From IMG/VR virus record IMGVR_UViG_3300048592_000174, positions 1 to 40,251 of that record: DNA of 40,251 bases; one strand, 5' to 3'. Under the pieces are notes generated by a model. It had not been told where the DNA came from, searched no databases, and saw nothing but the letters and a program-made list of their open reading frames with translations. Positions 1 to 40,251 of this stretch are shown piece by piece (positions within the stretch are counted from its first letter, which is position 1; each line of letters begins with the position of its first letter). The translations under genes were made by a program, and so were the position numbers. The DNA comes from a virus.

Positions 1-3000
1 AATATTCTGGAAAATACATTATATCCAGAATAATTTACACCGATATTTAAACCAAGATTATCGTTTCTTTCAGTTACGCCATTAATCAATCGTTTAATCT
101 CTGGAGAAAGTCTTTCCAAATAAGATACCAATTGAATGTTTTCCATCCAAGTTTCTCTCAAATCAGAATCCTCATCGTATTCCAATTCTTCACTATGATG
201 TTCAACTACTTGAACAGATCCTAACTTTAACTTATAACCTCTTTTACCAATTCCTTTAACAATTTCGGAATACAGATTACCAAATCGTTTGGTTCCTTTA
301 AGCGTAAAGGATACTGTTTGCTCATCATCTTCTACGGTAAAACTTTCAATATCAGGACGCAACATTCTAACAGCGTTCAGCATCTCTTCTTTAGATCCTT
401 TATTATGATGCGATATAATAATAGCTGCTGTAATAACGGAATCTCCTTCTAATCTTGTAAATATATTACGATCTATATTAGAAGAAATTGCTTTCCGCAA
501 TTCGTTCTTGTTAGCAAAGTTCAGGAAATAATCACCTGCAATACTTAGGAAAATATTAGCATATTCTCTTTTACTAACTCCATCAATGATACGCATGTAT
601 TTGCGATCCAAGCTATTGCGTAAAGGTGTTCTTTCTTTAAATGATCCTTTAGCTGCTCTATCAAATACCTGACGAATAGATGGACGCAGTCCTAATATAT
701 CTCTAATAAAATTACCAATGTATCTGAAGAAACGTTTAATCAAGTATCCTAACGAAGTATCGTTAGTCATCATATACTCTCTAAATGCTTCTGCTAAGTA
801 TTCTGACTTATTAGATACTTTTGGTAATTGCGCATATAAATCATTCTTCTCTTTATCAGTTAATAAGTAATCTTCAATAATGTGCCAAGCTTCGTGATAC
901 TGCGCTCCTTCAATAGCTGTATCTGATAATGTTACAGATGCGTTCTCTACATATCCCCAAACTTCAGCACCATGTTCATCTAATAAGCGTTCCATAAAAC
1001 GAATAGATATTCCTGAAGGAAGTATCTGTCGTAAATCATTAACGGCTTTAACTTTAGAAATACGTTTAAATTTAGCATCCTTAACAGGTTGCATAAATTT
1101 TCTCTTCGTATCGAATTTAAATGAACCTTTATTTGTAACTATAGGTTTTTCAACAGTCCTCGCTTCATTTACAGGTTTTTGCATTTGTTCAAGAGATAGT
1201 GTTCTCCAGTTAGGAAGAAACCTATCTAATTCTGACACAGAAAATCCTGATCTGTCTTCTATAGTTTGATCATTATCCGCTTTTCCTCCTTTTAACCCAA
1301 GTTCTTTAAGATGCGCTTTATCAAAAGCTTGTCTTGGAAAATTAGGATTATCATCATATTTAAGTGTATATGCATCAAAAGCTTTTCTAGCAACTTCTCT
1401 AGGAATAAAAAATCTTCTATGACCACCTGCAAGTTCAGTAAATTCAGAGGACCCTCCGTAATCTACCATAGCAGGATAGTCAGCTTCTTCTGTCTTTACT
1501 CTTGACCAATAACCAGATTCAGATTTAGGTTTCGCAATAACTCTCGCTTCTTCAACAGTATAATTAGTATGATAAGCACTAACGATAAACTTAGGATTCG
1601 CATAAGGATAATTACGAATATTAGTTACAATATCACCAGAATTAAATAGATTTTGTACATAAGACTTATCTCCTATCTTAGTATAGTCTACCTGAATAGG
1701 TTTTTCCAATAACTTATAATAATCAATGTATTTAGCAGGATCAAACGTATTATCTGTTTGAAATCTCAAATGAGTATCTGGACTAATATAAGGACCATAG
1801 TTTCCATCAGATAATTTAAACTTAACAATGGATCTAAGCTCATCATTTAATTTTTGATACTCTTTAGTAGGATCATAAGTATCTTCAGTTAAACGATTTA
1901 GTATTTCTTTAACTCGTTCAAACTTAGAAGATTCTCCTAATTTCTTAGCAAAAGCACCAAACCATCTATAATCACCAGTAGGTCCACGTTTAGCAAAAAA
2001 TAATTGACCAGGTTTAGCAGCTTTAAATTCAGAAGGATCATTTTCAAATGCCATATCACCAGTATTACTTACAAATACTGATCCGCCAAGCATTACACCT
2101 AAATAGGCATCTTCATCACTATTGAGTGTATGATCTATTGATATTTTATCTGGATAAGTATGCAAAAGACCCTTATCGTATTTGTATATTTTTGCAGTAT
2201 TACTTGCTTCAGCAAATTTACCAAGTTCAGTATTCTGTAATTTAGACCATAACTCTTTGCGTAAAGATTCAAGTGCCGCATAATCTTGATTCATTTTAAT
2301 CAAGACTTCTCCAGAATAATTTCCGCTATCAATTGTTTTGCGCATTGTACTCAATGCAGCTAAATCACCTACCGGATAATCAATACCATTCTTATTTACA
2401 AATACGGTAAGCTGAAAGTTATCTTCATTTACAGGTAGTGTATCTGACCATTTGGTACGATCATTCTTTATTGCTTTAAACTTAACTACTAAATCTTCCA
2501 AGTTCTTACCAGGATACCTCATAAATTGACGTATCTCTAATTCGGATGGAACTCCCTGTACTCCCCGATGTAAGAAAGTTACCTCATATCTATTTGTTCT
2601 ATTAGGATCATAATCTGAACGCTTGGTATCAAATTCTCCCTCACGTAAGACAACATTATCTATGGTTCTTTTTAATACCTTTGGATATTTTCTTTTACGT
2701 GCTGCTGCTTCTGGAGTAGATATTTCCTGATATTCATTTCCTTTAACAAAGAATGTACCAGGTAAATCTTCAGGCTCATATTCTTCATCAATGGTATTGC
2801 TTTCAGTCTGTATTTCAATATCTTGAATAACAGGTGTTGTATCAGGTACATCTTCCGATTCAAATCCAAAATCATCATCAGTAACCATATTCTCTAAATC
2901 AATAGTATCCACTACTTCAAATGCAGGTGGAATATCCTGTTTTGATTTATCGAATTTAGATTGAATATCTTCTATTAATCTATTCTTTGTTTTAGCTTCA

Positions 3001-4790
3001 AATTGATCTGCAAGAATTGCATTTATGAGTGGATCGGTTTCATTAAGTGCAGCAGTAAATTCTTCTACTGTTTCAAAAGGAGTTGTATCAGCAACATCGA
3101 TTCGTTTCTTAGATTCTTTATATTTATCGAATAATTGCCCTTTTAATTTATTTGTTAGCTTAGGATCTAATTGACTTTTAGCTAATATGTCTTGATATCC
3201 GGTATAATCACCATTATTAATAAATGTATCTATCTCATTAGATATATTATCAAAAGCTATTTTCCTATCCTTTTTGGATTGAATACCGGCAGCTATAGAT
3301 TCTGCTTTAGCTGTAAGATAATTATTAGCTATAGCTTTTATTTCCGTTACTCTTGGATGATTCTGTAATGCAGCTTTATTAGCAGTAGGAGTTTCTAATG
3401 CTGGATTTTCAGCAATCATCTGCTTTACTGTCTCTTCTCCGTAAGTTTGTTCTAAAGCTTTGCGAATACCATTGAATTCTTCAGAATATATAGATTGAGG
3501 ATCAAATGGAATTTTACCATCAATTAATACTTTATTAAAATTATCATTAATCTCATCTGCTTTACGATATTGCAATACCTGGTTAATCCTACTATCCAAC
3601 TGTTCTTCTGAAAGAACAGGTTCACTTGCTACTGAATCTAAATCATTAAAGAAATCAGCAGGTGGATCAACATTATTTTCTTTAGCGAGATTACCGACAG
3701 TCTGTTTAACATCATCGATATCCCCATTAATAGCAGCATCTTTAATGAGATTAGCTTTAGCTTTAGTAGGATCTTTTCTTGTTTCCAAGTAATCAGCAAA
3801 ACGCTTAATCGCTTTACCACCTCCTTGAAATACAGCAGCACCAAATGCTCCCCAAAATGCAGATGTTTGTGCTTCAGGATCTTTAAAGTAGTCAGCTAAT
3901 CTAACTTCAAATGGAGATGATTTCTTTTCTTTATCGGTAAGAAGAGATTCCTTATTAAATACAAATTGAGCAAATTCTTCTACTGATTCACTTGCTAATT
4001 GGCCACCTAATCCAATGTTAGGTAAACCGGGAAGCTTAATACCTAATACAGAAGCATATTGACCTAAATCAGTAAGCATGGCTAACCAGTTTAACTTGTA
4101 GTTATTGGCTGCCATTTCAGATGCTTCTTCAGGAGTTCTTCCTTCAGATATAGCTTGCTCATATGTACCCGTCGCTTCCATCATACTTTCAATATGACGA
4201 GCAGGTATCGTAGCAGATAGTAATTCAGCAGTAGCTCCTATTTCAGGAATAGCGTTTAATATCTTACCGATATTCCGATTAGCTCTTAACATCTTACCTG
4301 CTATACCAAATCCTTTAGATACAGCGAGTGCAGGTATAAATATAGATAAGGAAGATGCTACGGAAGGAATGTTATTAGCCCACCATTCTGCATCAAATGG
4401 ACGGAAACCTTCTTGATTTTCTGCATGAGAATATACAGGTAAAGCTTCGTTATCTGCATTTGCAATACTTTCTCCTAATCTTACAAGGAAATTAGGAGTT
4501 TCTATTTGATCCGGTGTCATACCCAAATAACCTACACCAGATACAGCTTCACCTATTAATTGCAAGGGAATACTTGCAACAGAATTAGCTACGGCTTTAA
4601 AATTAGATTGTATATCTGCTCTACGTTCATTAATATCCTGACCAGGTAAAGAACCAATGTCAATTGACTTTAGAGGTTCAGTACCAAATTCTACAAGATC
4701 AGGAGTGTATACAGGTCTATCGCCTGTCACTAATGGAGCAGATTGTAGAGTGGTTAAATCTACAACGATAGGCTTTCTAATCTTAGCCAT
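1..4790 (-). CDS. Giant internal virion protein with zincin motif, 3' end outside window (partial)
   Basis: An open frame starts at ATG 4790 and has no stop down to base 1, so about 1596 residues are visible and the C-terminus is missing. Visible parts: a hydrophobic stretch near residues 133-167 (IPSVASSLSIFIPALAV), a second Gly/Ala/Phe-rich stretch near 307-325 (AFWGAFGAAVFQGGG), a very acidic linker near 620-690, and a zinc-protease motif HEAWH at 1299-1303. About 30 residues on, AEAFREY supplies a likely third ligand (E1334), followed by a basic-hydrophobic helix. Crassvirales carry giant proteins at this place, next to the muzzle and cargo genes, some of which include the virion RNA polymerase. 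No polymerase catalytic motif is visible here; it could lie beyond the edge. Inferred role: an ejected virion protein with protease activity, possibly self-processing. The reading frame is certain, the function tentative. Confidence 0.85.
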   Translation of the reverse strand, partial: MAKIRKPIVVDLTTLQSAPLVTGDRPVYTPDLVEFGTEPLKSIDIGSLPGQDINERRADIQSNFKAVANSVASIPLQLIGEAVSGVGYLGMTPDQIETPNFLVRLGESIANADNEALPVYSHAENQEGFRPFDAEWWANNIPSVASSLSIFIPALAVSKGFGIAGKMLRANRNIGKILNAIPEIGATAELLSATIPARHIESMMEATGTYEQAISEGRTPEEASEMAANNYKLNWLAMLTDLGQYASVLGIKLPGLPNIGLGGQLASESVEEFAQFVFNKESLLTDKEKKSSPFEVRLADYFKDPEAQTSAFWGAFGAAVFQGGGKAIKRFADYLETRKDPTKAKANLIKDAAINGDIDDVKQTVGNLAKENNVDPPADFFNDLDSVASEPVLSEEQLDSRINQVLQYRKADEINDNFNKVLIDGKIPFDPQSIYSEEFNGIRKALEQTYGEETVKQMIAENPALETPTANKAALQNHPRVTEIKAIANNYLTAKAESIAAGIQSKKDRKIAFDNISNEIDTFINNGDYTGYQDILAKSQLDPKLTNKLKGQLFDKYKESKKRIDVADTTPFETVEEFTAALNETDPLINAILADQFEAKTKNRLIEDIQSKFDKSKQDIPPAFEVVDTIDLENMVTDDDFGFESEDVPDTTPVIQDIEIQTESNTIDEEYEPEDLPGTFFVKGNEYQEISTPEAAARKRKYPKVLKRTIDNVVLREGEFDTKRSDYDPNRTNRYEVTFLHRGVQGVPSELEIRQFMRYPGKNLEDLVVKFKAIKNDRTKWSDTLPVNEDNFQLTVFVNKNGIDYPVGDLAALSTMRKTIDSGNYSGEVLIKMNQDYAALESLRKELWSKLQNTELGKFAEASNTAKIYKYDKGLLHTYPDKISIDHTLNSDEDAYLGVMLGGSVFVSNTGDMAFENDPSEFKAAKPGQLFFAKRGPTGDYRWFGAFAKKLGESSKFERVKEILNRLTEDTYDPTKEYQKLNDELRSIVKFKLSDGNYGPYISPDTHLRFQTDNTFDPAKYIDYYKLLEKPIQVDYTKIGDKSYVQNLFNSGDIVTNIRNYPYANPKFIVSAYHTNYTVEEARVIAKPKSESGYWSRVKTEEADYPAMVDYGGSSEFTELAGGHRRFFIPREVARKAFDAYTLKYDDNPNFPRQAFDKAHLKELGLKGGKADNDQTIEDRSGFSVSELDRFLPNWRTLSLEQMQKPVNEARTVEKPIVTNKGSFKFDTKRKFMQPVKDAKFKRISKVKAVNDLRQILPSGISIRFMERLLDEHGAEVWGYVENASVTLSDTAIEGAQYHEAWHIIEDYLLTDKEKNDLYAQLPKVSNKSEYLAEAFREYMMTNDTSLGYLIKRFFRYIGNFIRDILGLRPSIRQVFDRAAKGSFKERTPLRNSLDRKYMRIIDGVSKREYANIFLSIAGDYFLNFANKNELRKAISSNIDRNIFTRLEGDSVITAAIIISHHNKGSKEEMLNAVRMLRPDIESFTVEDDEQTVSFTLKGTKRFGNLYSEIVKGIGKRGYKLKLGSVQVVEHHSEELEYDEDSDLRETWMENIQLVSYLERLSPEIKRLINGVTERNDNLGLNIGVNYSGYNVFSRI

Positions 4791-4817
4791 AGTATGTCAA
4801 AGTTAAAGTTTATATAA

Positions 4818-6755
4818 TTAATCCTCTATAGGATCAATGTTAAGTATACCGTCATTAATCGTTCCTGACCACTTCTCTTTAGTAGCAGAACGTTCTATAA
4901 TAAACCTTCCATTTTTCATATCGTATGTAGAAGTATACGATCCTCTTGGAAGTTTCAATTCATTTTGCGAAGGTACATCAAATTTAGTTCTGTAACCAAA
5001 TGTATTATATGCACCTGCATATTGAGATCTGGTAATATTATTTGCAATAGATTCTTTAGTTCCAGCTATATCTTTAGAAGGAAGCATGTAAATTTCTTTA
5101 TCTCCTACCTGCCAAATGCTTGTTCCAAACGGTAATGTAGAAGTCAATGGATCGTTTACAGCACCTTTAAATGTCAGTTTAGCTCCATCACCCATTTTCT
5201 GTACCAATCTTGTACCATCAACCAATCCTAATTCGGGATGTATAAACATTCGATTTGCTACAAGACCTGTATTCTGCAAATTTCCTTTACTATCAACACC
5301 ATCTCTTGCAAAAACATTATCGTATTTAGCAATAACTTTTGGATTCATTTCCGCTGTAAATCCAGTAGCTTTCATATCAAAAGCAGAATTGACAGTTTCT
5401 TTTACCAAATCAGCTTTCTGCTTTTCACTTAAATCTTTCCATTTTCCTTTACCAGCAGATTCGTAAATGTATTTAGCGTTATCAGAAATATGTTTGATTT
5501 TAGGATCACCTACAGATACTGCATCTTTACCAAATAAACTGTCAAAGAAATTCAATGTGGATTTTGCTAGACCTATTGTCAATGATCCACCCACTGTTCC
5601 AGGAGCACGAGGTACTGATTGCAATGCACTAAATAACTTCTCTCTATCAGCAATGGATTGATTACCCATACGCAATCTGCCTTTTGAATCTACAGTTGCA
5701 CCAAAATCCCTTTTGGCAGCTTCTACAGTAGGATCTTTATAGTTTTGCGTTTGTTCATTATAAGGATTAGACCGTTCATCTAAGCTTTTCTTAAATAGTT
5801 CAAGTGCCATTTCATTATTATCCTTAACACGATCATGGCTAACATCATAATGTTCAGCAGCTTGAGCAAATCCTGTAAGTTGTGCAGCTAACGGTGTATT
5901 AGCAAGTATCCTTTGTCCTTGAGCATTCTTTTTATATCCTATAGGATTACCTTGTTTGTCGTATTCATATTCCCACAATTGAGTAGGATCTCTATCTGGC
6001 AAATTAGGATTATAATGACGTTCAGCATTATACATTTGGCGTAGAGAGCCTTTATATTCTTCAGGCATTGTTCTTTCCAAAATACTGAGTGCCCTATCAA
6101 ATGTAGTACCTGAGATCTTTTTAAAATCGTGTAATGTAGTAATACCATCTAACATTTTACGATCATAACCTTCTTCGATAAATGTAGATTTAATATTATC
6201 TAACGTTTGATTAAAAAACTCATTCATTTCTTTTTGAGGTACATCTCTAACAAATGTACCGTAATTCAATCCGCCATACTGTCCGCTTTCAGTAATGAAA
6301 GGATTCAATCCTATTTTTTCAGCAGCATACTTAGCTAAAAGAGGATTCTCTTTAAAATCATCCTTTTGATACTGTTCTATTTTCTTATATCCTTCTTCAG
6401 CTTCTTTCTCAAATTGATTAAATACGCCACCAGGTTGTTTAGCATTATAAATAAATTGATTAATCTCTTTTAAAGACCGTATGCCTTGACCTGTATTACC
6501 AGACATCAATGCATCGATTGCTTCTTGTTTTTTAGAATATATTGGATCAATATAATGCTTTTGTACATCTGTTTCTCTTCCAGGAAAATACTTAGGTTTA
6601 GGAATGTTGTTTGTAATATCGTACATTCCCTGATATTGAGAAGCTATTGCCGCTAATCCAGAAATATCCGGTATTGTTTCTACCGGATGACTTTGATACA
6701 TTGTGGGATCTAAAACAGGAAGATTCCTTCTATATCTATTTATTGCTGAAGCCAT
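4818..6755 (-). CDS. Probable internal (cargo) virion protein, 645 aa
   Basis: A 645-residue soluble protein with no signal peptide or membrane segment. It looks mainly helical and charged in its first half (for example residues 110-130, rich in E, K and Q) and more mixed with beta-like stretches towards the C-terminus, which is acidic. It lies between the 554-residue gene (7-base gap) and the giant zincin protein (27-base gap). In the crAss001 type of arrangement, proteins encoded just after the muzzle are cargo packed in the capsid or tail and released on infection. That assignment rests on position and size, not on a recognised domain. Alternative: a tail-tip or minor structural protein. 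The stop is TAA. Confidence 0.75.
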   Translation of the reverse strand: MASAINRYRRNLPVLDPTMYQSHPVETIPDISGLAAIASQYQGMYDITNNIPKPKYFPGRETDVQKHYIDPIYSKKQEAIDALMSGNTGQGIRSLKEINQFIYNAKQPGGVFNQFEKEAEEGYKKIEQYQKDDFKENPLLAKYAAEKIGLNPFITESGQYGGLNYGTFVRDVPQKEMNEFFNQTLDNIKSTFIEEGYDRKMLDGITTLHDFKKISGTTFDRALSILERTMPEEYKGSLRQMYNAERHYNPNLPDRDPTQLWEYEYDKQGNPIGYKKNAQGQRILANTPLAAQLTGFAQAAEHYDVSHDRVKDNNEMALELFKKSLDERSNPYNEQTQNYKDPTVEAAKRDFGATVDSKGRLRMGNQSIADREKLFSALQSVPRAPGTVGGSLTIGLAKSTLNFFDSLFGKDAVSVGDPKIKHISDNAKYIYESAGKGKWKDLSEKQKADLVKETVNSAFDMKATGFTAEMNPKVIAKYDNVFARDGVDSKGNLQNTGLVANRMFIHPELGLVDGTRLVQKMGDGAKLTFKGAVNDPLTSTLPFGTSIWQVGDKEIYMLPSKDIAGTKESIANNITRSQYAGAYNTFGYRTKFDVPSQNELKLPRGSYTSTYDMKNGRFIIERSATKEKWSGTINDGILNIDPIED

Positions 6756-6762
6756 TGATATA

Positions 6763-8427
6763 TTATTTCAATTTAGGTATAAGTCCGCCATTGCGTTTTA
6801 CAAAGGTAATTGCTTTCATAATCCCTTCCAAATTATCTTCACTTAAAGCTTTATCTAAAGCTTGTTTATCTAATTGAAAGTTCGGATTAATCGCATTTGC
6901 TGTAGCTAATTTAACCATAAAATCTTGTTTCTGTTTTTGATTCAGATTAGCTAATTCACTTTTAAGATAATCTTGCTTCTGAAATTCAGTTCCAAGGTTA
7001 TTTAAATTGGTATAGAAATTAGCTACCATATCTTGTTTCATAGCTACATTAGCTGAATCTGCATTCTGTTTACGAATGCGTTCAGTTTGAGTTAATTGAC
7101 TTAACTGATCTTGTCTTCCTGCTTTAGTTAAAGCCAATTGATCATTGTATTGTTTTTGAGACAGTTGAGATTCCGCTAACTGTTTACCACTTTGTCCCAA
7201 TATTGAATTAGCTCTGGACATATATTGACCAAAAGAACCTGATGCGGATTTGGCCATATCTAAAGCTTTATTTGCTTGCATATTAATTTCCTGACGTATA
7301 GGTTCCATTGACATTCCCGTACCTTGAACCAATCTATTTCCTTTACCGAAATCAGGTAACTGTAATTTTTCTCTTTCAGGTTTACGGAGAGCATCCATCA
7401 AATTCATTCCATAAGCACCTGCTTTCATTAATCCACCGATAGTAGATTGACTTAACGGATTTGATCTTCCAGCAGTTACATCTATTGAACCAGGATTTGT
7501 AGTAGTTACTCCATCCTTATTGAGCATTGGAGTTACATTAATTTCCGATAATTTACCATCCTTATTGAGCATTGGAGTTACATCAGTTCCTGCTAATTTA
7601 CCATCCTTGTTAAACGGAAGATTGGTCCCACTAAATAATCCATTACTATTAGGTGTTAAAGATTGATTTGATGTGGGGAGAATTGATATATTAGGCATAC
7701 CATTACTAAACGGCATTAAATTAGGATTATATTTGCTCATTGGATTTCCTAATGATGTTAATGGCCCACCTAAAGCGTATATTCCATTGCTCTGCTCATT
7801 ATTTCTAACAGCTTCATTTAATCCTTGAAGTTTAGCATATTCTTTCTTACGTGCATTTACTGCCATACGATCTGTTCCCTTATATTTGTTATTTATTCTC
7901 TTAGCATCTTTAGAGAACGTATTACCACTAGAAGGATTAACAAGATGATCACTAAAAACATATACTCCAGATTTAGTTTTTAAACCAGATTCTCCACCTT
8001 CTACTTCAGCTACAGGATTAACATCATCTTTCTTACCATTCTGATTTACAAGTATACCACCCTTTTCATGTTTAGGTCCACTATACTGAATAAGATAGCC
8101 ACCATCGTTATATAGTTTAAACGGATTCTTACCTTTAGTAAGCATATTACCTAATTGTGGTAATAACATTCCACCAATACCAGGTAAGATTGCATTACCT
8201 ATACCTGATAGAATACCTTCACCGATTCCATTAAGCATTCCACCATCTGCATGTTTCCACTTGCTAGCATTCTTAGCAAAATTAGCCTTCTTAATCATAG
8301 AAGGTGTATAACTATCTTTATCGGCTAAAACCTTAGAAGCAAAAGATTGGACACCTAAACCACGTTGTTTAGCAGCTTTGGTAAATGTTCCTTTCTTAGA
8401 TTCTTTTATATGGATCTTACTTTTCAT
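6763..8427 (-). CDS. Probable virion protein with Gly-rich hydrophobic segment, 554 aa
   Basis: The N-terminus is basic and contains a GTFTKAAKQRGLGVQSFASK-type segment (residues 14-33) of a kind I associate with phages of Bacteroidetes. Residues about 62-99 form a Gly-rich hydrophobic stretch (repeated GIG and PGIG units) that could insert in a membrane. A segment near 117-150 contains GPKHEKGGI followed by EVEGGES, also familiar from phage internal or structural proteins. A 15-residue tandem repeat (NKDGKL...TPML) sits near residues 270-310. The last 200 residues are Gln/Asn/Lys-rich and probably helical. The gene lies directly after the muzzle-type gene (3-base gap). Inferred role: a tail-lumen or capsid cargo protein that helps DNA delivery. 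No enzyme motif is seen. Confidence 0.75.
   Translation of the reverse strand: MKSKIHIKESKKGTFTKAAKQRGLGVQSFASKVLADKDSYTPSMIKKANFAKNASKWKHADGGMLNGIGEGILSGIGNAILPGIGGMLLPQLGNMLTKGKNPFKLYNDGGYLIQYSGPKHEKGGILVNQNGKKDDVNPVAEVEGGESGLKTKSGVYVFSDHLVNPSSGNTFSKDAKRINNKYKGTDRMAVNARKKEYAKLQGLNEAVRNNEQSNGIYALGGPLTSLGNPMSKYNPNLMPFSNGMPNISILPTSNQSLTPNSNGLFSGTNLPFNKDGKLAGTDVTPMLNKDGKLSEINVTPMLNKDGVTTTNPGSIDVTAGRSNPLSQSTIGGLMKAGAYGMNLMDALRKPEREKLQLPDFGKGNRLVQGTGMSMEPIRQEINMQANKALDMAKSASGSFGQYMSRANSILGQSGKQLAESQLSQKQYNDQLALTKAGRQDQLSQLTQTERIRKQNADSANVAMKQDMVANFYTNLNNLGTEFQKQDYLKSELANLNQKQKQDFMVKLATANAINPNFQLDKQALDKALSEDNLEGIMKAITFVKRNGGLIPKLK
7511..7625 (-). repeat. 45-bp tandem repeat inside the 554-aa gene, about 2.5 copies
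   Basis: The string CCATCCTTATTGAGCATT begins at 7511 and again at 7556. A diverged third copy (CCATCCTTGTTAAAC) begins at 7601. The period is exactly 45 bases, so the repeat stays in frame and gives a 15-residue unit with the core NKDGK and TPML. The first two copies are nearly identical over about 28 bases, which suggests recent slippage or duplication. Confidence 0.85.
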
Positions 8428-8430
8428 ATC

Positions 8431-11400
8431 TTACAGTTTACTTTGATTCAATTTGCTTTGAGCAACATTAAGTAAAACCCTTCCATTAAAAGGAAGATTA
8501 CTAAATAATCGTATCTTAAAATACTTATCTTTTATCGGTATCTGTTGCCATTGATTTTGAGTATAGTTGATATTATATGGAACCTTATCTATATAATAAT
8601 CACTCTGTATATTATTCCAATCTGCTGACATTACAGGAACTCCTGTACTCAAATCTCTAATAGCTGAAATCCGATAATTTCTTTCAGTATGTGTACAAAC
8701 CTTTTGTGTATTAGACCATCCGATATGATACAATGGTTTAGGAATTATAGCTTGTTTTCCTGTAGATTGATTTGCTGTATAGATAACAAAATTATCAAAA
8801 GTGGGAAAGTCTTTTTCTAACCATTGTTTGTTATTTTCATCATATTGTAAAGTCTGTGCGTAATATTCTATACAATCCAGATCAGATGTCACTGGACTAA
8901 ATACTACATATTCTATGACAAAGTCTTTCTTTGTTCCATAATATGTTTGATAATCTCCTGTATGTGCATATATAGAATCTCCATTTGCAGAATATAATGC
9001 ATCAAAATTACAGAACATGTAATCCGGAAAATAAGAGTGGAAACTAACCCACATATCATTCTTAAATGAAAAGCTCATTGTCCATGAACTATTCACCCCA
9101 TCAACTAAATCTGATTTATGTACAATTAATCGTTTAAATCTAGGATCATATCCACAGGTAACATAACCTGATGCACTTACAGGTAAGTTTTCTTTAAACC
9201 ATTGCTGACATCCATAATTATCACCAGTTAATTCCTTATACTCATCTCCAAATAAGAATATCTGTCCTGCTTGAGTATCTACTGTAACAAAACCATAATC
9301 TGTTTCCACATTATCTAAATAGAACTGTCCACCACCAAAACCATAACTTACTTTATTTATTTCAGCAGGAGGTATAGATAGGAAATCTCCAGTACCTAAA
9401 TATAGACTGGATGCATCCGTATTAATTTCTTGAGGATTGGGTGTTAATGCGTATATCGATCTTGTACTCCTTACAATCAATCTATTCTTTGAATAACTTG
9501 CTGCTGTAATAGGAGATGTTCCTACCGTAGTATAGTTTTCAGATAAGTATATTCTAAACGCATCATTCGATTCATCTGAGAAAGAAGTATTAGACCATAT
9601 GATTCGATTAGGAAATTCTTCCGCACAATCAGAACAATAACTGTAATTCAGAGGAATGGGTAAAAAGTACTTACCGAAATACAATCTGTTAAAATCTGTA
9701 TTATAAGCATAATACTCATATATACGTTCTCTGGTTTTTTCAGTAGCTTTATTATCAATATCAATATCTGCAATCTTACGAATGAAATAGGTAGGCAAGT
9801 CTCCATCAACGTACACCTCGTTATCATCTGTTCCTACCACTCGTAGATCAAATGGAATTTCACTTTCAATGTGCAGTTTTAATCGTTGACAAGTAAATGT
9901 CAAATCAGGATTAGAACCTACAGCTTCTATACCCTTTAGCCACATGTTATTTACATAGAAAGGAGTAACATAAATGTCCCCATCGAATATAGTTGCTGTA
10001 TCTGTATATATCTGACTAGTTAACGGTTTATATAGTAATCCGAATAAATTCTGATAAGGCTGTATAGTTGCTTTCTTTAGAATGTATGTTATTCCATAAC
10101 TTGATGAAGTTGGAAATACATCTTCCAAGCGAACAATATTAAATAGATTCAACCATGATGCATTTATCGCTGCTGGATCTATAGATGTTTCCAGATAACC
10201 AAGAGATACTTGATCTGTTATTGCAGCATAAGTCGGTGTATTAAAGGAAGCTGTTTTTGAAAACTCATACACCGTTGCTTCCGTATTCAAATCGATAAAC
10301 GGACCTGCTTGAGATTCATCAGATAAATCAAATACTATTTCTGAAAAAGTAGTTAATGTAACAGATTCTGTAGAAAGCACAGATAGGTATTCCGCATTAT
10401 CACTATCTCCCTTTAATGTTTTAGGAGTTATGATTCCAATTTGATTCTTTACTCCTGTTCCTACTAATAGATCGTAATAAGAATATCTTCCATCAACTAC
10501 GGCTGTATTCTGAAAAGCAATACCCCCATCTACAACTGTCTTTTGAGTTCTAGGACTAAAAAGTATTTTATAACCTATACAGTCATCTGGTAAAGCAACA
10601 TTACTAACCTCAATACCTAACTTCGATGTTGGAGTCACTAACGTCTTAGATGGGAACCTGTGGTATCTTACATTTTTACCAATTAATGATCCAAATACGT
10701 AATTGTCATCACATGTTTCTGTTAAAGGATAAGTTTCATTGCTTTGATAATAACCCATTTTACCAGTAACATCAGCAGTGGAATATACTTTCCATTTAGG
10801 AACAATATCTCCGTTAACATATCCAAATGCTTTTACTTCACTCTGATTTATATCTGTTCCTACAACTAATCCTATCTCATCATTAGCATCAATTGCTCTA
10901 CCTGGAATATGAAATGCAGGCGAATGTGTGCCATCTGCATGTACGTATTGAATAGCAAACGCATATATTTCATCCGATTGAAAAGAGGCTTCCGATTTAT
11001 TTTGATCAGTTATTTCTTTAGATGTCCATTTAATTCGAACAGAGTTACTATATCTCTGATATTTGGAATAATCTTTAAAAGCTGCTTTTACATTCTTTCT
11101 TACAAGCCGCTTATCAATAATCTTTATCACTTTAGAAGTATCGTAGATTACTTGATCCACATATACACTTTCCTGATCTATACGGCTTCCAGTTATTTCA
11201 TTTACAGTATATCTAACTGTTTCACTAGCAGGTATTAATGCATCTAATTCTGTAGCCTGTACTGCTCCACTTATAGTACTGTAAAGAGCAATTAGTTTAA
11301 TATACGGATACGAAGTATCTATTCCAGTTATTTCGACATTGATACTTTTGTTTACATAATCTACACCTCCTTCTTCAAGTGTGGATATTTCCAAATTGAA

Positions 11401-12051
11401 TGCCCCATTCTTATCGTAAATAAGAATTTGATCAGATACTTGAGAAGTGGCAATTACATTTAATTGTTCGTCCAGCAATCTTGCCACAAATGAATAACTG
11501 CCAACCTTTAATTTACCACCACTTCTATTAACTGATACAGAGGAAATGAGAGGAGATTGAATAGTGGATTGTAATTTAAATTCATTTATATTCCACGATC
11601 CATCATTGTTGGTATATTGCTCCAGTTTATCTAAATTGATACTACGATCATCGTTTAAGCCATCAATAAAATAAACTACTCTGTCACATCCATTCAGTAA
11701 TCGATATTCTCCACGAATACGATATTGAGGATCATTAGAAAAGTTTAAAAGGGGATCATCAACTAAAGTAGTATATACTTTGTTTTCAAGAACTCCTATG
11801 TAAGAGGATGTATCACTAACAGAAAAGATCAATGTCTGATCCCTTTCCATATTAATAGCTCCGATATGTTTTCCCGGTAATTGAGTTATAAAATCCGTAC
11901 CATGTTCAGTACCATAAATATATGAATTACCTGTACGGTCGTCAACAGATGCATTTAATGCAAATGTTACGCTATTGGGATCAACATTAGATACGTTTCT
12001 ATCTAAAACTAATCCTTTGGTTGGAACGGATACTTTATTATCAATTGCCAT
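8431..12051 (-). CDS. Muzzle-type tail protein (distal tail nozzle), 1206 aa
   Basis: A 1206-residue, beta-rich protein with many aromatic and Asp/Asn residues and no signal peptide. The N-terminal KGLVLDRNVSNVDPNSVTFA stretch, followed by a NASVDDRTGN segment, resembles the start of large tail-nozzle proteins of crAss-like and other Bacteroidetes podoviruses. In crAss001 the corresponding protein (gp44, the muzzle) closes the end of the short tail. The place fits: the 336-residue ring-type gene immediately precedes it with an 11-base overlap, and cargo-type genes follow. Cys pairs occur near residues 805-808 (SDCAEE region). The role as an exit channel and plug for DNA is known for the family and inferred here from order, size and N-terminal resemblance. 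Confidence 0.85.
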   Translation of the reverse strand: MAIDNKVSVPTKGLVLDRNVSNVDPNSVTFALNASVDDRTGNSYIYGTEHGTDFITQLPGKHIGAINMERDQTLIFSVSDTSSYIGVLENKVYTTLVDDPLLNFSNDPQYRIRGEYRLLNGCDRVVYFIDGLNDDRSINLDKLEQYTNNDGSWNINEFKLQSTIQSPLISSVSVNRSGGKLKVGSYSFVARLLDEQLNVIATSQVSDQILIYDKNGAFNLEISTLEEGGVDYVNKSINVEITGIDTSYPYIKLIALYSTISGAVQATELDALIPASETVRYTVNEITGSRIDQESVYVDQVIYDTSKVIKIIDKRLVRKNVKAAFKDYSKYQRYSNSVRIKWTSKEITDQNKSEASFQSDEIYAFAIQYVHADGTHSPAFHIPGRAIDANDEIGLVVGTDINQSEVKAFGYVNGDIVPKWKVYSTADVTGKMGYYQSNETYPLTETCDDNYVFGSLIGKNVRYHRFPSKTLVTPTSKLGIEVSNVALPDDCIGYKILFSPRTQKTVVDGGIAFQNTAVVDGRYSYYDLLVGTGVKNQIGIITPKTLKGDSDNAEYLSVLSTESVTLTTFSEIVFDLSDESQAGPFIDLNTEATVYEFSKTASFNTPTYAAITDQVSLGYLETSIDPAAINASWLNLFNIVRLEDVFPTSSSYGITYILKKATIQPYQNLFGLLYKPLTSQIYTDTATIFDGDIYVTPFYVNNMWLKGIEAVGSNPDLTFTCQRLKLHIESEIPFDLRVVGTDDNEVYVDGDLPTYFIRKIADIDIDNKATEKTRERIYEYYAYNTDFNRLYFGKYFLPIPLNYSYCSDCAEEFPNRIIWSNTSFSDESNDAFRIYLSENYTTVGTSPITAASYSKNRLIVRSTRSIYALTPNPQEINTDASSLYLGTGDFLSIPPAEINKVSYGFGGGQFYLDNVETDYGFVTVDTQAGQIFLFGDEYKELTGDNYGCQQWFKENLPVSASGYVTCGYDPRFKRLIVHKSDLVDGVNSSWTMSFSFKNDMWVSFHSYFPDYMFCNFDALYSANGDSIYAHTGDYQTYYGTKKDFVIEYVVFSPVTSDLDCIEYYAQTLQYDENNKQWLEKDFPTFDNFVIYTANQSTGKQAIIPKPLYHIGWSNTQKVCTHTERNYRISAIRDLSTGVPVMSADWNNIQSDYYIDKVPYNINYTQNQWQQIPIKDKYFKIRLFSNLPFNGRVLLNVAQSKLNQSKL

Positions 12052-13051
12052 ATCTATGTGAATACTCTCTATGAATTAACGTTGGAAGTCTAATAATACG
12101 CTGCCTTCCATAAATCAATTCATTGTGTTCAGTAATATTGATATTTGCTAATATATTCTTAGTCTTAGTAGCTTCAAATAAAGCTGCTCTTTCAGACTTA
12201 ATTAAATTATACATTTGTGCAGCACCTTGTTCTCCCATTTGCGCTCTTTCCCACCAATGTTGTTCTTCTACAAACTTTGCTAAGTATTGCCATAATACTT
12301 CTGGAGTATCTGGTAATAAATAATTACCTTCATCATCTTTAAGTGACGTATAATATTCAATAGCAATAATTCCAGATTCAAAAGAGAATGATGCTGTATT
12401 TCCATTTAATGTATAGGATGCATTACATACATCATCTTCACATAAATATTTAGAACTAACGTTAGGAATGAAGCTAACTGTATCCCAACAGAATTGATAA
12501 AAAGAAGATTCTACAAATCGCTGAATGGTATAAATTTCTGAAGGATAGCCACTATTATCATTATAAACCAATGTCACATTATATACATCTCCGGGAGTAT
12601 GACCAACAATCGTAAATTGATTTCCGCTAAGTGTGTAACCTACATTGTATAATAATGTATCAGTTGCATTTCTTTTTACAATAAGTGAATCATCGATGCT
12701 TGTTGAGGGTAATGTATATCCGTTCCATACAAATGTTTCTGTAGTATATATACGAGTATCAACTTGATTATAGATAGTATTATAGTAAGTACGTCCAGAT
12801 GGAGCTAAATTATTAGAACCAATGATAGAACTGTTATATCTTTTTATTCTAATAATGCTTTTGCGATCATCTGGCATATAAGCTTTATGATTAGTGACAT
12901 CGGCAAATGCCACATCCCTCATATATTGGATATTGGGAAAATGAAGTAACCTATATCCCTGTAGTGCCCAAGATAATAACTGATCATCATCCGCTTCATT
13001 AAAGCGAACTACTCTGGATAAATAGTTAAAAATGTTTTGTAGTTGAATCAC
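12041..13051 (-). CDS. Probable tail ring protein next to the muzzle, 336 aa
   Basis: The N-terminal half starts with a helical stretch (about 1-45, FNYLSRVVRFNEADDDQLLS) and continues into beta-rich sequence with 'RIKRY'. Late in the protein, DTPEVLWQYLAKFVEEQHWW begins a long helix. Helix, beta body, then C-terminal helix is the layout expected of connector or ring proteins that stack below a portal. The start overlaps the stop of the 195-residue gene by four bases (ATGA), and the end overlaps the muzzle-type gene by 11. In crAss001 the ring touching the muzzle is encoded immediately before it, so this is most likely that ring (R4-like). The assignment is by position and general architecture. 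Confidence 0.7.
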   Translation of the reverse strand: MIQLQNIFNYLSRVVRFNEADDDQLLSWALQGYRLLHFPNIQYMRDVAFADVTNHKAYMPDDRKSIIRIKRYNSSIIGSNNLAPSGRTYYNTIYNQVDTRIYTTETFVWNGYTLPSTSIDDSLIVKRNATDTLLYNVGYTLSGNQFTIVGHTPGDVYNVTLVYNDNSGYPSEIYTIQRFVESSFYQFCWDTVSFIPNVSSKYLCEDDVCNASYTLNGNTASFSFESGIIAIEYYTSLKDDEGNYLLPDTPEVLWQYLAKFVEEQHWWERAQMGEQGAAQMYNLIKSERAALFEATKTKNILANINITEHNELIYGRQRIIRLPTLIHREYSHRYGN

Positions 13052-13635
13052 GGTTCAGATATTTGTTGAATATGATTAGGATTCTCTTTGAAATACTTAT
13101 TTATAAAGCCGTAAGCTCCCTGTTTATGCAGCATTAATCCCCATAAACCAAGATACTTTGCGTTATATCCGGTTCTTCTCCAAATAACCGCCCATTTATA
13201 TCCATCTATATGCTTATTCATATACCGCTTACCTTCCTCTTTATGTTCTTTATAATATGTACCAGCTTCTTCTTTGGTCATATTATACTTGGCCATTATA
13301 GTTGTCAAGGTAGTATGTATATCAATTCGTTTCTTTTTAGGTTTCCATTTAATCAACTGAAGTTCCCCAATTAAAGAAGAGAATCTGTATACCTGACCTG
13401 AAATTAAATGAAGCACTAAATATTTGAGGTACGTTACTATAATCTTTCTCCACTGTTGGTAAGTTAGCGCATAAGCATGATCCGATACTTCATCATTAGT
13501 TAGATACGGTAAGCAGGTGACACATTTCCTTTTCTTATATGGATACATAAGATAGAAATGTTTCAGTGTCATCTTCTCATTTGGATCTGAAATAAATTTA
13601 CCGTATTTCCGGGTTTGTGTCTGCACTACTGTCAT
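13048..13635 (-). CDS. Basic conserved-type tail-module protein, 195 aa, function unknown
   Basis: A strongly basic protein rich in Lys, Tyr and Trp, with KWKPKKKRID near residues 97-106. It has a CVTC pair near residues 38-41 and a predicted helical C-terminal half (TKEEAGTYYKEHKEEGKRYM). No membrane segment or signal peptide is seen; the LKYLVLHLI stretch near residue 70 is short and probably a buried helix. It lies between two ring-type genes, overlapping the upstream one by 38 bases and the downstream one by four. That context suggests a tail-assembly or tail-ring component; the positive charge would suit contact with DNA in the tail lumen. No domain is recognised, so the function is open. 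Confidence 0.7.
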   Translation of the reverse strand: MTVVQTQTRKYGKFISDPNEKMTLKHFYLMYPYKKRKCVTCLPYLTNDEVSDHAYALTYQQWRKIIVTYLKYLVLHLISGQVYRFSSLIGELQLIKWKPKKKRIDIHTTLTTIMAKYNMTKEEAGTYYKEHKEEGKRYMNKHIDGYKWAVIWRRTGYNAKYLGLWGLMLHKQGAYGFINKYFKENPNHIQQISEP

Positions 13636-14254
13636 CTTTTAATGATAAAGGTACTTTCAGTAATTCAACTGCTAATTTAAGTATTCCATCAGCATCTGCT
13701 TGGCTGATTCCGGTTTCCAAATCATATATGTTAACGCAAGGATTAGCTTCGCTACAATACTGAATACTATTCCAATCTACTATATTTTCCCAAACACCTT
13801 CCACTTGGATAACTTCCATATCTGTAGTATTATACAGATAAAGGTGCTGATTGTGAATATTCCATCGAATAGCATTTTTCTTTATAGGATCATATTTATT
13901 CGACTTTAATTCATAATCTTCACTGTATCCAACTAAACTTCCACCTAATGTTTTAACTTGTACAGCATCTCTATATCTACCTGTAAGCGGTCTTGGTATA
14001 GAATAGATACTTTTTAATACTTCACATCCAACATCTACACATTCGCAATCATGCGCTTTATCTAATTCTAATTTAATACAGAAACGATGAGTTGCCCAAG
14101 CAGAAATAAATTGCTTTGCTTTAATATCGTTTGATGCAATTCTGGCTCTGGCTTTTACAATAAGTGACCAAAGAAATGATTCTGGCATATCCGAATCATT
14201 GGATACTTCTTCTATCAATATTTTCAGATCTGATATTAAATCACCTACGGTCAT
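13598..14254 (-). CDS. Probable tail ring/connector protein, about 218 aa
   Basis: The preferred start is ATG 14254, because it overlaps the TGA of the nuclease gene as ATGA; an alternative in-frame ATG at 14281 would add nine residues. An N-terminal helical region (TVGDLISDLKILIEE, then a long helix through FLWSLIVKARARI) is followed by a Cys cluster (HDCECVDVGCEVL), IPRP, a beta-rich body and a C-terminal helix (ADADGILKLAVELLKVPL). Helix, beta, helix is what ring proteins below a portal look like, and the neighbours (basic protein, 336-residue ring, muzzle) support a tail-stack role. The Cys cluster could bind a metal or form disulfides. Alternative: a completion protein for the head-tail joint. 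Confidence 0.7.
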   Translation of the reverse strand: MTVGDLISDLKILIEEVSNDSDMPESFLWSLIVKARARIASNDIKAKQFISAWATHRFCIKLELDKAHDCECVDVGCEVLKSIYSIPRPLTGRYRDAVQVKTLGGSLVGYSEDYELKSNKYDPIKKNAIRWNIHNQHLYLYNTTDMEVIQVEGVWENIVDWNSIQYCSEANPCVNIYDLETGISQADADGILKLAVELLKVPLSLKDDSSADTNPEIR

Positions 14255-15015
14255 AGTATTAATTTTATTAAATCTGGACAATCTGGAATATCAATCCTCG
14301 ATATAGTATTTGGGCGCACATTTAAGATATACATTCTTGCTATACGAATGGATGTGTATTTCTCAATGCAATGCTTATAGAAATTCAACTGTAACGTATA
14401 CTTATTAAAATTACAATCGCTCAGGAATTCTAGTGGTGGTAAAAATGTAGTAAATCGATTACTGTATTTAATTTCTTCATCTGTTTTGTAATCAATTAAT
14501 TCTATATCATTCGATTCTTTATTGAAAAATAAACCATCTAATTGTCCTGCGATCTTAGCATCATAATCCGCTACAATGTATTCCATTCTTATAGGAATGA
14601 GATGTTTATTTTCTTTAACAAATGAATCAATTAATTTATTACCTGATAATTTACGAAACCATGCTTTTTCAAAATCAGCATGTACCTGTTTACCATTAGC
14701 TAATGCAGTGTCCGATTTTGCTTTCCATTTCGAGAGTATATCAAAAATATCAATATGAATATCTTCATAATGAAGAATCTTTCCATCATATGCAATATGA
14801 TCTTGCGGGACACCTCTTGAGCTATGTGATTTAACATGTGCACCATTTGCTTGAAGCTGCTTATATTTAGCCCAATATATTTCATTAAACGGTTCCTGAA
14901 ACTTCTTTATATGTGTAGTTGCAGAAGTAAATTGCTTATTTCCCCAGTGATACGAGTGATCTTCTTCTCTAAAGTAGACATCGTTAAACCGTTCAAGTTC
15001 TTGTAATATATTCAT
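14251..15015 (-). CDS. PD-(D/E)XK superfamily nuclease (RecB/Cas4-like), 254 aa
   Basis: Motifs of the RecB-like nuclease branch appear in order: ANGKQVH with H112 and a following E116, E145 in RMEYIV, D160 in AGQLDG, D175 and K177 in LIDYKT, and Q209 with Y213 in LQLNFY. These correspond to the H, D, D-x-K and Q-xxx-Y positions of that family, so the active site looks complete. The enzyme should cut or trim DNA with Mg2+. It sits inside the tail genes, starting as TAATG with the stop of the Ig-like protein gene and ending as ATGA with a ring-type gene. I recall crAss-like phages having a nuclease of this type among tail genes. It might process packaged or replicating DNA, or degrade host DNA; the sequence does not decide which. 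Confidence 0.88.
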   Translation of the reverse strand: MNILQELERFNDVYFREEDHSYHWGNKQFTSATTHIKKFQEPFNEIYWAKYKQLQANGAHVKSHSSRGVPQDHIAYDGKILHYEDIHIDIFDILSKWKAKSDTALANGKQVHADFEKAWFRKLSGNKLIDSFVKENKHLIPIRMEYIVADYDAKIAGQLDGLFFNKESNDIELIDYKTDEEIKYSNRFTTFLPPLEFLSDCNFNKYTLQLNFYKHCIEKYTSIRIARMYILNVRPNTISRIDIPDCPDLIKLIL

Positions 15016-16952
15016 TATAATACATATATACCTGTCAATGCGCTAAATGTTCCGCAAGATTTTGTAAATTTACATTTGAATCTATATCCATAACCTGCTA
15101 CAGGTATTTCGTGGGAATAAGCTGCAACTCCTGATACAAAGGATGTAGCTGGATAAGTCCCAATATAATCGGCAGGATCGTCTACAGGATTAACGCTTGT
15201 ATCCCTGTATACATCTACTGTCAAATCTGCCAATGTAACATCTGTACCAACAACTAACCAAGTAAGATCTACATAATTGGGGAATGTAGATACCCCAAAT
15301 CTAAATACACCGGAAACATGAGTTATACTGTACTGTCTATGGTAAACCGTTACATTAGCAACAGCAGATCCTTTAGTGTACGTAAATAGATATGTTCCAT
15401 AGGCTTTACCGCTAAAGCTAACTGTTGCTGGAGAAGTCAAAGTTACTGTAGCAGGATTACCGGCATCTTGTGCCCAAGTACCTGTTCCATCATATCCACC
15501 AATAAGTGCTGTAAGATTTATATTTCCTCCAGTACAAACTAAACCGGTAGATAGAACTTCTCCTGCATTTTCTACTGTAAGAGAAATGGTAACATTGGTT
15601 CCAAATACATTATTCAATCCATATGCTTTTACTACAATACTATCTGCACCACTTTCTCCACTATTAGCCGTATAATATAATGTACTTCCGCTAGTAGTTA
15701 CCGTACCTTTAGTTGGAGCAGTAATTATTTCCAAGCGTCTTACAATTTCAGAAGTTCTTAATCCTAAATTATCACTAACTGTATTTCCATTAGCTACTGA
15801 TAAACTGAAATTGCTTATTGATGGTGGAGTTAATGTATATGGATCTAAATAAATATTATAATTTTCACTACTTACACCACCTGTTGAATTTGCTTTCCAA
15901 CGAATACCTTCAATAGTTGGAGTAGCTGTATTGTATGTAAATTTAACTTCTTTATTTGGTGTTAATTCAGCATCACCATTGATACCGTTCAAAACAGATC
16001 CTGTTAATGATTGATCTGAATTAGGAACAAATTCAAATGTGTTATAATCAATATTACTGCGAATGTCAACTATAGGGACAATAACCTCATCTCCAATTCC
16101 AGGAGTAGTTTGATAATTTTGAACATCTATAGTTTTAGATCTTGGAATCGTTTCCTCATCTTGCTCTGTAATAACCAATGCAGAAATAACACTTGTATTT
16201 GTATATACCCCCCTCGTATCTTTCATTCGTACAGTAATACGAACAATTGACTGTGTAAGATTAGGTCTAAATTCAAAATTAAATCCTTTAATACCAAAAC
16301 GTTCAAATTGTATACCTAGACTATCATGCGATACAATCTCTAATGTATCATAGTCCAATGTGCCACAGCCTATATTTTCAATTGCAGGAATAACTATCGA
16401 ATACGCATCCGATCCATTGTAAATGGCAGTATCCGAATATTCAGAAGGAATAATCGGTAAACAATTGGAAATAGTTACGCTATCTGATACATAGCATCCA
16501 TTAGCATCATATACTTGGGCAAGTACAACGTGATTAGATTTAAGATAAGGAGTGTTCTCCAATATCAACTGATTACCATTAGGGAATCCGTTATATTGAG
16601 TAGTATCCCATACCCAACTTATTGTATATGGTGAAGTTCCACCACTTACGTTTACTGTGTACGGTGAAGATGTACCTACAATATCAGCCGTTAACGTAGT
16701 ACATGGATCGACAATGCTCAAAGCTTGTGTTTTAGTACAACCATTATTATCTATTCCATAAGCTGTAATTGTAGCATCTCCAAAACAATCTGAATTGCTA
16801 AAATTAAATGTTACAGGAATAATCGTTGCACTTCCATAATATGTACCAGAAGAGGGGCTTATGGTTACACAAGGATCATCTGATGTAATGGTATACTGAA
16901 TATACGAAGCATTTGGAAAACTAAACTGTATATTTTTAATTACGGTTATCAT
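15015..16952 (-). CDS. Large Ig-like/SprB-repeat-like surface protein, 645 aa
   Basis: The sequence is beta-rich, with repeated Ser, Thr, Gly and paired Cys and almost no Lys-rich helices. The first 170 residues hold two modules ending in DNNGC- and DANGC-type turns, with a SGGTSPYTISW segment; this pattern is typical of SprB-like and PKD-like repeats in Bacteroidetes surface proteins. Further Ig/cadherin-like modules follow (for example SGADSIVVKAYG near residues 430-450 and a C-terminal module ending in TGIYVL). No signal peptide is seen, which fits a virion part rather than a secreted one. The start shares ATGA with the 89-residue gene, and the end shares TAATG with the nuclease. Likely role: carbohydrate- or host-surface-binding decoration on the tail or head. 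A BACON-like domain is possible but not established. Confidence 0.75.
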   Translation of the reverse strand: MITVIKNIQFSFPNASYIQYTITSDDPCVTISPSSGTYYGSATIIPVTFNFSNSDCFGDATITAYGIDNNGCTKTQALSIVDPCTTLTADIVGTSSPYTVNVSGGTSPYTISWVWDTTQYNGFPNGNQLILENTPYLKSNHVVLAQVYDANGCYVSDSVTISNCLPIIPSEYSDTAIYNGSDAYSIVIPAIENIGCGTLDYDTLEIVSHDSLGIQFERFGIKGFNFEFRPNLTQSIVRITVRMKDTRGVYTNTSVISALVITEQDEETIPRSKTIDVQNYQTTPGIGDEVIVPIVDIRSNIDYNTFEFVPNSDQSLTGSVLNGINGDAELTPNKEVKFTYNTATPTIEGIRWKANSTGGVSSENYNIYLDPYTLTPPSISNFSLSVANGNTVSDNLGLRTSEIVRRLEIITAPTKGTVTTSGSTLYYTANSGESGADSIVVKAYGLNNVFGTNVTISLTVENAGEVLSTGLVCTGGNINLTALIGGYDGTGTWAQDAGNPATVTLTSPATVSFSGKAYGTYLFTYTKGSAVANVTVYHRQYSITHVSGVFRFGVSTFPNYVDLTWLVVGTDVTLADLTVDVYRDTSVNPVDDPADYIGTYPATSFVSGVAAYSHEIPVAGYGYRFKCKFTKSCGTFSALTGIYVL

Positions 16953-17218
16953 AACATAGTTATTTGAGCATCACAAGATACACTTACATTAAGAAAAGAA
17001 ATAGATCCGGAACAATTGGAAACAGTTGAAGAACTGCTACAATCAGCTAAAACCAGATAATCAAACGGGGTTCCACTTAAATCGACAGTATCACATGAAT
17101 AAATGGACATGAATACACCTGTCAATTCTTCATCAGTTGGAATATCACAAATTATTCCATAAGCCTGTTTATAATAAACAGATTTCAGATAGTTATCAAT
17201 GACATCCGCAATTATCAT
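16949..17218 (-). CDS. Small Cys-rich protein, 89 aa, unknown
   Basis: An 89-residue acidic protein with six cysteines (near residues 24, 42, 60, 69, 80-81 and the SVSCDAQ region). The N-terminal half is helical and the second half is Ser- and Cys-rich and beta-like. No signal peptide or membrane helix is apparent. It overlaps the 139-residue gene by 23 bases and joins the Ig-like protein gene by ATGA, so it belongs to the same translational chain. The Cys-rich tail resembles the start of the following Ig-like protein in composition, so it may be an adaptor for that protein. The function is not recognised. Confidence 0.65.
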   Translation of the reverse strand: MIIADVIDNYLKSVYYKQAYGIICDIPTDEELTGVFMSIYSCDTVDLSGTPFDYLVLADCSSSSTVSNCSGSISFLNVSVSCDAQITML

Positions 17219-17615
17219 CTAATGATCTATTTAATCGTGAGTAAACTGATTTCATTGCGTTACAATCTACACATTGGCTTGCGGATTTCAATATAAAATA
17301 ATCCATTTGTATTTGCAAATTATAACTATCTTTTACACTATTTAATACTTCACAACCTACTTCTTGATCTACAAAGAAGCAGGATTTCTCTTTAGTAACC
17401 GTTGTAGATGTAGTCTTAGTAAGAAGAAAACTGTATATGCCATCTGCATAAGAACCGATTACATCATACTTATCTGTATCATATACATCTCCAGATTCAA
17501 TTACATATTCGGTTCCTTCAATATTTAATACCATTGAAGTTACACCTGAAAAGCTACTTAATAGAGTAGATTCAATAGTGAATGTTGTGAAATCACCGTT
17601 TATCGTTACTGTCAT
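17196..17615 (-). CDS. Small virion-type protein with C-terminal Cys motif, 139 aa
   Basis: The N-terminal 80 residues look beta-rich (TVTINGDFTTFTIE, then alternating hydrophobics). The C-terminal 55 residues look helical and carry Cys motifs: VGCEVLNS, then CVDC, then CGCH at the end. The spacing could suit a metal site or disulfides. VGCEVL also occurs in the 227-codon ring-type gene (VGCEVLKS). The gene overlaps its neighbours on both sides (23 bases each), with the holin-like gene upstream and the 89-residue Cys-rich gene downstream. I recall small proteins of this layout in structural clusters of Bacteroidetes phages but cannot name a function. Confidence 0.65.
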   Translation of the reverse strand: MTVTINGDFTTFTIESTLLSSFSGVTSMVLNIEGTEYVIESGDVYDTDKYDVIGSYADGIYSFLLTKTTSTTVTKEKSCFFVDQEVGCEVLNSVKDSYNLQIQMDYFILKSASQCVDCNAMKSVYSRLNRSLDDNCGCH

Positions 17616-17856
17616 TTTCAGTTGGTTTATCGGTTACGGTTAAATACCTACTTGTTCTTACGCCAATAGCACTAAGAACTAATACAATTATTTGAGAAAT
17701 AACGTTCAATATGGATTCTGTTTTATCAGATAAAAGATCTCTTACGATTATTTCACCGATAAAAGAATCTGCCATTAATAGTACAACAACTATTATGGCA
17801 TATGCTACAGGATTTTTAATCTTTAATGAATCGAATATTGCTGCTAATGTCTGCAT
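17593..17856 (-). CDS. Holin-like two-helix membrane protein, 87 aa
   Basis: There are two hydrophobic helices at about residues 17-38 (VAYAIIVVVLLMADSFIG) and 50-66 (VISQIIVLVLSAIGV), joined by a short charged loop. The C-terminal tail is hydrophilic and charged (KPTENDSNDKR). Size, two-helix topology and charged tail fit a phage holin, which would let the cytoplasmic amidase encoded upstream of TerL reach peptidoglycan. It follows the membrane-anchored PAS gene by three bases and overlaps the next gene by 23. Two other tiny two-helix proteins are encoded 2 kb away, so which one is the true holin cannot be told from sequence. Confidence 0.75.
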   Translation of the reverse strand: MQTLAAIFDSLKIKNPVAYAIIVVVLLMADSFIGEIIVRDLLSDKTESILNVISQIIVLVLSAIGVRTSRYLTVTDKPTENDSNDKR

Positions 17857-17859
17857 AAA

Positions 17860-18453
17860 CTAAGATTTAAATAAGTGTTCTATATAATAATCAGGTACAG
17901 CAATTCCAGCAGTACCAATCGTTACACCGTCAACTTCTCTAGGATATTTGATAACAAGTACATAAAATGTCCTCTTATTGAGAATGACTTTTTCTCTAGC
18001 GTATACAATACGATCTAAAGCTTTAACGTCATTATTCATATAATCGTTCGCAATTTCTTCAGGCCAAATATCTGTATCCTTTTTACCTATATAATCTAAT
18101 GCAGTATGACCTTGAGGAATTAAGAACATATCTTCATATGCCTTATTAACAGTAATTATCGTACCGTCTTTATCCTTTATCCATTTAGGGACAGGCATAT
18201 TCAAATGAGCAGATTCCAATTGTATCAATTTCACTTTTAAACCGAATACAATTTCTTCCAATGAATTAAGTTTATTTTTTAATTCATTTTCTGTTACACG
18301 AAGTCTGGTATTCTCTTCCCTAAATGCATTCAATATTGATTCAAAATCATCTCTTTTCTCTTTAGAACGGTGTACGATAAAATTGAATATAGCAGTTACT
18401 ACACCACCCCCTATAAAGGTTATGATTAGATTGACTAGTTGTAAATTCTCCAC
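17860..18453 (-). CDS. Membrane-anchored coiled-coil PAS-domain protein, 197 aa
   Basis: One transmembrane helix at residues 7-28 (VNLIITFIGGGVVTAIFNFI) is followed by a charged heptad-like coiled coil (about 33-80). A PAS-type domain follows (about 86-186), with W91, the KDKDG turn, a VNKAYEDMF helix, DYIGKKDTDIWP and a closing strand GTAGIAV. PAS domains sense small ligands, redox state or light; no kinase, cyclase or HTH output domain is attached, so any output must pass through the membrane helix or a partner. The stop is TAG. It is encoded directly before the holin-like gene. The TM-plus-coiled-coil layout recalls inner-membrane spanin subunits, but the PAS domain does not. A role in lysis timing is an inference from context. 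Confidence 0.8.
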   Translation of the reverse strand: MENLQLVNLIITFIGGGVVTAIFNFIVHRSKEKRDDFESILNAFREENTRLRVTENELKNKLNSLEEIVFGLKVKLIQLESAHLNMPVPKWIKDKDGTIITVNKAYEDMFLIPQGHTALDYIGKKDTDIWPEEIANDYMNNDVKALDRIVYAREKVILNKRTFYVLVIKYPREVDGVTIGTAGIAVPDYYIEHLFKS

Positions 18454-18477
18454 CTATTAAATGTTAATATGAATAAT

Positions 18478-19011
18478 TTAAAGATTGTCTCTATCTACCC
18501 ATAATTCCATTTTATGGGGTGTTTTTCGGTTACCACCGAACGATGGGCCTATGAAGCGATACATATTATCCGGCATTTCCCAAGACTTAGTTAATGTAAC
18601 TTCTTCTTTATTTGCAATATACGCTACAAAGGTAATAGTTTTTCCAACACGTTTCATTAAAACAATCAAAGAATCTTTAACATCTACAATCATGGGATAT
18701 AAATCCCATATCATTCCGCCTTTACTGTCATTAATATACCAAACAACTTCCCATGTATTAGGTTTATCTAAATTGGGTCTTGCTGCACACATTATAGCAT
18801 TTACATTATTAGGACTTATTGCTCCTGTAACTCCACATAACTTAAAATTCCAATCACGAGCATCCTCACCTAATACTGATTTATCAAACCAACAGCTTTC
18901 TGTAAAATTAATTTCCCAACGGTAATTGAAATTTCCTAATCTTGGTTTCAATTTTCTACCCAACTCCATAGGAGAAGAATAATGGGAATTCTTATTGAAT
19001 ACATATTTCAT
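18478..19011 (-). CDS. Unknown beta-rich protein, 177 aa
   Basis: A 177-residue protein with many Trp residues (about nine), alternating hydrophobic strands and three Cys (near residues 40, 59 and 74). It looks like a single beta-sandwich, possibly lectin-like (LamG or jelly-roll type), judging from the strand [20 protein letters not shown] and the final MELWVD. There is no signal peptide or membrane segment. The start overlaps the stop of the metzincin lipoprotein gene as ATGA, so the two are probably made together. It may bind a glycan or partner protein. No family is recognised with confidence. Confidence 0.7.
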
Positions 19012-19763
19012 TTATATTTAGGATTTATATCTTTAATATTTGATTTCATTGTATCCAAAGTTTGCAAGTGATACCAAGGATTTCTCCATGCTTGTCCACA
19101 ATAACTCATAATGCTGCCAGGTTCATTTATGTAAGCACATAAGGCTCCACCACAAGCATCTATAGCAGTTTTGTTTCCATTCCACACGCAATCATGTGTG
19201 TGACGGCTACCCATTAAATGACCTATTTCATGTACAATAACAAACACATCTAATTCCCTATTTCCAGTTACACCTACAACAGCAACATCAGAATTAGGAA
19301 TATAATTCTTACTTCTACCAAGTACATAAGCTATGCCCCCTATGTTTTGCTTGGTTAGATATACTGTAAATGTGCCTTTATGAGTTATTCCATTACGAAT
19401 CTTGGACATAAAAATCAATGCCTGTTTACTGTCTTTAAATACAGGTAATGTATCTAACTTAAAGATAGTAGCATCAGGTACGTAGGTTTTCCATCCCAAT
19501 CGTTTTAACTCATCAACAGAAGCTTTAACAAGAACTACTGATTCTTTAAAATTTAAGCTTTTATCCACATAAAAACTTAATGTAAAATCAGCAGTAGCCT
19601 TTTCAATTACCTGTTCAAAGTCATACGTAGTTATTCGGATATTAGATTTCTCTAGTATCTCAACAGGCTCTTCTGTTGCACAAGTAATATTGATTTCAGG
19701 TATCTGCTTCTCACATGATACCATAATGAGTGTTAGTATGAAAATACTAATAAAGCCTTTCAT
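19008..19763 (-). CDS. Metzincin-type zinc metalloprotease lipoprotein, 251 aa
   Basis: The N-terminus is a lipoprotein signal peptide: a basic start, a hydrophobic core (residues 4-13) and a lipobox ending at C17 (IMVSC), then EKQ. The catalytic motif [11 protein letters not shown] (residues 178-188) has the metzincin form HExxHxxGxxH, with H178, H182 and H188 as zinc ligands and E179 as the base. A Met-turn, SIMSYC with M219, lies about 30 residues downstream, as expected. Extra Cys (192, 204, 209, 222) may form disulfides, fitting an exported protein. The protein should be lipid-anchored in the host envelope and cleave proteins there. It is encoded between the 58-residue membrane protein (17-base overlap) and the 177-residue protein (ATGA). 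Possible roles: lysis, removal of surface proteins, or exclusion of other phages. Confidence 0.88.
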
Positions 19764-19923
19764 CTGGGAATATATTTACGAGTAATATATAAACGAGCGT
19801 TAATGTTAGTTCAATAGAAAGAGCAGCTACTAAAATATACCACCAATTTAGTATAATACAAACTACAGCAAATAATCCAAAGACTCCCCAAATAACCCAC
19901 ATAATAATCTTAATCGTTTTCAT
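19747..19923 (-). CDS. Tiny two-helix membrane protein, 58 aa
   Basis: The frame runs from ATG 19923 to TAG 19747-19749. The product is almost entirely two membrane helices: about residues 3-27 ([19 protein letters not shown]) and 29-52 ([19 protein letters not shown]), with a short basic N-terminus and a charged C-terminal tail (FPDERLY). The start lies 14 bases inside the end of the small lipoprotein gene and the stop lies 17 bases inside the metzincin gene, so it fills exactly the space between them; that supports it being real. It could be a holin, an antiholin or a partner of the lipoproteins. Nothing in the sequence chooses between these. Confidence 0.75.
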
Positions 19924-20143
19924 TTCTTTTTATTTCTAATAAGTTAAATTTCTGATTATACAGCTTTATCGTATCTCCTCCTCTATATAGATACCCGGGA
20001 GTTAGATGAAATCCGGGGTCCGTACTTTGGTAAGGTAACCGCCAAGACCCTTCCGGTATTTCAACAGGTCTTTCAACATACACAAAATAAATTCGTGTGC
20101 ATGACATCGAGAACAGTGCTGCGAGAATAATCAACTTATTCAT
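19910..20143 (-). CDS. Small proline-containing lipoprotein, o-spanin-like, 77 aa
   Basis: The best start is ATG 20143, which overlaps the end of the upstream two-helix gene by eight bases and puts a clean lipoprotein signal first: MNKLIILAALFSMSC, with the lipid-carrying Cys at residue 15. A longer in-frame start at 20164 would put a hydrophilic segment before the signal. The mature part is about 62 residues, with five prolines within about 30 residues (VERPVEIPEGSWRLP and following) and a charged end. Small proline-containing lipoproteins next to holin-like genes are typical of outer-membrane spanin subunits such as Rz1. No classical i-spanin is adjacent; the PAS protein with its TM and coiled coil is the nearest candidate. 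Confidence 0.75.
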   Translation of the reverse strand: MNKLIILAALFSMSCTRIYFVYVERPVEIPEGSWRLPYQSTDPGFHLTPGYLYRGGDTIKLYNQKFNLLEIKRNEND

Positions 20144-20303
20144 ACCCTTTATTTGGTAAGTCAATAAAAAACATTTTCAAAGCACCGAGGAACACAAGTA
20201 ACCATACAAATAAAAAACCAATGACCTGAAGCCATTCAATCTTCCATTGCCACCCTATCAGTAGAGCAGCAATGGAAAGAATTGATGCAATTAAATACGC
20301 CAT
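20136..20303 (-). CDS. Tiny two-helix membrane protein, holin-like, 55 aa
   Basis: ATG 20303 is preferred because it overlaps the TAA of the fibre gene as TAATG; an alternative ATG at 20321 would add six polar residues. The product has two hydrophobic helices: about residues 1-18 (MAYLIASILSIAALLIGW) and 22-44 (LQVIGFLFVWLLVFLGALKM), then a short tail DLPNKGYE. Trp residues lie at the presumed membrane edges. It opens the membrane and lipoprotein island and is followed directly by the small lipoprotein gene, an order (holin-like, then lipoprotein) often seen in lysis cassettes. Confidence 0.75.
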   Translation of the reverse strand: MAYLIASILSIAALLIGWQWKIEWLQVIGFLFVWLLVFLGALKMFFIDLPNKGYE

Positions 20304-23300
20304 TAATTTGCGACTATCCACCCAATGGTGGGGCCCACGTAAACAAATTTAGCAAATCCCTTATTCGTACTTATCACATGGTCCTGCGAACTACCATGTA
20401 AATTTTGAGCAGCAACAGTAAACGCTATGGTGATGTTATTTGCACCAGCCTGTCCTCTTGTATCACTTACCGCAAACCAATCCCCCGCAACCGGGGAAGC
20501 AGGTGCCTTTACAGCAAGTGCCCCGCCAGTGGTATTCATCAGTGTGATCTGGAATAGAACAGCTTGAGTGCTGTCAGTAGTACTTTCGGTAGATAGGTTC
20601 TCACGAACTTTGACCGCCCCATTGCTGTCTACAACCATATTTGCAGTTGTGGTATAGTTGTTGTCCCCCCTAAATTCAATGCCCCCATTCTCAAAAGCAA
20701 TACTTGCCCCTGATTCATAGATTGAACTATCTCTACCTACAATCTGGGGACGGAAACTTCCATCTTTGGTAAAGTTGGGTTGAACTAGTACAAGGGTATT
20801 TGTGAGATTTCCAAATCCAGCATCTCCGTTCACATCCAATGGGAAACTGGGAGTAGAATTTATGCCTACATATCCAGCAGCGTCTACAAGTACGTCTTGA
20901 GTAGCACCATCTACTCTTAGCTGTCCTTTAATGTATGTTGAATCAATAGTTGGATTATGAACCATACTAGACGAATCAGAAAAGATAAAGTTATACCAAG
21001 CGCTCTTGTAAAACTCCGGAGCGCCAGTAGTGGAGTTGATGGCGAAATCTCCATTCTTAGGTTCCACTGGCCGCTTAGCGGTAGTTCGATACGGAAGCGG
21101 AATGGTTCTCCAATCTGCATGTTGCGTAATTTCGGTCGACGCTAAATCCCAAATGTTTATCAATGAAACATCTTTTTCATCTGTAACTGCTTCACTTCGA
21201 ATTAAAGTTGGTAGACTTGACCCAGACAGATAAAACCCATCTCCAAATATTTTAGCATCGCTACGACTATCTACGAGATAAAACGTAGTGGCTCCGTTCT
21301 TATTCACGTAGATGTCTTTCATGCTAACTATTGCACTAGAACCAACAGCTTGAATTATCGATATATCAGAATCATAGGTCTTATTTAAAATCCCTAACGA
21401 TATATTTTTTATGGTCATAAATGTCGTGTCTGTTGTGGTTTGATTTATCGACCACATCGACGGCAGTGAAGTGGAAACAGGCATAAAATCACGCATTCTT
21501 ATATTTTCATAATTGGCTATTTTGAAGCCATTTCCGATAAATCTCGGAAATATGTTTTCAAAATAAACATTCTTTACCGAAAGTTCTTTTGTATTATTTC
21601 CAACACCTGATTCGATAACAGTTAATTCATGCGGACTTGCTGCTTTTCCTTTGTAAAATATCTTATCAATCGTAACAACACCATTTGTGTCTGTAAACTG
21701 AAAGACGCCGGGAGTTCCAATAGCCTGATTTTCGAAGTTTTTAAGCGTTATATTACTTGCGGAAAACACTGCGAACTCTTGAACAGATATGGCCCCAGTA
21801 CTATCCAATACCCAGTTATCCAGATTAACCTGTCCACTGTAATTAGTTGAATTAGTTATTTTCATTGCTAGGCCGCTAGCACCCCTAAGATTCACGTTTC
21901 TAAATTCTCCTTTCACCAAATCAACTATGTAGAAATAGTGAAATTTTGAATTTGATACGCCAAAATTAGCCCTGTCAGAAGAAAATCCATTAACATTGCA
22001 ATTTTCACATACGTTATAAGCCACTGGGTTTAATACTGAATCAGCAGTTATGTTTACTAATTCGAGGTTAAATCCGTTATTAATGCTTATCCCTGTTGCT
22101 CCGGTAGACATGTGAATGTTTTCGAACCTTATATTCTTTTTTAGATCAGAATCTTTACCCTGAAAGAAAGCTACATTACCGGACAATATTCCGTAAGTAT
22201 TGTCTACATCGTCATGGTTAAAATTCAATTCAGAGTACACTTTCAAGTTTTTTACCGTGAGGTTAGAATCCACCGTATTGATTGAAAATCCAACTTTTGC
22301 AGCACTCTTACCCTTAAACAATATCTTAGCACCATTTCCATCAACGATCATGTCGCTGTACAGGTTTATTGCTGCATCAGAACTATCAACAATGTACGTG
22401 CCTGTGTTATCACCGAAATAAACAGACGAACCTACTGATTTGGCGTATGCGGATGTTTTGGCAATTGCGGTTCTATCGCTAGTTGCATCCGAATTATCTG
22501 CACCAAACCATCTTGGATCATAACGTTGGCTATTCATAACTGCATACTTCCCACCACTCACTGGGATAACAGCTACTGTATCTGTTGTGTATCCAGTAAC
22601 AGCACTGCTTCCGACCAAATATTCCGCACCAGTACCAGTAATCTTAATGCGATCATTTACCTCAAATGGTCTTGAAGTAGCTACTGACGTAAAATCAGAT
22701 AGTGTAGGATATTCCAATACAATACTATCTCTTGCTTGAGACCAGCTCGCATTGCTGACTACTCCACTAGTACTTATTACTCTTAATGAATCTGCATTGG
22801 CTTCGCCAACATTGACGTGGCGGAGTTGCCCTTTAATGTAGGTGCTATCCGCTCCCGGATCATGGACGAAAGAACTATCAGCGCCGACAATAGTTTTACC
22901 ACTAAATAGCGTACTGCCGTTGAAATAAAAAGTTTTAGTTAGGTTCGGACTTGTATTAGCTCCAAACCCAAAACGATCTAAAGAATCGATTTGCATAAAT
23001 GAAACAAACCCTCTTGCTGACCCACTCCAATAGGGCTTGTAAAACAATACATTCGACATTACTCCGCTAGACGCATCGGTTACTCCCCCAATAGCATCTA
23101 CTTGCAGCCTGAAACCAATTTGGTCCGTATTCGTTGTTCCTACATATCCGGTGAAATCCAAAGTGCCCAAGTTATCGCCAGATTGCACCGCTGCTTTATT
23201 TCCATAGTATCCGCCGCGATACTTAGACATTCTCAATCTTGAACCTGTCGTTGCGTTCCTTATAGTACTTAATATCAATCCCCTTGATCCAGACACAGCT

Positions 23301-26011
23301 TGATTATTTATAGTGTCTGATACTATTTCAAATTGATTGGCTCCCGCTTGGTTGGTTCCTGACATAATTCCGCCGAAAGAGTTCATGTGAAACCACATTC
23401 TGCTGTTTGTGGCAAATCCCAATCTGTTAGACTCAGGTAAAAACACGCCGCTAGAAGGTACTGCGCTTCCGGTTGGAGTAAAACTAGTTGATGAAAGCGT
23501 AGTGCCATTCCATGTTAAGGATGCAGAAGTAGATGCTCGACCATTTCCATCGGTGTAAAACAAACCGTTTACATTCGCCCCATACCCACTTGAAGTTGCG
23601 GAACGTAACAAAGAATCGGCGTAAACTCTACCGTTGAATATATTATATTTTTCACCGGTTACTTGATGTATTATCGGTAACGCGGTTATCTTGGTTGAAG
23701 CATTGACATCTCGCAATATGCCCTTGTATGGTTCAGCAGCAAAAACCTCACCATCATCAACTCGATAGTTATACAGATGTAACGAGTTTGTGTTACTAGT
23801 GGTTTTAATCGTGTTGTCTTTCCCGGATTGGGAAACGTTTGCTATATGAATATTATGAACACGATCTGCATTAATTAAGTATCCCTTCCTGTTACTTGAA
23901 AAGAATCGCATCGTAGAGTTTGTCAACGAAAAGTCATCTACTCCCGGCGTAGCGCCACTAAAACCAATTTCAAACATATTTTCAAGGCTGTCCTCAGCAA
24001 CGGCTTCTGTATATATGTTATCAAAATAATAATTATCAGTTTTAGCGTACAAAACCTTATCTACATGCTCAAAAACACAATCTGACACGTGCATATCATA
24101 AATTGTGTTTGAATCAGCAACTATTGCCGCGTGAGCGTATGATATATGAGTATTGTCTAAATAAAACGTTGTGCTTCTGTTCCCACCAAGTGGAAAATAA
24201 ACACCGGCGCTATCCACTTCTCCAATACGAATATCTGATAAGTAGGTTAACACAGTCCCCGTTGCAACTACCCCGAATTTAGCGTATCCATTTCCATCGA
24301 TAAAGACATTATCCATTTGAAATGCGTCCGGTTCGTTCAAATTAATTGCAGAATAGGCAGGACTTATAAAAACCATTGAAATGTTTTTCAAACCTCCTTC
24401 CGCAAATTGGGTAAATCCACCAATGGAATTGTCTAACGATATAGCTGTCTTAGTGCTATCGTTTAAATTTACTGTTATTACAGGTTTGTAGATTCTACCA
24501 ACAATCGATCCAATTCCTTCAAAATTAACCCCATGTTTTGGGGAAATGGTGTTTGTAATAACTACGTCCTTGTCAATATATACCGTTCCGTAGTTTTTTA
24601 TAAGGTTAGTGTCGGACCTTGCGTTGGTAATGTTATTTCGGTACTGCATCACAGAAAAGAAGGCAAAGTCTGCGGCATGCTGTAACATCGTATCAGCACC
24701 CCACGTATCCGGGAAAAACGAAGCCCTTATATTTTCATTGGCGAAAACAGCATATTTGCCGTTCGCTAGCTTGGTGAGAAAATAATTGTCTGGCTTGATA
24801 TACCAACGCGCAGAACCCACTTCGATGAAGTTCGTTTGAGTTCCACGTATAGAGGTCAGCGAATCAACAACTAAGTATTCTAGTCCGGTGTCCCCTATCT
24901 TAATCCTCTTATTAAGAGGATAATCTGTTGCAGCAGCAACAGCGGTGAAAGCAGAAAGCGTGGGGTAAAAATACGTACTATCTGAAATCTCCTCCCTGAT
25001 TTGCGGCAGCGTAAAACCTGCCGTACTGAGACTCCAAACCCCGGTTGATCCCATAATAAAGATCGAATCATGGGGACTAGTGCCAATCAATAAAATAGAC
25101 CCTTGATCTGCATTTGTATAGGTAGCAGTATCTCCAACACTACCAGTGAACACTTCAACGCCAGTTCCCCACTTGGTAAACACCCATCTATTCCCAAGAT
25201 CAGTTTCTTGGGCAGACAGAATGATTACCTCCCCATTGCGAAGGGTGTAATTGCTAATGATGTTTTCTCCTTGAGGGAATAGACCATCCACCTGTATATT
25301 CCAAGTAGCATCTTCATCAAGAGCAGTTATAGTGACTGTCTTTCCTAAATCTTCATCACCTGGATTATTGAAATTAGCAATTAGATTGCTAGATGCGGGA
25401 GTAGTAAGATTTAAGAACAAACTGACTCCTCCACACCTGTCTACATATACATCCGTAGAATCGTTGCTCAAGTCAGTACCTCCATCATTGGAGTAGAAAA
25501 TGGCACAAGGTTTTAATGCAGATATACTGTCAGAGATAATGCCATTTACTGTTGATAAACTTACTCCACCGCCAGCACCTATAAGAGATGCGATATAAGA
25601 TTGAAAAGCGGAATAATCAGCAGGTGTCATAAATGAGGAATTGCTATCTCCCGTTTGAGGAGAAGCAGGAATACCATCTACAGATAATTCCATAATACCT
25701 GCACTACCACCAGATATAAATCCTGTAGCATTAGGATCAGTTACACGAAAAGTAATAGCTGTACCGGCTACCGAATAAATACTATCGATAACATAATAAG
25801 CATTACCTTTCCACATCCACATGCCAGTAGTAATATCAGATGCATAAAACAAACCTTTAGTATCATTGAAGTTTCCTGATACTAAAAATTTACTTGAGGG
25901 CAAAGAAGACGGGAAACCTGTTATTTGCAGGTTCCCCGACAACAAATTTACCTGCCCTTTAACGCTTACAGTAACTATAAGCAATAGAATAATATATATT
26001 AATCTTTTCAT
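20303..26011 (-). CDS. Giant tailspike/tail fibre with signal peptide and two beta-helix-like modules, 1902 aa
   Basis: Residues 1-19 (KRLIYIILLLIVTVSVKG core) look like a Sec signal peptide, which is odd for a virion fibre. After an N-terminal domain come two similar modules. Module 1 starts near residue 347 (YPTLSAFTAVAAATDYP, then WGADT near 436) and module 2 near 1100 (YPTLSDFTSVATSRPFE, then WFGADN near 1166). Each opens with a short beta domain and continues into Asn/Asp-rich strands typical of pectate-lyase-like right-handed beta-helices. A linker with STYIKGQLR recurs near residues 1057 and 1692. The C-terminal 250 residues resemble a fibre tip ending in GPTIGWIVAN. Such proteins bind or cleave host surface glycans; no catalytic pair can be assigned by eye. 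Much of the gene is less AT-rich than its neighbours, which suggests module exchange. Confidence 0.85.
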   Translation of the reverse strand: MKRLIYIILLLIVTVSVKGQVNLLSGNLQITGFPSSLPSSKFLVSGNFNDTKGLFYASDITTGMWMWKGNAYYVIDSIYSVAGTAITFRVTDPNATGFISGGSAGIMELSVDGIPASPQTGDSNSSFMTPADYSAFQSYIASLIGAGGGVSLSTVNGIISDSISALKPCAIFYSNDGGTDLSNDSTDVYVDRCGGVSLFLNLTTPASSNLIANFNNPGDEDLGKTVTITALDEDATWNIQVDGLFPQGENIISNYTLRNGEVIILSAQETDLGNRWVFTKWGTGVEVFTGSVGDTATYTNADQGSILLIGTSPHDSIFIMGSTGVWSLSTAGFTLPQIREEISDSTYFYPTLSAFTAVAAATDYPLNKRIKIGDTGLEYLVVDSLTSIRGTQTNFIEVGSARWYIKPDNYFLTKLANGKYAVFANENIRASFFPDTWGADTMLQHAADFAFFSVMQYRNNITNARSDTNLIKNYGTVYIDKDVVITNTISPKHGVNFEGIGSIVGRIYKPVITVNLNDSTKTAISLDNSIGGFTQFAEGGLKNISMVFISPAYSAINLNEPDAFQMDNVFIDGNGYAKFGVVATGTVLTYLSDIRIGEVDSAGVYFPLGGNRSTTFYLDNTHISYAHAAIVADSNTIYDMHVSDCVFEHVDKVLYAKTDNYYFDNIYTEAVAEDSLENMFEIGFSGATPGVDDFSLTNSTMRFFSSNRKGYLINADRVHNIHIANVSQSGKDNTIKTTSNTNSLHLYNYRVDDGEVFAAEPYKGILRDVNASTKITALPIIHQVTGEKYNIFNGRVYADSLLRSATSSGYGANVNGLFYTDGNGRASTSASLTWNGTTLSSTSFTPTGSAVPSSGVFLPESNRLGFATNSRMWFHMNSFGGIMSGTNQAGANQFEIVSDTINNQAVSGSRGLILSTIRNATTGSRLRMSKYRGGYYGNKAAVQSGDNLGTLDFTGYVGTTNTDQIGFRLQVDAIGGVTDASSGVMSNVLFYKPYWSGSARGFVSFMQIDSLDRFGFGANTSPNLTKTFYFNGSTLFSGKTIVGADSSFVHDPGADSTYIKGQLRHVNVGEANADSLRVISTSGVVSNASWSQARDSIVLEYPTLSDFTSVATSRPFEVNDRIKITGTGAEYLVGSSAVTGYTTDTVAVIPVSGGKYAVMNSQRYDPRWFGADNSDATSDRTAIAKTSAYAKSVGSSVYFGDNTGTYIVDSSDAAINLYSDMIVDGNGAKILFKGKSAAKVGFSINTVDSNLTVKNLKVYSELNFNHDDVDNTYGILSGNVAFFQGKDSDLKKNIRFENIHMSTGATGISINNGFNLELVNITADSVLNPVAYNVCENCNVNGFSSDRANFGVSNSKFHYFYIVDLVKGEFRNVNLRGASGLAMKITNSTNYSGQVNLDNWVLDSTGAISVQEFAVFSASNITLKNFENQAIGTPGVFQFTDTNGVVTIDKIFYKGKAASPHELTVIESGVGNNTKELSVKNVYFENIFPRFIGNGFKIANYENIRMRDFMPVSTSLPSMWSINQTTTDTTFMTIKNISLGILNKTYDSDISIIQAVGSSAIVSMKDIYVNKNGATTFYLVDSRSDAKIFGDGFYLSGSSLPTLIRSEAVTDEKDVSLINIWDLASTEITQHADWRTIPLPYRTTAKRPVEPKNGDFAINSTTGAPEFYKSAWYNFIFSDSSSMVHNPTIDSTYIKGQLRVDGATQDVLVDAAGYVGINSTPSFPLDVNGDAGFGNLTNTLVLVQPNFTKDGSFRPQIVGRDSSIYESGASIAFENGGIEFRGDNNYTTTANMVVDSNGAVKVRENLSTESTTDSTQAVLFQITLMNTTGGALAVKAPASPVAGDWFAVSDTRGQAGANNITIAFTVAAQNLHGSSQDHVISTNKGFAKFVYVGPTIGWIVAN
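20915..20977 (-). repeat. Fibre linker repeat, C-terminal copy
   Basis: This encodes DSSSMVHNPTIDSTYIKGQL (then R) in the fibre. It matches the copy at 22820-22879 at most positions, with one extra residue. It marks the junction after the second beta-helix-like module. Confidence 0.8.
22820..22879 (-). repeat. Fibre linker repeat, internal copy
   Basis: This encodes DSSFVHDPGADSTYIKGQLR, the counterpart of the linker at 20915-20977. It lies between the two beta-helix-like modules, so the two linkers probably moved or duplicated together with their modules. Confidence 0.8.
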
Positions 26012-26038
26012 TTTCGGGCTAATTTATTTTATCCGTTG

Positions 26039-26881
26039 TTACGGAAGAATCAAAGTCAAAATAGATGCAGCAGCACCTACTTGTTGCGCGTAATTCGTAA
26101 TCTTAACACGATAACGAATTCTCGTACCGTTATCATCAATACCAGCAATACCTATTTGAATAGGAGTTCCGCTATGTACATAATTAGTAGCAGGAGTAGT
26201 ATCATCAATCGTAACAGGTTTTGTAGTTACCGTACCCAATAATGGACGTAATGTATCTGCATCACCATTCACTGCTTTAGCAGTTCCAAGATAATCCAAG
26301 TTCAAAAAGTAAGTAGTGCCAGGAGCCTGTGCTGTAGCAAAATGTACAGTTACACTACGAAGACGCTTGCCTTCAGGAATAGTTACTGTACCTTCCGTAT
26401 TTGTACTCAAACCACCAGTACGAGCAAAAGTTGCACCAGCAGCAGTACAAGTCACAAAGCAACCTTCATCTGTAACAGCAGTTACAGGAGTTGCTTGATA
26501 TTCCAAATCAGTAGAAGCGGCAATAGTAGCAGGTGCCCAAGCAGTTCCATTCCAAGCAATTGCTTGTCCTGTAGTAGCACTTGCTTGAGCCAATTTAGCC
26601 ATCGTTACATTTGCATCTGCAATCTTTACTGTAGTAATCGCATTATTATCGATAGTCCATACAGAAGCAGCAGGAGAGCCACTTAATACAACATCTCCTT
26701 TATCTCCATTTGTTAACCCACTACCTGATACAGCAATTTCACCATCAGTAATAGCTTGTTGAATCAAAGGAGCTAAATCAGTATAATGTTCGATATTGTT
26801 CGCACCACCATCGCCAAATCCAATAATGCTATTGGGTGTTGTACTTGGATATATCGCCTGTTTTTTAATCTTGATAGGCAT
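26039..26881 (-). CDS. Short trimeric-type fibre protein, 280 aa
   Basis: The N-terminal 60 residues look like an attachment region. Next comes a segment of a kind common in phage fibres: GDKGDVVLSGSPAASVWTID, then repeated 'ITTVKIADANVTMAKL' units, then TGQAIAWNGTAWAP. The C-terminal 150 residues look like a compact beta knob (SVTVHFATAQAPGTTYF and following). Ala, Thr and Gly are abundant and charged residues few. The gene lies between the abundant-type 446-residue gene and the giant fibre, suggesting a head fibre, collar fibre or adaptor for the large fibre. There is no signal peptide, in contrast to the neighbouring fibre. Codon use looks like that of the MCP gene. Confidence 0.75.
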   Translation of the reverse strand: MPIKIKKQAIYPSTTPNSIIGFGDGGANNIEHYTDLAPLIQQAITDGEIAVSGSGLTNGDKGDVVLSGSPAASVWTIDNNAITTVKIADANVTMAKLAQASATTGQAIAWNGTAWAPATIAASTDLEYQATPVTAVTDEGCFVTCTAAGATFARTGGLSTNTEGTVTIPEGKRLRSVTVHFATAQAPGTTYFLNLDYLGTAKAVNGDADTLRPLLGTVTTKPVTIDDTTPATNYVHSGTPIQIGIAGIDDNGTRIRYRVKITNYAQQVGAAASILTLILP

Positions 26882-26918
26882 AATTCTTTATTTTTATTGG
26901 TGAAACGATTATAGGCAA

Positions 26919-26939
26919 GGCTATAGTACAACTATAGCC
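26919..26939 (-). other. Perfect 8-bp hairpin between the 446-aa and 280-aa genes
   Basis: GGCTATAG (26919-26926) and CTATAGCC (26932-26939) are exact inverted repeats around a five-base loop, inside a 77-base intergenic gap. Read as minus-strand RNA, no run of U follows (TTGCCTATAATCG), so a classical intrinsic terminator is unlikely. It could be an RNA processing or stability element that sets relative expression of the flanking genes. Confidence 0.6.
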
Positions 26940-26958
26940 CCACCCATATCATATTCTA

Positions 26959-28299
26959 TTAAATAAACAAGTTAGAAGCAGAAGCGGCACCAAGATATTT
27001 CACATTGGCATTCGATGCAATCCATACACCGACAATCGCTTCAAGATCCGTTAACGTACTAGCTGCGTTGGTAGAAGTAGTAATACCGGTAGCTCCAGTA
27101 GCAGAACTGGAAGTATCCGTAGCAGGAAGAAGAATCCAGATACGAGTTTGATGATGGATACTGTCATCATTGATACGCTCTTCATTTTGAAGATCGATAA
27201 TCGATGCAGTATACAAGCTGCTTTCCGTAATGTAAGAAGTCTGACGAAGAACTTCATCCTGGAAGCCAGTCAATTGCTGAGAACCAGTTTGAGCATAAGC
27301 CCTTTCATCATACCAAATACGATATTCACGTCCAGTACCTTGCCATTCACGAGCATCGCAAACTTTAGTTTCCGTATAAGCAGTGAAACCAGTATACGTA
27401 GCTTCAACCGTTACTTTCTTCTGATTAATATCATCAAAAGCAAGGCTTTCTTCATGATCCAAACCAATAAGTAAGAGTGCATCAACTGCACCTGCACCTA
27501 CCGTACTAGGATTAACGCTAACTACTTTAGTAGTAGTTACAATAGCAGTATCGGTAATAGCACGATAGATCGTATGAAGCAAATCTTTCGTAATGGTAAC
27601 ACTCATCGTATTCGTACCATCCGTACCAACAGCAACGCTATCACCTACAGCCATCGTACCAAGAGCAGTACCACTACCACCGCCATCGAGATCAAGAGCA
27701 AGAGCAAGTACATGCTTCTTGGAAGCCAATCTCGAATACAGTGGAGGCATGCTATTCAATTTGGAATACTTGTTGATGTTATACACCAAGTTACCAAGTA
27801 CACCACTTACCGTAGGACTAGTAGGAGCTACATAATCTACCGTAAACTGATCCAAGTTACCACCATACGTACGATCCTTACGAACCGAACGGAATTTCAT
27901 ATTCACTGCATAACGAGTACCAGCTACAGGAGTATTAGGAGCAGAAAGCATTACAGTACTATGCGTACCAACTACAGGTAATTTAGTCGTAAACGACATG
28001 ATCGTATTAGCCTCAATATGAGGAGTTTGAATGAGTGCCTGCTCTTCAAGATGCCATCCGGTTAATGCACTAAAGTCACTAGATTTAGCAGTACCTTGTA
28101 CAAGATAAATCTTAGGATTTGTAGTGATGGTTTCACCACCAGTAAGATAGGCATTAGTTGCTGCATCTACAGCACCAAGCTGCCCTGCACTTAAATTCAC
28201 ACTGGAACCAGTAGCCAGAAGATTACCACTCTTGCGCATTGCTTGGTTGCCAGTTGCTACCAGGAAGTATTCCTGATGCGGTTTGTTTGTTCTTTTCAT
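26959..28299 (-). CDS. Probable abundant virion protein (auxiliary capsid or fibre-base type), 446 aa
   Basis: A 446-residue protein rich in Ala, Thr, Ser, Gly and Val, with mixed alpha/beta character and no signal peptide. Visible features: an N-terminal arm (residues 1-40), a beta-rich core, an Ala/Gly/Asp-rich middle (LALALDLDGGGSGTALG), an aromatic and charged segment (CDAREWQGTGREYRIWYDER) and a Ser/Thr/Ala-rich loop near residues 395-415. Codon choice is more restricted than in most genes here and resembles that of the MCP gene, which points to high expression. The gene starts as ATGA with the 243-residue gene and precedes the short fibre. An auxiliary capsid or major fibre-base protein fits best; no fold is recognised. 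Confidence 0.7.
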   Translation of the reverse strand: MKRTNKPHQEYFLVATGNQAMRKSGNLLATGSSVNLSAGQLGAVDAATNAYLTGGETITTNPKIYLVQGTAKSSDFSALTGWHLEEQALIQTPHIEANTIMSFTTKLPVVGTHSTVMLSAPNTPVAGTRYAVNMKFRSVRKDRTYGGNLDQFTVDYVAPTSPTVSGVLGNLVYNINKYSKLNSMPPLYSRLASKKHVLALALDLDGGGSGTALGTMAVGDSVAVGTDGTNTMSVTITKDLLHTIYRAITDTAIVTTTKVVSVNPSTVGAGAVDALLLIGLDHEESLAFDDINQKKVTVEATYTGFTAYTETKVCDAREWQGTGREYRIWYDERAYAQTGSQQLTGFQDEVLRQTSYITESSLYTASIIDLQNEERINDDSIHHQTRIWILLPATDTSSSATGATGITTSTNAASTLTDLEAIVGVWIASNANVKYLGAASASNLFI

Positions 28300-29027
28300 G
28301 TTAAACTAACAATTTTTTCTGTTTGTAAATTTTTACCATTTATGTCTCCATAACGTCTATCCAGTTCACCTTTAGCAATTGCTATCAGTATATCTGCATA
28401 ATCATCTGGAAGATCACAATCCACCTTCGCTTTATTAGGAGCTAAAGGATTATTTCTATTTTCTATAGCAGGATATGTTCCTATACACACCGTTGCAGGT
28501 TTTCTAATATAAGTAATATCCGCTGTTAAAGGTTCAAATTCTCCGCTGGTATAAATGTAAATTTTATCTCCTCTAAGTGTTACTACAGCTCTTCGAAAAT
28601 TTAAACTAGAACGTCTATGTGTATTCAGTAATACATCATCCAAATCGTGATGCTGTTCCACATTTATATACACAATAGAGGAACATTCCTTTACATTCAA
28701 ACTTCCTCTGCGAAAAGATCTGAAAGGATACCTGGTTTTAGTTAAATCGATAGCATATATGTTTTCTCCCACTTTTGAGCAATTTAACGGTTCTTGCTCC
28801 GGGAAGGACACTACTAACGTTTTCAACATTTCAATGCGTTGCTCGGTAACTTCAAAACCAATATCGTATCCTCTCAGATTTTTCCCATTGGAAAACATTT
28901 CAACGTATTCAAATATAGCTGCATTTAACACCTCATCTTTATCGATGTCGGTTAAATATTTAACATGGTTATTGGATAACTTATTCCAAACCTGTTCCAA
29001 TTTATGATGCAGCAGTTCTATTTGCAT
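28296..29027 (-). CDS. Probable connector/ring protein, 243 aa
   Basis: The N-terminal 60 residues are helical (LHHKLEQVWNKLSNNHVKYL, then a second helix with ILNAAIFEY-like spacing). A beta body follows, containing TYIRKPATVCIGTY, and then a C-terminal helix that begins at DLPDDYADILIAIAKGELDR. Helix, beta, helix with a late Asp-Leu-Pro turn is characteristic of head-tail connector proteins that bind below the portal. It overlaps the 368-residue gene by 10 bases and joins the 446-residue gene by ATGA. Being upstream of the tail-ring genes, it is probably a portal-proximal ring (R1- or R2-like). This rests on architecture rather than a database match. Confidence 0.7.
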   Translation of the reverse strand: MQIELLHHKLEQVWNKLSNNHVKYLTDIDKDEVLNAAIFEYVEMFSNGKNLRGYDIGFEVTEQRIEMLKTLVVSFPEQEPLNCSKVGENIYAIDLTKTRYPFRSFRRGSLNVKECSSIVYINVEQHHDLDDVLLNTHRRSSLNFRRAVVTLRGDKIYIYTSGEFEPLTADITYIRKPATVCIGTYPAIENRNNPLAPNKAKVDCDLPDDYADILIAIAKGELDRRYGDINGKNLQTEKIVSLT

Positions 29028-30124
29028 TTGATTCCTTTACTTTTCAGTTCGTTATTTAAACGATAGTATACATTATCTTCTGCATTGCTATCCGGATCAT
29101 AAGCTTCCATCTCGTTAAACAGCATATTCTCAATCTTGGAAACGGAAGTACCTAAGCGATACAAATTTTCAATTCCCTTTTGCGATTTCCAAATATATTG
29201 TCCACTTTGAATCATCATAATTCCGCTGTTCACTGCCTGCTTTAACATGTACTTAATGTACAATCTATCCTTATCTCTAGCAAGCAAATCAAACATTTCT
29301 ACAAAATTATTAATACGTTCAACTTGTGATCCTTGCTTATTGCTCTTCTGTTCCCAAATATAGTTCTTTAAATTCATTTCTACAAGTGAATCGGAAACAT
29401 CTCCAGCAATAATATCCAGTGTAACACCCATTTGGTATCTGGTAAACATATCGTACTTAGCAAACAAGTCTCCTAATTTCTGAAGACCTTCCATTACTGT
29501 ATCGATCTTTCTATTTGTGTCCTTTACACCTTCTTCTTCTTCTGCAATGTAGAATTCATGCAACGATTCATTTACATCGTTCTTGTTCGAAGCAATCTTT
29601 GGATGGTTCTTACAAACTTGTATAGCTAATCGTCCTCTGGTAGTGGAACTATCAAATACATTCGTACCTTCATTCAAATAGATTCGGAAACCTTCCAGAT
29701 AAGTCCTTCTGGCATCCTTCAGCATATTTGTATCTGTAAGTACTTCTGACATCGATGGAGTATTGATTTGAGAAGTATAGGTTCCCTCACTTACATCATC
29801 GAGGATTTCATATAGCATCTGCCTTGAAATCATCTTAACTGCTTTGACGGAATCATACTTCCCAAACCAATTACTACCTATTTTCAAATCGCTATTCAGT
29901 TCAGTAAGTTCCAAATCATAAAAGGGATTATCCACCATTTCATCTAATCCGGTAGCAAGTGTCTTACCTCTTTTGATAAAACTAAAAGGAATACTAATTC
30001 CTCTTGATCTTGTTCTACCACTCGATATAGCTGTTCCATCATCTAATCGATATGCATATTGATCCCTTCCTTGTACAGATTTTCTAGGAACATTTGTTAC
30101 AAAAATACGTTCTCCTCTAATCAT
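29018..30124 (-). CDS. Virion protein encoded after MCP, 368 aa, function unknown
   Basis: The N-terminal 60 residues are basic and extended (RGERIFVTNVPRKSVQGRDQ, then many Arg and Ser). The rest is mostly helical, with an acidic EEEEG patch near residues 195-200 and long helices to the end. No membrane segment, signal or enzyme motif is seen. Twelve bases separate its start from the stop of the homing endonuclease gene, so without that insertion it would directly follow MCP. The extended basic arm plus helical body would suit a protein lining the capsid or neck. I know of conserved uncharacterised proteins near MCP in crAss-like phages but cannot match this one to a numbered product. Confidence 0.7.
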   Translation of the reverse strand: MIRGERIFVTNVPRKSVQGRDQYAYRLDDGTAISSGRTRSRGISIPFSFIKRGKTLATGLDEMVDNPFYDLELTELNSDLKIGSNWFGKYDSVKAVKMISRQMLYEILDDVSEGTYTSQINTPSMSEVLTDTNMLKDARRTYLEGFRIYLNEGTNVFDSSTTRGRLAIQVCKNHPKIASNKNDVNESLHEFYIAEEEEGVKDTNRKIDTVMEGLQKLGDLFAKYDMFTRYQMGVTLDIIAGDVSDSLVEMNLKNYIWEQKSNKQGSQVERINNFVEMFDLLARDKDRLYIKYMLKQAVNSGIMMIQSGQYIWKSQKGIENLYRLGTSVSKIENMLFNEMEAYDPDSNAEDNVYYRLNNELKSKGIKCK

Positions 30125-30136
30125 AAGGCTTTAAAA

Positions 30137-31210
30137 TTAATTGATTTTATTATATTTTCTCAGGTTTAAATAATTTGCATCAAAATACATCCAATCAGAA
30201 ATTTTATTTACTGAACTGTTAGCATATCTCAACTCTTTAATATTATTGGCACGTTCGGGGTGTCTTGTATAAAGAGATGGTTTTGTAAGATTCAATTCAT
30301 TTATCAATATCTCTTGAACACGCAACAACAATTTTTCATTACCTGTTATAGATATTGTAAATTTATTTCCACTTTTCCACACTGAGCCATCTCCATCAAA
30401 CAATCCTCGTATAAAGTGCCTATAATAAGCAGGTTCTATATCCGGAAATTCAGCAATATGCGTTTTAGCTTGTTTACAACCATGTCTCGCTAAATCAGAA
30501 GACATTTTTGGACTATTTATTGTAATCGAATAAACGTCCTGATGTTTTTCTGATTCTCGTTCAGTTACTTTAATGACATGATTTGATTCTAAACAGTGGC
30601 GAAATTTATACACATTCCCGCAATCACCCTTTGCCTGCGTAAAACTGATAACTTTTCTATCCTCATTATTATACCCATCAGCCATTAAATAACCAAGCCA
30701 ATACGCTTTATCTTGATTGTCAATATTTTCAAAGAACGAGTAATTACAAGTGTATTTGTTATAGAAAGATTTAGGTTTAGCCTCATTGATATATTCTAAA
30801 ACGCATGTTTTAGATATGTTCATCAATTTGGCTATTTTTCGAGAACTCAGTCCTCTATCGTAATGTTCCTGAATTTCAATTTTTTGAGAGATATTTAAAT
30901 TGGGATTCTTTGTTTCATATAATCCTACCGAACGTAATATCTTTTCAACAGTTTTATAAGAGATATTAAATTCTTTTCCCAATTCGGTTAACGTTTGTCC
31001 AGTAAAAGAATTAATAATTTGTTGTTTTACTTCTTCAGTTACCGGCGTCTTATCTCCTAAAAATTTAGGATTAAACATAATTCCGTTTTCTCTCAAGATG
31101 CCAGAAACAACTCGTTTGTCTTTTCTAACATGTTTACTTATGAAATTAACGGAACATCCTTCAGAATACATTGTCAAAATCAAATCTTCAAAGCTACCAG
31201 TTTCGATCAT
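30137..31210 (-). CDS. LAGLIDADG homing endonuclease with three HTH units, 357 aa
   Basis: Two LAGLIDADG helices are clear: WLGYLMADGY (residues 171-180, acidic residue D178) and FIRGLFDGDG (266-275, D274), so it should act as a monomeric two-repeat enzyme cutting a long DNA site. Ahead of them are three helix-turn-helix-like units, at about residues 10-45, 58-97 and 108-143, each with a GxSxxxIAxxxNISxxxV-like pattern. They probably bind DNA and widen target choice. It is a free-standing gene, not within a visible intron: MCP upstream and the 368-residue gene downstream are both intact. It has its own promoter-like sequence, unlike its neighbours. Catalytic residues are intact, so it is probably active and mobile. 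Confidence 0.92.
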   Translation of the reverse strand: MIETGSFEDLILTMYSEGCSVNFISKHVRKDKRVVSGILRENGIMFNPKFLGDKTPVTEEVKQQIINSFTGQTLTELGKEFNISYKTVEKILRSVGLYETKNPNLNISQKIEIQEHYDRGLSSRKIAKLMNISKTCVLEYINEAKPKSFYNKYTCNYSFFENIDNQDKAYWLGYLMADGYNNEDRKVISFTQAKGDCGNVYKFRHCLESNHVIKVTERESEKHQDVYSITINSPKMSSDLARHGCKQAKTHIAEFPDIEPAYYRHFIRGLFDGDGSVWKSGNKFTISITGNEKLLLRVQEILINELNLTKPSLYTRHPERANNIKELRYANSSVNKISDWMYFDANYLNLRKYNKIN

Positions 31211-31236
31211 TATTGTAAATTTAAGTTAATAATACT

Positions 31237-31268
31237 CAAATATACAATTGTTTTCGCAACCAGTCAAT
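31237..31268 (-). promoter_or_regulatory. Bacteroidetes-type promoter for the homing endonuclease
   Basis: On the minus strand ATTG (31268-31265) is followed after 20 bases by TATATTTG (31244-31237). This fits the Bacteroides consensus: a -33 TTTG-like box, about 20 bases, then a -7 box TAnnTTTG. The start codon at 31210 lies 26 bases after the -7 box, leaving a leader of about 20 bases. It sits in the 85-base gap after MCP, the largest intergenic gap in the window. A chance match is possible in AT-rich DNA. Confidence 0.6.
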
Positions 31269-31295
31269 CTTTTCTATAATTTTTTACTACACCAC

Positions 31296-32891
31296 TCAAA
31301 GTGTCCATTCAATCCTACCAATTCCGGAGACGTCCCATACCGCCAAACTACCAGACATTTCACGGTAGATGCTCATTGTTTTTTCAAATTTATATACATT
31401 GGCACCACTCTTAACTACACCGTTTTTCCAATCAATTGCGTTAGCAACAGAGAAATAATAATCAATATTATCTTCCATTACCATCGTAATGTTTTTACCG
31501 TTGGAGTTTTCAGCAGCATCTTCCGTTTTACCGAAATCCAAAATATCAATTTGGAACGATTCAAGCGGCAAATAAGAACCAGGAGCTTTGGTCTTAAAGA
31601 TCGTATCATCATCCTTACGAGGATCATACATGATACTTACCGTAATGCCCATAGGAAGACAAATCTTCGTAAACTGGAAGCCCCACTCTTTCTCATACTT
31701 GTGTACACCAGTAGGCGTATCATTATCACGAAGAGCGAAACCAGGTTCCAACGTTTGAGCAACAGGTACTTGAGAAGCAATAAGGGTACTCAAATAAGTA
31801 ATTGCACCTGTACCACCAACCAACATCGGTTCGCGGTTTAAGAAACCACGACGACGATAGAATACTTGATGTAAGAAGTCATACAATTGAGCAAGCGTGA
31901 AGTCACCACCATGCGGCATATATTGACCATCACGAACCAATTGCCTCCAACCTGGAGCAACTTTCTTAACACGCTTGGAATCTTGATCCGTAGAAATAGA
32001 CAGACGGCCAAATTCACACATCATCTCACGGTCCATTTCAGTACGCTCCAACAAACGACGTTCAGCTTCAGGAATAAACATTCCACGCTCAATCATATCG
32101 TTTGTATGCTTGTTCTTCAACGAAGCCTGATAGATATGCCCACGAGAGAATGCATCGCGATATTTCTCTCCATCAAAGTTAGTATACGTATCACGATTAG
32201 GAGTACCAGTTTTAGCAGCACTCAATTCCATACGGATAAAACGATCCGTAAAATTAACTTCGTTAGCATACTGACCAACAACTCCACGAAGTTTCTCCAT
32301 AGAGCTATATTGATCTGTACCATACTTACCGTTTTCTTCGTTAGCTACCGTAGTAGATACACGAACAACCGTCCTACCAGGAGTAAACAGATCACTGGAT
32401 ACCCACATGTTCGGATTGCTATCTACCAAACGTACTTCATAGCGGAAACTATGAGCACCAAGCGGTTCAGGACCACTTACGATCTCCAATAAAGGAGCAT
32501 TATCGTCTTCCGTTTTAAGAACAACAGGAGCTTTCACCCAGTTGCGATCAATAGCGATGGGGAACGTAGTACCATTCTTACCATTTTGATCAGATGCACC
32601 TACCAGTAATTCCGTAAAGCGGAAATCAATATCCGCATCACCAACTACAGACCAGGTATATTCATTACGGCCACCAGGAATTACATAATAGTTTCCTTGA
32701 GCCATTGTGAGATAATTCCACTTTTTGTTGGTAAGACCCAAGTTATTCGTTGAGCTAAACAATCTTGCGGTCATTACGCCAAACTCATAAGGATTATCAT
32801 CACGATAAAGAGCAGAGTGTGCAACGCTATCATAGAAGCTGCCACCAAACCCTTTATATTCAGTTACTTTAAGTTGCGTAGTTCTTTCCAT
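31296..32891 (-). CDS. Major capsid protein (crAss-like, HK97-type), 531 aa
   Basis: A 531-residue protein placed after portal and scaffold-like genes, in the classic capsid position. The N-terminal part (EYKGFGGSFYDSVAHSALYR, residues about 13-32, then YEFGVMTARLFSS) resembles MCPs of crAss-like phages as I recall them. The body is mixed alpha/beta with long hydrophilic loops, the C-terminus is beta-rich and there is no membrane segment. The HK97 fold is known for the family and inferred here. Codon use is restricted and less AT-rich than in neighbours, which fits the most abundant virion protein. The start lies two bases after the scaffold stop (TAAAAATG), with no Shine-Dalgarno sequence. 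It ends with TGA. Confidence 0.88.
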   Translation of the reverse strand: MERTTQLKVTEYKGFGGSFYDSVAHSALYRDDNPYEFGVMTARLFSSTNNLGLTNKKWNYLTMAQGNYYVIPGGRNEYTWSVVGDADIDFRFTELLVGASDQNGKNGTTFPIAIDRNWVKAPVVLKTEDDNAPLLEIVSGPEPLGAHSFRYEVRLVDSNPNMWVSSDLFTPGRTVVRVSTTVANEENGKYGTDQYSSMEKLRGVVGQYANEVNFTDRFIRMELSAAKTGTPNRDTYTNFDGEKYRDAFSRGHIYQASLKNKHTNDMIERGMFIPEAERRLLERTEMDREMMCEFGRLSISTDQDSKRVKKVAPGWRQLVRDGQYMPHGGDFTLAQLYDFLHQVFYRRRGFLNREPMLVGGTGAITYLSTLIASQVPVAQTLEPGFALRDNDTPTGVHKYEKEWGFQFTKICLPMGITVSIMYDPRKDDDTIFKTKAPGSYLPLESFQIDILDFGKTEDAAENSNGKNITMVMEDNIDYYFSVANAIDWKNGVVKSGANVYKFEKTMSIYREMSGSLAVWDVSGIGRIEWTL

Positions 32892-32893
32892 TT

Positions 32894-33874
32894 TTAATCA
32901 AAAATTAGTTCAAAATTAGTTAAATCATCATCCATCTTTCGTTTACCGGCGGGTTGAGATGATTTCATTTTATCCCCCTGCCAATAATTTGCTATTTTCT
33001 TTTTTACTTCTCCGGCATCTGAAAATTGCTTTTTAAGCTTATCGTAATCAAATTTTTCTCCATCAAAGTAGGTCATTAAATCAACCAGTTGCATCAGTGC
33101 TTTTGGATTTTCTAAGGCTTTTTCAACTTTACCTTTAAAGGTTCCGGTGGTAAATTCATCAAAGACTTGCTTTTGCTTGCTTGCTGACCACTTTGCGCCT
33201 TTAATTTCATTAGCAAAATCCTGTACCAATCGCTGCTGTCTTTGTTCTTCATCTGCAATTTCTTGTTTAACAGAATCAACCTTAGATTTAACAAAATCTC
33301 CCTTATACTTGGACTCCTTTTTAAAAATAGAAGTTGCCTCTTTTGCGAGTAAATCTCTATCTTTAAGAAAGTCAATCTTGTCTTCAATTTCATCATCACT
33401 ATAACCTTCTGATTTATAAAGTTCCGTTAAATAAGATACTGCAACGCCTTCTTCTTTCAAAGAATCCATTGTATATTCAGAAGGCTTAACCGCATTAAGC
33501 ACTTCCATCATCTCATCCATTGTGAAATTTTCTCCTTTCAGAAGGCTAAGTTCGATTAATGGTCTCGCAAATTCGGGAGAACTGTTAATCAGGTTATCAT
33601 ACACCTGATGCTGGTAGGTTTCTAGTTGCTTAGAAAGACCGGTCATTAAAGAATCGAAGGTGCCGTCAAACTCATACTCATCAGTTAATAAACCATTGTC
33701 TACATAATACTGATAAGCTGCTATCGCATTGTCATCTGCGTCATCTCCATAGTCTTTCTCTGTAGAATCCGTTTCCTCCACTTCATCATTAAAAGCGGAA
33801 TCTTTTTCCTCTACAACATCTTCCACTACATCTTCTAAGTCAAGATCAAACTCAGGAAGGAATTCTTCTTTCAT
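32894..33874 (-). CDS. Probable capsid scaffolding protein, 326 aa
   Basis: The N-terminal 60 residues are extremely acidic (DLDLEDVVEDVVEEKDS and following). The remainder is highly charged and almost all helical, with Glu/Lys/Gln-rich stretches around residues 195-235 (VDSVKQEIADEEQRQQRLVQ), and a mixed basic-acidic tail ending KRKMDDDLTNFELIFD. A charged, helical, Cys-free protein between portal and MCP is the usual description of a phage scaffold, with a C-terminal element that binds capsid protein. No protease gene is seen beside it, so it may leave the shell intact or be cleaved elsewhere. The alternative is a capsid-internal protein. Confidence 0.7.
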   Translation of the reverse strand: MKEEFLPEFDLDLEDVVEDVVEEKDSAFNDEVEETDSTEKDYGDDADDNAIAAYQYYVDNGLLTDEYEFDGTFDSLMTGLSKQLETYQHQVYDNLINSSPEFARPLIELSLLKGENFTMDEMMEVLNAVKPSEYTMDSLKEEGVAVSYLTELYKSEGYSDDEIEDKIDFLKDRDLLAKEATSIFKKESKYKGDFVKSKVDSVKQEIADEEQRQQRLVQDFANEIKGAKWSASKQKQVFDEFTTGTFKGKVEKALENPKALMQLVDLMTYFDGEKFDYDKLKKQFSDAGEVKKKIANYWQGDKMKSSQPAGKRKMDDDLTNFELIFD

Positions 33875-33923
33875 AACACAAATCTAATTTAATAAATTAA
33901 ATAATCAATACTTTGTTTCTCAC

Positions 33924-36422
33924 TCATTTTTTACTTTGCTTTTTAGCTAAAATATCTTTCTCCTTTATATCTAATTCTCTATCTTTTTGATTCAATTCTC
34001 TTACCGTTTTCATTGCTTCAATATAATCAGGTACGCCATCTTTATCCTGATTCTTATCTTCAGCAAACTTAAATATATCAATAGCCTTAATTTCTTTATC
34101 AAACTCTTTAGTCAATGTAATCTGTTCCAATTTATTTTGATGATCCATTTGTTTTTCATCCATCTTCATTCGCTGAATCTCCATTGTTTGAGCACTTTGA
34201 GCTTGTTGCATTTGCTGCATACGTTCCTCTTGACGTTTAGCTGCAAGTGTAATCATCTTATGTACTGTTTCAGGAGATTCTCCTTTAGACAATGCCATGA
34301 CCAATTCAGAAATAGTCTCTACACCTTCGGCCCTATTTTGAGCAAGTGCATGTACCAAGGATTCCATTGTCTTACGATACGTTTCATTATATACTCCATC
34401 CTTAATAAATATACCCAAATCCTCATGTGAAAGTACTTCAGGCGTAATCTTAATCACTCGCTTAGATCCGCTTGGCGTATTATAATTCAAAAACGTTTCT
34501 GTCTTATCCGGATGATCTTCAAAAAACCTTCTATAATACTCTCTAAACTGAATGACATATTCATCAATAACCGATTTCAATAAATCATTATGCATCAGAA
34601 AATACTCTTCAGCCATTGTATACGAATTAACAATAGCCTGCTGATTATCCGTTACATTAGAAGAAGGACTATAAATACCTTCTGCTTGAGGTGGAACCAG
34701 CATCTGCAATCCCATCTCCTTATCGATCAAATCCAGTAACTGCTGCATCAATATAATCTCCTGAATAGAACCTGCTATTTCAGGCTTAACGGGAGCAGAC
34801 TTTTGATTATTCAATAAGCCACTTGTAGTTAATGTGGGATCGCTATAACTATCTCCTAAAGATCTACGTAAATATCTCCAAATAGCCAACTTATCCACAC
34901 CTTCATACAACGGTTGTCCATCAGGACCTATCGCTAATTGATCAGGAATTTGACTAACATCAATATTCTTAATAAATCCTTCATACTTAGCCAACTCCCT
35001 ATTCTGCAAATCTTTCACATAAATATATTGCAACAAAGAAGGTATAGCCCTTTCAACTAAAGACATGGGTTCCGCATTCAAACCGCTAAATATCCTTCCT
35101 TTTGCACTCAATTCAAAATCAAACGGATTATCTATATTTAACGGCTGATTAGGACATTCCCTCATATCCACATAAATATCCGATCCATACCTTGTTACTT
35201 CATACCTTCTAGGTATCCACATCTTTTCGGCAACTACCGGATTACCATTTTCAGTCCATTCATATTTAATACTATCTCTTCCATACCTATTGGTAAACTT
35301 AATACGAATAGCCTGTTTAGGAATATCATAATTTGAAGGCATTACATCGGTGATCTCTACTCCATACTCATTAATACTCGTTACAAATACCACTTCCTTA
35401 AATGCCTTAAACTGCAAGTATGTTTTCCAAAGTAATCTGGAAGACATGAACCTTCTATTACTTCCACTACCTGTAGATTGACCAATATACCTGGAATCGT
35501 AATCCCTTCTTTGATACCCTTCTTCAACACTCAAATAATTATACTGCGATCTGGAATTAGATGAGGTAACATCCCAAGTTGCATTAGGAGTAAGATAAGC
35601 AGAACCTGCATATGTACCTAATCTGTCCATCACTTCATCTTCCACTTTATCCATCAACTCATCATATGCTTGAGCTACCGTAATAGGAGTGCGATACCAC
35701 CAGAAGTCTCCTTTTTCCACCTTATACTCATCACTCGATTTATTGAATCCAAAGTGCAATGGATTGAATACCATCGGTACAGGTTGTCCATTTTGCTCTA
35801 TGATACCAACAAATCCCATATCTTGAGCTAAGATATGTTTAAAACTTAACGCCTCTATATATTTATAATCAAACTTATTCTTAAAATACTCGATAACATC
35901 TGATGTAAATATTTCCAATTCTGTCTTAAATTCTAACGGATCAATTTCCTTTACATCAGGCAACGATTTCATTTGCTCATAATACCTTTGAGCTTCCTGG
36001 GCAGGCATATTCGCAGTAGCGTCATAAAGACTTATTTCTTCATCAACCACCTGCTCTATAAACTCCTTTAATTGCTCATTCTTATAAGCAATACTTCTAT
36101 CCGAATTCAAAACCACATCAAAATTAGCTCCTCTTTTCAGCTTTTGACCAACCAGATACATATACTTAGGATACAACCTATTATATACTACAATCTCCCG
36201 ATCTTCTTCAAAAGGAACTACAAACATTTCTCCTTCTGGACGGCACATCTTTTTAATCTGCTGTTCAATAAGAGAAATATCATTATTCAATATAGCATAG
36301 ATCATACGCTTCTTATTGTATAAATCTATGTTTGTATTATTAAATGGAACAATTGCCTCCATAACCGATTTATACCAGTCAGGAGTTTTGTTCTTCATTT
36401 TAAGACCGTATATACCTTCCAT
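33924..36422 (-). CDS. Portal protein, long crAss-like form, 832 aa
   Basis: An 832-residue protein directly after the terminase, with which it overlaps by 23 bases. Portals of other podoviruses are usually 500-750 residues; crAss-like ones are long. The first 130 residues are helical and charged, the middle is mixed with many Tyr and Arg (wing and stem), and the last 150 are a Gln/Met/Lys-rich helical barrel-like region (QEERMQQMQQAQSAQ). Near the end, DKNQDKDGVPDYIE (789-802) matches a calcium-binding DxNxDG-type loop. The role as a dodecameric DNA gate at one capsid vertex is known for the family. Position and size make the call firm. Confidence 0.88.
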   Translation of the reverse strand: MEGIYGLKMKNKTPDWYKSVMEAIVPFNNTNIDLYNKKRMIYAILNNDISLIEQQIKKMCRPEGEMFVVPFEEDREIVVYNRLYPKYMYLVGQKLKRGANFDVVLNSDRSIAYKNEQLKEFIEQVVDEEISLYDATANMPAQEAQRYYEQMKSLPDVKEIDPLEFKTELEIFTSDVIEYFKNKFDYKYIEALSFKHILAQDMGFVGIIEQNGQPVPMVFNPLHFGFNKSSDEYKVEKGDFWWYRTPITVAQAYDELMDKVEDEVMDRLGTYAGSAYLTPNATWDVTSSNSRSQYNYLSVEEGYQRRDYDSRYIGQSTGSGSNRRFMSSRLLWKTYLQFKAFKEVVFVTSINEYGVEITDVMPSNYDIPKQAIRIKFTNRYGRDSIKYEWTENGNPVVAEKMWIPRRYEVTRYGSDIYVDMRECPNQPLNIDNPFDFELSAKGRIFSGLNAEPMSLVERAIPSLLQYIYVKDLQNRELAKYEGFIKNIDVSQIPDQLAIGPDGQPLYEGVDKLAIWRYLRRSLGDSYSDPTLTTSGLLNNQKSAPVKPEIAGSIQEIILMQQLLDLIDKEMGLQMLVPPQAEGIYSPSSNVTDNQQAIVNSYTMAEEYFLMHNDLLKSVIDEYVIQFREYYRRFFEDHPDKTETFLNYNTPSGSKRVIKITPEVLSHEDLGIFIKDGVYNETYRKTMESLVHALAQNRAEGVETISELVMALSKGESPETVHKMITLAAKRQEERMQQMQQAQSAQTMEIQRMKMDEKQMDHQNKLEQITLTKEFDKEIKAIDIFKFAEDKNQDKDGVPDYIEAMKTVRELNQKDRELDIKEKDILAKKQSKK

Positions 36423-38709
36423 ATTTTACTTTATTAGATAATGCACTGGAAATTAAACCTATAGCACTGGATTTAGATTTTCTATCTGCATAAAAAGTTT
36501 GCTCACCTATGGCTAAACTTAAACCCAATAATGCAGATACTCCATCGAAGTTACCGTTCAAGGTATACTGTTTTATCTGTCTTATCGTAAAAAGACAAGG
36601 AATTGTTTCAATAATTGGAGTAGGAATTTCATTAACTTCAACTTGAGATAAAAGCCAATCTCGTAATGCATCTACTAACGTCAATTTAGCCACCTTATCT
36701 CCAACTAAATATCCTGTTTGAGAAACGCTCTTCTCATACATAAACTGACCCTGTTCAAATTGAGGTCTCAAACACAACAGATGCATCTTCTTTCGCTTAA
36801 TAAAATAAGCCCTTACCTTATCTCCCCTATTTGCCTCATACCATAACCCCCTAACCGGATTACCATAAAAGGCACATCCTTTCTCCAATATCTCATTATA
36901 CGCATCTACTCCATTTGGATGTTTCCCAATATACGTAGCTGCCATTCTATTTCCCGGTAATCCATACGAATTATACTTAGGATTGACTATCCAATAACTA
37001 GCACCTAACGATCCACCTTTATCCCATTCATCACTAATATATGGATCGTGCAATATAAACACAGCATCATTGGGAATCATGCCATTCACCTTCAGTTTTT
37101 CAGGAGAAATATACATCATAAACTCTCCTTCAATTGACTTACCCGGTTTTAATGGCCATTCATATATCGGTTCATACTGTGTCTTTACCGTATAATTTAC
37201 TCCATTATCTGAATTTGAATCCCAATAAAGTTCAATAGCTGTGCCAAGCGTTTCATATAAATTATTACTCAATAATTCTTTTTCACGTTTCTCAGCTTCT
37301 TTACTCGGTAGCAAACCACCATCATAAGCCAACCACATATCCTCTATATCCAAAGGATAGTTCATTCGCTCATTTAATATAATCCTTGGATCTGGAGAAT
37401 TAGCTGCAACTTTCCTTCTTTCCAAGTAAAACTCTGTTCCAGCAGCTAAATCCGTATTCCCATCAAGATCCTTAAAATCCTTATTAACCATTGAAGCAGG
37501 TAAATACAATCCTGTTCCGTTAAACTCAATACAATTATAATCTACCGGATGCATCATAATGCTTTGTGCAGGCTGTACCGTTTCAATATTACCAGAAGTA
37601 CCTATACCAACCTGCACACCAAATTGCATACCGTTCGTAGTAACTACCGCCTGGTTAGAAAGCCATGCCTCTACCAATAAAGGTGTTAAACCAGTTTCCT
37701 CATAAATAACTAAATTTCTACGACCCCCTGCACCAGCAGCACCACCTTCCTTTTTATTAATCGAATATACCGTATGAAACAATGTAGAACCAGTCCCTTC
37801 CCTTACCCATTTACTTTTCTTCTTAACCATGTACTCATTAATCCAGGGATTTTCCTTATTATTCGCTTTATAAGAACCTTCCATAATCTTATAAAACGGA
37901 CATGGCTCATAATCATCATCCTCTGGATTTCCCCATACACCGAATTTTGAATCTGTAGATAAGCGTTCCATACTCGTCACAATCTTTTCAATCAACTCAC
38001 TGGATTTATCTACTTTTCCAGAACCAATATCTATTAACGCCTTTGTCTTTTGAAAAGGCTCTCCAATATTATAATACTTCTGACCATCAAATACCAACTC
38101 ATATTTAGCTCCCATTCCGGCAATACCATAACTCTTACCTGAACCCCGGCTTCCCATCACACTAAAATTCTTTGTTCCATTATGATACAAAGGTCTACCT
38201 TTGGGATTATCGTGGAGCGAATACAAATATTCTTGGGGATTAACATACTCCTTAAACGTACCATTAGATCGAACAAAAAAGGCCTTCTGTTTCAATGTCA
38301 TAGAAGACTTCTTAGCATTCAATATCCTGCTATCTGATGTATACACATCGTCATTTTCAAAACCTGAAAAACCAAATGCCTCAATAAAAGCATAAGCAAT
38401 TAGCCATTCTACATCCCTAATGGTGGGAGCTATTTCAAACCTTGTCTTATCCTCTTCATTAGTATCAACCAATGTAAAATAATTTCCATAAAACCCCAAC
38501 CTTCCAGGTACATACCTCCACTCATTGCCTTGAGGATACCATATTCCCTCAACACATTTTTTACGCATACCCTGCCAAAACATGATATATCTTGGATCAA
38601 GAGGATGGTATGTTTCCGCTTCAAATTGCTTCAGTATCCCTTTTAAATCCTGTATTCTAAACGGAACTACATAGGGTTTAGAGAGTTCTTGAATTCCTGC
38701 CATAACCAA
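36400..38709 (-). CDS. terL: Terminase large subunit (DNA-packaging ATPase-nuclease)
   Basis: A 769-residue packaging motor. The ATPase has Walker A GSRGSGKS (residues 186-193, K192) and Walker B NLVIYEE (332-338, with E337/E338). The RNase H-like nuclease has D555 (FILHDPY), E625 (LWYEANRGD) and D722 (NFDGVSALLGL), the usual three acidic residues. It has a long N-terminal extension (about 170 residues) before Walker A, as in crAss-like terminases. The start may be ATG 38703 (MAGIQELS) rather than 38709; either overlaps the amidase gene end by about 40 bases. It cuts concatemers and threads DNA through the portal, whose gene it overlaps by 23 bases. Confidence 0.95.
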   Translation of the reverse strand: MVMAGIQELSKPYVVPFRIQDLKGILKQFEAETYHPLDPRYIMFWQGMRKKCVEGIWYPQGNEWRYVPGRLGFYGNYFTLVDTNEEDKTRFEIAPTIRDVEWLIAYAFIEAFGFSGFENDDVYTSDSRILNAKKSSMTLKQKAFFVRSNGTFKEYVNPQEYLYSLHDNPKGRPLYHNGTKNFSVMGSRGSGKSYGIAGMGAKYELVFDGQKYYNIGEPFQKTKALIDIGSGKVDKSSELIEKIVTSMERLSTDSKFGVWGNPEDDDYEPCPFYKIMEGSYKANNKENPWINEYMVKKKSKWVREGTGSTLFHTVYSINKKEGGAAGAGGRRNLVIYEETGLTPLLVEAWLSNQAVVTTNGMQFGVQVGIGTSGNIETVQPAQSIMMHPVDYNCIEFNGTGLYLPASMVNKDFKDLDGNTDLAAGTEFYLERRKVAANSPDPRIILNERMNYPLDIEDMWLAYDGGLLPSKEAEKREKELLSNNLYETLGTAIELYWDSNSDNGVNYTVKTQYEPIYEWPLKPGKSIEGEFMMYISPEKLKVNGMIPNDAVFILHDPYISDEWDKGGSLGASYWIVNPKYNSYGLPGNRMAATYIGKHPNGVDAYNEILEKGCAFYGNPVRGLWYEANRGDKVRAYFIKRKKMHLLCLRPQFEQGQFMYEKSVSQTGYLVGDKVAKLTLVDALRDWLLSQVEVNEIPTPIIETIPCLFTIRQIKQYTLNGNFDGVSALLGLSLAIGEQTFYADRKSKSSAIGLISSALSNKVKYGRYIRS

Positions 38710-39203
38710 TCATATTTTTCATTCCCTATAATCACGGGCAAATACATTTTGGGACAATCTTTTCCAGTAATATCGTAATGTCTGTACAGATTATCCGAAT
38801 CAAATCCATATCTTTTAAACAACTCCTGCAATAACTCTCTTGTATTGCGCAACGTATCTATCCAATTTCCATCCTTATTAACGCACATCTCCACTCCTAT
38901 AAAGTAATCATTTGGATTACCTCTTTGAGGAACTAACTGTTTCCGATAAGGAAGATTACTTAATCTAGGCTTATCCCCAACATGCCAAGCAACTTCCATA
39001 TCCGGAATCAGTTGAACAACCTTCTTATCATCCACAATATAATGTGCAGAAGCACTTCTATTCGCATTATTAAAATACTTATAATGCGCATCTGCATCTG
39101 CACCTTTAGACACATTAGCTGTCCAATGCAATACAATTCCCTTTAACTCCTTTAAATTCCTTCTTGGACGATTCCTCACAATCCATTTCTGTTCGATAAC
39201 CAT
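38667..39203 (-). CDS. N-acetylmuramoyl-L-alanine amidase, T7-lysozyme type (endolysin), 178 aa
   Basis: The Amidase_2 fold is recognised by zinc ligands H26 (IVLHWT), H142 (YRHYD) and C150 (GKDC), with catalytic K148 and Y55 (SAHY). The spacings H26-Y55 (29) and H142-C150 (8) equal those in T7 lysozyme (H17, Y46, H122, C130). There is no signal peptide, so it is cytoplasmic and needs a holin to reach peptidoglycan. It is encoded before the terminase and away from the membrane island. Length is normal for a single-domain enzyme with no binding module. Like T7 lysozyme it could have a second role with an RNA polymerase, but nothing here shows that. Confidence 0.92.
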   Translation of the reverse strand: MVIEQKWIVRNRPRRNLKELKGIVLHWTANVSKGADADAHYKYFNNANRSASAHYIVDDKKVVQLIPDMEVAWHVGDKPRLSNLPYRKQLVPQRGNPNDYFIGVEMCVNKDGNWIDTLRNTRELLQELFKRYGFDSDNLYRHYDITGKDCPKMYLPVIIGNEKYDWLWQEFKNSLNPM

Positions 39204-39204
39204 T

Positions 39205-39792
39205 TTACCACATTTTACCTCTTTCCGATAATGATATTTTTCTTCCTCCTTTTGCCCTATTCGTTTCCTTCTCCTTTAAGAACTCCTCTTCAATTTGCTT
39301 ATACCGATCATAAATTGTTCTGGAATCCTTCATTAAATTGTTAATCTGACTAGCCGTACCCTTTACCGTAACCATTTTCTTTCCATCAAATTCAGTACGA
39401 TCCAGTGTCCATTCAGTTTCATTAATCAGTTTAGTTCTTTTAATCAAATTCTGTTTTTCTTCAGCCAATGTTCTTTCTACAATAGTCATACATTCTATCG
39501 GATACCTATCTACACACTCCATAAAATCATCATCTTCCCAATCTACATCCGGAACAAATGTTTCTTTCAACATCTTCCGCTTTTCTTCATCAGGCATCCG
39601 ATAGAATATATTATCCTCTTCATCCGGATGACATAAAAAGAATACGGTCCACATCTGTCTTGATGAGAACTCCTTATCTTTAGACTCATCCTTATTGTAC
39701 AACTTATTGAACGGCTTATAAATTTTCATTTGAGGGTTTAATACCCAAAAATTTACAGCCTGATCTAAACTTCCAAAATTAATCTTTACCAT
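39205..39792 (-). CDS. Unknown helical protein upstream of amidase and terL, 195 aa
   Basis: An acidic middle (PDVDWEDDDFMECVDRYP, residues about 81-98) is followed by a long helix-forming segment (ERTLAEEKQNLIKRTKLI) and a basic, Lys/Arg-rich C-terminus (KGGRKISLSERGK). The N-terminus contains NFWVLNP. There is no membrane segment. It ends one base before the amidase start and overlaps the 88-residue gene by seven. Helical proteins just upstream of terL are often small terminase subunits, but no helix-turn-helix or DNA-binding motif is convincing, so that is only a candidate role. Confidence 0.7.
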   Translation of the reverse strand: MVKINFGSLDQAVNFWVLNPQMKIYKPFNKLYNKDESKDKEFSSRQMWTVFFLCHPDEEDNIFYRMPDEEKRKMLKETFVPDVDWEDDDFMECVDRYPIECMTIVERTLAEEKQNLIKRTKLINETEWTLDRTEFDGKKMVTVKGTASQINNLMKDSRTIYDRYKQIEEEFLKEKETNRAKGGRKISLSERGKMW

Positions 39793-40052
39793 TTCTCATT
39801 AAATACCATATACTTAATCTTATACAGTTCTGATGTATCATCCGTATAATCCACAATACAATCAATTTGCTTTCCCTTTAACCGATTTCCATTAGCCTTA
39901 CCTGTATTAATAAAAAAAGTCACTTCATTCCCATTAATCACCCCTTTAGTACAGGTACAAGAGAAATTAAGTGACTTAATCGGTTTACTCAAAACCTCTG
40001 TTCTTTGGTACGTGCGTTCGCTTTTTAACGTACCATAATCCTTCGTAATCAT
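39786..40052 (-). CDS. Unknown small protein, 88 aa
   Basis: The first 25 residues are basic and the rest beta-like (SLNFSCTCTKGVINGNEVTF, then IDCIVDYTDD), with three Cys (near residues 32, 34 and 65). The layout suggests a small beta-barrel or OB-like protein, perhaps nucleic-acid binding, but no family is recognised. It overlaps the following gene by seven bases and starts as ATGA-type overlap with the 66-residue gene before it, so it belongs to the same transcript. Confidence 0.65.
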   Translation of the reverse strand: MITKDYGTLKSERTYQRTEVLSKPIKSLNFSCTCTKGVINGNEVTFFINTGKANGNRLKGKQIDCIVDYTDDTSELYKIKYMVFNEKW

Positions 40053-40249
40053 TTTAATCCTTTTAATTTATACAATAATGTATTTACCAATGTCAACGCA
40101 TCGATTAAACATTGCCGTAAATCTTCACGCATTGACGTATCTTTCGTTAGCGCATTTAACGTATTACCAAATGCTTCAAAATAAACAACTGCATCCTTTT
40201 CAGGTATTTCAATCGATTTGGGACACCGTATCTTCTGACCATTGCTCAT
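40049..40249 (-). CDS. Unknown small helical protein, 66 aa
   Basis: A 66-residue protein with a helical second half (EDLRQCLIDALTLVNTLLYK) and a basic end. The start codon at 40249 is part of TGATG running to the window edge, so the gene before it probably ends there and the two are coupled. There is no membrane or export signal. It overlaps the 88-residue gene by four bases. The function is not recognised; size and place near terL allow a packaging accessory role. Confidence 0.6.
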   Translation of the reverse strand: MSNGQKIRCPKSIEIPEKDAVVYFEAFGNTLNALTKDTSMREDLRQCLIDALTLVNTLLYKLKGLK

Positions 40250-40251
40250 CA

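Follow-up and report, generated by a model that had tools for sequence, protein, structure and literature searches.

A predicted PAS-tailed variant of a crAss-type lysis regulatory protein beside a holin candidate in a viral island of membrane and lipoprotein genes

Results

Gene content of the island

The window analysed here is a 40,251-nt fragment of a crAss-like phage genome (IMG/VR record IMGVR_UViG_3300048592_000174), in which seven ORFs, all on the minus strand and overlapping or nearly touching, occupy positions 17593–20321 between the gene of a 1902-aa fibre (20303–26011) and an Ig-like gene (Table 1). The ORF coordinates bear out the original prediction of seven packed genes at this site, and its individual annotations largely held as well: two transmembrane (TM) segments are predicted in each of the three small membrane proteins (61, 58 and 87 aa), the metzincin and the membrane-anchored PAS protein were recovered by domain searches, and an amidase lies 19 kb from the island.

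Table 1 Positions and supporting evidence of the features in the window
Feature	Position	Strand	Evidence
Ring/virion protein, synteny anchor	13598..14281	-	matches phi14:2 g074 (2e-9) and G006 (1e-33)
Ig-like protein, probable structural gene, not lysis	17196..17615	-	G006 ortholog, E 3e-23
87-aa two-helix protein, N-in/C-in, holin candidate	17593..17856	-	two TM segments
TM-coiled-coil-PAS protein, 197 aa, N-out/C-in	17860..18453	-	PAS_4, phi14:2 ortholog, crAss001 gp28 family match
177-aa protein, beta-rich by low-confidence model	18478..19011	-	no family match
Metzincin lipoprotein, 251 aa, [17 protein letters not shown]	19008..19763	-	Pfam Reprolysin
58-aa two-helix ORF	19747..19923	-	two TM segments, chain test
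Small lipoprotein	19910..20143	-	ATG at 20143, ORF open to TTG 20164; lipobox-like FSMSC
61-aa two-helix ORF, overlaps fibre-gene end	20136..20321	-	two TM segments, chain test
Amidase_2 endolysin candidate, upstream of TerL	38667..39203	-	Pfam 4.5e-23, PHROG endolysin 2.8e-37

By codon usage, the lipoprotein ORF and the 61-aa and 58-aa ORFs are indistinguishable from non-coding ORFs, with 11–12 of 52 null ORFs scoring equally high. Only 3 of 5000 shuffles produced a chain of three ORFs of 55 aa or more, and none of 45 plus-strand control ORFs contained two TM segments; these three ORFs are therefore probably genes. No homolog was found for either the 61-aa or the 58-aa two-helix ORF. The 177-aa protein has no family match, and its model, at pLDDT 44, was of insufficient quality for searching by fold; a 197-aa protein in the same slot of the relative G006 looked alike by eye, a pairing rejected by both BLASTP and hhalign. 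Searches with the Ig-like protein matched only G006 and G011, both of which are without PAS. An Ig-like head fibre, gp29, also occurs within the lysis cluster of crAss001.

The PAS protein resembles crAss lysis proteins

The 197-aa protein carries a PAS_4 domain (PF08448; 33.8 bits versus a cut-off of 23.1, E 4e-8), whose AlphaFold2 model has a beta-beta-helices-beta-beta-beta order at pLDDT >90 and returned PAS folds in Foldseek. Ahead of this domain are a single N-terminal TM segment followed by positive charges, and a coiled coil, a region that may inflate profile scores in this family. The predicted topology is identical in 15/15 PAS-family members and in all four PAS-less TM-coil proteins. 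Relatives were found by alignment scans, a scan with the single window protein having given no confirmed ones. Two PHROG families labelled ‘hol-like chemotaxis’, phrog_2658 and phrog_8369, match 5 and 2 of 14 PAS-family members, respectively; the window protein matched neither at 0.001, and a literature search on these families found no paper, as did one combining PAS domains with phage lysis.

Searching with the full-family profile, the top-ranked ORFs in the regions of crAss001, cr85 and cr116 were those annotated ‘lysis regulatory protein/holin’ (E 1e-6 to 7e-6), and the same proteins were again the top match for a profile of the N-terminus only (E 2e-5 to 7e-5). With the PAS-family profile, gp27, another TM-coil protein of crAss001, gave 0.39; likewise, hhalign returned 92% against the crAss001 gp28-type family versus 2% for a gp27/spanin-like control. 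Judged from its sequence, the 197-aa protein is a crAss001 gp28-type lysis regulatory protein/holin to which a PAS sensor has been added, gp28 itself being a ‘holin’ by annotation. Homology and TM/coil architecture are shared with the gp28 family, and a position beside the lytic enzyme is found in phi14:2 and six other lineages; because the lytic enzyme is not adjacent in the window, we call the protein a PAS-tailed variant rather than a plain family member.

PAS genes recur beside cell-wall hydrolase genes

The gene g078 of Cellulophaga phage phi14:2 is a syntenic ortholog of the window PAS gene (6e-28, 30% identity, nearly full length), and no other window gene in the stretch from the fibres to the ring protein has a recognisable phi14:2 ortholog. 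In phi14:2, g078 overlaps a GH19 endolysin gene, which in turn overlaps a gene for a TM protein. More broadly, a peptidoglycan hydrolase or DUF5675 gene lies immediately beside the PAS-family gene in 7/14 other lineages (GH19, GH108, M15_3 in two, M15_4 and DUF5675 in two), for which the binomial chance is ~6e-8 assuming a background of 3%, with lineages that are not fully independent. Two structure-search matches, phi18:3 gp090 and phi19:1 gp108, lie two and five genes ahead of an endolysin. PAS and coil-TM parts occur as separate adjacent genes in two distant groups, the Brevundimonas phages and L021.

Syntenic relatives retain only a TM-coil protein in the island slot, several of them together with a small TM protein. 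In those without PAS, a PAS-less TM-coil protein occupies the slot, overlapping an Amidase_3 gene in G003. With or without PAS, the TM-coil gene has small TM genes as neighbours in G006/G011, G002, L008, L010 and L012. The PAS-less proteins of G006 and G002 gave no match to the family HMM and are treated as positional and architectural analogues only.

These neighbourhoods bear on two other readings of the gene. The TM-coil-PAS protein could be a general host-signalling or takeover protein found among late genes by chance, as PAS domains have many signalling roles, three PAS lineages (L009, L016/17/19 and the L033–L040 marine clade) have no recognised lysis gene adjoining, and one bacterial genome (L087) encodes a TM-coil-PAS protein on its own, the 3.3 kb covered containing no lysis genes. 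We regard this as unlikely, since the N-terminal half is homologous to crAss lysis proteins and PAS genes are repeatedly paired with different hydrolase families. Its location among tail and fibre genes could instead suggest a virion or ejected protein; however, phi14:2 g076–g079 carry no MS/MS note while the flanking g074 and g080 do, and gp27, gp28 and gp30 are unmentioned in the text of the crAss001 virion atlas, making such a role highly improbable.

A holin candidate adjoins the PAS gene

Separated from the PAS gene by a 3-nt gap, the 87-aa gene encodes a protein with the features of a class II holin, being small, with two TM helices, N-in/C-in topology and a charged C-terminus. Its match to Phage_holin_1 (E 0.0075, 17.2 bits) falls under the cut-off of 22. 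A 73-aa protein of G006 considered as a homologue showed no detectable homology. The Amidase_2 protein is the probable lytic enzyme served by the PAS/87-aa pair. Its distance from the island, which had been taken as an anomaly, has parallels in Flavobacterium phage Fpv1 and the metagenomic relative G002, whose endolysins also adjoin TerL.

The remaining genes are not conserved with the pair

Conservation as a single module does not extend to all seven genes. When related phages were checked for this gene set and order, the metzincin, small lipoprotein and two smallest TM genes were not recovered, and the conserved core is the PAS protein with the adjacent 87-aa holin candidate. The four genes not recovered look like lineage-specific additions by the fibre gene that the proposed lysis core does not require. 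Of the original proposal of sensor-controlled lysis with outer-membrane proteolysis, the link between PAS and lysis is supported by homology to crAss lysis proteins and by cassette neighbours, whereas the whole-set module is not.

The metzincin contains the motifs [11 protein letters not shown] and SIMSYC, and with Reprolysin_3, _4 and _5 over the Pfam cut-off, HExxHxxGxxH and a Met-turn, it qualifies as a reprolysin-like metzincin. Fragilysin identity was rejected (16.4 bits versus a cut-off of 190.7), leaving the resemblance at superfamily level. Its relatives are secreted Bacteroidota proteases of 600–1100 aa, with up to 74% local identity in the catalytic core; the phage version differs in being catalytic-core-sized and a predicted lipoprotein, and on this sequence comparison it is a trimmed copy of such proteases. 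It was undetected in the ten records of related phages that were searched, two of them near-complete crAss-like genomes in which this slot is present, and the Fpv1 ‘peptidase’ gp21 in the same slot, considered as a counterpart, has no metzincin motif.

The small lipoprotein, for which family and database searches found no homolog, has a lipobox-like FSMSC, non-canonical at -3, and a ‘VERPVEIP’ stretch resembling ‘VEVPVEV’ of a candidate spanin in cr116; on sequence, it is a candidate o-spanin-like or exclusion lipoprotein. No i-spanin with a TM segment and a periplasmic coil adjoins or overlaps it, as a two-component spanin would have; the genes on either side encode two-TM hairpins that lack a periplasmic domain.

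Could all seven genes nevertheless act as one lysis system, controlled by PAS, with metzincin and small lipoprotein standing in for spanins to break the outer membrane? The tight packing and overlaps, the lipoprotein-type signals on both proteins, and an i-spanin partner not visible within the 40-kb window are in its favour. Nonetheless, the gene set is not conserved in relatives, no metzincin was found in a lysis context, two viral relatives being domains of 802-aa and 2766-aa proteins, and spanins may lie outside the window because it is a genome fragment. We therefore consider such integration improbable.

Alternatively, the metzincin, small lipoprotein and two small TM proteins could be a separate envelope or superinfection-exclusion group, produced during infection and anchored in the envelope, that masks or shaves the phage’s own surface receptor; their place beside the lysis pair would then reflect no more than the tendency of late accessory genes to accumulate downstream of fibre genes. 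The T5 lipoprotein Llp provides a precedent, mediating superinfection exclusion by blocking that phage’s own receptor. The position directly behind the fibre gene, the failure to find these genes in the syntenic relatives and the metzincin’s match to catalytic cores of secreted Bacteroidota proteases agree with this, while the likeness to the cr116 candidate spanin could mean lysis instead. We give exclusion by the whole group slightly less than an even chance; the metzincin itself is probably a separate envelope or exclusion gene of host origin.

Discussion

While the family, topology, synteny and neighbourhood of the PAS protein are supported by sequence, we infer its role in lysis regulation, its partnership with the 87-aa protein and the presence of a PAS ligand. 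Our preferred reading, which we hold to be reasonably probable, is that this pair controls lysis timing through a PAS gate and lies next to unrelated envelope genes. The PAS protein would sit in the inner membrane through its single TM segment (N-out/C-in, with a cytoplasmic coil) and, together with the 87-aa holin candidate, would set the time at which that membrane opens, allowing the amidase encoded beside TerL to reach the cell wall. The cytoplasmic PAS domain may bind a small molecule or report energy or redox state, and this input would shift oligomerisation of the coil, so that lysis is delayed or triggered. The 19 kb to the window endolysin and the three PAS lineages without a recognised lysis neighbour stand against this model. 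More tentatively, the protein could be a membrane holin or antiholin whose own cytoplasmic PAS domain recognises either a small molecule of the host, perhaps a VqmA-like signal, or a redox cofactor, timing lysis post-translationally without a transcription switch.

Beyond a handful of coliphages, how lysis is timed is still an open question, and delayed lysis and persistence are traits for which crassviruses are known. With a PAS domain joined to a conserved membrane protein of lysis, the timing decision would gain a testable input, and the recurrence of a PAS–lysis design in unrelated phages suggests that some phages sense something intracellular before bursting the host. If true, this would define a class of lysis regulators that do their own sensing, with the two parts fused in Bacteroidota phages and encoded by adjacent genes in other phages. 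The cultured phage phi14:2 carries the PAS protein, making the idea directly testable.

Among known systems, the PAS domains of VqmA from Vibrio and of a phage VqmA (7dwm) are the best PDB matches by sequence profile (5e-5) and are also among the structure matches; VqmA, however, is a soluble HTH transcription factor, and PAS folds are widespread. Mycobacteriophages have a holin-like pair, LysF1a (88 aa, two TMDs) plus LysF1b (one TMD, N-out/C-in), whose deletion alters lysis timing (PMC13056207), and the window pair similarly combines a two-TM protein with a one-TM protein bearing a long charged cytoplasmic helix; that pair lacks PAS and serves a mycobacterial host, and the likeness is drawn at the level of working principle. 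In phi14:2, g078 is annotated merely as a PAS fold protein, has the endolysin directly behind it, and no metzincin was found in that phage. Finally, crAss001 gp28, cr85 gp78 and cr116 gp16 of the Crassvirales share with the window protein one N-terminal TM segment, N-out/C-in topology and a cytoplasmic coil; these gp28-type proteins are without PAS and come from a lysis cluster that also encodes a DUF5675 enzyme and a spanin-like TM protein, whereas the enzyme of the window is an Amidase_2 protein encoded elsewhere.

Composition of the island

The window, an IMG/VR fragment, spans 40 kb of a crAss-like phage genome, and every recognised gene in it lies on the minus strand. Its TerL is 30% identical to that of Cellulophaga phage phi14:2 and, like the portal and the major head protein, has a match among the PHROG head/packaging families. 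The originally predicted island proved real: a 61-aa transmembrane (TM) ORF, a small lipoprotein, a 58-aa TM ORF, a metzincin lipoprotein, a 177-aa unknown, a TM-coiled-coil-PAS protein (PAS protein) and an 87-aa TM protein overlap or nearly touch. The codon usage of the three smallest leading ORFs did not separate them from non-coding ORFs. A chance origin of their chain is unlikely, as shuffling reproduced the arrangement in 3 of 5000 cases, and none of 45 plus-strand control ORFs was a two-TM ORF. At the window's edge, a long frame running past its end and lacking a PHROG match occupies the site of very large RNA-polymerase/cargo proteins in crAss phages.

Coordinates of features in the window and compared loci
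Feature	Source	Coordinates	Length
Seven-ORF island	window	17593-20321 (-)	
PAS protein	window	17860..18453 (-)	197 aa
87-aa TM protein	window	17593..17856 (-)	87 aa
Long frame	window	3-4790	at least 1596 aa
Gene 195, lipoprotein	MA9V-1 (L005)	8948-9580	
Lipoprotein, C-terminal TM	L011	4984-5442	
Lipoprotein, C-terminal TM	L013	2988-3485	
ETR1_N-type protein	L012 (IMGVR_UViG_3300006467_000442)	9661-9942	93 aa
TM-coil-PAS gene	L087 (bacterial genome G015)	1405-1962	
gp15	cr116_1 (L067)	33829-34173	
Split head and TerL genes	G006 (L061)	5658-8449, 15411-18810	

The PAS gene and its neighbours

The original observation was confirmed for the most part, but the proposal that the island forms one module found no support. 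In the protein comparison with phi14:2, a recognisable ortholog was seen for only one gene lying between the fibres and the ring protein, that of the PAS protein (g078, E 6e-28), which scored second after TerL. No metzincin was detected in ten related records or, by tblastn, in INPHARED phages. This absence carries only moderate weight, because the window is incomplete and the phages used for comparison are distant. Judged by its motif, the metzincin has an intact catalytic site. It is related to secreted proteases of 600-1100 aa in one Bacteroidota class, where 17 of 198 genomes encode them, and, among viruses, to two domains of large proteins from other contexts. In our reading, the metzincin and small lipoprotein, encoded beside the fibre gene, have envelope or exclusion functions; a lysis role, as originally predicted, is possible but unsupported.

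Searches recovered the full TM-coil-PAS architecture in 14 further lineages, in seven of which the PAS gene directly adjoins a gene for GH19 (phi14:2), GH108 (L022), M15_3 (L007, L010/L011), M15_4 (L012) or DUF5675 (L015, L018), the family of crAss001 gp30, annotated as L,D-carboxypeptidase/transpeptidase. Taking 3% as the assumed chance for each lineage, the binomial probability is 6e-8, or 4e-5 for the five lineages left without DUF5675; common ancestry weakens these figures, but the enzymes span five families. In phi14:2, g078 overlaps the GH19 endolysin gene g077, and g077 in turn overlaps g076, whose product has an N-terminal TM. A member of the g076 family (phrog_25644) also lies 3' of an endolysin-like gene in L015. 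Chryseobacterium phage MA9V-1 carries a GH108 enzyme two genes from its PAS gene and, two genes downstream, the unannotated gene 195, a lipoprotein with a C-terminal TM and a candidate u-spanin-like (unimolecular) protein; similar lipoproteins occur in L010/L011 and L013. Exceptions to this neighbourhood are L009, L016/17/19 and the marine clade L033-L040.

Overlapping the PAS gene start in L012 is a membrane protein with a CGLHH motif that matches the ethylene-receptor N-terminal domain PF25487 ETR1_N (3e-9, above cut-off), an odd find, as it gives this phage lysis cassette a second domain of sensor type; a search for further phage relatives found none. The bacterial L087 gene shares the TM-coil-PAS architecture, has no recognised lysis gene in the 3.3 kb of sequence covered, and is possibly a prophage remnant or cellular member.

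The PAS protein of Brevundimonas phages and of L021 lacks the N-terminal TM and a coil-TM protein lies directly 3', matching a PHROG holin (0.0019) in L021, where lysozyme, two-TM and i-/o-spanin-like genes lie further 3'. The PAS and coil-TM domains, which form one protein in some phages and two in others, appear to function jointly.

Homology to crAss lysis proteins

When every ORF in the regions of crAss001, cr85 and cr116 was searched, the PAS-family profile best matched crAss001 gp28, cr85 gp78 and cr116 gp16, all annotated 'lysis regulatory protein/holin'. An N-terminal-only profile gave the same best matches, with the TM-coil protein gp27 scoring 0.39, and hhalign gave 92% for the lysis-protein match versus 2% for a spanin-like control. 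The structure-search matches phi18:3 gp090 and phi19:1 gp108, two and five genes before an endolysin, also match the family profile (1.6e-10 and 6.7e-6). Together, the profile, hhalign and structure-search matches identify the window protein as a gp28-type protein carrying a PAS domain. The same slot holds PAS-less TM-coil proteins in G003 (overlapping Amidase_3), G006/G011 and G002, with weak sequence similarity (0.0034) in G003 only. Sensor-linked lysis is thus supported for the PAS core, by gp28-type homology and hydrolase neighbours, but not for the metzincin or small lipoprotein.

Adjoining gp16, cr116_1 gp15 has a TM at its C-terminus and 'ACRTTTRIVEVPVEV' close to the annotated start, and looks like a spanin whose start is annotated too late. 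In G006, the major head protein and TerL genes are each in two pieces, those of TerL on either side of a 243-aa ORF, which suggests intervening elements such as introns.

A possible role in lysis timing

From the charge pattern, the coil is predicted to be cytoplasmic in all 15 members and in the four PAS-less proteins, as is the PAS domain where there is one. AlphaFold2 modelled the window protein as a long helix followed by a confident PAS fold (residues 85-187), whose PDB matches are sensory PAS domains, including VqmA and phage VqmA. The 87-aa protein, its putative partner, shows features of a class II holin. Most simply, the PAS domain would tune when this membrane pair opens, with the PAS protein acting as either holin or antiholin. 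The predicted topologies of the pair are the same as those of mycobacteriophage LysF1a/LysF1b, a tested pair in which LysF1b deletion disturbs lysis timing (PMC13056207). The PAS protein would be a variant of the known gp28-type lysis protein, from which it differs in its PAS domain.
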